Origin: Entoloma clypeatum
Lineage: Eukaryota > Basidiomycota > Agaricomycetes > Agaricales > Entolomataceae
NCBI GenBank assembly: GCA_963565915.1
Contig: OY751485.1
Location: 1-64,000 of the forward strand
DNA length: 64,000 nucleotides
Reading direction: 5' to 3'
In this document: positions 1 to 64,000 of the stretch, piece by piece
Position numbering within the stretch: the first letter of the stretch is position 1
Layout: every line of letters starts with the position of its first letter
Notes under the pieces: model-generated
Told to the model about the DNA's origin: nothing
Seen by the model: the letters and a program-made list of their open reading frames with translations, nothing else
Database searches by the model: none
Made by a program: the position numbers and the translations under genes

Positions 1-965
1 AAGATCTCGTGGTGCAGGTGGTACAGCCGTCTCGCGTCCTGTCGCCGTCAACGACGTGAGCTGAAGGGGTGGTGCAACTGGGATAGTCGTCTCGCGTCCG
101 TTTCGTCGTCGACGACGTGTTATGGGCCGCGTGGTGCAGCCGGGACATGGTGGGAGGTGTGGTGCAGCGTCGTGTCGTCCGTCGACGACGTGTGGTGGGA
201 GGCGTGGAGAGGTGAGAGGTGTGGTGCAGCCGCGATGTCTGGCGGTGGCTCTCCGCTTCCCTCCTCTATTTTCTAGTCGTCTTGGCCCCATTCCGTCGTC
301 GAAGGTGGGAGGTGGTGGGAGCCGTCTCGCATCGTGTCGTCGTCGTCGACGTCTGGTGGGAGGCGTGGAGAGGCAGGAGGTGTGGCGCAGCCGCGATGTC
401 TGGTGTAAGGTCTCGTGGTGGCTCTTCGCTTCCCTCCGCTTTTTCTAGTGGTTTTGGCCCCCACAGCGCTGGTGGTACAGCTGTATCGCGTCGCGTCGTC
501 GTCGTCGACGTGTGGTGGGAGGGGTGATACCATGCGCAAGACAGGAGTCCTGGTGCAGGCCCGTTAAATGGGGCGTCAAGACTGGGGTGACGTGGGGGTG
601 CTTACCTCGGCCATGCACGCGTGGTGGGCGTCCTGGTGTAGCCGCATCCCTGGGCAGCCGTGCCATTCCGTCGTCGAAGGAGGGAGGTGGGGAGTTGGTG
701 CAGCCGCGCCCGTCGTTGGAGAGGGGATGTAGGGAGTCGGTGCAGCACGTCCGTCGAAAGAGACAGGTTGGGGGCATCCTGGGGCAGTCATCCTGCTCCG
801 TCGAAGGAAGGGGGTCGTGGAAGGACGGAGGTTGGTGAGGGGACTCGTCAAGAGGGAGGTTCGGGGTGTCCTGGGGCAGCCGTCGCGTTCCGTGGTCGAA
901 GAAGGGAGGTGGGGAGGTGTTGTCGAAAAGAGAGGTTGGATTGCCGACCTAGATAACGAGATCGT
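1..965. repeat. Degenerate satellite with GTCGTCGACGAC cores (block A)
   Basis: Imperfect repeats in which a phrase like GTGGTGCAGCCG is followed within tens of bases by CGTCGTCGACGACGTG or a decayed form. Spacing varies from about 60 to 110 bases. The palindromic core is better conserved than the flanks. Open frames here run through the repeats in several frames at once and show no domain. I see no gene. Confidence 0.75.
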
Positions 966-967
966 CT

Positions 968-990
968 ACTAGGGACTACTCCCCAGTAGA
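968..990 (-). repeat. Boundary element, inverted copy
   Basis: The reverse complement contains GGGGAGTAGTCCCT, matching the core of the direct copies near 1,394, 3,661 and 5,626. With the copy at 1,394 it forms an inverted pair enclosing about 400 bases. Confidence 0.6.
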
Positions 991-1393
991 TGCAACGAGA
1001 GGTGGGAGCCAGGGCTTACCACAGAGGCCGATTGCACGGAACTTGCTTCCGTGCAGTCGAAAGTGAAAGATAGACACTGCACGAGGGTGGTCCTCGTGCA
1101 GTGTGTCGTCGTCGACGAAGATTCGCGGCCGTGGGAAGTAAACGACACACAGCTGTGCACAGCCAGCGCACAGCCCCCAGTGCACAGCCAGCGCACAGCC
1201 GCCAGTGCACAGCCAGTGCACAGCCCCACGGAACCGCATTCGTCGCCGACGAATGCAGACTGTGGGAAGCTCCACGCACCCGGGTGTAACAAAGTTGCCG
1301 GTGGGAGCTTTCCCACAGTCCGCATTCGTCCACGACGAACTTATCTCTGCACGATCTTGCTCGTGCAGCCACTCTCCTTCCTCTCTCCCCTCG
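991..1393. repeat. Segment with GTGCACAGCC repeats between inverted boundary elements
   Basis: Contains five or so tandem pieces of GTGCACAGCCAGCGCACAGCC near 1,150-1,225. It also has two copies of a TTCGTCG..CGACGAA palindrome with nearby CAGACTGTGGGA or its reverse, so parts can pair with each other (about 1,230-1,345). No gene is supported. Confidence 0.55.
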
Positions 1394-1434
1394 TCGCGCC
1401 CGAGGGACGTTCTGTCGGGGAGTAGTCCCTGGCA
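1394..1434 (+). repeat. Boundary element, direct copy 1
   Basis: Carries GAGGGACGTTCTGTCGGGG followed by AGTAGTCCCTGGCA. The outer AGGGAC and GTCCCT can pair into a hairpin. Near-identical copies occur at 3,661 and 5,626, each just before a different satellite array. Confidence 0.7.
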
Positions 1435-1440
1435 TCGCGG

Positions 1441-2535
1441 CCCTCGTCTCTCGTCCCTCCTCGGTCGCCTCAAGCTGCCTACGGCAGCCTCTCGTCCCCT
1501 ACGGCCTCCTGGAGTGCCCAATGACCGCCTTCGCCCCCAACGGCTGCCTCTCGTCGCCAACGGCTGCCTCTCGTCGCCAACGGCTGCCTCTCGTCGCCAA
1601 CGGCTGCCTCTCGTCGCCAACGGCTCCCTGTCGCGCCCAATGCCCGTTTCCCGCCGCCAACGGCTGCCTCTCGTCCCCTACGGCCTCTTGGCGTGCCCAA
1701 TGACCGCCTCTCTCCCCCCACGGCCGTCTCTCGCCCCGTACGGCCGTCTCTCGTCGCCAACGGCTGCCTCTCGTCCCCTACGGCTCCCTGTCGCGCCCAA
1801 CGACCCCTTCTCGCCCCCAACGGCTGCCTCTCGTCCCCTACGGCTCCCTGTCGCGCCCAACGACCCCCTCTCGCCCCGTACGGCCGTCTCTCGTCGCCAA
1901 CGGCTGCCTCCCGTCCCCTCCGGCCTCCTGGCGTGCCCAATGACCCCTTCCCGCCGCCTACGGCTGCCTCTTGTCCCCTACGGCCTCCTGGCGTGCCCAA
2001 CGACCCCTTCTCGCCCCCAACGGCTCCCTGTCGCGCCCAATGCCCGTTTCCCGCCGCCTACGGCTGCCTCTCGTCCCCTACGGCCTCCTGGCGTGCCCAA
2101 TGACCGCCTCTCTCCCCCCACGGCCGTCTCTCACCCCGTACGGCCGTCTCTCGCCCCGTACGGCCGTCTCTCGTCGCCAACGGCTGCCTCTCGTCCCCTA
2201 GGGCCTCCTGGCGTGCCCAATGACCGCCTCTCTCCCCCCACGGCCGTCTCTCGCCCCCTACGGCCGTCTCTCGTCGCCAACGGCTCCCTGTCGCGCCCTA
2301 TGGCCGTTTCTCGCTGCCTACGGCAGCCTCTCGTCCCCTACGGCCTCCTGGCATGCTCAACAACTGCCTCTAGCCCCCAACGGCTGCCTCTCGCCCCCGT
2401 ACGGCCTCCTGGCATGCCCAACGACTGCCTCCTGCCTCAACGGCCGTCGCTTATCGCCAACGGCTCCCTGTCGCACCTGGTAGCCGTCTCTCGCCCCGTA
2501 CGGATGCCTCTCGCCCCCTACGGCCTCCTGGCGTA
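1441..2535 (+). repeat. 20-bp tandem satellite (about 54 units)
   Basis: A 20-base unit close to CGGCTGCCTCTCGTCGCCAA is repeated in strict register across about 1.1 kb. Variants are CGGCCTCCTGGCGTGCCCAA, CGGCCGTCTCTCGCCCCGTA and CGGCTCCCTGTCGCGCCCAA. The variants recur in groups of three to six units, so there is higher-order structure. Because 20 is not a multiple of 3, all frames cycle through the same codons. That explains the 443-residue open frame here, which I do not accept as a gene. Confidence 0.9.
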
Positions 2536-3636
2536 GCAAGCGCCACGCGTCCACGTTCCAGGTAAGCACCACATGTCCCTCAGCCTTGACGCTCACTAAC
2601 GACCCACCCCAGTCCTCACCACCATATCACAGTCTCTCTCGCCCGTCTACACCTACCATGTCCCGTTTTGACGGGCGCCCGCCCTTCACGCTAGGTGACG
2701 AGACAGCTGTCGACGAAGCGACAAGGCAGGACCAGGGGACCAAGGGGCGAGGACCACCTGACCCTCTGCCTCGACGAAGGGAGACGGCTGCATCACGACC
2801 ACACCCCCCACCACCTCACCTGGTCGACAAAGGGGCGATACGGCTGCGCCACAGGAGAACTGCACCACCACCATACGACGAAGGGGCGACAGACGCCACG
2901 GCTGTACCGCCGCCACCACATCCACCTCTCCACGTCGTCGACGAGGACATGGGTGCCACCTCACGACATGGCTGCGCCACCACACCTCTTGCCACCTCAC
3001 GTCGTCGACGACGACACGAGACGCACCACGCGTTGTCAACCCCTCCATCAACAAGGCCACGAACGGCACCATTGCAGCTTCACCACCCCTCTTACCATTT
3101 CACGTCGTCGACGACGACACGAGACGACTGCACCTCCCACGTCGTCGTTGAGGGCACGAACCGGCAGGAAACCCACCACCACTTCGTCGACGACGACGAG
3201 ACGACACAGGTACCGCAGGAGACCTACGCAGTAATGACGGGGTCAACCACTTCCCATCGTCGACGAGGGATGGCTGCGCCACGATACCCACCGTCTCACG
3301 TCGTGAACCCCTACCCGACATCGTCGACGAGGCGACACAGCTACGCCACAAGACCTTCTCCACGTCGCCGATGAAGGGGCGACACGGCTGCACGACCGTT
3401 GGCGACGAAGGTGCGAGAGACGCCACGGCTGTCCCACCACCCCATCAACCACTTCAACCACTTTACTTTGTCTTCAACGGCACGAGACGGCTGCACTATG
3501 ACACCCCACCACCCGACGTCCACGACGATACGATACAGCTACAACCCCCCTCCCCACCTCATCGACAACATGACGCGCGACGGCTATACCACCGGCACCA
3601 CCGTTCTCACAACACATTGCATTGCTCGTCCTCTAT
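2536..3636. repeat. Degenerate palindrome-cored satellite (block B)
   Basis: Repeats combine GACGAAGGGGCGA or GACGACACGAGACG with ACGGCTGCACCACC and CACGTCGTCGACGA cores. It reads as the opposite-strand relative of block A. Long frames on both strands are histidine- and arginine-rich by composition only. No gene is supported. Confidence 0.7.
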
Positions 3637-3661
3637 CCCCCCCCCCCCCCCCCCCCCCCCC
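3637..3661 (+). repeat. Poly-C run of 25
   Basis: Twenty-five consecutive C residues directly before boundary element copy 2. The true length is likely uncertain in any assembly. Confidence 0.9.
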
Positions 3662-3733
3662 TCGCGGGCAAGGGACGTTCTGCCGGGGAGTAGTTCCTGG
3701 CACTCTGTCTCTTGTCCGATTCCACTTATTCAC
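3661..3733 (+). repeat. Boundary element, direct copy 2
   Basis: Shares with 5,626-5,698 the run CTCGCGGGC, AGGGACGTTCTGCCGGGGAG, TAGT(T/C)CCTGGCACT and then CCACTTATTCAC. It marks the switch from block B to the CTG-rich array. Confidence 0.8.
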
Positions 3734-4560
3734 GCGTCGTCGACGACGTCATTTATAGGTTTGCTGCTCCTGTTCGTGCTTTCACTCCACTTCGTCCGCG
3801 ATGAATTATTTCGTCTGCTGCTGCTGCTCGTGCATTCACTCTACTTCGTCGACGACGAATTTTGTTTGTCTGCTGCTGCTGCTCTCACACTTCATCATTG
3901 ACGACGTAATTTTTACGTCCGCTGCTGCTGCTCATGCTTTCACCCCACTTCGTCGACGACGAAGTTTTCTCGTCTGCTGCTGCTACTGTCACTCACACGT
4001 CGTCGACGACGACGTAATTTTTACGTTTGCTGCTGCTGCTCGTGCATTCACTTTACTTCGTCGACGACGAATTATTTCGTCTGCTGCTGCTGCTCTCACA
4101 CGTTGTCGATGACAACGTAATTTTTATGTCTGCTGCTGCTGCTCATGCATTCACTCTACTTCGTCGACGACGAAGTTTTTTCATCTGCTGCTGCTGCTCT
4201 CACACTTCGTCGTCGACGTAATTTTTACGTCTGCGGCTGCTGCTCATGCTTTCACCCCACTTCGTCGATGACGAAGCTTTTTCGTCTGCTGCTGCTGCTC
4301 TCACACTTCGTCGTCGACGTAATTTTTACGTCTGCCGCGGCTGCTCATGCTTTCATCCCACTTCGTCGACGACGAAGTTTTTTCATCTGCTGCTGCTGCT
4401 CTCACACTTCGTCGACGACAGATTTTTTTTGTCTGCTACTGCTGCTGTCACTCACACGTCGTCGTCGACGAATTATTTTCGTCTGCTGCTGCTGCTCTCA
4501 CTGGGGTGTCGACGACAATGACATTTTTTTTTCTGTTGCTGCTGCTCTCACTCACATGTC
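3734..4560 (+). repeat. CTG-rich satellite with TTCGTCGACGACGAA cores
   Basis: Units of roughly 50 and 100 bases alternate GTCTGCTGCTGCTGCT with CACTTCGTCGACGACGAA and AATTTTTACGT. The short CTG runs keep long open frames on the plus strand (alanine- or leucine-rich), but these are repeat translations. Confidence 0.85.
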
Positions 4561-4950
4561 GTCGACGATGACATTTTTACATTTCCTACTGGAGGTACCA
4601 CTTTGTCGGCGACGAATAATTCTTGACTCACACAACTGTATCCTGGGCAGCATTTCGTCGGCGACGAAACATTTTTTACTTGCGCACCTGTGCTCTGGGT
4701 ATTGTATACTCGGGCACCTGTGTCCTGGATGCCAGTTCGTCGGCGACGCAAGATTCTTTACTTGCGCACCTGTCTGCTTTGTATCAATTTGTCGGCGACG
4801 AATCATTTACTTGTGCACCTGTGTCCTGGGTACATTTCGTCGCCGACGAATGATTTTTTTTTACTTACACACCTGTGCCCTGGGCAACATTTTGTCGGAG
4901 ACGAAAGATTCTTGACTCACGCACCTGGGGCACCCACCACTACACTCCGT
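4561..4950 (+). repeat. Satellite with TTCGTCGGCGACGAA cores
   Basis: About six units of roughly 60-65 bases. Each has TTCGTCGGCGACGAA or a close form, then TTTACTTGCGCACCTGTG and TCCTGGG. The core differs from that of neighbouring arrays (GG or GC centre instead of GA) yet keeps perfect dyad symmetry. Confidence 0.8.
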
Positions 4951-5625
4951 GCCCTCACCACCACTCCGTCGATGACTGCTCACCCCAGCAACCACTTCAA
5001 CCAACCACACTTTGTCGACGAGCGGATGGTTGCGCCACGGACACGGCTGCACGACGAGACCCACCGCATATCGTCGTCGACGAAGGGGCGAGAGACGCCA
5101 CAGCTGTACCAGAGACTCATGACACCACTCTGTTAACGAAGGAGTGACACGGCTGCAGCAGAGGACTCACCACACCACTCCGTCAACGACGAAACGATGC
5201 AGCTGGACTGAGAGGCCCACCACACCACACTGCGTTGACGAAGGAGCAATGCAGCTGGACCAGGACGACCACTTCACGACTCCTTCGACGAAGGAGTGAC
5301 GGAGCTGCGCAGGTGAGTAACCAGTGACCACACCACTCCGTCGACAAAGGAGTGACACGGCTGGCAGGGGACTCACCACACCACTCCGTCAACGACGAAA
5401 CGATGCAGCTGGACCGAGTGGCCCACCACGCCACACTCCGTTGACGAAGGAGCAATGCAGCTGGAACAGGACGACCACACCACTCCGTCGACGAAGGAGT
5501 GACACGGCTGCCACAGGGGACTCACCACACCACTCCGTCGACGACGAAACGATGCAGCTGGACTGAGAGGCCCACCACACCACACTCCGTTGACGAAGGA
5601 GAAATGCAGCTCATTCTCTCCCCCC
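4951..5625. repeat. Satellite with CACTCCGTCGACGAAGGAGTG units
   Basis: Units of about 60-70 bases: CACCACACCACTCCGTCGACG, then AAGGAGTGACACGGCTGCA or AAACGATGCAGCTGGA. The core is an inverted repeat, CACTCC..GTCGAC..GGAGTG. No gene. Confidence 0.8.
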
Positions 5626-5698
5626 CTCGCGGGCGAGGGACGTTCTGCCGGGGAGTAGTCCCTGGCACTATGTCTCTCATCCAATTCCACTTATTCAC
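5626..5698 (+). repeat. Boundary element, direct copy 3
   Basis: Nearly identical to the copy at 3,661-3,733, including the trailing TTCCACTTATTCAC. It again precedes a CTG-rich array. Confidence 0.8.
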
Positions 5699-6120
5699 AT
5701 GTCGTCGACGACGTCATTTTTACATTTGCTGCTGCTGTTCATGCTTTGACTCCACTTCGTCGGCGACGAATTTTTTCGTCTACTGCTGCTGCTCTTGCAC
5801 TTCGTCGTCGATGCCGTGATTTCTACGTCTGCTGCTGCTGCTTTCACACTTCGTCGTCGTCGATGTAATTTTACGTCTGCTGCTGCTGCTGTCACTCACA
5901 CATCGTCGACGACAAATTATTTTTATCTGCTGCTGCTGTCTTACACTTCGTTGGCGATGAATTGTTTCATCCACTGCTGCTGCTCTCACACTTCGTTGAC
6001 GACGACATAATTTTAATTTTACGGCTGCTGCTGCTGCTGGTGCTGTTACTCACACGTCGTCGACGGCTGCAGCTCTCACTCACACTTCGTCGTCGTCGAA
6101 ATTTCTGCTGCTGCTGCTTC
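5699..6120 (+). repeat. CTG-rich satellite, second array
   Basis: Same architecture as 3,734-4,560: TCTGCTGCTGCTGCT alternating with ACTTCGTCGTCGACG-type cores and AATTTTTACGT-like spacers. Confidence 0.8.
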
Positions 6121-6600
6121 ACTCACACACCACGACGCTGCTCTGTCGATGACGAACAGACAGAGCTGCAACAGGAGGCCCACCACACCACTCCGTCGAC
6201 GAAGGGGCAATGCAGGTGTACCAGGGGATGCACGACACCATGGACACAGCGGCACCAGGCGAGAACCACCACACCACTCCTTCTACGTCCGTCGACGAAG
6301 GAGTATTGCAACTGCATCACGAGCCACATCACACTACTCCATCGATGAAGGAGTGTTATGGCTGCAGCTAGAGACTCACGACACCACTCTGTCGATGAAA
6401 GAGCAACGCAGCTGCAGCAGGATATCCTCCACACCATTCCATTGATGACGAGACGATGCAGCTGCAGCAGGCGACCCTCCACACCACTCCGTCGATGAAG
6501 GAGCGACACACCTGCACCAGGAGACTCACCACACCCTCCGTCGACGAAGATAGCCATCCCACACCATCTTCGTGCAGTTCCACCACCATTCTGTCCACAA
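6121..6600. repeat. Satellite with CACTCCGTCGATGAAGGAG units, second array
   Basis: Same family as 4,951-5,625, more diverged: CACCACTCCGTCGATGAAGGA with GCAACGCAGCTGCAGCAGG spacers. The order boundary element, CTG array, CACTCC array is therefore used twice. Confidence 0.75.
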
Positions 6601-6690
6601 TGAGTATTCAGTAGATACGAATTTTCTCTGCTCCTGTTAACAAGCACCCCAGTCTGTAACTCAGGTGCATTCTTTAGCCCATCTGTAGCC

Positions 6691-6816
6691 ACACCCTAGT
6701 CATACCCTGCCACCCACCCTAGCTGTACCCTAGTCATATTCTGTCATCCACCCTAGCCATGCCCTAGTCCACACCCTAGTCATACCCTGCCACCCACCCT
6801 AGCTGTACCCTAGTCA
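6691..6816 (+). repeat. 46-base direct repeat, 80 bases apart
   Basis: The 46 bases starting ACACCCTAGTCATACCCTGC at 6,691 recur at 6,771. A degraded copy lies between them. CCCTA words are frequent, so this may be decayed telomere-like DNA. Confidence 0.75.
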
Positions 6817-6862
6817 AAAAAGTTTTGTACCCTACCCTAATTCCAAATCAATTCTTCTAGAT

Positions 6863-6884
6863 AACCCCTAACCCCCTAACCCCC
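6863..6884 (+). repeat. Telomere-like repeat tract 1
   Basis: Three degenerate CCCCTAA-type units (AACCCCTAACCCCCTAACCC). Immediately followed by a hammerhead-bearing repeat fragment. Confidence 0.8.
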
Positions 6885-7124
6885 TTGAGACTTTGATTTG
6901 GGAACGACTCGCTATTTCGGTTCACTGTGGTGCGCCTTTCTGTCAGTTCGCTGATGGGGATTCCCCATAGCCTTACCCTTGCAGGGTCCTGTAGTCACGT
7001 GTGACTGTGAAGTTTCATGGTTGCACGTGATGGGCGCTGTCTGGGCGAGCGCTGTGTGGCGTCTTCCCTGTCACGCCGCTGTCAGACTAGGCCCAAAAGT
7101 GAACAATAGGCAGAGTCAGCTGTC

Positions 7125-7154
7125 CCAGAGAACAATAGCGTTATTGTTCTCTGG
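7125..7154 (+). other. 30-nt perfect hairpin upstream of ribozyme 1
   Basis: Thirteen bases, CCAGAGAACAATA, a GCGT loop, and the exact reverse complement. It lies 15 bases before the ribozyme. The same hairpin recurs at 7,843, 8,215 and 8,429. Confidence 0.9.
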
Positions 7155-7169
7155 AATGACTCAACGATT

Positions 7170-7248
7170 GCCGTATTCGGACCTGATGAGGCCTTTAAAG
7201 GCCGAAATAGGATCCTGGACTTTCCCCAAGTCCTATTGTCCACTCGGC
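7170..7248 (+). ncRNA. Hammerhead ribozyme 1 (type I)
   Basis: The catalytic core CTGATGA (7,183-7,189) is followed by a GGCC..GGCC stem II hairpin and then GAAA. Stem III begins ATA..TAT and continues GGACTT..AAGTCC. Stem I pairs GGAC (7,179-7,182) with GTCC (7,238-7,241) and, across an internal loop, GCCG with CGGC. The cleavage triplet reads ATT, placing the expected cut between 7,237 and 7,238. The open stem is stem I, hence type I. Core and stems are visible directly; activity is inferred. Confidence 0.9.
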
Positions 7249-7304
7249 ACAGGCCCCACAGTCGCCCCCTTCCATAGTCCTTCTTTGCGAAGGAACTACT
7301 TCTT

Positions 7305-7326
7305 CCCTAACCCCTAACGTTAGGGG
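7305..7326. repeat. Telomere-like tract 2 with opposed units
   Basis: CCCTAACCCCTAAC is followed at once by GTTAGGGG. The 16 bases 7,311-7,326 form a perfect palindrome of two oppositely oriented telomere units. Confidence 0.85.
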
Positions 7327-7842
7327 CTGGGGGTGAGTCCGGCCTTTGCTAGACTCAACGACGGACGTGCGCCCAACCCTAGGGTTGGGTTGGGAATGTG
7401 GGTCATCTCGCTCAGCTGGTGTCGGTTCGAACAATCGACATGTCTAGCGATGAGATGGCTTGCTTGTTCGCCCTTGCTTACTCCAGCTCTGATGTCGACC
7501 ATTGTGTCTGGCGTTTTTACGTACATTTCGTAAATAATGTACTTAGGTGGTTTCCCGTAACTGTTCTTACATGTTACTGGGTATTGGTTAGTTTTCTTGT
7601 TGTGTGTCCTTCGGGATAACGGTCTTCGCCTTCAAAGATCTTCGGACTTTGATGTGGGAGCGATCCGTTATCTCGGTTCACTCGGATCTCACCCGGACCG
7701 TTGGTCCGTGATGGGGATTCCCCATAGCCTTACCTTTGCAGGGTCCTACTCGGGTCCTGTCTTGGCGAGCGCTATTGTGGCGTTTTCCTCTCACGACCTG
7801 TCAGGCGTGTGACGAAGTGGACAATAGGCGGAGTCAGCTGCC

Positions 7843-7870
7843 CAGAGAACAATAGTTCTATTGTTCTCTG
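7843..7870 (+). other. 28-nt perfect hairpin upstream of ribozyme 2
   Basis: CAGAGAACAATAG, TT, and the exact reverse complement. Compared with copy 1, the loop changed from GCGT to a two-base loop with an extra closing pair, while the stem stayed perfect. Confidence 0.9.
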
Positions 7871-7886
7871 AATGACTCAACCGATT

Positions 7887-7966
7887 GCCGTTTTCGGACC
7901 TGATGAGGCCTATAAAGGCCGAAATAGGATCCCGGACTTATCCCAAGTCCTATTGTCCACATCGGC
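7887..7966 (+). ncRNA. Hammerhead ribozyme 2 (type I)
   Basis: Same fold as ribozyme 1: CTGATGA at 7,900-7,906, stem II GGCC TATAAA GGCC, GAAA, stem III closing ATA..TAT, cut expected between 7,954 and 7,955, stem I GGAC/GTCC plus GCCG/CGGC. One base in the stem III bulge differs (CCC for CCT), and one extra A sits in the stem I internal loop. Confidence 0.9.
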
Positions 7967-8018
7967 ACACACAGGCCCTCAGTCGCACTCCTCCTCGCTG
8001 CGCTCGTCGTAGTGCTCC

Positions 8019-8051
8019 ACCCCTAACCCCTAACCCCTAACCCCTAACCCC
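8019..8051 (+). repeat. Telomere-like tract 3 (CCCCTAA x4)
   Basis: Four perfect seven-base CCCCTAA units and a final CCCC, running directly into the truncated fragment 3 (ATAGCC). This is the cleanest tract in the window and fixes the local unit as TTAGGGG on the other strand. Confidence 0.95.
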
Positions 8052-8214
8052 ATAGCCTTACCCTTGCAGGGTCCTGAGGCACGTGCTACTATGAAACTTC
8101 ATGGTGGCACGTGCCTGTGATGGGCGCTGTCTGGGCGAGCGCCGTGTGGCGTCTTCCCTGTCGCGCGACTGTCGGACTGTGTGTCGAAGTGAACAATAGG
8201 CAGAGTCAGCTGCC

Positions 8215-8244
8215 CCAGAGAACAATAGCGTTATTGTTCTCTGG
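8215..8244 (+). other. 30-nt perfect hairpin upstream of ribozyme 3
   Basis: Identical in stem and GCGT loop to the copy at 7,125-7,154. Confidence 0.9.
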
Positions 8245-8260
8245 CATGACTCAACCGATT

Positions 8261-8339
8261 GCCGTTTTCGGACCTGATGAGGCCTATAAAGGCCGAAATA
8301 GGATCCTGGACTTATCCCAAGTCCTATTGTCCACTCGGC
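8261..8339 (+). ncRNA. Hammerhead ribozyme 3 (type I)
   Basis: CTGATGA core, stem II GGCC TATAAA GGCC, GAAA, stem III with GGACTT..AAGTCC, triplet ATT, cut expected between 8,328 and 8,329. Stem I GGAC/GTCC and GCCG/CGGC are intact. Confidence 0.9.
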
Positions 8340-8393
8340 ACAGGCCCCACAGTCGCCCCCTTCCATAGTCCTTCTTTGCGAAGGAACTACTTC

Positions 8394-8405
8394 ACCCCTA
8401 ACCCC
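8394..8405 (+). repeat. Telomere-like tract 4
   Basis: ACCCCTAACCCC, one and a half units, separating fragment 3 from fragment 4. Confidence 0.75.
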
Positions 8406-8585
8406 GACAATAGGCGGAGTCAGCTGCCCAGAGAACAATAGTTCTATTGTTCTATTGTTCTCTGAATGACTCAACCGATTGCCGTTTTCGGACCTGATGA
8501 GGCCTATAAAGGCCGAAATAGGATCCTGGACTTATCCCAAGTCCTATTGTCCACATCGGCACACAGGCCCCTCAGTCGCACTCCT
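8406..8585 (+). mobile_element. Telomere-attached retroelement fragment 4 (shortest)
   Basis: Starts at GACAATAGGCGGAGTCAGCT, the most severe 5' truncation of the four, just before the hairpin. The hairpin (8,429-8,464) has an extra 8-base TTCTATTG duplication in its centre. The ribozyme is intact. The tail matches fragment 2 (CCTCAGTCGCACTCCTCC). Confidence 0.6.
8481..8560 (+). ncRNA. Hammerhead ribozyme 4 (type I)
   Basis: CTGATGA core, GGCC stem II, GAAA, stem III and both stem I helices are all present. Cut expected between 8,548 and 8,549. It shares the extra A in the 3' side of the stem I internal loop with ribozyme 2. Confidence 0.9.
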
Positions 8586-8600
8586 CCCCTAACCCTAACC
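8586..8600 (+). repeat. Telomere-like tract 5 at a Copia break
   Basis: CCCCTAACCCTAACC joined directly to the interior of a Copia gag gene. It looks like new telomere added onto a broken end. Confidence 0.75.
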
Positions 8601-9159
8601 AGGCGTCGGGAATCGCATTGGCCAAGATCATTGCCTGCATCAGATCGGGGACGACAAAATTTGAATCGGCGAGACGGGCGAAGAGAGAGCCCAGGCGTTC
8701 GATTTCAGGGACGGGGTCGCGTCCAGACAGTTTGTAGGTGGCGGCGGCTTTAAAGTCGCCGAAGATGACCGCCGGGGATATCTTGGAGTAGGCGTCTTTC
8801 AACGTTTTCCATGCGCCAAGCGCCGAGGTACTGTCTTTGATGTGACGTCTGATCGCCTCAGAGATTTTCAGGCGTATCGCCCCGAGAGCTACGTCGTCGT
8901 CCCTGATCCAGGCTTTTTCTTCCTTGCGGAAGCCGGGCTGGTCGACCGTGGTAGTCAGCACAGGGGGAGCAGCGGCGGTGGGACCAGGAGTGGAGACCGT
9001 AGTGGTGAAGTCGGCGATCTCGGGACGGGGGATGTCGCCAGAGACGATGCGCCAGACTCCTTGATGGAGGAGGTAGGACTTCATTTTTTCGGCCCAGCTT
9101 TGGTAGTCAATGCCGTCAAAGGGGGCGATGGTGTCAAGAGCAGAGCGAGAGGTAGACAT
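8601..9159 (-). pseudogene. Ty1/Copia gag fragment
   Basis: An open frame starts at 9,159 and reads leftward for about 186 residues until the telomere-like tract interrupts it. The N-terminus (start of MSTSRSALDT, then FDGIDYQSWAEKMKSYLLHQ) and the later ALGAIRLKISEAIRRHI are typical of Copia gag (DUF4219/UBN2 type). Protease, integrase and reverse transcriptase are missing because the element stops at 8,601. The orientation fits the LTR at 9,197-9,831 being the 5' LTR. Confidence 0.8.
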
Positions 9160-9196
9160 TGTAGATGAATCTAAAAAGGGTTCCCAATCAGTGATA

Positions 9197-9831
9197 TGTT
9201 ATGAATATGATTCGAGAAAACAATTTGAATGATTCCTTATGACTTATTCCCTTCAGGAATAGTGGTCATGGGAAAACCCTTCATATGTCAGAATCGTATA
9301 AGGTGCGATCAACGTTTCCACATGGAGTGTACTAGGTCAATCCCCTTAGGGACGTCTCATGACAGGTACTTGTCGTAATGACATTCCCAGGTTCATATGT
9401 GAAGAAGTAAGACTCAGAACCTAGATCTTTCGATCGGTTCTTTGCCAACCAGGGTAGAGTGGGCAGGTACTCGCTGTTGCCAGCGTTTCCCAGGTCCCTC
9501 TGCTATCCGGGGCCCATAACCTGTTGAAGTTCCACCTGGGCGCTAGCCACAGGTGTACTGAGCAACATAGCTACAGTGGAAGTACTCTACGATACCGCTG
9601 TGGTCACTTACATGGTTTGGAGGGGGTAAGGCTAGTGAGAGTGGTTGAGGCTGGTGAGAGCGATGGAGCTGGTTAAGAGTCAAGAGACAACTTGTTGATA
9701 TTGACAGTTTCCTGGTCTTATATACCGTACTACTGTTTGTACCAACCAAACAAGTATGTAATGAAGATATGTAAAGGTCACGTGATGTAATCTAATCTAA
9801 TCTAATCTACGTGATGGGAAAAGTTTCAACA
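9197..9831 (-). mobile_element. Copia 5' LTR (635 bp, inferred)
   Basis: The segment starts TGTTAT and ends CAACA, giving TG..CA ends with a short TGTT/AACA inverted repeat. It ends about 37 bases upstream of the gag start on the minus strand. A TATATACCG TATA-like site and CTAATCTAATCTAATCTA repeats lie inside. No second LTR exists in the window, so the ends are inferred from termini only. Confidence 0.6.
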
Positions 9832-9860
9832 AGTCCTTCTTTGTGAAGGAACTACTTCTT
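9832..9860 (+). mobile_element. Retroelement 3' tail remnant
   Basis: AGTCCTTCTTTGTGAAGGAACTACTTC matches the tail of fragments 1 and 3 with one change. It abuts the Copia LTR on the left and telomere-like repeats on the right, so the Copia element probably landed in an older fragment. Confidence 0.75.
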
Positions 9861-9885
9861 CCCTAACCCCCTCCCCTAACCCCTA
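9861..9885 (+). repeat. Telomere-like tract 6 (innermost)
   Basis: CCCTAACCCCCTCCCCTAAC and CCCTA. It marks the border between the telomere-associated mosaic and gene-bearing DNA. Confidence 0.8.
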
Positions 9886-9886
9886 C

Positions 9887-10454
9887 GTCTAGCGGGGGGC
9901 CGGAAGAGTATGAGGGACAGGGACTGCCTGCGGTGGTCATACGGGAAATGACGACGGTGTCTGGGAAGACGGTGAGTGCGGGTGCCGGACTGGTGAGAGC
10001 GGGGGCAGACTTACGACGAGGGGACCATGTATGGCTCTACTTTGTGCGGCGGCGCGCTGGATCTGCCGTCTTGAGGATGAAAGTGAAACGACGAGAGATG
10101 GACATCCTTTCTATCAGAGTCGTACGGTAATGCAAACTGTAAATGCGGATCAGGGTTCCATTTTCGAACTTTGATCCATTACCACGCATATTCACGTTCA
10201 GTCGATTCACGTCCAGCGTAGACCGCTGTCCCTCCGTTTGCCTCGACGGGCTCTATTTTCGGCGCTGTCATAACAATCGATGTGTCGGGGTCGTGGTCCA
10301 CCTTTGGCTCTTGCTGTGGCTGGTCGTGGTCCGTGGGTAGCTAAAATCCCTCAAGTCGAAAACTGGGGACTGGAGGACTGAAGTCAACGCATAATTGAGG
10401 GAATACAGTCACGGTGGAGGGGAACAGGTGATCGTCAAAAAATTATATAACGCG
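9887..10454 (+). repeat. Segmental duplication, copy A
   Basis: About 560 bases starting GTCTAGCGGGGGGCC are repeated in direct orientation at 13,944-14,490 with scattered changes. Both copies run to an ATAACGCG motif. Copy A lies immediately upstream of the gene starting at 10,506, so it includes that gene's likely promoter (ATTATATAACGCG near 10,442). No protein family is recognisable inside. Confidence 0.8.
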
Positions 10455-10505
10455 TCACACCTCCGAACACCCACTGTGTAGCTCTGCCACCTTCTTTCAT
10501 CTTTC

Positions 10506-11591
10506 ATGGCGACAAGTAACGACCCCACCGAACTCGCTCTGCAGCCATTTGTTCCTGGACCTGCCCTCTCCATCGACACTGGAGCTCCACCTTTCCAGTT
10601 TGGTGAATGTCTTCTTGCCAGAATACCCGGTATAGACGAACGCATCAATGACGAATCAGTGACCCCATGCTCGAATCTCCCACCTACTTCCAACGGAAAA
10701 AGCCCACAGCACTTCTGCTTCATACGCTCGATCAAACTAGCTGAATCCGGGTGGATTCTCGAAGTTTTTCCGATTGTTTCTTTTACCAACAGCGTCGGAG
10801 GAGCCTTGGCAGGTTACAATCAATTGAATGACGCCACGAAGGAGCTTCTTATTCCCCTCCCTCATTCATCAACTTCACTCCAATGCCTCACCCCTGCACT
10901 CTTCGGCGATGCCCTCACTATTGGAGGTTGTTCAACCCCTAGGCCCTCATTTCTCAACATTGTTCCGTGCAAATTTGTTGTCAATAATAGTAGAAAAGTG
11001 AGTACCATCTTCTAACTGTTTGTCCAAATTGTTGATTGTTCACGTATCTAGTTCAAAAGGACGATCCCTCCAGCGTCGTTGAGCCCCGAACAGCTCTTAC
11101 GTATCGACGAGTATCGCAACGCCTTGCGCGCGAATAGGGAAGCTCTCCAAGGCACTGAACAACCTCAACCTCCCGCCAGTGGTGGATCTGGGGGCGTTGA
11201 TCCGCGAAGTGGTGGCTTTGGACAAGAGGGCGGACAGGGCAGCACGGAGGGAGGCACTGGCAGGGTATCGAACACCGACCTTGTGCCGACTCAGCCGAGT
11301 GCGTGGGATGGCGGAGGCAGTGAGAGAGGAAAAGTAGTAGCCAGGGAGGATCTCGCAGGCATCGTGACATCTGATGGCATTTTGTTTGCTGAAAGTGTTG
11401 ACGAGGATGCAGATGGTGACGATTGTACCTGGAAGGACCAGCTCTTAATGTTGGCGTATGATGACCCAGTTTGGGTTTTCGAACTGCAAAAGTACTTGCA
11501 GCAGGAATGTGAGGAGAAGGAAAAGATGCAAGTAGATCGTATGGGGAGGTTGACGTCGTGGCTGCAGGGCAGCCACTTATGGTGTAAGTAA
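10506..11591 (+). CDS. Hypothetical protein, two exons
   Basis: I do not recognise the family. Exon 1 starts at ATG 10,506 after a short pyrimidine-rich leader and ends with ...VVNNSRK. An intron begins GTGAGTACC, has a CTAAC branch-like site and ends at TCTAG (about 10,999-11,051). Exon 2 continues in frame (FKRTIPPASLSPEQLLRIDE..) to a stop at 11,591. The protein is about 340 residues. The N-terminal half is a mixed globular region. The centre is glycine-rich low complexity (about residues 205-245), and the C-terminal part is acidic with a lysine/glutamate helix. There is no signal peptide or membrane segment. A TATA-like element lies about 60 bases upstream inside duplicated DNA. Confidence 0.6.
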
Positions 11592-12786
11592 CTGCTCTTT
11601 TTTGTAGGGTAGGTCCGCCTCCCGTTCCGCCGACCCATACATCTCCTTCAATGCCTCCATCTCCCGATGATTCCACCACTTCCTCATCTTCGGTAGCATA
11701 CATGCCTCCTTCTCCCGTAGCTCCTCTTGCTCGCAGTCCATTGGCGGTCCCATGAAACCCTCGGTCCCCTGCTCCCCGCGCCGTCGACCCTTCTTGCCCT
11801 CGTTTGTCGATGAAACACTCGTTGGTAGTGGTGGGCGTGCCGACTGTCGTACCACTCCGGTTCCTGTCCTCTCCTGTTCCTGCTGTCAACGCCCAAGAGG
11901 GACATCTTCATCCTCCGTCTCGTCTGAGTCGACCGCCATCGAGACATCGCCATCGATCCTGCGGCCGACTTGGTCCAGCCTGGCGAAACAGAATCTGGGG
12001 CAGCCCACATCTCGACCTCCCATCCCGCCCGAGCCCTTCATCCTCGCCCTCGTCCTGAACCCGCGCTCGCGACCAATGAGCAGCCCCAAGTCGATAGGTC
12101 CCCGTTCGTCGTCCGAGTGCCGCCGGTGTTGAGGAGGCACAGCCCGATCGACCTTGACGCAATGTTCAATCTGTGCAAGGGCACAGTCCCAGGCGCGGGA
12201 GCCACACGCACAGGTGGTGAAGGTGGAGGTGAAGAGGTAGAGGATATTGTTCATTTGATGGACGTAGTGTGCTGGGCTGGGCCGGTGGGGGATGTCATCC
12301 ATACATATGTTCGTAGTAGAAGAGAAACTCACGGGAACATGTGTGGGGTTTGGATAAGGTTGGATAAAGGCTGGGAAAGAGTGGACGACATTGCCATCAT
12401 CCCACTCCCAGCCCAGGATGCCTTCTTCGTCGGCTGTGAGGTCTCTTGCGGCAAAGACTGCGAGCGCGAGTGTGGTCTTGACGTAGTCAACTTGTTCGGT
12501 TGTTTTCGCTGCGGGGATAGGCAGACAATGGGACGAAGGACGGCGTTGGGTCTGCATCTGCTGCGGACGAAACGGGCTTTGTCGCCTGAAATGCGTGCGT
12601 CGAGGACGGGATCGAGTGGACGAACGAGGTGGGCCAAGGGCTTGGGCATGCCAAGGTGAGCGTAGGCATTGAGAGGGTCGGAGAGGTATACAGCGAAGGG
12701 AGTGACAATGCTGGTAATGGGGGGTAAATGAGATGTTCTGACGGAATGGGCTGGGTGGTGTTGACGGCGTACGAGGGTGGACCACC
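11577..12786 (-). pseudogene. SET-domain protein (Set3-like family), frame-broken
   Basis: Minus-strand frames together spell a fungal SET-domain protein. VYLSDPLNAYAHLGMPKP and DARISGDKARFVRSRCRPNA (SET core) are in one frame. VFAARDLTADEEGILGWEWD (SET end) and STFTTCACGSRAWDCAL are in another. PKMRKWWNHREMEAL is in a third. One intron (GTGAGTTTC..CCCAG, about 12,265-12,331) is convincing. The frame change at about 12,500 (next to CCCC and AAAA) has no usable splice sites. Another at about 12,727 sits at a run of six C. The usual N-terminal zinc finger is absent. Such proteins act in chromatin. Here decay or base-calling indels are the options. Confidence 0.6.
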
Positions 12787-13801
12787 CTACCGCTTCCCCC
12801 ATCCACCATCCACGGTCCTTTGGGCTACTAAAACGGCCTGGGCAGTGAGAGCCGCGTTCTGTGGGAGACCGGCGGTCTCTTTCTGAGCCTTCTTCTCCTC
12901 CGTGGGGGTCAGCACTCCAGCTTGGCCGCCATTGGGGCTCCCGTTGGGGTTCGAGACCGAGTCCTGGCCCGAGGCGGGTGGTGCGCGGGAAGAGGAGGCA
13001 CCTGCAGCGGCAGGAGCATCAGAGGAGACAGCGGAAACATCAGCTGCAGGGTTGTTCCATGACTGCGGACCTGGGAGCTTAGTCGTACTGGCTTGCCCTT
13101 CCTTGAGCATGCGTAAGGGGGGTGTTTGTCTGTGCCCTTGTGCGCTGTCGCTGTAGTCTCGCCTGTCGAGAGGTTGGGGAGAAGGATGGGAGTAGTATGG
13201 GGTTCCTCCGGAAGAGGGGGCGGGATAGGTGTTAGCTTGTGGCCTCACCGCTCGACTGCGTTGGACTGCAAGAACGCAAGGTAGATGTTGCTAATGGGCC
13301 CCGTTTGTGCGGGACTGTTCCGGACGGGGATGGGAGTGGGTGCGCTCGAAGGGCCCGCATTTGTTGCAGAGCTGGTGGAGTGAAACGTCAGACAAGATTG
13401 AGGAGGCAATGGAGGAACACGTAGAACTTTTCCAGGATGAAGATTGGAACGACGCCAGGTTGAGGTGTCGGTGGTGCAACATCTGAAGCAGCGATGACGG
13501 ACACAATCGCTCAGCTTGGCTGCGTTCGTCGGTGTGCATGATCTGTGGCCCAGGCTGAGCTGGATGCTGAGGGGCTGAGTGAGGGGACGGTGGGTACGGG
13601 TGGGGGTACGGATCGCGAACATGCTGTGGGTGGTGTGGCTGCAGATGGTGGGTGGATGAGGGTAATGCTGCTGGGGTGCGGTGGCATGGGAGAGTGGTGA
13701 TGGTACGCGTAGCCCGTGACCATGAGGTTGAGGGGGGCAATGGGGTGTGGATCATATCGGGGGGTCGAGCTAGGGCGGCGGGTGGTGGTAGATATACCCA
13801 T
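12787..13801 (-). pseudogene. GATA-type zinc finger protein, frame-broken
   Basis: A GATA finger is split by an intron. Exon 1 ends CFRCCTTDTSTWRRSNLHPG-K, exon 2 starts LCNKCGPFERTHSHPRPEQ, giving the C-x2-C..C-x2-C pattern. The intron is about 13,371-13,432, GTTCTACG..CACCAG. After PRPEQ the conserved continuation (GPISNIYLAFLQS) is in a different frame, with a stop TAG in the original frame, so a frame break lies at about 13,300-13,320. A proline/histidine-rich stretch precedes the finger and a proline/alanine-rich one follows (to 12,787). The family comprises DNA-binding transcription factors. I cannot fix the start: ATG codons occur at 13,622 and 13,801 in different frames. Confidence 0.55.
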
Positions 13802-13943
13802 GTAGAATGCTCTCTCAGGGGAGAAACTAGTACCAGGAGCTGAGGAGAGCAGGATCTGGCGATGGATAGATAGAGTACAAGTGTGGAGGAGGGCTGCCGT
13901 GCGGGGAGGCGCGCCGGATGGTCGGAATCGAGATGTGGCCGTG

Positions 13944-14490
13944 GTCTAGCGGGGGGCCAGCGGGGCTGGGGGCATGTGTTGGGGTTGAGAGGGGCGGGGA
14001 CTGCCTGCGGTGGTCATATAGGTCGTAGTGACGACAAAGTCTAGGAAGACGGCGAGTGCGGGTGCCAGACCGGTGGGAGCGGGGGTTGACTTACGACGAC
14101 GGGACCATGTATGACTCTACTCTGTGCGGCATCGCCAGATGCCCGCTGGATCTGCCATCTTGCGGGTGAAAGTGGAACGACGAGAGATGGACGTCCTTCC
14201 TATCAGAGTCGAACTGTCGATGTGGATCAGGGTCAATTGAAGTCCATTTTGATCTATTACCACTCACGTTCACGTTCAGTCGATTCATGTCCAGCGTCGA
14301 CTCCCCGTTCTCCGCCTCGACGGCCTCTGCTTTCGGCGCTGTCTTGTCAACGCGGCGGGGTCGTGCTCCACATGTGGGTGTCTCTTCTCTTGCTGTGGTT
14401 GCTCATGGTCCTTCGTGGGGGGGCTAAAATGAGGGAATACAGTGGAGGGGAAGGAGAGATCGTGTCAAACTCACAAAATTACATAACGCG
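13944..14490 (+). repeat. Segmental duplication, copy B
   Basis: Direct repeat of 9,887-10,454, sharing GTCTAGCGGGGGGCC, GGGACTGCCTGCGGTGGTCA, ACGTTCAGTCGATTCA and the ATAACGCG end. Unlike copy A, it is not followed by a recognisable gene. Confidence 0.8.
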
Positions 14491-14910
14491 TTTGTTTGGC
14501 AGCACGTGCTTGGTTAGTGTCCACCCTGGACAAAACACCAGTCTCGCTCGTAAGGATCTGACATGCAGTAAGTGATGAACGCCAAAAGTGCGGGGTTCGC
14601 TCGGTAGTGCCTGTTGTAGGTTATTGAAGGAATGCTTCGTTGACCACAGGGTGTTTGATGCGGATAGGATTGGCGATATCTTTCATAGAGGCTGATTGTG
14701 TTGCGCATCATGCTGGCGAACGGCTGGTCTCCTGTTTAGACAATGCGTCATGCACGTGCACCGATCAGTCCCTAATACGCTCGAGGTGTACGTGAAGGGG
14801 GTCAGCCGTACTGATCCCAGACAGTGGTGTGTGTAGGATTCCGACAGATATAAGCCCCAGTTACAAGCCTCCCGCTCAGAGCTCTCTCACGAAATCTCAG
14901 CGCTGCACCT
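14491..14910. other. No gene seen
   Basis: No coding signal I trust. Short frames on both strands lack domains. This is the upstream region of the gene at 14,911. Confidence 0.5.
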
Positions 14911-15839
14911 CGATGTTCCTCAACAGACTCCACCGTGCTCTTTCTGCCTTCGACCACTCCACCCATCGCTGGGCAGCCATACCTCTGCGCGACCCGCCTG
15001 ACCCAATCACCCAGAAGAGCCCTTCTTCTCACCCAGCAGACGCCATGGGCACGCAGAGCCTCTCCCTCACATCTTGGAATATCCAGGCCTCCAAGTCAGG
15101 GCCCGTCGCACAGCTCATCCTCGATCACATCTTGAAGGAACCGAAGTTTTCCGACATTATTCTTCTCCAAAAAGTCACTTCTGGCGCCCGCCAATCTCTC
15201 CTCGACGATCCCAGAGTACGCTCTGGCTTTCTGACGACCGACGCTGAGGACAACACGTCTTTCATGGGCCAACCATTCGCGACCATGGCGTTGCTCTCCA
15301 GCAAGCGTTTTGGCTCTCCGTTGCTCGCTGAGGAGGGCGAGGGAGGGGGGAAGCTGATGCTCGACAGCGTCTTCCGCATGGAGCTGCCGAGCAGGTACAG
15401 GAGGGATGCACTCTGTGTGGATATCGCCGCCCCAGCTGCGCCTGGCGCAGTTTTACGTCTCCTGAACGTTCACCGGGACTCCCGCGACTCGCAATTCAGG
15501 CGTGTCCTACAGCTGCAGGTACTGGCTGGCGTCCTGTGCGAGCCCAGATGCAGCGGTGGGATCATCGCAGGCGACTTCAACGCAATCCTGCTCGAGGATC
15601 ATAGGCTCGTCCACAAATACGATGCCTGGGTCGCGCCACACGGGAGTACGAGGCCTGATGGAGGAGCAACGCGGGGTGCCGGCACCGGACCAAAGGGCGG
15701 ACCGAAGGCAGCCAGGCTGGCCAAGGTCGCAATGTTTGGCTTGAAGCCTGATGAGATCGAAGTCCTCCAGCCTGGTCTCATCGAGCCCGATAGGCCCTGG
15801 AGCAACCGCTGCGGGCTGCGCTGCACCTTCACCATCTAA
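14911..15839 (+). CDS. Endonuclease/exonuclease/phosphatase-like protein, probably inactive
   Basis: Single exon of 308 codons if started at ATG 14,911 (MFLNRLHRALSAF); the frame is open upstream to 14,829. The fold is recognisable from LTSWNIQASKSGPVAQLIL near residue 50, RLLNVHRDS near 185, IAGDFNAIL near 220, KVAMFGLKP and the end SNRCGLRCTF. Expected catalytic residues are missing. The usual LQEV glutamate is K (LLQKVT), the aspartate of RLDKVA is A (RLAKVA), and the SDH pair is NR. GDFN is kept. The family normally cuts phosphodiester bonds (TDP2/APE-like fold), so this copy is likely a degenerate or non-enzymatic relative although its frame is intact. Confidence 0.7.
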
Positions 15840-15915
15840 TACGGTAAGGAAGTTTTGTTCGATGCGTATATAACCACCTGCTTTTCCCCATACATAATCG
15901 AAAGCGACTGAACCA

Positions 15916-16350
15916 TCATGTTTTATTTTCTTTTCTTTTCCAACGTGGAAAGATCCCTTCCTTTCGACTATGTACGTTTGTAAGATTGTCCGTGTTTAAG
16001 ACATAATCATTGATTTTGAACGCGGGCAATATCTGGAAGAACGGGAGACGATTGCCCATCGCCCATTCGTCCGGATTTTTGCAACAAATATGGAAGGGGA
16101 AATCCTCCATGAGGTGTTGTAATGCAGGGGCTGTAGATCCTCGACTTCAACCGAGATCAATGATCCTGCGTCGCAGATATCCAATACGTAGTATACTCTG
16201 GGTCGTCAATATTTGACATAGAGGCGATAGATATGACAGGCGACGTGGGTGGGTCGGAAGCTCACGCGAAACAAGGTGGATAAAGGTATGTTATGTTGCG
16301 AATGTAGAGGGTGTGAAGGTCGGAAGTGCGCGAGCTGACGAGCGGCTTCG
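15916..16350 (-). pseudogene. Repeat-like gene fragment, copy 1
   Basis: Minus-strand fragment resembling the 16,468-16,878 frame at the DNA level, for example CGTCAATATTTGACATRGAGGC and GCGATAGATATGA. The frame is broken by stops. It shows short leucine-rich pieces as in fungal F-box proteins, but no F-box is visible. Confidence 0.4.
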
Positions 16351-16467
16351 AGAACAAAAGAAGGCTGGTCTAGAGATACCCGACGATGCGTCGTCCGTAA
16401 AACTCCATCCGATTCCAGTGGCTCTCCTGGCTGAAGCCAGTTAATGTCTGCATCATTGTTGTCAGCG

Positions 16468-17167
16468 TCAATGGATATGACAGGTTCGTCTTTGATTTTG
16501 GACGAGGGGAAGAATCTGGATGAGCGGGAGACGATCGCGCATCGCCCTCCATAGTTGGTCAGGGATAGGCTCTTTGCACGTCAGAGTGATACGAGTAAGG
16601 TGCCTTCTGGATGCAATTACATTGGGAGAGCTGAACCTAGCGTCGAAATGACGCAAAATATTCGTCAAGATGTTTGCGACAAGTATGGAAGGGGGAATCC
16701 TCCATGACGTATTGTGATGAAAGGACTGTAGATGCTCGAGATCAACGTCGCAGATATCCAATAGAAGGTACTCCAGGTCGTCAATATTTGACATGGAGGC
16801 GATAGATATGAAAGGTGACGATAGAAGGGTTGTTCGACTGGGGAAAGGGGTCGGAAGCTCAAGTGAGGGCTCAAGCAAAAGAATGTGGGTAAAGGAATGT
16901 CGTGCTGCGAATGTGCTGCGAATGTAGAACGTCGCAGGCTACTTAGAGAGGCAAGTCATAGTTAACGCTGGAGCAATTTCAAATAGTTCCTTGAAGCGAC
17001 CAACGAATAAGTCGACATAGTACAGCCAAGGGTTTACATACTTCATGGCTCCTACCCCAAATGTGTACCGCGTGCTTCGTTCCTCGTTGAGAGAAAGCAG
17101 CAACGAGCAAAGTCTGTCCAAAACGGCAGCGGGCTCTGAGATGAATTGAACAGCTGTCGAGAGGCAA
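16468..17167 (-). pseudogene. Repeat-like gene fragment, copy 2
   Basis: A 136-residue frame (16,878-16,468; ISIASMSNIDDLEYLLLDIC, then WRAMRDRLPLIQILPL) and a 60-residue frame upstream (17,121-16,939; FGVGAMKYVNPWLYYVDLF). The style is that of LRR-type F-box proteins of mushrooms. Tandem relative of 15,916-16,350. I see no complete gene model. Confidence 0.4.
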
Positions 17168-17205
17168 GGGAGGCTAGACTCGCACCAAATTTTTCAAGAG
17201 AACGG

Positions 17206-17982
17206 TTATATCTTCATCTTATCGTCGTCTTCATCGACCCCCATAGCATCGTCGTCCTTCAAGTTGCCGGCTAAACTCTTGAATATTGCATCGTATACCG
17301 TCTCAGCGGCTCCCTCGGCTAGTCCCCTCGCCTCGATCAACACCTTTTCATCGAACTCTTTCCCTCCCTTGGCCGCCGCCCTCCAATTGGTCCACACACA
17401 CCTCGCATTCGACTTCCTCTCCTTTGCATATTCCTTCCCATTAAACATAAACGCAAAGCAGCCATGTGCATCCAGCCCCTCCTCCTCCTTCTCATCCGGA
17501 TCCACAATCAACACCCCATCCGGAGTCCGCCTCCCCACCGCCACAGCGCAAACGACCCCCTGCATCGGCACCGACCCCGCATTCAACAGCGCCAGCGTGG
17601 TCGCATTAATCACCGCAGCCACCAAACCGTCCCCAAACCCCGGACTCATCGCCTGCGCCACGACCTGCACCAGCGTCCGCGGGTTCTGCCACAGTATCAG
17701 CGACGGCGCCAGCAGGCCCCTCACCGTCGCCCCGAGCGCCTTTGCCTCTGTCGCGGGGACGTTCGACAGCGGGCGGATGAACACCTCAAATGTCGCGTGG
17801 GAGGCGTTTTCGGCCGCGAGCCGGACCTCGATTGGACCAGAGACGGAGGAGAGGGCGCTGGGGCCGGTAGAGCAGAAGGTGAAGCGGGCGGAGCCATCGA
17901 CACGGGAGAGAGATTCGAAGGAGATTTTGGGAGAGCGGGCGGCATGCGGGTGGCGGCCGTCTCGTCGTCGTGAAGTGGACAT
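17206..17982 (-). CDS. RRP46: Exosome subunit Rrp46 (RNase PH-like)
   Basis: Single-exon gene of 258 codons from ATG 17,982 (MSTSRRRDG). In-frame ATGs at 18,028 and 18,051 could extend it. RNase PH fold: DGSARFTFCSTGPSALSSV and GPIEVRLA near the N-terminus, then PRTLVQVVAQAMSP, GDGLVAAVINATTLALLNAG (the conserved segment of the family) and MQGVVCAVAVG. The C-terminus is acidic. Rrp46 is one of six ring subunits of the nuclear and cytoplasmic RNA exosome, without catalytic activity of its own in yeast. This is the first clearly intact housekeeping gene moving away from the left end. Confidence 0.85.
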   Translation of the reverse strand: MSTSRRRDGRHPHAARSPKISFESLSRVDGSARFTFCSTGPSALSSVSGPIEVRLAAENASHATFEVFIRPLSNVPATEAKALGATVRGLLAPSLILWQNPRTLVQVVAQAMSPGFGDGLVAAVINATTLALLNAGSVPMQGVVCAVAVGRRTPDGVLIVDPDEKEEEGLDAHGCFAFMFNGKEYAKERKSNARCVWTNWRAAAKGGKEFDEKVLIEARGLAEGAAETVYDAIFKSLAGNLKDDDAMGVDEDDDKMKI

Positions 17983-18847
17983 GATGGGGCGGGATGGAGA
18001 AAATTGCACGGACCGGGGCGGACCGGCCATGACGCCGGGAACTCCCGGCACAGTCTAAGTTTCGCAAACATGTGTCTCGAACTTGAAGCTTTCGAAGGAT
18101 GCGCCCACGTCTCTTTTACTTTCACCAGTGAACGTTGAACCTTGAAGTGAGTCCAAATCAACTGTAGATAGCTTGAGCTCCTAATACGATCGTTTAGCAC
18201 TGCCCCGCCTCTGGGTTCGTGTGCGAACACGTAATTTTTACCTCCTAGGACCCTCCACTTTTCTCAATCGAGCCATGGAGCGCCTCGCACCGAGGGTTCG
18301 TTTCGCCTCGGATATCCAGACGTATAGATCGCGGTCGACAGCGAGACAGTCATAAGAGGGAGAGTCTTCCGAGCGGAGCGACGAGTTTTTAGTACCTCTG
18401 CCACCAAAGGATTCACCCATCCTCATCTTGGAGACCTCGCCGCGGACTCGAGTACCGAAGGTAAAGCGATCACGTCCCTCAAACCCTATAAGTAGGTTCA
18501 CTTTCTTGATAGACGGAGTTACTTACTCTATCCTATCCTCGGAACCTAGGCTCCAAAAATGGCGGCACTCCTAAGATGCTTAGATCAACTTTCGTCTAAA
18601 CCGCATCGAGCCTTCCAACAGAAACCAACATACGGCGTTCTAGTCCTGTAAGTTAGTGACGGAAAAGGCGGGACTTACCATCCCGTCCTTGAGCTTTCTT
18701 TTGACTTTTCGCTCCGTAACTAGGAACCAAAGAACCAACGAAGGGGGTATTTACTAACGAGGAAGCTGGCCATCGCAATAAAGCGTGCCGCCAGTAGTCC
18801 CCCTGCGAAGCAAAAAGACAGGACCCCATCTCTCACCCGCAATCACC
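17983..18847. other. No gene seen
   Basis: Divergent intergenic region between Rrp46 and the tyrosinase gene. No coding signal or repeat I can support beyond short shadow frames. Confidence 0.5.
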
Positions 18848-20137
18848 ATGCGCCTTGGTGCCTTTGTCGCGTTTTTCCTGAATGCGTTCCAGACCGGGTT
18901 TTCGGCGCCTGAAGGTGCGGGGGCGTGTACACCGGTGACACAGCTCCAACGACGGGAATGGCATGTCCAAAACTCGCGCTCGCGCCTTCTCTCGCAAGCA
19001 CCTATGCTGATGGGCGATCATATGCTTCTTGGTACAGGAGGACGCTGAGCACAGGCCAGAAAAAGGAATACATCGACGCAGTGAAGTGTCTCCAGGAGCG
19101 TCCGGCGATCACGACGTTTGAGGCGGTCAGGACGCGGTTTGATGATTTTCAGGCGTTGCACATTAGTCTCACGGATCGTGTCCACCTCGTTGTGAGTCTT
19201 TTGTTTCGGTTGGTCTTCCTCAAGGATGAGATTGAGACAGGATTTCAGGGACATTTCTTACCTTGGCACCGCCGGTTCCTCGCTACGTATGAACAAGCGC
19301 TGAGGGAGGAGTGTAGATATGAAGGAGCAAACCCGTGAGTCGACGGGTTCTCAGTGCCGATATCCATATTGGCTCAGCGTTTTTTAAGGTACTGGGACTG
19401 GAGCCTAGACTCGCAAAACTTCTCGAGGTATGTAACATATATACATCCCTACAAAACCCTCTCCACCTCCCTCATCCCACCCTCACCCAGCCTTCTCGCC
19501 TCCCCCATCTTCTCGCCTACCACCGGCTTCGGCTCCTCCGATCCCCGTCCGCCCAATCACGTCCTCGACGGGCCATTCGCAGGGCTCACCCTGTTTCTCG
19601 GCCCTGGAAACACCGTCAACACTCACACCCTCACACGCGCCTTGAACGAGACCCTGTTACCGTACGTAACGCACGAACAGGTGCAGAACACGACGCGTCA
19701 GCCCACGTTCGAGCTGTTTCGGATCGAGCTGGAGGGGCGACCCGTTACAGATGGGATTAAAATCCACGACGGGGGGCATAGGCTCATTGGCGGGGACTTG
19801 GGGGACACGTATTCCAGTCCCGGAGGTGAGCCCGCTCCGTTGGGGTCGTGCTTACTCGTGGTTGTCGTTTCATTTAACATAATTACGGCTTTCTCTCGCC
19901 GTCTTAGATCCACTTTTCTACCTCCACCATGCGAACCTCGACCGGATCTGGTGGATCTGGCAAAAGGTGGATCTGAAAAAACGGTTGTATGACATGTCGG
20001 GGCGGTCTACCGTGGATCCTCCGTATCAGAATGTCACGCTGGACTTTCAATTGGAAATGGCGAATCTAGCTGATAGGGTGCCAATCCGGGATGTGATGAA
20101 CGTGATGGGTGAATTGTTGTGTTATGATTATGACTAG
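18848..20137 (+). CDS. Secreted tyrosinase-like copper oxidase
   Basis: Six exons: 18,848-18,960, 19,038-19,191, 19,249-19,334, 19,389-19,427, 19,491-19,825 and 19,908-20,137, giving 318 residues. The start MRLGAFVAFFLNAFQTGFSA is a signal peptide. CuA ligands appear as FQALHISLTDRVH, then VGHFLPWHRRF. CuB appears as IHDGGH and DPLFYLHHANLDRIWWIWQ. WDWSLDS follows CuA as usual. The enzyme oxidises phenols or catechols with O2 outside the cell or in the secretory pathway. There is no C-terminal cap domain, so it is the short secreted type. Intron 1 begins with GC (GCATGT..TACAG). Using it restores the family motif REWRTLS exactly, whereas no GT site does. Other introns are GT..AG. Confidence 0.88.
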
Positions 20138-20811
20138 GTTAGTTGCCAGACGTTGATGGTTTGGATACGAAAATTTATGCACCCGAAATACGTACTTTTT
20201 GTCGGACGTCGCAGAATTGCTTCCATGCCTTGTTTTCCGATGTCCGGAAGCGCGTCATGCAAGTGTCAATCTCATGCAGAGTTTGAAGTACTAGTTGCTC
20301 CATTAGGCGAGCTTCGCTTCCGTGCTGGGCTAAAGTTACCGGATCACCGGGCTTGCATCACCTTACCAGGCTTACCTTCCGTCATCCAAATCAGCCCTCT
20401 CTCTAAAAACAGAGATCAATCGCAATCAGAAGGACATGTTCACCGTTTCTATTGAAACGCTGAGCTCGCTGTTAGATACTTATAAGTTATCTTCCCGGAA
20501 TCAGCGTAACCCCCTACATCCGACTCGGACATCTACCTCATCATCCCTCTGGTTTAAAACCGCCATTACGCTTTCGAAAGGAACCCCGCCTTGCCTTCAA
20601 GTGGCGAGAGACTCACAGCCTTCGTATCATCGCACGCTGTACGCACCAGGGGGTGCAGGGGGCAAACAACTACACGTCACAATCCGCGGGGCTCCTCTCG
20701 ATCTTGCCTTGCGTCCAGACACCTAGCATATATTAAGCAGGCTCGACCTCCCACCTCGTATCCCAGCACGTTCCCTATCACAATCCCAGCCCCACCCACT
20801 CTTACCCCCCA
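20138..20811. other. No gene seen
   Basis: Intergenic. A CATATATTAAG element near 20,726 is a plausible TATA box for the gene starting at 20,812, with a C-rich leader after it. Confidence 0.5.
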
Positions 20812-21550
20812 ATGGAAGCCTACTTCGACAACAAAGGCGATGTACTCAACGCGCACATCCGCGTCCCGCGAGACGACTCGGTGATCTACACCCTCAAGAC
20901 GACCTTCGGCCTCCGCGGACGGAAGGTCACGGTGCTGCGGGACGAGAACCCGCCGTTGGGGCGGCCGGCGGTCGTAGGGCTCATCAATTGGAAGCAGAAG
21001 ACGATGGAGGTGGGTGGAGCGAAGAAGGCGGTGCGGGATGTGAAGAGGACTGAGGGGCGGTTTTTCAAGAAGTGAGTTGTTTTTCCGAGGACCTCTGGTA
21101 AGGAAAGGCTGATGTTGATTTGATTTGATAAGGTCGCATTTTTGGAGATGGGCCCTGGAGCGCAAGAGGGAGTACCAGATCGAATATGATAACGACGGTT
21201 GGAAGGTCCGTGGAGTTACCCCTCTCTCCCATCATCCGATGGTGTTGAGGCTCAAACGCCTTGTCGTTCTCCACAGGCTACTCTTGACAATAACACGTCG
21301 ATCGCCGCGCAGTTCCAGGTCCCGATCCGTCCACAGCTTTTTGGAAATCCCATTCCCACTTTGTTGCATCTGACCAAGGCCGCGTTGGAAGAGGACGAGG
21401 TGTTTCTTATCCTGGCGTTCATCTACTCGGAGGTGAGAAGACAGGATAAAACGGTGAGTTTACCTTTTCTAGAAAGGTTTTGTTATGTAACGGGGTTCGA
21501 TCTTTGTCACGCAGAATAGCTCTTCTGCAAACGGAAACGTCGGGTGGTGA
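20812..21550 (+). CDS. DUF6593-type protein
   Basis: Four exons. Exon 1 (MEAYFDNKGDVLNAHIRVPR.. to EGRFFKK) ends in GTGAGT near 21,073. Exon 2 is SHFWRWALERKREYQIEYDN. Exon 3 (ATLDNNTSIAAQFQVPIRPQ..LEEDEVFLILAFIYSEVRRQ) follows an intron starting GTCCGT and ending CCACAG. A final short exon after GTGAGTTTAC..CGCAG gives NSSSANGNVGW and a stop at 21,548-21,550. The protein is about 185 residues. This small beta-rich family is expanded in mushroom-forming fungi and has no known function. No signal peptide or membrane helix. Confidence 0.75.
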
Positions 21551-22230
21551 ATGAACTTCATGCATGGATAGACTGCAATCACGCTCGGATAATTGCAATT
21601 GGACTCTTGCATCATTGGACAATCTGTAGGATATCAGTTCAAGCACGACCAAGTACAAGGACATTTCTACGTTTAGTATATAGCTACGTTCTGCTAGTAG
21701 TGGACATTCACGAGTATCTTTAACTACATACATATGTAGGTTCCATGAGAAAATATGTACATCTATATCACGATATTATTACCACACACCCAGATCTTGA
21801 GGAAACTGGGAATCTGCTTCCGCGTACCGGTCCGATGTCCGATTTGACCCGATCACGGTGTTCAAACCACCGCTTGTGCCTTAGGTGACATTCTCTCCCT
21901 TCGGCCTTGCATTCGCGGATTCGAAATCAGTGGCCCGTTTTACGTCCTCTGCAGCACTAGTTACGAGTAAGTACGAAATTTCGACCGGAAGTTACTCTGA
22001 CACAACCCGACTTGTTTCTTGGTTTTTGGAAGCTTGCCGACTTTGGCCAATGTGAGTGACATGCTTGGAGGTTTCACACATAAATCCTGCTCAGACGAAT
22101 TCTAGCAATTGCTGTCAAAGAAATTCGGACGAACCTTGAAGTTCTCAATCGCTCCCAATCGCCTTGCGACTATCCATGGTTGATCATGATCGGCTGGGAA
22201 GGACGTCACTTCTCTCACTTACGATAACCT
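21551..22230. other. No gene seen
   Basis: Intergenic, AT-richer than its surroundings. Nothing recognisable. Confidence 0.45.
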
Positions 22231-22764
22231 GTGTACGTGACTGGACGTCATTCAGACAGAATATCAAGCTGTCTACACTTTCCGAACACCCAAACCTACG
22301 TTTACGGCTACAACTTAGGAGTCCGCCCTCCGCCTCCGCCGGCCCCCACTCGTCTATACCACCACTACCACCACCACCCTCCCGGGAGCCTCCCAAAGAC
22401 ACCTCCGTCGTTGCCACAGCCAACGACTGGCCTAGGGTGGGCTATTCACTGGGAGCTCAAGCCGTTTGAGATAGGGACTCGGCTGGGAAGGAAGATGGAG
22501 GCGCTGAGGAGGGATCCTGGAGTTAGGTTTCGTGAGTAGGTGCTGTCCTTTCGGCTTGGGGGATGCTTATGGTGTCGTTTTTCTCCTCAGAGCCCGAAGG
22601 AAAGGTACTGGTCAGATCGAAAGTACGGCATCGTGATAAGTGGACCGTAAGGCTTCCCTTGTTCTCCTATGAAGATGTGCCTCTGAGAACACGACATTCA
22701 GGAAGCGACGTCCGGAGCCAAGAAATTGTACAACGTCCTTCCAAGCGTCGTGTTCACCTCCTTT
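22231..22764 (+). CDS. Possible hypothetical protein
   Basis: Weak call. A 101-residue stretch with a proline/histidine-rich middle and PTTGLGWAIHWELKPFEIGT ends at a GTGAGTAGG donor near 22,531. A CTCAG acceptor near 22,591 leads in frame to EPEGKVLVRSKVRHRDKWTV and a stop near 22,764. No family recognised, and the true start and end are uncertain. Confidence 0.25.
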
Positions 22765-24229
22765 GACGTCACCCGAACCTGCGTTCATCCAATTTCCACA
22801 GGACCTGTCGGTACAGGATATGATCTGTCCGATCAATAATGATGATTTTCTCCGAAGTGGAGAGAAGAGTGAGTTCTGACTACCTGATATTTCGCGGAAG
22901 GCCGTTGTTCATCCCACGTATTAGGATGCCATGGGAACGACTTTCATGGCACCCGGCCGTAAAGTTCATCGTGGGCGGCGAAACCGACAAGTGGGTTTCC
23001 CCTTTTCCCCTGGAAGTATGAGGTCCGCTTGATCACACTCTCGTTCTTAATATATCCGTGTCAAGTATACTGTTTTGAGAGGGAGGCGCTGCTTACTTGG
23101 CTGCTTCTCAACAGTGGCTGCCGTCATGTCCGATGTCCATCTGAACAAAGCTTGTGAAAACGACTCGTGCTTTCATCCCAGTTCATGGCCGCCGGCAAAG
23201 CAAGTACTGGACTAGAATGCGCTTGGCCCCATGACAAAGAAGGAAAATCTACAACCCCTGCCCCGGGATTGTGTCCTGGGGGCTTTTAGCAAGGTCACTC
23301 CGAGTCGTCAACTCGTCACTTATCGCTTGCTTAGAGGTCAGATTCGTCGTACGGAAGACGCAGCTTGGTGAGGTACCATAATGTTTCTCAGCAATACCTA
23401 CATGTCCGTATGGTTGTCACGACGTTAGTGACTGGGAGTGTGCTGTGAAATCGTTACCTGAATCTGCGGGCCAAACTGCAGGTGCTACCGAACAAGGAAA
23501 GCAATCTCATACTGACGCCCAAGGAGAATTTATCGGGAAACCAACAATAAAGCCCCACCGTTTGGTGGGGGCCGTATGATGTGGCTGCCGTCTCCATCGT
23601 CGCCCTTGTCTTGAGGCCGGGGTGGCACTGTATATACTTAGATAGTGAGGTTGGATCATTCCATAGAATCATATTGTAATACAACACCGTGCAGCACAAA
23701 GAACCAAATGACATGCAGTGAAACGATAGAAAGCAAGAGAGCAAAAGACGAGAGCTACTAGAGAATAGACAGAAAAAATGGATAGACAGAAAAGTATTAC
23801 ACGATAGCGGGTATCAGGAAAGAGGGACAAGGATCGAAACAAGCTGGAAACGGGATAGATATACAACTTGGAAGACTTACAAAACATGTTTGACCACTCG
23901 ACCTCCCTCAGAATCCTAACGATTCTGGTCACGGACACGTGTCGCCGCGGTCATCGAGCACGACCTGGGACCCACTAAGGGAATCCCTACTGGAATCCTA
24001 ACGATCCAGCGCACAAGGCGGTCAGCTCCCCTAACGGCGAATCACACCCACTAGGATCCTGACGATCCAACTCAACGTGGTCATGTCGAAGGTGATGCAC
24101 CTCAGAACCCTACAGTTCTTCGTCGGCACAGGAGGTTGGTGGTGATAGCGGGGTTTTCTGCATTTCTTTCCCCTCTTCCTTCCCCTTCCCCTCCTCCCTC
24201 CCTCCCCTCTCCCCCCGCAGACGCCCGGG
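22765..24229. other. No gene seen; short dispersed repeat
   Basis: No gene model I trust. Between about 23,909 and 24,075 the phrase AATCCTAACGATT or ATCCTGACGATCC occurs three times at 60-85 base spacing, with a weaker fourth (ACCCTACAGTTC) near 24,107. This may be a decayed tandem repeat. Confidence 0.4.
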
Positions 24230-26912
24230 TCATGGGCGCCGCTCCCCATCCTCGTCCGATGGGAAACCGCAGAAAACGCGCCCAAGCCACGATTTAAACC
24301 GTTTTCCGAGGCTTGGGGGTGGACTCGGCACCGTCTCCTTGGGTCCTTGCTCGGGCTCGTAGAATTGTGGGGCAGGACTGCAGGACACCGCAATATGAGG
24401 AAAAGTAGCAGCCTCCTTCTCGACAACGCTCTGGTTGGCACAGGGGGTCGCCGTGTAAGAGGAACAGACAGACGCGGAAAGGGCTGGAGCCCGCGCCGTC
24501 GAACTCGACAAGGAACTCGAACTCGACCGAGAGCTCGAACCTGAGCTAGAGCCTGGGCATGAACCCGAACCCGAACTTGAACTTGAACTGCCAGACTGCG
24601 ACCGACGCGCTACTATCTCGGGAAGCAAGAGCGGGCGCAGGCGGCTCTGAGGTTTCCGCTCCATAGCCGCCTCCACCGAGACTGCGACGGGCACCGGCTC
24701 TGGCGCTGGAGGAATGGGTTGGAACAGAGCTACGATCTCCTCTGGGCGCATAAACATCGCCATGCATTCCGCCTCAGTGATGCGGCGCGGTTTTGGCTCA
24801 GCCTTGTATGGAATGGGCACGGGCATCTCCGCCGGCGACAGACGCATCTCTTGTGGGATGAACTGGTCGACGCCGAACGAGGCGTCGAGGATGTATTCGC
24901 TGTCGGAGGAGGATGAGGAAGGTGCTGCCCAGATGATGGAAGTCGAGTCTTGGAAGGCTTTAGTGAGAGGTGTCGTGTTTGGGGTCGACTCGTCCTCGCT
25001 GGAGGAGCTGTCGCCGGAAGTTGAGGAGCTGGACGACTCAGAGGCACGGGGGAGGAGTTCACCAGGGCCTAATTTGGGAAGAGGTGTCGGGGTGACGGGC
25101 ATGGAAATCCCCGGAGGATTACGAGGGGGGGTTGGCGAAGTCAAGGGCGACATCGTTGAAACGAGACCCGGACCAAGTTTGGCTGCTGCATTCGGAGGAG
25201 GGGTGGGGAATATGACGATGGGTCGAACGCCCCTGGGAGGGGTGGATGAGGATGGCGCGTTGCGAATGGCTGGGGCCGGCTTGAGAGTGGGTGTGGGACC
25301 CAAACGTTTCGTCTTGATTTTGGCGTCTGCCGCCTTCCTGCCATGGAAGAACCGTTTCAGAGCAGGGGGGTTGGTTGGAGGTGCGGGAACGGGCTTCATT
25401 TCCATCTTTCGCGACGTGAATTCGAAACTGGGGCAGGGGTCGACGAGGTCGTCGTAAGTCATCCCTGGTATGATTGGGCATGGTTGAGAGGGGTTTCGCG
25501 GGGAGGGAGGGACGTAAGGCCTCCATGGGGCGGGGATGTCTCGACTGCGGATCTTTTCCCAGTCGCTGAGAGAAATCGAGGTTTAGTCGTGCTCGGTGAG
25601 TGGTTGTATTGGTTCTGCTTACATGCTATTGAAGAACGGGTGCGCCTTAACCTGAGCGAGAGAAAGGCGCTCCTGAGGGTCCTTCTTTAGCATGCCGTCC
25701 AGGAGGGATCGCGCTGGAGCGGAGAGGTCGTCCGAATCCCGGAACACGAGAGGCTCGTCGATAACACATTGAGCGATCGCCCTTTTCTCGGTAAAGTCGG
25801 AGCCAAATGGCAACTATTATTAACAAACGCTAAGTGCTTTCATCGAACCCGAGATTGAAATCCGCCTACCCTGCCGGACAGCATGCAGAAGAGCGTGACT
25901 CCAACCGACCACTCGTCGACTTCGGTTCCATAGGAAGAGCCCGTATGTTGCTGTGGGGTCATAAAATGCGACGTCCCGCATCTCAAGGTCGAAGTCCACA
26001 CCGGTGGTTGTTCTGGAATCGCGAAACGACCACATTCCGAATTGGCGTCGACGGCGAATGAGAGCCAACATCTCTCAGATTCCAGGTCTTCTTCTGCCTG
26101 CCGCACTTTGTACTGGGCGGCGAGGCCGAAGTCTGCGAGACGGAGGTGTCCGTCCGAACCAAGGAGGACGTTGGCCGGCTTGATGTCGCGATGGACGATC
26201 CCTCTTTTGCGCATCTCCTCAATAGCGACGATCTGGATTGGCGGTGGTATCGAGCTCTAGTAAGGGAAAGACGCGACGTACGAGCTCGGCGGCGTAAACT
26301 TTGGCTCTCTCCTCTCCAAAACGCCTCTCTTTCGCAAGTTCAATAGCGAGATCGCCTCCACCCATGTATTCCTGGTTGTAGAACTAGTTATTAACGGAGC
26401 ATAGCGAAGGAATTGACGAACTATGGCGAGATAGAAGTTCTGGCTATCGTGCCAGGAGCATAGAAGAGGGACAAAAGAATCGTTCTCAGGACGAGAGAGA
26501 CTCTCGGCGATGGCTTGCTCAGTGGCGGCCTCATGATACCGCATCTGGAGCGCTCTGAAGTGGTCTTCCCTCGTCGCTGCCGGACGCATTTTCGGAACGA
26601 CTTTGAGGGCGACCTCCCTCGATGTTGCCTTGTCCCTAGCGAGGTAGACCCTGGTTCCCTCACGACCATGGGCGAGGATTTTGAGGATGTCGAATTGAAC
26701 GATGGTGCGACTGGGGGTAGGTGCCCAGAGAGAGAGAGAGGGGTTGTGGGGTTGCTTGGTCCTTTTCGCGCGTCCAACGGCGTTCTTGAAGGCCTTGGCG
26801 GGGCTGGCACGCTGTAAATAACCATGTCAGCCGCCATGGACGGTTCCTTATAGAAACATGAAAGGATGGAAGGAAGGAAAGGGCATACAATGGAGAAGAG
26901 CTTTGAAGACAT
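24230..26912 (-). CDS. AGC-type serine/threonine protein kinase with long Ser-rich tail
   Basis: Multi-exon gene. Exon 1 is MSSKLFSI (26,912-26,889), then an intron GTATGCCC..TTTACAG. The kinase domain follows: FDILKILAHGREGTRVYLAR (phosphate loop with first glycine replaced), VALKVVPK (lysine), EYMGGGDLA, GIVHRDIKPANVLLGSDGHL (catalytic loop), ADFGLA, GTEVDEWSVGVTLFCMLSGR, and an AGC-like C-lobe end LSLAQVKAHPFFNSIDWEKI made by joining exons across an intron near 25,560-25,625. The last exon adds about 420 residues rich in proline and serine, with polyserine around 24,500. All key catalytic residues are present. The AGC family phosphorylates Ser/Thr; the substrate is unknown. Exact internal exon borders are approximate. 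Confidence 0.75.
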
Positions 26913-27629
26913 CGGTGGTGATACAGATAATTTACAAAGAATAGGCTGTGAATGCGTTACGAGCTAGAGACAAGATAGAGGTCGAGAGCCAAGAGTGAGA
27001 TGTTGAGTGAACGATCGGTACAGGCTTTTGATCTTTGCGATAGGGGCGAACGACTGGACAGACTTGAAATGACAGGTATGACAAAGTTGACGATGATCGG
27101 TACGCCAAAGGTGATCGAGGTTTTTTATGGACCGAGAAATGAGTATTCCGTGGATGGCAGGCGACTGGATAGACAGAAGATAGAGAAGAAATACCTTGGC
27201 GTATACAGGACATAAAGGGATGCTTGATTGAACGGTCGGGTGGTGTTACAGGAAATGTGAAGAAAGCGAAATTCGTGACATACCTGGGCTGTAACTGGAG
27301 CCACCGCAAGACATATCCTGAAGCGATGAATGAGTTCTGTGGCATTCCAATTCTAGCGCGCTGGAGATCACCTCGAATTGACCCATGCCAATCGTCCTCA
27401 TGAGAAGAGTGGTATGACAAGGATGGCGCTGCGGGCCTGAGGTGAGCACAGCCAAATCCAAGATAACTTGGTGGATAATGTCGAGTTCGAGGATCCTGCT
27501 GGCATTGAGTACCGTTTGTATTCTTCTTGTGCTCAAGTAGGCCATGTCGGGGTGACGTGCGAGTGTTTTTTTTAAGAGGCACGATCAGCACTCAGCTTGT
27601 GTGACTGTGGAAAGCTTGATCGTCAACAG
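26913..27629. other. No gene seen
   Basis: Intergenic between the kinase and the tRNA gene. Frames on the minus strand have no domain. Confidence 0.45.
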
Positions 27630-27724
27630 GTCACTTTGCCGGAGTGGTTAACGGGATCGCCTGCTAAATGAAGCATGACAGCGGTTGGGCTTTGCCCGCG
27701 AGTGTTCGAATCGCTCAGGTGACG
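27630..27724 (+). tRNA. tRNA-Ser(GCU) with 13-nt intron
   Basis: The acceptor stem GTCACTT pairs with AGGTGAC. The anticodon stem ATCGC pairs with GCGGT across a loop CTGCTAA with anticodon GCT. Thirteen bases (ATGAAGCATGACA) interrupt after position 37. The long variable arm GGGC TTT GCCC and T arm GAGTG/CGCTC around TTCGAAT mark a serine tRNA. A T-rich stop (TTCTTTTT) follows directly. Confidence 0.92.
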
Positions 27725-27867
27725 TTCTTTTTCGTTCCCACCACCACTTTTGTGGGCTACGCAGCTGTCATGACGATGAGCCCCAGTCACAATGGTGGCG
27801 GTGCCAACTAGTGGGCACGTTGCGATGTGGACCCACTAATTCAGTCGCGCTTTATTGAACGTATACC

Positions 27868-29934
27868 ATGGTGAAGGAGGCACCGCGCTCAAGGTTCCAG
27901 CTCCCTGGCTTCGGATTGCCTATCGACTTCGTTCCTAGCCTGCCTAAAGGCAAGCACCCGCATGAAGGATCTAGGTTAGGCCAAGGAGGCGTCCTTTTCA
28001 GAAATGCTTTGAGCAACGTGGATAGGAATTCGGGTGAGGTACAGTGCGTACCCTTACTTAACTGTGTGACTTTCTTCGCTAACTCTCTCGTGCAGACTCC
28101 CACTGACTACTCTTCGCGAGTTCACCATGTTGCGCTTGATGAACGCGATTACGGACAAACCGGACTGGCACGTCAAAGTGAGTCTCTGGTACCGGTCAAC
28201 GTTTACAGACTATCCGGGTCTCTAACTTCATTATACAGGTCTTCGATGAAGCCATCACATCCAAGTGGGAGGCGGAAGCCTTGTCGACCGGCGAAGATAT
28301 CACGCAGAAGATGGTAGATTGGTGTATTGTCGAGCTTCAATGCAAAGCGAAGACATTTGAAGAAACAGGCGCAGTCAGCGTCTTCAACGGAGACGTTGTG
28401 AAATCCGATACTGCCGTCCCCACTTGTATCCAGGAAGAGCTCAAGGCGGCCGTTAAACCCCTCGAGGACGTGCCAGAGAAGTTCAAGGACTGGCATCCAG
28501 ATTCGGGAGAGAAGGTCCTCGATCTCGTTCACCCGTCTCTATTCCCCCTCGTATACGACAGGACACGCATCCTTCCCAAGAGTCTCACCAATATCGAGGA
28601 CTGCATTAAGAGATGCGGCGAAGGAAAGATTGCGGCCAGCCCACCTCGCAAGATGTCGACGCGTTCGTCTAATGCTGTGGACCTTGATGATACTGAGATC
28701 CCGGTTTCACACCCATACAGCAAGAAATTCCAGTGGTTGCCATGTGAAGTCGACATTTCGAGCGATGAAGGTCCAAAGTAAGATCTCAGTATTCAAGGCT
28801 GATTTCACGACTTAAAATGGCGTTGCACTTGTATAGGATTACGAGTTATATCAATAACCTCCACCCGCAACGAAACAAGGATCTCTACCGCGTTATCGAG
28901 AGGATCATCGGATGCGTCATTCCCATGTGGAATATGACTCTTACTGCTCTCAAGGCCCCCGACGAATCGCTGCCGCGGATCGTATACACCGATTGTATTT
29001 ATGATCCTGATCCAGAGTCGTGGCCAGAAACAGAGGGTCCACAACAGGGTGAAGACGAAGATGAGGACACGTACAATAACCGGAGGGAAGATTGGTATCT
29101 GGAGGTTCGCCAAGTTGTAAAGCCTGAGCCGGAAGAATTCAAGGCACCGGTTCCCCGTGAACCTGGGCAGACGGTAGACCTCCGGAGAGACTATGGCGAG
29201 CGGGGACTGCAGATCATCGTGAAGCTAGCGAACATTGAACTGACTCCTGAGAAGCCGGAGTATGAGGGGGGCACGTGGCACGTTGAAGGGCAACTCGTAC
29301 GTCTCGCTCTTTTTCTGTATACGACCTGGACTTATGTTGGGCCTTGTGTTAGAACGAGCACATCTGCGCATCGGCGATCTATTACTACAACAACGACAAT
29401 ATTGCCTCAAGCTACCTCGCTTTCCGCCAGCAGTCGACCGTCGGTTCGGCCCATGGAGTCAAGTATCCCCAGAACCATGACGACTGGCTCGAAGTCATTT
29501 TCGGCTGTTCAAACTGGGAAGCAGCGGTGCAACAGGTCGGCTCCATCGAGACCAAGGAAGGGCGCGTCCTGACGTGGCCGAACATCCTCCAGCACCAAGT
29601 TCAGCCTTTCAAACTCGAGGACCCCACAAAGCCTGGCCACCGCAAGATCCTGGCGTTCTTTCTCGTCGACCCCAACATCCGTATCATATCGACGGCGAAT
29701 GTGCCATGTCAAAGGAAGGACTGGTGGATGGAGGTTGTCCAGGGGGAGGCGTCAGGGCTCACCGAACTTCCGGTAGAGCTTCAGGATGCGATTTTTAAAG
29801 ACGTCGACGATTTTCCGATCGATCTAGACGAGGCGAAGGAGTTGAGAGAGGAGCTGATGAAGGAGAGGAAAAAGTTTGTCGTCGCGCATGGGGAAGCCTT
29901 TGAGGAGAATCAGTTCTCGCTTTGCGAACATTGA
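27868..29934 (+). CDS. DUF4246 family protein
   Basis: Multi-exon gene starting MVKEAPRSRFQLPGFGLPID. Joining exons gives LREFTMLRLMNAITDKPDWH, then VFDEAITSKWEAEALSTGED, VDWCIVELQCKAK, SLFPLVYDRTRILP, RITSYINNLHPQRNKDLYRV, YEGGTWHVEG|..NEHICASAIYYYNNDNIASS and HRKILAFFLVDPNIRIIST, ending CEH at 29,934. These are family hallmarks of DUF4246, a large fungal protein (600-700 residues) with an oxygenase-like HxE..H pattern (TWHVEG and GHRKI) but no proven function. An unusually acidic linker EDEDEDTYNN sits mid-protein. The first intron borders (about 27,950-28,100) are uncertain. Confidence 0.8.
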
Positions 29935-30944
29935 GGGATGTCAGTGTCAGTGTCAACAAAATGACATTAAACATTCATATATTCATCACGTGCGTTTGCA
30001 TTGAGCTGCAACGGCCTCTGCTTTCTCTATGCATAATATTCAACCCCACCTCTGTCACGGTGTCTCTCCGTGCGTCATACATACCCCGCTGCTTATATGA
30101 CGTGCCACTCACCCCTGTCCCTCAGAACCCAACTCGACTACAACCGCACTTAAGATACGACCACTACTTATCACGAAGACCACAACGATACCATCACCAT
30201 CGCCGTTGGCAACGACGACGACGACAACGCTACCAACGACCCCATCACCCTCGTCATTCCCGTTCCATGCGGCCACATTCCAGTCTACGCCTACGCCCAC
30301 ATACTCAGACACCCTTCACTTTGGCGATAAATCGATGACGGATAGACCCTGTTCGACGACAGGCCCCCACAGCAGCGACCACATCCTGTCCCCATCCTAA
30401 CCAGGTCCCGCCGTTGTCAGCCCCCCGCATCGTCGACCATGACACAGCCCGCCGCAGCAGAGGAGACTTCACAAATTGCTCGGCGTCAGACAGGCCCAAG
30501 ATTGGATTCATGACCAACCAGGTCAGATGAAGGACGAAGTCTACCTCCGCCAGCGCCAAGATTCCCACTTTGATCCTCCCCAGACGATTTCGTGGAGCGT
30601 CAACGGCGCATCTCTCGCCACCAACTCCACTTTGCCGTCCCGGAGCAGAAGCATCGCAAGTCGTATCGTCCCACCCTCTCCGGATTCCCAACCGACATCT
30701 CCGAGAGTCCAATTCTGGGGGTTTTATGTCGTCCAGACCTCGGGCTTGACAACAATCTTGTGGCAGATGCCACGTCATCACCTCTAGCAGGGAAACTCGT
30801 TTTGTACTCGCTCCAGTCCCTCCGCGTCGTCAACCACATCAACATATCCAACGTCATCAGCAGGAAAACACGTCTCCCCTCCAGGATGGGAGTTTTGACA
30901 CCACCATTGTTGGCGTCATCGTCATCGTACGCATCAGTATTTTG
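29935..30944. other. No confident gene
   Basis: Contains CGACGACGACGACAACG low complexity near 30,210 and overlapping frames of 100-150 residues (30,476-30,900) in different phases, with no recognised domain. Possibly a remnant cut by the transposon to the right. Confidence 0.4.
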
Positions 30945-31241
30945 TAGTTTTACTTGTGAGAACTTGGGCAAGCGCGAGCAAGCGCAAGCAAGCGGAAAAA
31001 AGAGAAAAAGTCAAAAGCTGGACAAGCCAGGTCCCATTTTCCAAAAAGCTACTGGTCTCGGGCGATTAAAAAGCGTTAAAAAGTTCGAAAAGCGCCGAAA
31101 AGCTCGACAGGTCGGACTACCTACGTCAGACGAAGCATTAAGTAGTAACTTGAGGCATGGATCACGAATACGAGGGGTATAATGAGGCTGAAACAGCCCA
31201 ATGAATAAGGGAGTGCACGTCCCTGTCGCGTCTCGAGGCGA

Positions 31242-33563
31242 CTAACCCTTCAAGGGACTACTGAACGCGAACAGGTTGCCGCGTTGCTGGTCAAGAAGTG
31301 AGAGGTCTGCGAATTTGTCCTCTGAGCAAGGATCCTGATTTTCGACACCGCAAGCCTCCAGGATCTCCGTCCAATGACCATCACCTAGTTTTGAACAGCT
31401 GCTCATGTAACCAGCAACTCTCTCTGCAGAGTACTTATCGGAAAACTCAGGCGCATCTTTTCGTACGCCATTGACGTAGGCAGAGACTGCCCGCTCGTAC
31501 TGTATAATGACGTTGTGACTCAGTCCACTGAGATTCAGAGAGGATGACAAATGATGTACCGCTGCCAAGATAAGGGCGAAGAGACCGACTGGACGACCAC
31601 CGCCACCAAGAGCGCCCTTTGTGAATCGAAGGTAATTCTGCGCCAACTCAATGATGAAGATTGAGCGCAGCCGTCCTTCCGGTCTCTAAAGGGGACGCTA
31701 ATCAAACGAAAGACTGATGATGGGCACGGTTACACTCACAACGTAGTCTTTGTGTTTCATGTCAGTTGGGCATGTTTGTGGCGTTGGCTTCTTGTAAAAA
31801 ATTGGCCCATCGACTCGTTTCGCCCATCGACACCAAAGCTTGACCTCTTCTACATTGTAATCAAGAATCTTGAGGTATTTTTCGATTACGGCAACTGCCT
31901 CTCCACCAATACTTGACCGTTTTTCGTTGATACGGTTGTAGGCCTTCGAAACGACACATAAGCTGAGTGCAACACGAGGGGGATGAAATTCGGATCTCAC
32001 GAGTAAATGAATAGGCTCATCCCTCTTGACCGTATAATCAACCTCAGGATAAACGCGATCAACAACCTTTTGAACGATGCTGATGAACTTTGCTGTCCCC
32101 AAAACAAAGTCTTTGAATGGCGCTTCCGACCGAAAAAACGCATTGTAGAGAGAAGGGATAAAAACCTTTCTCCACTTCGATTCGACTTGGGTAAATTCTG
32201 GGAGATCTGTGACCCGGACGGTGTTTGCGGTAAGCGCTCGAGGTTGTCGTTCACGCTGTGGAAGTTCAAGTTCGCGGACACCAGGGGCCTTTGCTTTTTG
32301 TTGCTTTGGCTCGGGTTTGGCGCGTTTGGGCTGCCGATGAGACCGGTTTGGCAGAGACTCCGCGGAGTCGTCATCACCGTCACTTTCGGCCTCGGGAATC
32401 ATAGCAATATTCTGTGAAGAGTCTGATCAACGAGCACTGGTAGGTCAAGTATCTCGCTCACCTCATTTTTACGTGAAAAATCTCGCTTACCATCAAACTG
32501 GATCGCTTGCGACGGCTTTGAGGCCTGGAATTTTGGCCGCTTCGCAGACGCATCCGAGTCTTTGAGCCCACCAAGGGCTGGTTTAACTTGAAGTCCCTCA
32601 GCACCCTGTTTCGTAGATTTCAAGTGTCGCTTCCAATTTGGGAGAAGACCGGATGCAGTTGTTACAGCATCCGCCTTGGACCTTGTGATTATGCATCAGA
32701 ACCGGGTAATCCATAATCACACGGTGTGACACGCTTACCTCTTGCCAACATCCTTCCCGCGAGCTTTCGTCGTCTTCGCAGCAGCAAGAGTTGCTGGTGA
32801 ATCCTTGGTTTTTCCCTGAAACAAGGTGTTTACTTAGCTTGAGTGTGTCCATCAGAATATAACTCACCCGCTTTGTTTTTGCAACAGCTTTTGGATCAAT
32901 GTTGACATCGTCGCTATCACTCACTTCAACATCCATGTCGAAGTGTTCACCTTCACTCTCAGTACCATCCCTATCTTTCATGACAACATCAGACAGCCGA
33001 CGGATGGCTTTTACCTGGCGTTCCAACTCCCGTTCATCCTCATCGATCTCCATCTGTGTGTAGAGCTTCCTTTTTTCTTCTTCTAACTCTTCCAATCGCC
33101 TCTTCGCTTCCGCCTTTGCTTCCTTGTCAGCTTGCACTTGGGCACTTGTACGTTTAGCCCTTTTCTGATCAATCACCCCGGGATGGTTGTTACGCCCTTT
33201 CCGTCCCTGAAGAGTTTCGGAAGGCTCAGGAATTGGATTCACCTTTATCTCAGGACCTGCCATGTCATGTGGAAGGGGAGTGGTTTTGGTGTTGCGAGGT
33301 TTGGGAGCTGGGTTCACCTTTACCTCGGGAGCTGTGTCGTGCTGAGTGGGAGCGGCCTTGGCTCTCTTCTTTGCGGGGATAGCTTCTGTGTCAGTGCCAG
33401 TGGTGTCGTTAGCACGGGTGCGTTTAGTGGTAGGTTTGTTGGTTCCTATCATTACTTGCGGTTCTGATGCATCCGCAGTAATAGCCACCAACTGTGTGGA
33501 AGGTGCAGGCGGGTGCTCGGCCTGGGCTTTGCTTCTCTGGGAAGCACGAGTCTTTGGTGGCAT
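31242..33563 (-). CDS. Plavaka-associated accessory protein
   Basis: Minus-strand gene starting MPPKTRASQRSKAQAEHPPA at 33,563, 170 bases from the divergent transposase start. Exons join at VAKTKR|GKTKDSPATLAAAK and GKDVGKR|SKADAVTTASGLLPNW with clean GTGAGT/GTAAGC donors. The N-terminal half is basic and disordered, with a charged coiled coil (KRRLEELEEEKRKLYTQMEI) and an acidic patch. The C-terminal half is globular (WRKVFIPSLYNAFFRSEAPF, VVDRVYPEVDYTVKRDEPIH, KPTPQTCPTDMKHKDYV, then YLRFTKGALGGGGRPVGLFA). Proteins of this shape commonly accompany Plavaka transposases in mushrooms. The role is unknown; DNA binding is my guess from the basic region. Confidence 0.7.
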
Positions 33564-33733
33564 GGACTGCAGAGGGAAGGCGGATAATTGTGCAAGGAAA
33601 GTGTTGGATGTTGTGACGTGGTTGTTCAACTTTTGGGGGTGGTAGCATGTGATGTGGCGTCGTTCGGTTCGTGTGGTTGATTTGTCATTTCTCCCCATTT
33701 TTTTCCCTTCATTCATCACGATTCCTGTACGTG

Positions 33734-36700
33734 ATGGAACAAGACTCAAGGCAATACAAATCCTTCCCTTGTCCTCATCCAAATTGCCACCGAACCTTTC
33801 TATCTGCATCGGGACGCACTCAGCATTGGAACGCAATCCATCGCGAAATCACTCCAGCCTCAGAACCAAATCCCGAGCTGCAATTCACAAGACATCTTCA
33901 CCCCAAGCTTAGTGGTACGTGTTTTTAATGCTCACATAACTCACGGAACTCATTCTTGATGACATTCAGCTCTTCCATGTGATGAGAGTGGCAATTACCT
34001 CCCTTTGCACACGAAACCACCGCCATTGCTGCCAGTCGATGCTACCGATGAAAATGCTTGGCATCCGTTTGATGACCGCTTGGCATTTGACTTCGCAAAT
34101 TTCCAGTTTGCCGGACTCCAGGCATCAGAATCAAAGATTAATCGTGCTCTTGATCTCTGGATAGCTGCCAATATTAAGGCTGGTGGAGATGAGAGTGTCC
34201 CATGGTCTTCTGCAGAGGAAATGTATGCTACGATTGATGCTATCCAAGCTGGTAATGCACCCTGGAAAATGATCACATTTAGATACAACGGACCTCGTCC
34301 AGCAAACCCGCCGAAATGGATGCTTGAGACATATGAACTCTGTACGCGCAACTCTCGTCTTGTTCTACACCAGCAACTTGCAACCACAGATTTCGTGGAC
34401 AAGATTGATTATGTTCCATATCGTCAATTTAAAAGTGACGGGGACCGTATATGGTCAAACTTGATGTCTGCAGATTGGGCTTGGGCACAGGCGGTACGTT
34501 CTCGTGCACTCCATCGTGAACATGACTGATTTCAAGTTGTTCTAGGATGAAATAGCCATTGACCAGACAACTGAGGGTGCCATGTTCGTTCCAGTGTGCA
34601 GCGGTAGTGACAAAACAACCACGACTGTGGGTACGGGACAACAGGAGTACCACCCAGTTTACCAGTCACCAGGTAATCTCTCCAACATAGCACGCCGCTC
34701 ACGAGGGAACGCGCTGCTTCCCGTTGCATTCCTTCCCATACCAAAAAGTACGTTCACTGTTAAAGTGATTTTTTATGGTATCTAAGTAATTTATTGTGGC
34801 AGCAAGCAAGCGACACCGAAATAAACCGGCATTTCAGACATTCTGCCGACAACTATATCATGCATGTTTGGCTCGCATCTTCGAGCCATTAAAACATGGA
34901 ATGACAACACCAGAAGTTGTCCGTTGTCCTGACGGTCACTTCCGCCGCGCTATTTACGGATTGGGTCCGTACATTGCTGATTATCCCGAGCAAGTGTGGC
35001 TTTCTGGGATTGTCCAGAATTGGTGCCCGAAGTAAGCCATATTCTCCTCATCATAAAAATTATTAAAATTTGCTGGATGTAGATGTACCGCAAGACCGGA
35101 AAACCTTGATGATCCTAGCGCTCACCGCCGATCTCATGAGAAAACCGACTTTCTTATCAAGTGTTTCCATCCCGACGTCATCTGGAATGAGTTCGGCATC
35201 CGAAGTGACGTTGTGGTAGGCAAATGTTTGACTTTTGGTGTTCTGAATTCTGATTCAGTGTTGGTACAGCCTTTCACGCATGACTTTCCTCATGCAGACA
35301 TTCATGAACTCCTGTCGCCCGATCTCCTCCACCAGTTGATCAAGGGCATGTTCAAAGACCACTATGTCACATGGGTCAATGAATACCTCTTCATAACGTA
35401 TGGCGAGACTCGGGCCCTTGAAATCATTCAAGACATTGATCGGCGGTAAGGGGTGTGGACGAAATCTACTACTATTCTCACAGTCTTTGATCAGGATTTC
35501 TGCTGTTCCAGCATATCCCGGACTGCGTCGCTTCCCAGATGGCCGAAACTTTTCCCAGTGGACCGGCGACGACTCGAAGGCACTTATGAAGGTATTTGAT
35601 TCAGCATTCAATGGAACCTTCACATCTCCGTTGAACCAGAAGTTACAGGTGTATCTTGCAGCGATTAGCGGGCACTTACCACCAAAAATGGTTCAATGCC
35701 TTGCTTCGTTTATGGAGCTCTGCTTCCTTTTTCGCCGAAATGCGATAACAACGGCAGACATCAAACGAATTCAGTACGAACTTGATCGTCTCCACCAACT
35801 TCGCGAGGTCTTCATCGAAGCGGGTGTTCGGGCTGACATCTCTCTACCTCGACAACATGCCTTACTGCACTACGTGACTGGTATCATGAATTTTGGCTCT
35901 CCGAATGGCCTTTGCTCCTCGATCACCGAATCAAAACATATTGTTGCTGTCAAGAATCCGTGGCGACGTTCCAGTCGTTATAGGGCACTTGCGCAGATGG
36001 TGCGCACCATCAATCGGCTTGACAAGCTGGCCGCTTTACACCGAGTTTATGTCAAACGGGGCATGATGGTTGGTACCACTTCAGCCTACATGGCACACAT
36101 TCAACGCAGACATTTGTCTGGCCCCATTGGCAGCGACTCGGACTCGGAGATTGACGTCATGAACGAGGACAATGAAGACAGCAATAATGATGAACGCGAT
36201 GACGAGGAAAACAAGGAAGATGACGAGGATGTGGGGCCTGTCTCTGGTCCAAGAGCATTGTCATCAGTAACACTCTCCTCCAGACATGGTATGTCGACAC
36301 ACCTCGTTTCACTGGAGCCACGCTAACGATATCCATCCAATAGAACCGAAATATCCCAAAACCCTTGAAGCGTTGGCAAGGAACATTAATCAACCCCGCT
36401 TCCCACATGCGCTTCGAAAATTCCTTTACTCCCAACGTCACCCCAACGCAGAAAGCCACCCCGTCAACTTGGAAGAACATGTGCATTTCGATGGGAAGAT
36501 CCACGTTTACCATTCGGCTGTTGCACAATTCTATGCACCAAGTGATTTGTGTGGCGCTGGCGGAATGTATCGCGAACGTATTCGTTCAAACCCATCGTGG
36601 TATAATGAAGGACCCCGCCATGACACCGTCTTCGTCGTGCTCGATGAATCACAAGCAGGGATGCATGGGATGCTGGTTGCCCGTGTTTTACTCTTCTTCT

Positions 36701-37005
36701 CATACTATGATGCCTACCTCGACGAAACCGTGCCCTGTGCGCTTGTGAATTGGTTCGTTCCTGACAGAGATGAACCAGATGAGGCTACAGGAATGTGGGT
36801 TGTACGTCCAGAGCACGAAGGAAGGTCACGGACTCTTGAAATTATACATCTCGAGAGTGTTGCACGCGGCGCCCACCTTCTGCCTGTATATGGATCGGGT
36901 TTCCTTCCTGAAGACTTTCAGTATGAGGTCTCACTCGATGCCTTCAACTCCTACTACGTAAACCACTATGTTGACCACCATGCCCATGAATTTTTGACAG
37001 GATAG
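33734..37005 (+). CDS. Plavaka transposase
   Basis: Multi-exon gene from ATG 33,734. The N-terminus has one C2H2 finger (FPCPHPNCHRTFLSASGRTQ HWNAIH). Exon 1 joins after HPKLS to ALPCDESGNYLPLHTKPPP via intron GTACGTG..TTCAG. Family hallmarks follow in order: PWKMITFRYNGP, ARIFEPLKHGMTTPEVVRCP, GHFRRAIYGLGPYIADYPEQ, WCPKCTARPE, DIHELLSPDLLHQLIKGMFK, QWTGDDSKALMKV, ITESKHIVAVKNPWRRSSRY and a strongly acidic stretch (EDNEDSNNDERDDEENKEDD) before the C-terminal region ending at 37,005. Roughly 960 residues. It would catalyse excision and insertion of the element. No stops break the frames between plausible introns. Confidence 0.85.
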
Positions 37006-37118
37006 ATTTCTACACTTTATTATTACACAGAACTGTCATGTAGTACTGGATCTTGTCAGCTTGTAGCTTTTCAGCTGGCCACAAGCTAAAAAGCGCGAAA
37101 AGCTCGCCAGTAAAATAG

Positions 37119-38224
37119 CAACTTGCTGATGTACCGTCCGGCAAGATGGACAGACGGGGGACGTCGCGAGAGTCGAAATCGTTGTACAATACAGACGATT
37201 TGAGGACCTTCAGCAAGTGAAGGTGTGTGCTTGCAATCAGGGTAGAGGAGAGAATGGCGTTGGGATCTTTGTGAGCCTATATTCATATTCGCGATGGCTG
37301 GAGACGTCCTGATGTCCGTCTTTCCCAGGGTCCGAAGTGGTCAGACCCCCGCAGCCGTGGTGTCAGTGTAGCAGTGTATCTGCATCTCCCCGTGTCCAGC
37401 GAAGGATCTGTATTGAATGTGAAGAACCTCGAGACGGACATGCCAATGTTTACTCACAACGTCGACGATCTGGAACGTGGGGTTTATTTCTCTTCCATCT
37501 CCCTCAAGACAACCAATATGCCCATCAATGTCGGGGTCAGTACCGAATGCCTTCACCTAAGTCAATCCTCATCACAGTTGACTCATCCTATCCACTTCAG
37601 TCCGTGCAAGCGGAAACGGCTTATATGGAGACCGTAAACGCCGTCATCACCGGCAGCTACAAAGTAACTTCTCTCACTTTGATTACACTCAACCGCAAGA
37701 TCGACGTCACCGCCAACCTCTACAACAACAAAGACGCCAAAAACGCCACCGTTCTCAAAATGCACAATGCAAACGGGTAAGGCACAGCCTCTTTGGTTGG
37801 GATCAGAACTAACAATCCCACCAGATCCATCCGAGCACAACTCAACCTCGTTTCTAACGAACAAACCAGCAGCGCCTTCGCGGTCGCGGCGGCCACGGTC
37901 AACGCCGGTCTCGACCTCACGTTCCTTTCCGCTCCCGTCGGTTCTGCCCTTGCACTCAACGCCTCGACGGTTGGCTCGTCTGCGAAGGTGAAGCTGCATA
38001 AAACCTACCAAGGCACCTTCAACCTCAAGACATCTTTGGGTCGGGTCAGTGTCGATTATGACAAGCGGGCGACTGACCCGACGGGTAAGGGCCGGAGGAG
38101 GGCGGTTGATGTCAGGCAGAGGGGATCCTCGATCGAGGGCAGCACGACGTGGTCCAAGGAAGATTTGGACCCGGGAAGTGTGTTTCTGCAGGGTTCGTTA
38201 GCGTCTGTGACCTTGACTCTTTGA
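37119..38224 (+). pseudogene. 5'-truncated inverted copy of the 38,985-40,526 gene
   Basis: Begins directly at the transposon edge with TVRQDGQTGDVARVEIVVQY RRFEDLQQV and runs through YSYSRWLETS, LPVSSEGSVLNVKNLETDMP, KVTSLTLITLNRKIDVTANL, LNLVSNEQTSSAFAVAAATV and VDVRQRGSSIEGSTTWSKED to a stop at 38,222-38,224. It matches the minus-strand gene at 38,985-40,526 piece by piece, at perhaps 80% identity. The N-terminal membrane segment is missing. The sequence left of the transposon does not supply it, so the loss is not simply interruption by the insertion. Confidence 0.7.
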
Positions 38225-38533
38225 TTACAAGTTCAAATGATGGGATATGCATATGCGATGAAGTTTGAGGTCGACGATGCTAATTATGACGATACAGAAG
38301 GCGTTCAATTGCTGCGATGTCTTTTTCTTTATCAATTACGTTTGGTTGTGTACTTCTGATACTACAATTTATTATTCCTTCTGAAGGGACATAGACTGGG
38401 ATTCTGTGAGCCTACATACCGTAGATGGCACAAGATTACTTAGGCAGATTCAGAGTAAGAAGTTGCCACAATATCAATATCGACGATCACTTCCCTTCCA
38501 CTGAGCTTCTCGACGAGACATTAATCCCATGGC

Positions 38534-38672
38534 TTGGATGGAAAAATGGACACATTGCGCGCTGGGGAACTCGCGATCGATGCTGGGATTCGACACACTG
38601 ATACTGCCCAGATCTACGAAAAGGACGAAACAACGAGCCAAGTCGTCTCTGCTGCGTTTCACAAACAAACGT
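38534..38672 (+). pseudogene. Aldo/keto reductase N-terminal fragment
   Basis: About 46 residues match the start of an aldo/keto reductase: RAGELAIDAGIRHTDTAQIY then EKDETTSQVVSAA. The DTAQIY motif carries the family's Asp and Tyr. The rest of the enzyme is absent; the sequence right of it is unrelated. Confidence 0.6.
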
Positions 38673-38984
38673 ACGTGAGTGGTCATTCGTCTTTGCATGA
38701 GTGGCACCCGATAACTGATCGCTATTCTACTTTTCAATTTCATGTTATCCGGATTAAATGCTCCTGAATGCTTCGAGTCGTGCTAACTGACGAAACACAG
38801 TCTCCTTGCCGTTCCGGGATCAGGTCTGTAGTATCTATCGGAAGTACACACTCGAACGAAAAATCATACGAAAACCAGACAGATGGGGAAGAGTAACAAA
38901 GCATCGCATCAACACCTTTCTGTACTTATCGTCATCATCATCTGCATCAAAACCACCTCATCGCATATCCCATCATCCAAACTA

Positions 38985-40526
38985 TCAAAGCGTCAAAGTC
39001 ACAGACGCCAAAGAACTCTCCACATCCACACTCCCCAGCTCCAAGCCTTCCTCGGACCACGTTGCGCTGCCCTCAATCGATGATCCCCTCTGCCTGACAT
39101 CAACCTTCCTCCTCCGGCCCCCGCCCGCTGGGTCGGTCACCCGCGGGTCATACACGACCTTGGGCCGACTCAAGGATGTTTTGAGGTTGAATGAGCCTTG
39201 GTAGGTCTCATGCAGCTTCACCTTCGCCGACCCGAGAGACGTCGACGCAGTGAGTGAAAGAGCAGAGTCGACGGGGGCGGAGAGGAACGTCATGTCGATT
39301 CCGGCGTTGTGCGTGGACGCCGCGACGGCGAAGGCACTGCCGGTTTCTCTGTCAGAGACGAGGTTGAGTTGTCCCCGGATGGATCTGGTGGGATCGTAAG
39401 TTTTGATGTTTATCGAAGAGGGCGTGCCTTACGCGTTTTCGGTGTGCAGTGTGAGAACGGTGGCGCCTTCTGCGTCTTTATCGTTGTAGAGGTTGGCGGT
39501 GACGTCGATCTTGGCGTTAGATGTGCTCAAAGCAAGAGAGGAGGTTACGTTGTAGCTGCCGGTGATGGCGGCGTTTGTGGTTTCTGTGTGAGCCGTCGTC
39601 GCGTGTACGGACTGAATTGGATAGAACGAGTCAGATGCGACAAGAATAGACTTGGGTAAAGAGAAGGAGTACTGACCTTGACGTCGATGGGCATATTGGC
39701 TGTCTTGAAGGAGATGGAATCGAAATAAACCCCATCTTTCAGATCATCGACGTGGTGGCCAAAGAGTGGCATGTCCGTTTCGAGGTTCTTCACGTTCAAT
39801 ACAGATCCTTTGCTGGACACTGGGAGATGCAAATATACTGCGAATCTGAGCTCACGGCCGCAGGGGTCCCACTTCTGCGGACCCTGTGCAAGTCGGACAT
39901 CAGGACCTCTCCAGCCATCGCGAATATGAATATAGGCTCACAAAGATCCCAACGCCACTCTTCCCTTCACCCTGATTTATCGCACACGCTTGCACTCGCT
40001 GAAGGTCCTCAAATCGCCTGTATTGTGCCACGATTTCGACTCTCGCTACGTCCCCCTCTCCATCCTGCCTGATTGTAACGCCACCAGATGCCATGCCTCG
40101 CGCCATCAAGAACAGTTTGTCAGAGGAAATGGGGAGCTCGAACTCCGTCGAAGTTTCATAACGTGGGCCGGACACGACACCAGAAACCATGCGAGCGCTG
40201 GGCTCCTGCCACTCGGCGCAATGCTCCACAGTGACGTCGGACGGGATGGACATTCCAGGGTCAGAAATCTGTTTAAAGGAAGTGGAAATGAGTGTCTGAA
40301 ACGGGAGGGGGTAAAGGGAACGACACACCTCTGTTGATCGATAGTGCGCGGCCCATCGGAACATTGTCAGGCCGCTAAATGTCTTCCATCCGAGCCAGAG
40401 GGAGAGGAACGCAGCGACAAATATAAACTTACGGCGCCAAACATTGGAGCGCCTACGATTCGCGCGATGAGTGCACTCGGAGAGCAAAAGCGCCTCATTG
40501 TCGCCGGTTGGAGCTTTCGAATCCAT
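38985..40526 (-). CDS. Membrane-anchored protein (DUF7330-like), unknown function
   Basis: Starts MDSKAPTGDNEALLLSECTH at 40,526. A transmembrane helix FIFVAAFLSLWLGWKTFSG follows a basic stretch RRSNVWRRK, at about residues 33-52 (type II orientation by charge). After two or three introns the extracellular part reads ELPISSDKLFLMARGMASGG, VRVEIV-like VARVEIVAQYRRFEDLQRV, GEGKSGVGIFVSLYSYSRWL, LPVSSKGSVLNVKNLETDMP and VDVRQRGSSIEGSATWSEEG, ending VTLTL and a stop at 38,985-38,987. Repeated beta-rich stretches suggest an adhesin-like or LEA-like fold. Family assignment is tentative. The truncated inverted relative at 37,119-38,224 indicates a local duplication. Confidence 0.65.
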
Positions 40527-41094
40527 GGTGAACAGATCTAGCGTCCTGAACGGTCGCTTTCTTAAGTAAATCAACCACACGTCACAATCTGACTAGATTG
40601 CTTTGTGACATCCGCAGCATGGAAGTACGAGTTGGAGAATGATATCTTAGTTGGAAACCTAGATCGTTGTCAGACTGCTGCGCCGCAGGTGTGGTGTATG
40701 TGCCTAGGACGACCAGCGTTCCAGGACATGAGTCATCCAGAATTCTAGCGCGCAAGGTCTTATCAGTGAGTCCTGGAGGCACGGACATTGCTTTTGGAAG
40801 AAGGTTCACAGTGGTCGAGATCGGGTCAAAACTAGACCATTGAATATATCAGATTCGAGGATGAGAAGTGCCACGTGTGCCTCCGAATATCATAGTTGGC
40901 ATCCTGGCGTGCGTGGCGATGTGATCTATGCCTTCGAGACCGCAGTAATTATACCCTGGCTGCGGAATCCACTTCGCTACTGGACCACCTGAAGTCATGT
41001 GCCGAACGATTGTCAACAAGCAACTCTTCCACCGGAAAACGAGATCTCCAAACGACCTTTCTGACGGAAGCGCCAAAGGGGAAAAATAGATGTT
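40527..41094. other. No gene seen
   Basis: Two short minus-strand frames (75 residues each; one with DDSCPGTLVVLGTYTTPAAQ) look protein-like, but I could not join them into a model. Otherwise intergenic. Confidence 0.35.
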
Positions 41095-42252
41095 TCATTT
41101 GATGATGACTCCAGTGATGTCAGCGAACCATGCATGCTGATCTTTCGGCGAAGCCCAATCCGGCGTATGCCCTGAGTACCGGGTAAGCTTTCAAATGTGT
41201 TGGTTTATGTGCGACAAAACCATCTCTCACCGCCAAAGAACGTCTGGAAATGCATGCCCTTGATTCTCGCCTCCTCGGACGCACGAAGAACAAGACCGTT
41301 TATAGAGATTACGCATTTTCCATACATCCATACATGAACTTCTCCTACGAAGTTGGATAGGTCGTTAGGTTTCTTCGCTCCTTCATATTATCAAGAGATG
41401 TCTTACCATTTTCATCTCCCACATCGTTCAGTTTGACTCGAAATGCCAGACTGACCCACCGCCCAACGGCGATATCAAGGTGGAATGAACCACGTCCCAC
41501 CGAAAACCCATAATCTGCATTCTCTTTCGACGTGGGGGGTACAGATAACAAGCGACAGGCGTTTCCTGGCGTCAGGGGGAGATACGTGTACAATTCTCCA
41601 GCAGACTTCGTTCTAAAAAGACGACGGTGTTCAGTTGCAGCTTCAACGTGTGTTGCAAACTGAATAAGCTGACCTCCACATCGGTCTGAGATTGAAACAC
41701 TGACAACGGTGCTCCTGCCTTCCTCCGCTGCATGAATATGCTAGGTCTCCCACTCCGCCGACTAAAAAGCAAGGGGGGAAAGCCATCAGGTCCAGGCGTC
41801 GTTCGACGTGTCAAACAAACCGTACACAGTCCTGGCAGCTTCCCGCCCTTGACCCATTCCCACCCCGGTTCCAGCATCATACGATAGCTGACAACGACAT
41901 CAGTCGCCCCACTCTGGAGACACCGTGCAAACGACTCAGGCCCGGCGAGATAAAAGCTGAAACCGCCTGGTATCTCTGCGGTCGGATTGATGCTGCCTTT
42001 TGGGTAGCAGGCTTCCCAGGCCTCTTTAGGAGCAGCGAGAGCGCATTCTTCCTCGGGAGTATGGGCCGCAGCGGGAGGTTTGACCACGCGATGGGAAGTC
42101 CGGGAGGAGATCTTGTGAACACCGAGTACGTCGTCCGCTAGCGGAAGCTGTTTGATGAGATGGTGTTTTATGGAGTAGCTCGTCGTGAAGCCGGCATAAA
42201 AATCTAGGACAGGTATCAATTCCGGTGGTGGGCAATCGCTGTCGTTTATCAT
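41095..42252 (-). CDS. Polysaccharide lyase family 14 protein
   Basis: Five exons reconstructed from splice sites. Exon 1 from ATG 42,252 ends KGGKLPGLF at a GTACGG donor. Exon 2 is GGVGDLAYSCSGGRQEHRCQ CFNLRPMWR. Exon 3 is KSAGELYTYLPLTPG..RVKLNDVGDEN. Exon 4 is GEVHVWMYGKCVISINGLVL..MHFQTFFGG. Exon 5 is HTPDWASPKDQHAWFADITG VIIK, with the stop at 41,095-41,097. GGFSFYLAGP, VVVSYRMMLEPGWEWVKGGK and the C-terminal TPDWASPKDQ are family marks. PL14 enzymes cleave uronate-containing polysaccharides (alginate or glucuronan) by beta-elimination. No signal peptide is evident from this start, so an upstream exon may be missing. Confidence 0.8.
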
Positions 42253-42631
42253 GGGAAAAAGGATGTGTGGTTACTGCATGGTTAAGTAACGCAAGCGGTT
42301 ACGTAAACAATCAAATGCTTATAAGTACTCTCCCCCGTACTCGCTCTGAGATGAGTTGATCGGTCGATTGAAGTGGAAGAGAAGCATATTTGAATTCGAG
42401 GAGAACTTCTGGAAGAGTAGTGAGCGCGCTCAAAGTCTGAAAGCCACGCGCCAAGATCATGTGACAGGGCGATGCAGCCACGTGCTTCGCAACCAATCGC
42501 GCCGAAATTGCTGGCTATACCACAGCCACTACAACTGCGCAGATATCTTGACCCCTCCGACGCAAACCCAGTCAGAGGATCCCCCGGCCAGATACCCATC
42601 CTACTACGTGGAAAAAGACAAAACTCACTAC

Positions 42632-44024
42632 ATGATCATCGATTACACCAAGCAATCACTACCAGATGATGCCATACCGGCTGAGGCTCCGCCTTCTTAC
42701 GACACCGTTGCTGAATCCAGCTTTCATGTTCAGGACGCAAAGACACCGCCGAGGCCCGTTCAGCATCCCATAAATTCACCACCTCACATCCACACACCTC
42801 TCGGCCCAAGTTCTCCCGTCCCAACTATCATAAAATCACCTTCGTCATCGAGTGCAAAGGGGAAGGGCAAGGCGAGCTCCAATTGGTTCAATTTCGGCGC
42901 GTCCAAGACGACACGTGAGGTCCATTCCACCGTCCTGGGGCTCGTTCGAGATCTGGTGCGCGAACAGCAGACAAATGCCAAAGCAGCCTCGGGCATCCTG
43001 GAAAGCTGTGCGGAAGCATGTTTCGGATACGATCTCGCTGTCTCTGATATTCTTCAAGAGAAATCGATAGAGAACCATACCCCGCTATATTGGGCGATCG
43101 TCAAGCGTCCACCAGACGGCGAAGACGGCGATGAAACCTCTGTCCCTGACCTTCTCACCGCGCTCATATCATATGCCAGTCCCCTCACCCCGCAGACGAT
43201 ATCGGACGTCCGACATGCTTGCCTCCTGACATCCGATCAGCTCCTTTTCCAACGCCTGCGAATGTCTCCCGAGTTCGCTCCACTCTCTGGGACTGATGAG
43301 ATGCTTCTCGGCGCAAGGATCCCCCCAGACGAAATCACAGTTGAAGATGTACCAGGAGAAGGAGGTGCCTTTGTTGTAAACTTCAGCATCGTCCATTTCC
43401 AGAAACGAATGCAAGTCTCTCAACGAATCGACCTTGAGTTCATCGCTCGAGGTATGCCACTTTCCAACTCATTCACTATGAGGATACTCTGCTGAGCATG
43501 TTTTCCAGCCCGCATGTGGAAACTGGGATTCTCGATCGCCCAACAGAGCAAGCCTCTCGGTCCACGTCAAGGATCCTGGTGCATCTCGCTCGCCTTACTC
43601 GAAAACAGCCCACCGACTTGGATAGATTCTCGCCTCATCATACCCGACCCTTCCCCCACTCCTACTAGCCCTTCTCCGCCTACACTACCGTCCTCACCAT
43701 CTCTCTTAGACCGCGTAAGAGCCGGGAGTAACAGCGGTAAACCCCCAATCGTCCTTCGGCTGAAATCATCCCAGCAACTCGTCGCACCCCTTGTGTCCCG
43801 ACGGGATCATAGACAGACCACTGTGATTATGGTATCGCTCGAGGATAGCGCGGCGGCTACCAGTCTTCAGTACTCGTAAGTTATACGGTCCGTTTCTTCC
43901 TTGGCTCCGTTCACCATTCTCCCCTATCAGGGGCACACCTTACATCTTACCTGACGAGACGCTCAGAGCACGTCTAGAAGCGGGGCTCGGACGATCTTCG
44001 GAAGGGGAGTGTGTGATATGCTAG
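42632..44024 (+). CDS. Hypothetical protein with PPSY-rich N-terminus
   Basis: Three exons. Exon 1 runs from ATG 42,632 (MIIDYTKQSLPDDAIPAEAP PSYDTV) to FIARG. An intron GTATGCC..TTCCAG (43,450-43,509) leads to RMWKLGFSIAQQSKPLGPRQ. A GTAAGTTATA..TATCAG intron near 43,879 leads to a last exon GTPYILPDETLRARLEAGLG and ECVIC, stop at 44,022-44,024. Ending at the in-frame TAA at 43,877 is the alternative. The frame is open upstream to 42,356 (FVEKDKTHY). The middle has NHTPLYWAIVKRPPDGEDGD, ankyrin-like. A mushroom family without known function. Its first part (to 42,939) lies outside the duplicated block. Confidence 0.65.
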
Positions 44025-44355
44025 CAACTGGATAGGTACGGCACCATCGCGGTTGCGGGCTCTCGCCTGTCTGCGTCATGCCATGCTGGCCATACTATTA
44101 CGGCGGTTACCGAACGAGGGACCTAAATCAGTCTTGATGAAGGCTGCAAGGGAGGGATCCGGACTCAGGATTCGTCAATTTAGCCAATGCTGGGTGTCTT
44201 GGCCTTGTCTTAACACTGGGATACGATAACAACTCACAGTATTAGATTGATATTGACCTCTCTCATCGTATTTGACAGCCTTTTTTGTTTACAGCTTACA
44301 ACCTCGTACTGCACCTTTGATCAATCAGTATACATGCGACATCCAACAGTACTCG

Positions 44356-44450
44356 TCGGGTATGGTGTAACGGCTAACATTGCCGCCTCTCATGAATTCC
44401 ATATCAAGTGGTTCTCGCGGCAGCTCGGGGTTCGATTCCCCGTACCCGAA
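44356..44450 (+). tRNA. tRNA-Glu(CUC) with 23-nt intron
   Basis: The acceptor TCGGGTA pairs with TACCCGA. The anticodon stem GCCGC pairs with GCGGC. The loop is C T CTC A..C with anticodon CTC. A 23-base intron (TGAATTCCATATCAAGTGGT and TCT) follows position 37. T arm CGGGG TTCGATT CCCCG. Length without the intron is 72. Confidence 0.93.
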
Positions 44451-44903
44451 TTGTACATTTTTGTTCTGTCTATGTTCCTTCTGTTCCGAAGACCCTGTGT
44501 TTTTTTTAGTAGCCATACTACTGTGGGAGGTCGTGACCGGGTAAAGACTGGAGCGTCAAATTTGAAAGTGAAATTTGAAAGTGGGTTATGCCACGTATAG
44601 CAGGTTGGGGGGTTTGGGTCATTGGGAGACACGAGTCGTTATCGCACTGACGCGTATAGAATGTCTTCGTAGTGCCCATTGGCTGAACTCCTAATGAGTA
44701 TGCGCCAAAATCAGACCATCAACTCCCATCAAGTGGACAAAACAACAATAATTCCATAGCAGCACATCGACAAGATGACGAGGACAAATGAAACTACGAT
44801 CATGAAATCCGACGAAAGACCGGCTCTAGTATTTGACCTCGGAGCTCTGACGACAGCTGTAAGTGCGCGCAATCATGAGGGTTGTGACCGCAGACTGACC
44901 GTC

Positions 44904-45206
44904 TTAAACAGGGATGTTGTGTCCCCCAGGGTGACCGACGGGCAACTTCTTCTCGCACGCCTATATTTCACGTCAGTCATGGGCAATCTTCGTAGACCGA
45001 CGACTTACCCCCGTTTTATGATTACAAAAATAATGAGCAGCCGTGTCGCAAGGCTGGGTACAGATGATTGGCTTGTCTCCGACAGGGTGGCCATGGTCTC
45101 CTAACTCTGGCTTTTCAAGAGGATGGTTTTGTACGGCTGGCCTATCTGCAAAGGCGCTGACGGCGCAGAGCACGACGGAGAGGGCGAGAGTGCGAGAAAA
45201 ATGCAT
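44904..45206 (-). CDS. Small secreted cysteine-containing protein (84 aa)
   Basis: Two exons, 45,206-45,009 and 44,960-44,904, joined by GTAAGTCG..ATATAG. The start MHFSRTLALSVVLCAVSAFA is a clear signal peptide. The mature part is about 64 residues, rich in His, Pro and Gly, with four cysteines (ICTQPC, YFCNH, ACEKK) and a HPGGHNIPV end. No family recognised. Size, secretion and cysteine content fit the small secreted proteins that fungi use outside the cell. A longer in-frame start at 45,293 would bury the signal peptide, so I prefer 45,206. Confidence 0.65.
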
Positions 45207-45299
45207 GCTGAGGGGAGCGATGATCAAGTGGCTGGAAGACTTGTTGTCTTGAAGGTCCTCTAGTGTCCTTCTTATACACGTCCGACTTGTCACTTGATG

Positions 45300-45914
45300 T
45301 TATTTTCGCACTGCGGGAGATTCGACGGTGGAAATGGACGGTGAAACACGATGATGGAATAAGTCCCGATCGGAGGCATTACCCGCGAGACCCTTGGACA
45401 ACGTCAGGGAGACACGCAGTACCACTGTGGAGGCAAAGATGGTGATGTTGCGATCTTTCGATGTCGGCCGTTTTCGTAGATTTCCGGGGAACGGGCCTAC
45501 GTCTCCGGCAATTCTACACGATACACGGCGGCTGAAGAGAACTTGAACCAAGCGTGTGCATGAGCCTTTATTGAAAGAGGAAGAGTCATCATCGAGGAAA
45601 GGGAATTCGAAAAAGTGGAGAACAGTGGTATGATATTCACCATCCTTCCAGGACTTGTCCGAGTCTGTGATCAGAGGGGCGAATGTCAGTGACCTTGCGA
45701 CAACCTTGCCATGCCATGGCTGGAGATGCCACGTCGATGTCGTCTCAATGAGGCCGTCCTCACCGATAATCTGCGGCAACTCGGACACCATGACCCTCAG
45801 CCGCAGGGCAGCAAGTCCAAGCCCCTTATTGAAGAAAACCATTTTTCCCCCTTCAACCTGTAGAGAGACCGTGGTCAGGGTGGCGCGGCAAGTTGATTTG
45901 CCGTGGGAAAGCAA
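45300..45914 (-). CDS. Possible hypothetical protein (204 aa)
   Basis: An uninterrupted frame with ordinary amino-acid composition, for example GGKMVFFNKGLGLAALRLRV and HFFEFPFLDDDSSSFNKGS. No domain, signal or homologue recognised. It could be a chance frame. Confidence 0.3.
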   Translation of the reverse strand: MLSHGKSTCRATLTTVSLQVEGGKMVFFNKGLGLAALRLRVMVSELPQIIGEDGLIETTSTWHLQPWHGKVVARSLTFAPLITDSDKSWKDGEYHTTVLHFFEFPFLDDDSSSFNKGSCTRLVQVLFSRRVSCRIAGDVGPFPGNLRKRPTSKDRNITIFASTVVLRVSLTLSKGLAGNASDRDLFHHRVSPSISTVESPAVRK

Positions 45915-46712
45915 GTCCGCCTCGTATTTGGTGTCCGTTTTTCTCCCAGCCCCTCGGGATCTCCCTGTTGTGCAGCGCTCTCAGGCTTCCTTGGGAGTCG
46001 AACACGTATCCTCAGTATGTGGCTTTCAGAGGAGTATGTGGCTTTCACAAGTTCATCGAACGTTCGAACTTTTGCTCACATCAGGTTGCTCATGAGATAG
46101 GTCTGGCCAACACAAAGAGAGTCCTGAACAAACTCAGGTCTTGATGAAACATTACAATATCTCGCTGTTAGAGATGTCTCCCCGATCACATCCTCTCCAA
46201 CCATGGCAAACGTATCTCGTCGTTCGCAATCCTGGTTTTTCATGTTTGTTTACATCGGCGTTGGACACCTCGGAATTTTGGACAGAACTTATCGTGTCGC
46301 ATCCCAGACTTGCCAATGGGTACTCTGAAGCATACAATATCCCCCGATGCCGTTCTCTCGCTCTCAAAGCGGATGGGGGGCTGATCGTGCCCTATTCCCG
46401 CTGCTAGTAGAGATGATTATGCTACGAGTCCTCTTCTAGAGAGCTTTTCGATCGTATTTTACGGGAAATTCAATGAATCCCTTCAATCTTACTGCCTCTT
46501 CCTATCACAACCATTCCTGCACCACATTTTCCGCTTCGGCGCCCGCGCCCCTTGCCTCCCTCCCCCCGATCACCTTCCCAACTTGAATGGCCAGTTTAAA
46601 GTTGATCGCTCGTCAGTGTTCCAAGGGAAATACTTTTGATATGTACATGAGCTCGCGGGACATCCCGCAGAAGTGACCTTACGTAACACGTATCCTTCTT
46701 CCCAACCACCGC
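45915..46712. other. No gene seen
   Basis: Upstream region of the glycosyltransferase gene. The short phrase AGTATGTGGCTTTCA is directly repeated near 46,015 and 46,033. No coding signal. Confidence 0.4.
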
Positions 46713-48168
46713 ATGCAAAGTCGATGGCATTTTCCCCGTCTGCGCCTCCTTCCAACTGCCGCCGTCTGTCTCGTCGTCTTTTTTACCTACTTCATCTCCT
46801 TTGACTTCTACACCCGCTATTCCAGGCGCACCTCCATCTCGGACGTCTCTGACCCCCTCCTACCCAGCAACACATACGACACTTCCATCAAGATCCTCCT
46901 AGTTTCCGCCCTCTTCCCGCTTCCTCAGTCTAAACACACTCACGAAGAGTACAGATCATGGCTCTCCAACTTCCTCTCTCGTATCTCGACATCCGACATC
47001 TACTTCTACACTACGCCCGACCTTGAGTCTCTCGTGCGGGATCTGCATGCTAATGCCAATACCACAACATCGCTGACGATCAACACTGACTATTCCTCAC
47101 CCCTGCTCGTGCCTCCACTGCTTCCGTACAAAGACAAGTACGCCCAGATGCACGAATGGGACCGAGAAAAATCCCGACACTCGCCAGAGTTGTACGCCGT
47201 CTGGAACGCCAAGCCGTGGTTCCTCGACTCGGCCGTTCAAAAAGCGGGGCACGAGTATGACTATGCCTTCTGGGTGGACGCAGGGAGCTTCAGGCACGAG
47301 CACGCGTATGGCCGGTGGCCGGACGCACGGCGCGTAGACGAGGTGTGGGAGCAGGCATATAGGCTCTCGAGGAAAGATGGGCTGAGAGGGAAAGGGGACT
47401 TGATGTTGATACCGGCGTTTGAGCTGCCGGGAAGGGCCGAGATAGGTTGGAGCAAGGAGCACGGGCCGGTTGACATCGATTTTAGTGAAGGTATAAATAT
47501 TATTGTTGGCTTTTCATCCCATTGCTGATTTTCGAACCCTCGCACTCGCAGGCACGTTCTTCGGCTCTACACCTGCCACGATATCCTGGTACGCCACGGT
47601 ATTCTACCGATATCACAACCGCTACATATCTACGACCCCGTCCGCTCTTGCTTCTCCCCGGCATCCGCACGGACCGCCCCTAGCGACCCCACCGCCGTTC
47701 CATTTTGTAGGGAAGGATCAAACCCTCATCAACGCGCTCCTCTTCCTATACCCACACCGGTTCTTCACTATTGTCGCACCACAACATCACGGACTTCTCC
47801 CACCTCCGACCTCATCCTCATCGACCACCACCACCACACCTGCCATCAAGAAGCCCTTCTACATTGGCGCTCGCTTCCGCACCCTCTTCAGAGCGCGGCT
47901 TTTCGACAAACTTCGTGGGAAGAACGGACCCTGCGGGGACGAGTGGTTTTATTTCCAGTATTGGCTTGCTTCGCCGTCCGAGCGGAGGCGGATGAGTAGC
48001 GAGTTGTGGCCTTCAAGACCCGGGAAGGCCGTGAGATGGGTTGAGAGCTGGGTGAGAGGTAGAGCAGAGGAGCGGTGTGGGCTAACAGACGTGGTAACTG
48101 TCGAGGGGATGTTGAGGGCGCTTTTTGGTGGGCGGTGGGTGGAGCGGGTGAGGGCATGGGGCGAATGA
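46713..48168 (+). CDS. HtrL/YibB-like glycosyltransferase, type II membrane
   Basis: Two exons. Exon 1 from ATG 46,713 ends DIDFSEG at a GTATAAATA donor (about 47,492). The acceptor CTCGCAG near 47,552 continues TFFGSTPATISWYATVFYRY. About 465 residues. The N-terminus MQSRWHFPRLRLLPTAAVCL and VVFFTYFISFDFY forms one membrane anchor with a basic flank, as for Golgi type II enzymes. KILLVSALFPLPQSKHTHEE, ELYAVWNAKPWFLDSAVQKA and YDYAFWVDAGSFRHEH resemble the HtrL/YibB fold, with the DAG acidic motif. FHFVGKDQTLINALLFLYPH follows. A polyserine/threonine loop sits near residue 365. Substrate unknown. Confidence 0.7.
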
Positions 48169-48334
48169 AGGCGAGGCTAGCAAGGAACGGTGGCGAGCGA
48201 ATCATGCATATAGTTGAATAATTGTTCGTCATGCTCCGTGTATCATATATCTATCTGATCATCTTCCGCTCTCTCAGATCTCAGACTTTGAGTCCTTATC
48301 TCCCTAATTACCGTTGTGTTAGTGTCAGTATGGA

Positions 48335-50767
48335 TCACGATTGAACAGTCTTCTTGAATCCTGACGGTGTAACGCTTCCTTCCCCCGACTCTACATCATG
48401 ACGCCTGTTTCGTGACGGGTCCAGAGCAGGTTCTGCCGCCTTCTCCACAACGTCAACTCGCGCAGCTGCCGCATCTGAGCCTCTACGTGTCAAGTCCTTA
48501 TGCTTGATCATCGTGATGCTCGCGAGGGTCGCAGTAGCACACAAAGAAGCATTTAAAATGAATATCGATCTGATTCCTCTCGTATAGCCGTAATTGAGGA
48601 TGTACGATGCTTCCGAGGGCAAGAGATCAGCTTGAGCCGGGTTGTTCAGGATATGCGGATTAGCGATGACGCTGGAGATCGTGGAGTCAGGGATCCTGAG
48701 TCGGTGCATGGAGGACTTGAGAGAGTTGTTTCTGCGGAACACGATTAGCTGCATGGCGCAGTCAATTTGCTAGCAGGACTGACATGATCGCTGCGCAAAT
48801 CGCCAGGGAGAATGCCCCTCCAAGCAGGCGTACGAACTGTAGAAGACAGTGAACTCCAGGCAATTGATGAACGTAGAACCACTTACGTTGCGAAAGGCTG
48901 TCACGACCGACATGTCTTTCCGGGGGACGCTGGCCTGAGCAGCTACTGTCGTGGTTTGCAAAGTCTGCGGGGAAGAAGCCATCATGCTATCCAATCACAT
49001 ATCTCAGACGATGAAAAACTCGCCATGCCTGCGCCAACACCAGCTAGAAGCATAGAAATCACGAGAGGGGCTTTGTGGACTTTCGGAGTAATGGTCGAAA
49101 GGCAGCCGTCGGCTACGGCCCAAAGGGTAAACCCAGCATGAATTATAGTCTGCGATAGTGGGGTTGGTTCATCTGTGGTGGGAAAGAAAGTGACATACGC
49201 GATATCTCCCCGTGCGGCTGACAGCTACCCCCTGTTACAAGGTTCATTAGAAGTTCGAGCTCGGAAACCTGTAAAATACTCACAGCGAGCCAAGCTGAAG
49301 TGGTCTGACTCGCCAGCAGCGAGATCAGGAAGACTCCTGCTTTAATGGGGGTGTACCCAAGAGCTACTTGGAAGAACTGTGGAAGATAATAAATGGATGA
49401 GAAGAACACGAATCCGCTGATCGAATTTTCAACTCATCGTCGAACTGTAGTCGAAGCTGATGAATAACTTACTTGATGAACATGGTGATATAAACCCCCG
49501 TCACAGTTGCATGCTTGAAAATATACACTGTCATTTGACACGTCAGCTGAAAGTGCTCTATATAACCAAGACTCACTCGGGACTACAGGAAGTTTAGCCC
49601 CCTTCCATTCCCAGAGGCAAAAAAGGACTATGACAACGCAGCCCGAGAAAAGCGGAGCCAGAACCGTCGCAGATTTCCAGGGGAATGTAACTCCTCCCTG
49701 GAGCAAGCTGGTCAGACGCAAGGTTTGCGGACGAATAAGCTCTCGAAAATACCCAGATCAGCGGTAGCATAATCAGTGCGCATCCACTCAAAACCATGCC
49801 AGCTCCAAGGTAATCAATGGCACGCAGTTTTCTGGGAATAAACAAATGCAGAATAGGCGCTGCATCAGTAGTGTTCAAGTTCGGGAAGGTCCATCATTAC
49901 CTCCACACATCTCCTTGCACTGGTTTCAGGGGTAAAACGAATATGACAATACAGATCGCCATGAATGAGATCGGAGCATTGATCCAAAAACACCACTAAG
50001 CGTGTGTATTTAGTCTGTACGTGCCGCAAATCTAACATGGAACACTGACCCTCCAGCTAACCTTCTCCGATAGCGCGCCACCGATCACTGGGCCAATAGC
50101 GTATCCCAACGCGATAGCACCTCCGATAATCCCTTGATATTTTCCTCTGACTTATCTCAGCGTCTGCACGGGGAAGTAATAAAATGACGCACCTATCTCT
50201 CAAACTGACGATGTCAGAAATTACAATCTGTGCGATGCTAATAATACCGCCTAAAAAGGGTGAGGAACGTCATTTGGAAGATTGACAATTGTTTGACTGA
50301 CCTCCGCCGGCACCAGCGAACCCTCGAAAGATGATCACCTGCAAGATGCTCTTCGAGAACCCAGCAACGAGGTTCCCAAGCATGAAAACGGACATTGCGA
50401 AAGTCAGGACATTCTTCCTTCCAAAAATGTCACTGAACCGGCCGTAGAGAGGTTGGAAACTCGTTGAAGTCAACAAGTACGCAGAGGGGACCCAGGAGCT
50501 GATGGACCCAGCATCGAATGCGGCGGATATAGTCGGGAGAGAAGCGGCAACAACGACAGAGTCCAAGGTCGAGACCACTATGCAAAGTGCCAAACCGGAG
50601 AAAACGGCGAGGACCTGTCTGAAAGGAAGCAAATTGGTTTGGTCAGTCAAAGTAACGTCGTTTTCTTCCCCCTCAGCTTGGATTTCCAACTGAACATGTG
50701 CAGAAGAGGTGGTCCCAGCGTCATGGGTGGGCGTCGAGGGGGCACTGGATTCATGAAGAGCCATCAT
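48335..50767 (-). CDS. MFS transporter, DHA2-like (14 TM)
   Basis: Many short exons on the minus strand from ATG 50,767 (or 50,764). The N-terminal 50 residues are acidic and cytosolic. TM1 is VLAVFSGLALCIVVSTLDSV followed by VAASLPTISAAF. Motif A is GRFSDIFGRKNV. Later segments include IDYLGAGMVLSGCALIMLPL, ATVLAPLFSGCVVIVLFCLW, VFFSSIYYLPQFFQVALGYT and PIKAGVFLISLLASQ. The last exon has GYTRGIRSIFILNASLCATA then MIKHKDLTRR and a stop at 48,335. The family exports drugs or metabolites using the proton gradient at the plasma membrane. Intron borders are approximate. No broken frame noticed. Confidence 0.8.
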
Positions 50768-51261
50768 GAGGTTGACATCGGAAATGACGAGTGAAAAAGC
50801 ATCGGCAATTCACGGCATCGCTGGATGGGGTCGGAGCTTGAAGTTCAGCTCCGATCTGGACGATATTACGGCGGTCTGCAGTGTGTATCAAGTGCGTGAT
50901 TGGGGCGATTCGCGCTGGAAGTTACATACGTTCTTTTTAGGCTCCCTTTGAGTCTTCAATTTCAATTGCAACTCTGAAAGAAAAAGTTGCGGTCTTCGAC
51001 CTTTATACCTTAATCCGTAGCTCCGAGTCGAACGTGAGCCTCTCCATGACAGCGTTGACAGGGATAAACATTTTATAATCAAGTATACCCTTCACGCGCA
51101 TGGTGCGCGGGGGACCCCACACGGACCTTTAAGCTTTATGTTCCATACGTTAACCTAATGATGCAACACCTTTGTAGATGTGCTTCCAGTTTCATGTAGA
51201 ATTATTCAACGTTCATATTTATTGTACCATTCAAAAGCCTACTCCATTTACATTACGATGA
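50768..51261. other. No gene seen
   Basis: Upstream region of the MFS gene. Frames are short and shadow-like. Confidence 0.4.
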
Positions 51262-51511
51262 CATAGAGATGCTCTTCTTCGAAATTCTCCGAAAAAAAGT
51301 GGCAACACCCTCTTCACAGGTGGCACTGACGGCGGTGCATCATACAGGTTGAGCTCTACAATCTGCTAGGTGAGATCGTGGTTGGTGGAATGGAAGCCTT
51401 CCATCGATCAAGGGTGGTGGCGTCGACATGTTCAATCGAAATTTTCACCGAAAAGATGGGATTGGCGTCTTCACCAAGCACCAGACAGTTGAGGCTGTTT
51501 GCAGCGGACAT
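51262..51511 (-). pseudogene. Crinkler (CRN)-like N-terminal fragment
   Basis: From ATG 51,511: MSAANSLNCLVLGEDANPIF SVKIS, then HVDATTLDRWKASIP. This resembles the N-terminal ubiquitin-like header of fungal Crinkler proteins (LNCLVLGDD.. then VDA..LWKVSIP), with the middle apparently deleted. Further on, VELNLYDAPPSVPPVKRVLP recalls the usual header end. A one-base difference between the two assembly copies here (51,391 versus 61,158 area) changes the frame, and stops follow in either. No C-terminal effector domain is attached. Described as a broken remnant. Confidence 0.4.
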
Positions 51512-51775
51512 GATGAATGCTGAATGTGAACAACCCTACGTGTTCAGCATGGAATCAACGGCGAATCTTGAGGCGTTCGAACTCACGGGGAGATGCAACA
51601 TCAGTACAACATCATTATAACGATCAGATTTCGGTTGCCGCCGAGAAACGCTTCTGATGGATGCGTGTCTTTTGCATGCCACATCAATGAAAAACAGAAA
51701 TGTTCAGTGTCGATAAATAAGAAAACTAAATTGCATATTCTAATATTGAAAACAAGGGATGAAGATCTGTAAAGA

Positions 51776-52508
51776 TCACGAAAGACTCGCCATCTCTGCG
51801 CGAGCAGACCGCAGTGCCACGACCATAACATACACCTTTTCCCACATATCATATACATCCCGCATATGCCTGATACTCCTCACCCGCGGGAACCGTCGAT
51901 CAAAACATCTCGCAAGCGTCAAGAGCTCCGGAGTCGTGGCGTACGGGCTGTTATGACACCCGACCACCAGCTCTTCGAGCACAGAATCCGTCCTCGCCGT
52001 TGCCGCTGCCGCCGCCGAAAAGTCCTTGACATATATCGGCATCTGCACATGCTTCAACCGCGGGCACATCCCCGACAGCGTAAACAGCGCCGACAAGGAC
52101 GGCTCCGCGCCGGCCGCTGCGATCCTGGCGTCCAGTGGGAGATCCAGTGCCTCGAGCGACCCCCACGCCGCGGCGAACTGGCGGATGTCGTCGTTGGAGA
52201 AGACCATCGTGTACCGGTCGATGCGGAAGGACGTGAGCCGGGAGAGGCGGAGGACCGGCGCGATGTCGGCCATGGCGAGGATGGCCTGTTCCCAGTCTGT
52301 TTCTTGGTCGAGCGTCATGCTCGTCAGGGACGACGACCAGTGCTCGCAGATCTTGTTGAGGAGGTGCGTCAGGTGGGATTCCCAGCCCTGGGCCAACGGC
52401 GCTGGGGGAGCCACGATGGCGAGCGAGGCAAGATCGACCTTGGAGGAGAGGTTGCCGAGGATGGTGTTCATGAGGGAGTAGGGTGCTGTTAGACGGAGGG
52501 CGGTTAGG
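51776..52508 (-). CDS. F-box/LRR-type protein, cut by the assembly gap
   Basis: C-terminal 244 residues of the gene that is complete at 61,544-63,152 (same sequence, for example LDLPLDARIAAAGAEPSLSA). The N-terminal part is lost at the N gap, so this is an assembly truncation. Confidence 0.8.
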
Positions 52509-52708
52509 NNNNNNNNNNNNNNNNNNNNNNNNNNNNNNNNNNNNNNNNNNNNNNNNNNNNNNNNNNNNNNNNNNNNNNNNNNNNNNNNNNNNNNNNNNNN
52601 NNNNNNNNNNNNNNNNNNNNNNNNNNNNNNNNNNNNNNNNNNNNNNNNNNNNNNNNNNNNNNNNNNNNNNNNNNNNNNNNNNNNNNNNNNNNNNNNNNNN
52701 NNNNNNNN
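52509..52708. other. Assembly gap, 200 N
   Basis: Exactly 200 unknown bases, a round placeholder size. The left edge continues at 62,277 and the right edge continues from 42,939, so the gap joins two overlapping contig ends. Confidence 0.95.
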
Positions 52709-53792
52709 GCTCGTTCGAGATCTGGTGCGCGAACAGCAGACAAATGCCAAAGCAGCCTCGGGCATCCTGGAAAGCTGTGCGGAAGCATGTTCCGGATACG
52801 ATCTCGCTGTCTCTGATATTCTTCAAGAGAAATCGATAGAGAACCATACCCCGCTATATTGGGCGATCGTCAAGCGTCCACCAGACGGCGAAGACGGCGA
52901 TGAAACCTCTGTCCCTGACCTTCTCACCGCGCTCATATCATATGCCAGTCCCCTCACCCGCAGACGATATCGGACGTCCGACATGCTTGCCTCCTGACAT
53001 CCGATCAGCTCCTTTTCCAACGCCTGCGAATGTCTCCCGAGTTCGCTCCACTCTCTGGGACTGATGAGATGCTTCTCGGCGCAAGGATCCCCCCAGACGA
53101 AATCACAGTTGAAGATGTACCAGGAGAAGGAGGTGCCTTTGTTGTAAACTTCAGCATCGTCCATTTCCAGAAACGAATGCAAGTCTCTCAACGAATCGAC
53201 CTTGAGTTCATCGCTCGAGGTATGCCACTTTCCAACTCATTCACTATGAGGATACTCTGCTGAGCATGTTTTCCAGCCCGCATGTGGAAACTGGGATTCT
53301 CGATCGCCCAACAGAGCAAGCCTCTCGGTCCACGTCAAGGATCCTGGTGCATCTCGCTCGCCTTACTCGAAAACAGCCCACCGACTTGGATAGATTCTCG
53401 CCTCATCATACCCGACCCTTCCCCCACTCCTACTAGCCCTTCTCCGCCTACACTACCGTCCTCACCATCTCTCTTAGACCGCGTAAGAGCCGGGAGTAAC
53501 AGCGGTAAACCCCCAATCGTCCTTCGGCTGAAATCATCCCAGCAACTCGTCGCACCCCTTGTGTCCCGACGGGATCATAGACAGACCACTGTGATTATGG
53601 TATCGCTCGAGGATAGCGCGGCGGCTACCAGTCTTCAGTACTCGTAAGTTATACGGTCCGTTTCTTCCTTGGCTCCGTTCACCATTCTCCCCTATCAGGG
53701 GCACACCTTACATCTTACCTGACGAGACGCTCAGAGCACGTCTAGAAGCGGGGCTCGGACGATCTTCGGAAGGGGAGTGTGTGATATGCTAG
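52709..53792 (+). pseudogene. Partial second copy of the PPSY-rich hypothetical gene
   Basis: Lacks the first ~310 bases because of the gap. Near 52,958 it has CACCCGCAG where the left copy has CACCCCGCAG, a one-base loss in a C run that breaks the frame. One substitution changes CFGYD to CSGYD. Probably contig-end error rather than a real pseudogene. Confidence 0.75.
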
Positions 53793-54123
53793 CAACTGGA
53801 TAGGTACGGCACCATCGCGGTTGCGGGCTCTCGCCTGTCTGCGTCATGCCATGCTGGCCATACTATTACGGCGGTTACCGAACGAGGGACCTAAATCAGT
53901 CTTGATGAAGGCTGCAAGGGAGGGATCCGGACTCAGGATTCGTCAATTTAGCCAATGCTGGGTGTCTTGGCCTTGTCTTAACACTGGGATACGATAACAA
54001 CTCACAGTATTAGATTGATATTGACCTCTCTCATCGTATTTGACAGCCTTTTTTGTTTACAGCTTACAACCTCGTACTGCACCTTTGATCAATCAGTATA
54101 CATGCGACATCCAACAGTACTCG

Positions 54124-54218
54124 TCGGGTATGGTGTAACGGCTAACATTGCCGCCTCTCATGAATTCCATATCAAGTGGTTCTCGCGGCAGCTCGGGGTT
54201 CGATTCCCCGTACCCGAA
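54124..54218 (+). tRNA. tRNA-Glu(CUC), second assembly copy
   Basis: Identical to 44,356-44,450, including the 23-base intron. Confidence 0.9.
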
Positions 54219-54671
54219 TTGTACATTTTTGTTCTGTCTATGTTCCTTCTGTTCCGAAGACCCTGTGTTTTTTTTAGTAGCCATACTACTGTGGGAGGTC
54301 GTGACCGGGTAAAGACTGGAGCGTCAAATTTGAAAGTGAAATTTGAAAGTGGGTTATGCCACGTATAGCAGGTTGGGGGGTTTGGGTCATTGGGAGACAC
54401 GAGTCGTTATCGCACTGACGCGTATAGAATGTCTTCGTAGTGCCCATTGGCTGAACTCCTAATGAGTATGCGCCAAAATCAGACCATCAACTCCCATCAA
54501 GTGGACAAAACAACAATAATTCCATAGCAGCACATCGACAAGATGACGAGGACAAATGAAACTACGATCATGAAATCCGACGAAAGACCGGCTCTAGTAT
54601 TTGACCTCGGAGCTCTGACGACAGCTGTAAGTGCGCGCAATCATGAGGGTTGTGACCGCAGACTGACCGTC

Positions 54672-54974
54672 TTAAACAGGGATGTTGTGTCCCCCAGGGT
54701 GACCGACGGGCAACTTCTTCTCGCACGCCTATATTTCACGTCAGTCATGGGCAATCTTCGTAGACCGACGACTTACCCCCGTTTTATGATTACAAAAATA
54801 ATGAGCAGCCGTGTCGCAAGGCTGGGTACAGATGATTGGCTTGTCTCCGACAGGGTGGCCATGGTCTCCTAACTCTGGCTTTTCAAGAGGATGGTTTTGT
54901 ACGGCTGGCCTATCTGCAAAGGCGCTGACGGCGCAGAGCACGACGGAGAGGGCGAGAGTGCGAGAAAAATGCAT
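54672..54974 (-). CDS. Small secreted protein, second assembly copy
   Basis: Identical to the 84-residue protein at 44,904-45,206, with the same two exons. Confidence 0.6.
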
Positions 54975-55067
54975 GCTGAGGGGAGCGATGATCAAGTGGC
55001 TGGAAGACTTGTTGTCTTGAAGGTCCTCTAGTGTCCTTCTTATACACGTCCGACTTGTCACTTGATG

Positions 55068-55682
55068 TTATTTTCGCACTGCGGGAGATTCGACGGTGGA
55101 AATGGACGGTGAAACACGATGATGGAATAAGTCCCGATCGGAGGCATTACCCGCGAGACCCTTGGACAACGTCAGGGAGACACGCAGTACCACTGTGGAG
55201 GCAAAGATGGTGATGTTGCGATCTTTCGATGTCGGCCGTTTTCGTAGATTTCCGGGGAACGGGCCTACGTCTCCGGCAATTCTACACGATACACGGCGGC
55301 TGAAGAGAACTTGAACCAAGCGTGTGCATGAGCCTTTATTGAAAGAGGAAGAGTCATCATCGAGGAAAGGGAATTCGAAAAAGTGGAGAACAGTGGTATG
55401 ATATTCACCATCCTTCCAGGACTTGTCCGAGTCTGTGATCAGAGGGGCGAATGTCAGTGACCTTGCGACAACCTTGCCATGCCATGGCTGGAGATGCCAC
55501 GTCGATGTCGTCTCAATGAGGCCGTCCTCACCGATAATCTGCGGCAACTCGGACACCATGACCCTCAGCCGCAGGGCAGCAAGTCCAAGCCCCTTATTGA
55601 AGAAAACCATTTTTCCCCCTTCAACCTGTAGAGAGACCGTGGTCAGGGTGGCGCGGCAAGTTGATTTGCCGTGGGAAAGCAA
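55068..55682 (-). CDS. Possible hypothetical protein, second assembly copy
   Basis: Same 204-residue frame as 45,300-45,914, with the same doubts. Confidence 0.3.
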   Translation of the reverse strand: MLSHGKSTCRATLTTVSLQVEGGKMVFFNKGLGLAALRLRVMVSELPQIIGEDGLIETTSTWHLQPWHGKVVARSLTFAPLITDSDKSWKDGEYHTTVLHFFEFPFLDDDSSSFNKGSCTRLVQVLFSRRVSCRIAGDVGPFPGNLRKRPTSKDRNITIFASTVVLRVSLTLSKGLAGNASDRDLFHHRVSPSISTVESPAVRK

Positions 55683-56480
55683 GTCCGCCTCGTATTTGGT
55701 GTCCGTTTTTCTCCCAGCCCCTCGGGATCTCCCTGTTGTGCAGCGCTCTCAGGCTTCCTTGGGAGTCGAACACGTATCCTCAGTATGTGGCTTTCAGAGG
55801 AGTATGTGGCTTTCACAAGTTCATCGAACGTTCGAACTTTTGCTCACATCAGGTTGCTCATGAGATAGGTCTGGCCAACACAAAGAGAGTCCTGAACAAA
55901 CTCAGGTCTTGATGAAACATTACAATATCTCGCTGTTAGAGATGTCTCCCCGATCACATCCTCTCCAACCATGGCAAACGTATCTCGTCGTTCGCAATCC
56001 TGGTTTTTCATGTTTGTTTACATCGGCGTTGGACACCTCGGAATTTTGGACAGAACTTATCGTGTCGCATCCCAGACTTGCCAATGGGTACTCTGAAGCA
56101 TACAATATCCCCCGATGCCGTTCTCTCGCTCTCAAAGCGGATGGGGGGCTGATCGTGCCCTATTCCCGCTGCTAGTAGAGATGATTATGCTACGAGTCCT
56201 CTTCTAGAGAGCTTTTCGATCGTATTTTACGGGAAATTCAATGAATCCCTTCAATCTTACTGCCTCTTCCTATCACAACCATTCCTGCACCACATTTTCC
56301 GCTTCGGCGCCCGCGCCCCTTGCCTCCCTCCCCCCGATCACCTTCCCAACTTGAATGGCCAGTTTAAAGTTGATCGCTCGTCAGTGTTCCAAGGGAAATA
56401 CTTTTGATATGTACATGAGCTCGCGGGACATCCCGCAGAAGTGACCTTACGTAACACGTATCCTTCTTCCCAACCACCGC

Positions 56481-57936
56481 ATGCAAAGTCGATGGCATTT
56501 TCCCCGTCTGCGCCTCCTTCCAACTGCCGCCGTCTGTCTCGTCGTCTTTTTTACCTACTTCATCTCCTTTGACTTCTACACCCGCTATTCCAGGCGCACC
56601 TCCATCTCGGACGTCTCTGACCCCCTCCTACCCAGCAACACATACGACACTTCCATCAAGATCCTCCTAGTTTCCGCCCTCTTCCCGCTTCCTCAGTCTA
56701 AACACACTCACGAAGAGTACAGATCATGGCTCTCCAACTTCCTCTCTCGTATCTCGACATCCGACATCTACTTCTACACTACGCCCGACCTTGAGTCTCT
56801 CGTGCGGGATCTGCATGCTAATGCCAATACCACAACATCGCTGACGATCAACACTGACTATTCCTCACCCCTGCTCGTGCCTCCACTGCTTCCGTACAAA
56901 GACAAGTACGCCCAGATGCACGAATGGGACCGAGAAAAATCCCGACACTCGCCAGAGTTGTACGCCGTCTGGAACGCCAAGCCGTGGTTCCTCGACTCGG
57001 CCGTTCAAAAAGCGGGGCACGAGTATGACTATGCCTTCTGGGTGGACGCAGGGAGCTTCAGGCACGAGCACGCGTATGGCCGGTGGCCGGACGCACGGCG
57101 CGTAGACGAGGTGTGGGAGCAGGCATATAGGCTCTCGAGGAAAGATGGGCTGAGAGGGAAAGGGGACTTGATGTTGATACCGGCGTTTGAGCTGCCGGGA
57201 AGGGCCGAGATAGGTTGGAGCAAGGAGCACGGGCCGGTTGACATCGATTTTAGTGAAGGTATAAATATTATTGTTGGCTTTTCATCCCATTGCTGATTTT
57301 CGAACCCTCGCACTCGCAGGCACGTTCTTCGGCTCTACACCTGCCACGATATCCTGGTACGCCACGGTATTCTACCGATATCACAACCGCTACATATCTA
57401 CGACCCCGTCCGCTCTTGCTTCTCCCCGGCATCCGCACGGACCGCCCCTAGCGACCCCACCGCCGTTCCATTTTGTAGGGAAGGATCAAACCCTCATCAA
57501 CGCGCTCCTCTTCCTATACCCACACCGGTTCTTCACTATTGTCGCACCACAACATCACGGACTTCTCCCACCTCCGACCTCATCCTCATCGACCACCACC
57601 ACCACACCTGCCATCAAGAAGCCCTTCTACATTGGCGCTCGCTTCCGCACCCTCTTCAGAGCGCGGCTTTTCGACAAACTTCGTGGGAAGAACGGACCCT
57701 GCGGGGACGAGTGGTTTTATTTCCAGTATTGGCTTGCTTCGCCGTCCGAGCGGAGGCGGATGAGTAGCGAGTTGTGGCCTTCAAGACCCGGGAAGGCCGT
57801 GAGATGGGTTGAGAGCTGGGTGAGAGGTAGAGCAGAGGAGCGGTGTGGGCTAACAGACGTGGTAACTGTCGAGGGGATGTTGAGGGCGCTTTTTGGTGGG
57901 CGGTGGGTGGAGCGGGTGAGGGCATGGGGCGAATGA
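56481..57936 (+). CDS. HtrL/YibB-like glycosyltransferase, second assembly copy
   Basis: Same two-exon gene as 46,713-48,168. I saw no difference in the protein. Confidence 0.7.
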
Positions 57937-58102
57937 AGGCGAGGCTAGCAAGGAACGGTGGCGAGCGAATCATGCATATAGTTGAATAATTGTTCGTCAT
58001 GCTCCGTGTATCATATATCTATCTGATCATCTTCCGCTCTCTCAGATCTCAGACTTTGAGTCCTTATCTCCCTAATTACCGTTGTGTTAGTGTCAGTATG
58101 GA

Positions 58103-60535
58103 TCACGATTGAACAGTCTTCTTGAATCCTGACGGTGTAACGCTTCCTTCCCCCGACTCTACATCATGACGCCTGTTTCGTGACGGGTCCAGAGCAGGTT
58201 CTGCCGCCTTCTCCACAACGTCAACTCGCGCAGCTGCCGCATCTGAGCCTCTACGTGTCAAGTCCTTATGCTTGATCATCGTGATGCTCGCGAGGGTCGC
58301 AGTAGCACACAAAGAAGCATTTAAAATGAATATCGATCTGATTCCTCTCGTATAGCCGTAATTGAGGATGTACGATGCTTCCGAGGGCAAGAGATCAGCT
58401 TGAGCCGGGTTGTTCAGGATATGCGGATTAGCGATGACGCTGGAGATCGTGGAGTCAGGGATCCTGAGTCGGTGCATGGAGGACTTGAGAGAGTTGTTTC
58501 TGCGGAACACGATTAGCTGCATGGCGCAGTCAATTTGCTAGCAGGACTGACATGATCGCTGCGCAAATCGCCAGGGAGAATGCCCCTCCAAGCAGGCGTA
58601 CGAACTGTAGAAGACAGTGAACTCCAGGCAATTGATGAACGTAGAACCACTTACGTTGCGAAAGGCTGTCACGACCGACATGTCTTTCCGGGGGACGCTG
58701 GCCTGAGCAGCTACTGTCGTGGTTTGCAAAGTCTGCGGGGAAGAAGCCATCATGCTATCCAATCACATATCTCAGACGATGAAAAACTCGCCATGCCTGC
58801 GCCAACACCAGCTAGAAGCATAGAAATCACGAGAGGGGCTTTGTGGACTTTCGGAGTAATGGTCGAAAGGCAGCCGTCGGCTACGGCCCAAAGGGTAAAC
58901 CCAGCATGAATTATAGTCTGCGATAGTGGGGTTGGTTCATCTGTGGTGGGAAAGAAAGTGACATACGCGATATCTCCCCGTGCGGCTGACAGCTACCCCC
59001 TGTTACAAGGTTCATTAGAAGTTCGAGCTCGGAAACCTGTAAAATACTCACAGCGAGCCAAGCTGAAGTGGTCTGACTCGCCAGCAGCGAGATCAGGAAG
59101 ACTCCTGCTTTAATGGGGGTGTACCCAAGAGCTACTTGGAAGAACTGTGGAAGATAATAAATGGATGAGAAGAACACGAATCCGCTGATCGAATTTTCAA
59201 CTCATCGTCGAACTGTAGTCGAAGCTGATGAATAACTTACTTGATGAACATGGTGATATAAACCCCCGTCACAGTTGCATGCTTGAAAATATACACTGTC
59301 ATTTGACACGTCAGCTGAAAGTGCTCTATATAACCAAGACTCACTCGGGACTACAGGAAGTTTAGCCCCCTTCCATTCCCAGAGGCAAAAAAGGACTATG
59401 ACAACGCAGCCCGAGAAAAGCGGAGCCAGAACCGTCGCAGATTTCCAGGGGAATGTAACTCCTCCCTGGAGCAAGCTGGTCAGACGCAAGGTTTGCGGAC
59501 GAATAAGCTCTCGAAAATACCCAGATCAGCGGTAGCATAATCAGTGCGCATCCACTCAAAACCATGCCAGCTCCAAGGTAATCAATGGCACGCAGTTTTC
59601 TGGGAATAAACAAATGCAGAATAGGCGCTGCATCAGTAGTGTTCAAGTTCGGGAAGGTCCATCATTACCTCCACACATCTCCTTGCACTGGTTTCAGGGG
59701 TAAAACGAATATGACAATACAGATCGCCATGAATGAGATCGGAGCATTGATCCAAAAACACCACTAAGCGTGTGTATTTAGTCTGTACGTGCCGCAAATC
59801 TAACATGGAACACTGACCCTCCAGCTAACCTTCTCCGATAGCGCGCCACCGATCACTGGGCCAATAGCGTATCCCAACGCGATAGCACCTCCGATAATCC
59901 CTTGATATTTTCCTCTGACTTATCTCAGCGTCTGCACGGGGAAGTAATAAAATGACGCACCTATCTCTCAAACTGACGATGTCAGAAATTACAATCTGTG
60001 CGATGCTAATAATACCGCCTAAAAAGGGTGAGGAACGTCATTTGGAAGATTGACAATTGTTTGACTGACCTCCGCCGGCACCAGCGAACCCTCGAAAGAT
60101 GATCACCTGCAAGATGCTCTTCGAGAACCCAGCAACGAGGTTCCCAAGCATGAAAACGGACATTGCGAAAGTCAGGACATTCTTCCTTCCAAAAATGTCA
60201 CTGAACCGGCCGTAGAGAGGTTGGAAACTCGTTGAAGTCAACAAGTACGCAGAGGGGACCCAGGAGCTGATGGACCCAGCATCGAATGCGGCGGATATAG
60301 TCGGGAGAGAAGCGGCAACAACGACAGAGTCCAAGGTCGAGACCACTATGCAAAGTGCCAAACCGGAGAAAACGGCGAGGACCTGTCTGAAAGGAAGCAA
60401 ATTGGTTTGGTCAGTCAAAGTAACGTCGTTTTCTTCCCCCTCAGCTTGGATTTCCAACTGAACATGTGCAGAAGAGGTGGTCCCAGCGTCATGGGTGGGC
60501 GTCGAGGGGGCACTGGATTCATGAAGAGCCATCAT
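58103..60535 (-). CDS. MFS transporter, second assembly copy
   Basis: Same gene as 48,335-50,767. I saw no difference in the coding parts. Confidence 0.75.
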
Positions 60536-61029
60536 GAGGTTGACATCGGAAATGACGAGTGAAAAAGCATCGGCAATTCACGGCATCGCTGGATGGGGTC
60601 GGAGCTTGAAGTTCAGCTCCGATCTGGACGATATTACGGCGGTCTGCAGTGTGTATCAAGTGCGTGATTGGGGCGATTCGCGCTGGAAGTTACATACGTT
60701 CTTTTTAGGCTCCCTTTGAGTCTTCAATTTCAATTGCAACTCTGAAAGAAAAAGTTGCGGTCTTCGACCTTTATACCTTAATCCGTAGCTCCGAGTCGAA
60801 CGTGAGCCTCTCCATGACAGCGTTGACAGGATAAACATTTTATAATCAAGTATACCCTTCACGCGCATGGTGCGCGGGGGACCCCACACGGACCTTTAAG
60901 CTTTATGTTCCATACGTTAACCTAATGATGCAACACCTTTGTAGATGTGCTTCCAGTTTCATGTAGAATTATTCAACGTTCATATTTATTGTACCATTCA
61001 AAAGCCTACTCCATTTACATTACGATGAC

Positions 61030-61279
61030 ATAGAGATGCTCTTCTTCGAAATTCTCCGAAAAAAAGTGGCAACACCCTCTTCACAGGTGGCACTGACGGC
61101 GGTGCATCATACAGGTTGAGCTCTACAATCTGCTAGGTGAGATCGTGGTTGGTGGGAATGGAAGCCTTCCATCGATCAAGGGTGGTGGCGTCGACATGTT
61201 CAATCGAAATTTTCACCGAAAAGATGGGATTGGCGTCTTCACCAAGCACCAGACAGTTGAGGCTGTTTGCAGCGGACAT
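61030..61279 (-). pseudogene. Crinkler-like N-terminal fragment, second assembly copy
   Basis: Counterpart of 51,262-51,511. One extra C on this strand (GGTGGGAATGG versus GGTGGAATGG on the plus strand) shifts the reading after KASIP, giving TNHDLT and a stop. Confidence 0.4.
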
Positions 61280-61543
61280 GATGAATGCTGAATGTGAACA
61301 ACCCTACGTGTTCAGCATGGAATCAACGGCGAATCTTGAGGCGTTCGAACTCACGGGGAGATGCAACATCAGTACAACATCATTATAACGATCAGATTTC
61401 GGTTGCCGCCGAGAAACGCTTCTGATGGATGCGTGTCTTTTGCATGCCACATCAATGAAAAACAGAAATGTTCAGTGTCGATAAATAAGAAAACTAAATT
61501 GCATATTCTAATATTGAAAACAAGGGATGAAGATCTGTAAAGA

Positions 61544-63152
61544 TCACGAAAGACTCGCCATCTCTGCGCGAGCAGACCGCAGTGCCACGACCATAACATA
61601 CACCTTTTCCCACATATCATATACATCCCGCATATGCCTGATACTCCTCACCCGCGGGAACCGTCGATCAAAACATCTCGCAAGCGTCAAGAGCTCCGGA
61701 GTCGTGGCGTACGGGCTGTTATGACACCCGACCACCAGCTCTTCGAGCACAGAATCCGTCCTCGCCGTTGCCGCTGCCGCCGCCGAAAAGTCCTTGACAT
61801 ATATCGGCATCTGCACATGCTTCAACCGCGGGCACATCCCCGACAGCGTAAACAGCGCCGACAAGGACGGCTCCGCGCCGGCCGCTGCGATCCTGGCGTC
61901 CAGTGGGAGATCCAGTGCCTCGAGCGACCCCCACGCCGCGGCGAACTGGCGGATGTCGTCGTTGGAGAAGACCATCGTGTACCGGTCGATGCGGAAGGAC
62001 GTGAGCCGGGAGAGGCGGAGGACCGGCGCGATGTCGGCCATGGCGAGGATGGCCTGTTCCCAGTCTGTTTCTTGGTCGAGCGTCATGCTCGTCAGGGACG
62101 ACGACCAGTGCTCGCAGATCTTGTTGAGGAGGTGCGTCAGGTGGGATTCCCAGCCCTGGGCCAACGGCGCTGGGGGAGCCACGATGGCGAGCGAGGCAAG
62201 ATCGACCTTGGAGGAGAGGTTGCCGAGGATGGTGTTCATGAGGGAGTAGGGTGCTGTTAGACGGAGGGCGGTTAGGGAGGAGAAGCTGTCTGCGTCGACG
62301 GGGAAGTCGGTGGAGAGGGAGCCGAGGAGGTCGATGGTGAGGGTGGTGAGCAGCTTGAGGGTACCTATCTGCTGGAAGAACTTGGAGTCAATCGCGGAGC
62401 CCATCTGTTTGAGGTCCAGAGATTGGAGCTTGTCGAACCGGGGGATGAAGGACAGCGATTGCTTGGAGAGCGTTCCCCAGATGACGAGGTTCTTCAATAC
62501 AGGGGTTTCGTCGACCATGGTAGCGAGCACGGATCCGACCGCCATGTCTTCGGGTTCGGTGACGAACCGGAGCTCGACGGATTCGAGGGTGTGGGTGAGG
62601 AAGAGGGTGTGGATGAAGAGACCGGGTGCTTGGACCTCTGGGCACACGAATCGGCGTAAGGCGGGGAGGAGAGGTGATCTCCAGAGCTGGGCGAGGCGGA
62701 CCTTGGTGTGATTCACCAGCTTCTCGTCATCCCCACTCTCTCCGGGATAGATAAACTCCCTGACTCTGCGCGCGTAATACCAGTATCTGTCCCAGTCCCT
62801 CTCCTGCATGACGCCACGAAGGACCTTCATATTCTGTCAGCACGGCTGCACTTGAAAGGACGAAAGATGGCTAGGAGCTCACATACGTATCGCGGACGAA
62901 TTGGAAGGCGGGGAGCAACTTGAGTAGAGGTATGAGGGACACCATGGAACTCCAAAGAGTGTCGAGAGCAGGGTCTAGAAATGCCTTGGATGTCAACGCG
63001 GCCCAAAGGAGATGCTGTTTGTTCAGTTGGCCATCGATGAACGGGTTGTCAGGGATGAAATATTCAAAAATCCGCCGCAGAAGGTAGGGGTTGTCGAGCA
63101 TGCCCTTGTCGATTCGTGAGGTGGCAGACGCGGTGGGATTATCGGTGTTCAT
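61544..63152 (-). CDS. F-box-like protein with LRR-like body
   Basis: Two exons: 63,152-62,883 and 62,833-61,544, with a 49-base intron GTGAGC..GACAG that joins RDTY to NMKVLRG. 519 residues. An F-box-like start GMLDNPYLLRRIFEYFIPDN, then HLLWAALTSKAFLDPALDTL WSSM, is followed by irregular leucine-rich segments (LPALRRFVCPEVQAPGLFIH, LQSLDLKQMGSAI, LTTLTIDLLG, SLEALDLPLD). Mushroom genomes carry many such proteins. By family logic they act as SCF ubiquitin-ligase adaptors, but the target is unknown. This is the only complete copy; its 3' part is also present left of the gap. Confidence 0.7.
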
Positions 63153-63769
63153 AGTGCACAGGTGAAGCCTCCATAAACGAGTTCGCGGTCGCTGTCGGTG
63201 GGGGCAAGCTGAGCTCCGCAGATGAGGACGTCACGGTCGTGGTAAGGGTGCCAACGTCAGCATGATTTCATCATGTTGCATAATCCAGACAAACATATGC
63301 ACATATCGATCGATTATACAAACCTGTGTTGACTTGTGCATTCGTGCGTAAAGCTGTGTCCGCCTGTACTCATTGACTGATCTCTGCAGTTGGATCACTA
63401 GTCAGTGAGCTTGTTCTCTTGTGGCAAACTTGCCAGTGGGGCGGCTTCCATGTCGCGGGGGAGGGTCGTTCGTAGTTTACTGTTTCCTCTCTTTCGCCTT
63501 CACGGCCCATCTGACCCACCATCTCCGAACACCGCGCGACAGTCCTCGCCACACGAGTCGGATTGTAACCTGCCTGAACCAGTTGCACGACTCATCATCG
63601 CCTGATAACCATCTCAGAGGGCTGCACAGCATGCAGCGTGGCCGTGCCCGTCTCTGACCTGTTTAGGTGGCTGCCTAGATCGTGACTCAGGCGCGAGGTC
63701 AAGAGTATAAATTTGTCGTGAGTAACTCCAGGCCAAACGCTATCCAACTCATTCCCCACCCCCACCACC
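63153..63769. promoter_or_regulatory. Intergenic region with TATA box for the 63,770 gene
   Basis: TATAAA at 63,706-63,711 lies 58-64 bases before the ATG at 63,770, followed by a C-rich leader ending CCCACCACC. Otherwise no feature seen. Confidence 0.5.
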
Positions 63770-64000
63770 ATGTCCCTTGACCGCAAAGAAACGCAGAGTC
63801 CTCCTCCCTACGAAGAAGCCCTCCAGACTTCCGCCAAGAAACTTCAGGGCGAAATAGCCACGTATCAAGGAGCAGAGGAAGAACAAGGGCATGGAGAGCC
63901 TCGCGAGACAGAAGCTCAACGTGTCGCCGCTGCCATGCAGGATGTCGGCAACAGCCACGCCGACCCCAAAGTGAGAGCGGACTGGCACAAGAAGGCCAAG
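63770..64000 (+). CDS. Hypothetical protein, cut by window end
   Basis: ATG 63,770 opens a frame to the window end (77 codons): MSLDRKETQSPPPYEEALQT, then charged, glutamate/lysine-rich helix-like sequence. A PPPY motif near residue 12 could bind WW domains. No family recognised. It has a good TATA box and leader upstream. Confidence 0.5.
   Translation, partial: MSLDRKETQSPPPYEEALQTSAKKLQGEIATYQGAEEEQGHGEPRETEAQRVAAAMQDVGNSHADPKVRADWHKKAK

What the first reader, a model, noticed from the sequence alone, without database searches (positions are those of the whole stretch)
7170..8560. Four intact type I hammerhead ribozymes in a telomere-repeat mosaic
Each of four copies has the complete core (CTGATGA, GGCC stem II, GAAA), a stem III, an ATT cleavage triplet, and a two-part stem I with an internal loop that could make the usual loop-loop contact with stem II. 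Differences fall in loops and bulges, not in the core. Hammerheads are known from Penelope-like elements and retrozymes. Finding them in a fungal telomere-linked array suggests that processing of a telomeric retroelement RNA is conserved here.
Basis: partly seen in the sequence, partly recalled or inferred. Interest (0 to 1): 0.9.

Follow-up and report, generated by a model that had tools for sequence, protein, structure and literature searches.

The report
Hammerhead ribozymes in telomeric fungal retroelement
Near one end of a fungal chromosome sit four copies of a self-cutting RNA motif; they are the tails of a retrotransposon that attaches itself to telomeres, and the tails also carry a sequence that may hold the cutter switched off.

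Summary
Four complete type I hammerheads lie at 7169-7249, 7886-7967, 8260-8340 and 8480-8561 (+). Rfam gives only sub-threshold HH9 matches (E 0.0009-0.22), but each motif folds alone into the hammerhead, a generic descriptor finds these four and none in 100 simulated windows, and the genome holds 125 copies. The core is intact in 69 of 69 copies found through the upstream flank alone.

They are the 3' ends of a telomere-attached, endonuclease-lacking Penelope-like element: a 4809-bp unit with an open 1191-aa reverse transcriptase frame. 70 of 70 copies near ends of contigs of known length have the polarity expected for priming on the telomeric G-overhang. Rotifer Terminons share this plan, so the kind is known.

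Differences: helix III is real (7 bp), whereas Penelope hammerheads are described as usually minimal. A 12-nt strand about 84 nt upstream matches the complement of the cleavage strand at 11-12 of 12 (65 of 73 copies) and is predicted to close the ribozyme. All four full-length insertions examined cross the 5' cleavage site, so their templates were uncut there or rejoined. This weakens the "processing" reading and suggests an off-switch. Catalysis is untested.

The parts
6886..7318 (+). Element copy 1 (A-type), 5'-truncated after telomeric repeat, 3' tail CTTCCCTAACCCCTAA
7099..7110 (+). Upstream strand GTGAACAATAGG of copy 1; complementary to cleavage strand at 11 of 12
7125..7154 (+). Hairpin between upstream strand and hammerhead, copy 1
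7169..7249 (+). Type I hammerhead 1; predicted cleavage between 7237 and 7238
7305..8051 (+). Element copy 2 (B-type), longest in the window, with its telomeric tail
7817..7828 (+). Upstream strand GTGGACAATAGG of copy 2; complementary at 12 of 12
7886..7967 (+). Type I hammerhead 2; predicted cleavage between 7954 and 7955
8019..8051 (+). (CCCCTAA)n tract after copy 2
8052..8405 (+). Element copy 3, 5'-truncated directly at telomeric repeat, with short telomeric tail
8189..8200 (+). Upstream strand GTGAACAATAGG of copy 3; complementary at 11 of 12
8260..8340 (+). Type I hammerhead 3; predicted cleavage between 8328 and 8329
8406..8599 (+). Element copy 4, shortest, truncated inside the upstream strand (only GACAATAGG, 8406-8414, is left), with telomeric tail
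8480..8561 (+). Type I hammerhead 4; predicted cleavage between 8548 and 8549
9832..9870 (+). Solo A-type 3' tail without hammerhead: a fifth, very short remnant

Best explanation
The four hammerheads are the 3'-terminal ribozymes of four 5'-truncated copies of one telomere-attached, endonuclease-deficient Penelope-like retroelement. Shown by sequence: a 4809-bp unit with one ORF for a telomerase-like reverse transcriptase; a 3' region with hairpin, hammerhead and CCCTAACC tail that is repeated upstream of the ORF in full-length insertions; truncated 5' ends joined to telomeric repeat; fixed polarity at chromosome ends. Inferred: the RNA's CCCCUAACCCC anneals to the TTAGGGG overhang of a chromosome end, the element's RT copies the RNA from there toward its 5' end and usually stops early, and telomerase caps the new end. 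The hammerhead is a full type I with helix III and is probably catalytically competent (inferred). The RNA that serves as template is usually not cut; I infer that the conserved upstream complement of the cleavage strand helps to keep the ribozyme closed in template RNA, so that cutting would happen in other RNAs (nascent, read-through, or copies truncated inside that strand, such as window copy 4).
For: Hammerhead; 125 genome copies, 0 in reversed control; core intact in 69 of 69 flank-found copies. Carrier: 1191-aa ORF between hammerheads, seven copies at 100% rounded identity without stops on six contigs; reverse transcriptase domain over the Pfam cut-off in homolog P0001, model of P0001 ranks telomerase RT 1-5 in the PDB. 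Telomere attachment: CCCTAACC within 130 nt after the hammerhead in 69 of 73 copies; 42 truncation junctions at 39 positions directly behind telomeric repeat; 40 of 40 copies near left ends on +, 30 of 30 near right ends on -. Upstream strand: 34 copies at 12/12 and 31 at 11/12 of 73, against 1 of 20000 shuffles reaching 11; occupancy falls to 0.000 in copies 1-3 when it is included. Uncut templates: four of four readable full-length insertions cross the 5' site.
Against: No cleavage was measured. Rfam does not reach its gathering score. Covariation is one double change, no better than 52 of 500 shuffles, and 3 of 10 aligned variants break one stem I pair; one of 73 copies has a disrupted stem II. 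The element's own ORF matches no Pfam family, and other RTs follow telomerase closely in the fold search, with TM-scores only 0.23-0.39 for the telomerase entries among the first ten. Scrambling the upstream strand raises occupancy only to medians of 0.018, 0.005 and 0.009, and in a longer fold it pairs with the cleavage strand in copies 1 and 2 but not 3 and 4. 15 of 100 listed copies are internal. A template that was cut and rejoined would look the same as an uncut one.
Confidence: 0.8

Rival explanations
1. 5'-end processing: cleavage in the upstream hammerhead makes the 5' end of the genomic RNA, which is then reverse transcribed.
For: Conserved core; two insertions start exactly at the cleavage product, C13:12427 and C2:300.
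Against: Four of four readable full-length insertions cross the 5' site. Starts near the site are common: +41/42 at two places, +51 to +53 at one, +59/60 at one, +61 at one, so two at +55 are only suggestive. Closed fold predicted in context.
Confidence: 0.2
2. Circular or multimeric template: two hammerheads 4809 nt apart cut a transcript, the unit is closed into a circle, and RT primed at the internal CCCCUAACCCC runs round it more than once; this would give the partial second 3' region upstream of the ORF.
For: Full-length insertions are a unit plus 484 nt or more of a second round, always joined CCCCTAACCCC/CTCTTGACTG, with different 5' limits (-484, -659, -745) and different 3' neighbours.
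Against: A linear transcript of an existing copy with the same repeat at both ends explains this equally; no circle evidence was sought or available.
Confidence: 0.12
3. The three-way junction is conserved as a landing structure for the RT or as an RNA shape, not for catalysis.
For: The neighbouring hairpin also looks conserved; templates are seen uncut; PMC11167929 (passages) reports for an Anolis element that cleavage was not needed in vitro.
Against: The catalytic residues themselves, not only the stems, are invariant in 69 of 69 copies.
Confidence: 0.2
4. Chance resemblance to a hammerhead.
For: No gathering-level Rfam match.
Against: Descriptor 4 against 0 in 100 simulations; hammerhead is the MFE fold in 4 of 4; HH9 E 0.0009; conserved island.
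Confidence: 0.01

Closest known systems
Endonuclease-deficient telomere-associated Penelope-like elements of fungi (PMC3846280, passages; clade name Coprina listed in PMC6515669, passages; that Coprina is the fungal clade is recalled)
   Same: Telomerase-like RT, no GIY-YIG domain found in the proteins scanned, 5' truncation with telomeric repeats, fungal host.
   Different: Clade membership not tested by a tree; whether their hammerheads are described I could not check, as the primary papers are not held.
Terminons / Athena elements of bdelloid rotifers (PMC6431247, passages)
   Same: Hammerhead at the 3' end followed by reverse-complement telomeric repeats; 5'-truncated head-to-tail arrays at chromosome ends.
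   Different: 4.8-kb single-ORF unit against giant multi-ORF elements up to 40 kb; fungal host; helix III present.
Minimal type I hammerheads of Penelope-like elements (PMC6155905, PMC7761336, passages)
   Same: Type I; located in the repeated terminal region of Penelope-like elements.
   Different: Those usually lack helix III or the loop contacts; here helix III has 7 bp and a 16-nt cap, and a complement of the cleavage strand lies upstream.
Retrozymes (PMC7761336, PMC6155905, passages)
   Same: Hammerheads in repeated ends of a retroelement.
   Different: Retrozymes are non-autonomous; this family has an intact RT frame.
Rfam Hammerhead_HH9, RF02275
   Same: Core, stem II and outer stem I align.
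   Different: About half the gathering score at best; 23 nt in the helix III cap where the model has 4.

Membership tests
Type I hammerhead ribozyme | Core CUGANGA ... GAA and UH before the cleavage site | tested here: met
   4 of 4 in the window; 69 of 69 flank-found copies for CTGATGA and GAA, 68 of 68 judgeable for ATTGTCC
Type I hammerhead ribozyme | Three helices, stem I open, stems II and III capped | tested here: met
   MFE fold of 4 of 4
Type I hammerhead ribozyme | Curated covariance score | tested here: not met
   No match at gathering score; HH9 sub-threshold, E 0.00091-0.22
Type I hammerhead ribozyme | Self-cleavage at the predicted site | not testable with these tools
   Needs RNA
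Type I hammerhead ribozyme | Stem I loop / loop II tertiary contact | not tested
   Loops are present; no 3D test was made
Penelope-like element | Telomerase-like RT | tested here: met
   Homolog P0001 ranks telomerase RT 1-5, weak TM-scores; no tree with named Penelope proteins was built
Penelope-like element, endonuclease-deficient | No GIY-YIG endonuclease | tested here: met
   No such Pfam match in 3 proteins of the element and 5 homologs
Penelope-like element | Pseudo-LTR: terminal region repeated at both ends | tested here: met
   Four of four readable full-length insertions; 3 of 7 full-length ORFs were not readable
Telomere-associated Penelope-like element / Terminon plan | 3' hammerhead next to reverse-complement telomeric repeat; polarity at ends | tested here: met
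   69 of 73 copies; 70 of 70 near ends of contigs of known length
Terminon | Giant multi-ORF unit | tested here: not met
   Unit of 4809 bp, one long ORF
Retrozyme | Short non-autonomous unit without RT | tested here: not met
   1191-aa RT frame inside the unit
Coprina clade | Placement in the RT tree | not tested
   No named reference sequences at hand

The most novel reading that the evidence does not exclude
The element carries a built-in ribozyme switch. A conserved 12-nt strand about 84 nt upstream pairs with the hammerhead's cleavage strand and so keeps the 3' priming tail on the template RNA; the hammerhead fires only in nascent RNA or in copies that have lost this strand. One telomeric retroelement would then separate template RNA from processed RNA by a change of fold, with a helix-III-bearing hammerhead unlike the minimal ones described for Penelope-like elements.
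Probability: 0.25. Interest if true: 0.75.

Novelty: new variant of a known kind. Interest (0 to 1): 0.55.

Why it matters
The activity in vivo and the role of Penelope and Terminon hammerheads are called 'still a mystery' in PMC7761336 (passages). Here 125 near-identical copies, many with exact telomeric junctions, record which RNAs became templates. A full helix III should allow a single-molecule cleavage assay, and the upstream complement gives one sharp, cheap test of whether the ribozyme is regulated. It also shows the hammerhead-plus-telomere-complement plan, which the papers read describe for rotifers, in a fungus.

Tried and rejected
Rejected: chance motif; retrozyme (the family has its own RT frame); spread without regard to telomeres (polarity).

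Led nowhere: Rfam at gathering score in the window and in seven other stretches. RT relatives in viral contigs: 3 pattern stretches, none confirmed. Hammerhead pattern in viral contigs: 0. Covariation: one double change, not above shuffles. PDB by sequence: one weak hit, Drt3a reverse transcriptase, E 0.086 and 0.011. Naming the species with a window ORF: one unnamed hit.

Outputs not used because the script was at fault: (constraint not enforced; replaced); the hairpin count (ill-fitting pattern, 0 of 73); the stem III probabilities printed (misindexed); row L050 (wrong CTGATGA picked; L050 is placed correctly). In one search the far-upstream figures (251/326 and 105/200 for A against C) count gaps as differences and include a C-only insert and, for the A copy, neighbouring DNA beyond its truncation point, so I lean only on the stretches next to the hammerhead.

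Considered and kept weak: the two insertions that start at the cleavage site.

Full report
What is there. The window is the first 64 kb of contig C1 of a genome of 60,075,725 bases in 20 contigs. A 33-nt hammerhead core stretch lies at 7183, 7900, 8274 and 8494 on the + strand and nowhere else in the window at up to 3 mismatches. Each copy carries CUGAUGA, stem II, GAA, a stem III AUAGGAU/GUCCUAU, an AUU triplet and a two-part stem I. Alone, each folds to the hammerhead as its minimum-free-energy structure. A generic descriptor finds exactly these four and none in 100 simulated windows. Rfam reports nothing at gathering score and HH9 below it, E 0.00091 to 0.22.

Genome-wide set. The core pattern with up to 3 mismatches occurs 125 times, the reversed control 0 times (100 of the 125 places are listed). 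To avoid selecting for intact cores I masked the hammerhead and looked for copies through the upstream flank in 23 stretches (the window, 20 stretches and 2): 69 copies, CTGATGA and GAA intact in 69 of 69, ATTGTCC in 68 of 68, one copy being cut by the end of its stretch. Copies that begin inside the hammerhead are outside this count by design; one of them has a disrupted stem II (1 of 73 copies found by core). In L027 stem II's first pair is A-T instead of G-C. Between one copy each of subfamilies A and C the hammerhead is 82/87 identical, against 74/96 just upstream and 37/66 just downstream. Most variants differ in the stem I internal loop, loop II and the helix III cap; 3 of 10 aligned variants break one stem I pair each, and the single double change is no better than 52 of 500 shuffles. 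The copies are too alike for a real covariation test.

The carrier. Between two hammerheads 4.8 kb apart lies one open frame of 1191 aa. It is found in seven copies at 100% (rounded) identity without stops on six contigs, and in older copies down to 83% (39 matches scored of 47 candidates). There are 321 homologs at E <= 0.001 of the candidates scored; 120 are listed, and the organisms named there are Armillaria ostoyae and Lentinula edodes. Pfam does not recognise the element's own ORF. It finds a reverse transcriptase just over the cut-off in P0001 and below it in P0035 and P0060, and no GIY-YIG domain in the 8 proteins scanned. A model of P0001 (mean pLDDT 70.3, 19 sequences) has telomerase reverse transcriptase at ranks 1-5 of the PDB search, with low TM-scores and other RTs close behind. 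By established knowledge, a telomerase-like RT without endonuclease attached to telomeres is an endonuclease-deficient Penelope-like element; PMC3846280 (passages) states that fungi hold only this kind, and PMC7473861 (passages) reports Penelope-like elements linked to telomeres in Agaricus bisporus.

How it attaches. In 69 of 73 copies a CCCTAACC tail follows within 130 nt of the hammerhead; 4 have none. The tail runs into more telomeric repeat or straight into the next, 5'-truncated copy. Outside the telomere-like tracts inside the element and outside full-length starts, 42 junctions with telomeric repeat were mapped to 39 different positions of the element; some copies start in non-telomeric DNA instead. 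Of the 100 places listed, 85 are on contigs whose length I knew: 40 of 40 within 40 kb of a left end are on +, 30 of 30 near a right end on -, and 15 are internal, 14 of them on C2; 15 places on C6 and C11 were not classed. This is the polarity expected if the RNA's CCCCUAACCCC anneals to the G-overhang and is copied from there. In the window the four copies are stacked head to tail, with one more solo tail at 9832-9870. The contig starts with minisatellite-like DNA, not telomeric repeat, so this mosaic lies about 7 kb inside it.

Is the RNA cut before it is copied? Of the seven full-length ORF copies I could read four with their upstream side (C1, C5, C8, C13). All four have a partial second 3' region upstream of the ORF, joined at CCCCTAACCCC/CTCTTGACTG, with different 3' neighbours; the 5' limits are -484 (C8), -659 (C1, inside a telomere-like tract and so ambiguous) and -745 (C5) from CTGATGA, while the C13 stretch began inside the copy. 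These insertions cross the 5' cleavage site. An RNA cut there would still be a competent template and would have left inserts that start at the site, so this is informative. That 68 of 68 flank-found copies cross the 3' site is less so, because a template cut there loses its priming tail and could not be inserted. The templates were thus uncut, or cut and rejoined. [quoted passage not shown] Two insertions start exactly at the cleavage product (C13:12427, C2:300), each with one T that may belong to either side. Nearby starts also exist (+41/42 at two places and +51 to +53 at one; +59/60 at one; +61 at one, +2 and +99 twice each), so this is suggestive only.

A possible off-switch. GTGGACAATAGG or GTGAACAATAGG, usually 83-85 nt before CTGATGA, is complementary to the cleavage strand CCTATTGTCCAC at 12 of 12 (34 copies) or 11 of 12 (31 copies) of 73; the other 8 reach 6-9. 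A match of 11 or more arose in 1 of 20000 shuffles. I noticed the complementarity in a fold before testing it, so the figure is not free of selection. Predicted hammerhead occupancy in copies 1, 2 and 3 is 0.086, 0.393 and 0.172 with 80 nt of upstream sequence and 0.000 with 90 nt or more; copy 4, truncated inside this strand, goes from 0.729 to 0.083 at 90 nt and 0.050 at 150 nt. Scrambling the 12 nt raises occupancy in 39, 40 and 39 of 40 trials, but only to medians of 0.018, 0.005 and 0.009, so other upstream pairing competes too. In a 215-nt fold the strand pairs with the cleavage strand at about 0.9 probability in copies 1 and 2 but not in copies 3 and 4, where yet another fold wins. This is thermodynamics without tertiary contacts or kinetics.

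Compared with what is known. Reviews describe Penelope and Terminon hammerheads as minimal, usually lacking helix III or the loop contacts, with a role that is still a mystery (PMC6155905, PMC7761336; passages), and Terminons as hammerhead followed by reverse-complement telomeric repeats, 5'-truncated and in arrays (PMC6431247, passages). The architecture is thus of a known kind. The differences are the fungal host, a 4.8-kb single-ORF unit, a real helix III, and the upstream strand. Searches of the held library for hammerheads in fungal Penelope elements (listings, with passages of eight papers read) showed no such report, but the primary papers are not held, so I cannot say that it is unpublished. 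The species was not identified.

Noticed in passing
window 42940-52508 and 52709-62276: A 9.57-kb block is present twice, 99.96% identical, about 200 bp apart: a recent duplication or an assembly artefact.
   Followed up: partly
window 8572-9198 (-): A Copia-type gag frame (PF14223, E 1.9e-14) directly abuts the telomeric tail of copy 4, in the opposite orientation.
   Followed up: no
L033 (C2:5575001-5585000), around 3300: A run of N is followed by telomeric repeat, with element copies in opposite orientations on the two sides: probably two chromosome ends joined in scaffolding. C11 4727787(-)/4729701(+) shows the same opposed orientation.
   Followed up: partly
L027 (C2:765264-768423), reverse strand: Older internal copy with many transitions that still keeps the hammerhead, with a G-C to A-T double change in stem II.
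   Followed up: partly
window 7125-7154 and the matching places of copies 2-4: A long hairpin (CCAGAGAACAATA/TATTGTTCTCTGG) just upstream of the hammerhead repeats the CAATAG/CTATTG word of the upstream strand and cleavage strand, a nested set of inverted repeats.
   Followed up: partly
L045 4700-4850 (between ORF end and 3' region): The element carries degenerate telomere-like tracts inside its own 3' untranslated region (-753 to -629 from CTGATGA).
   Followed up: no
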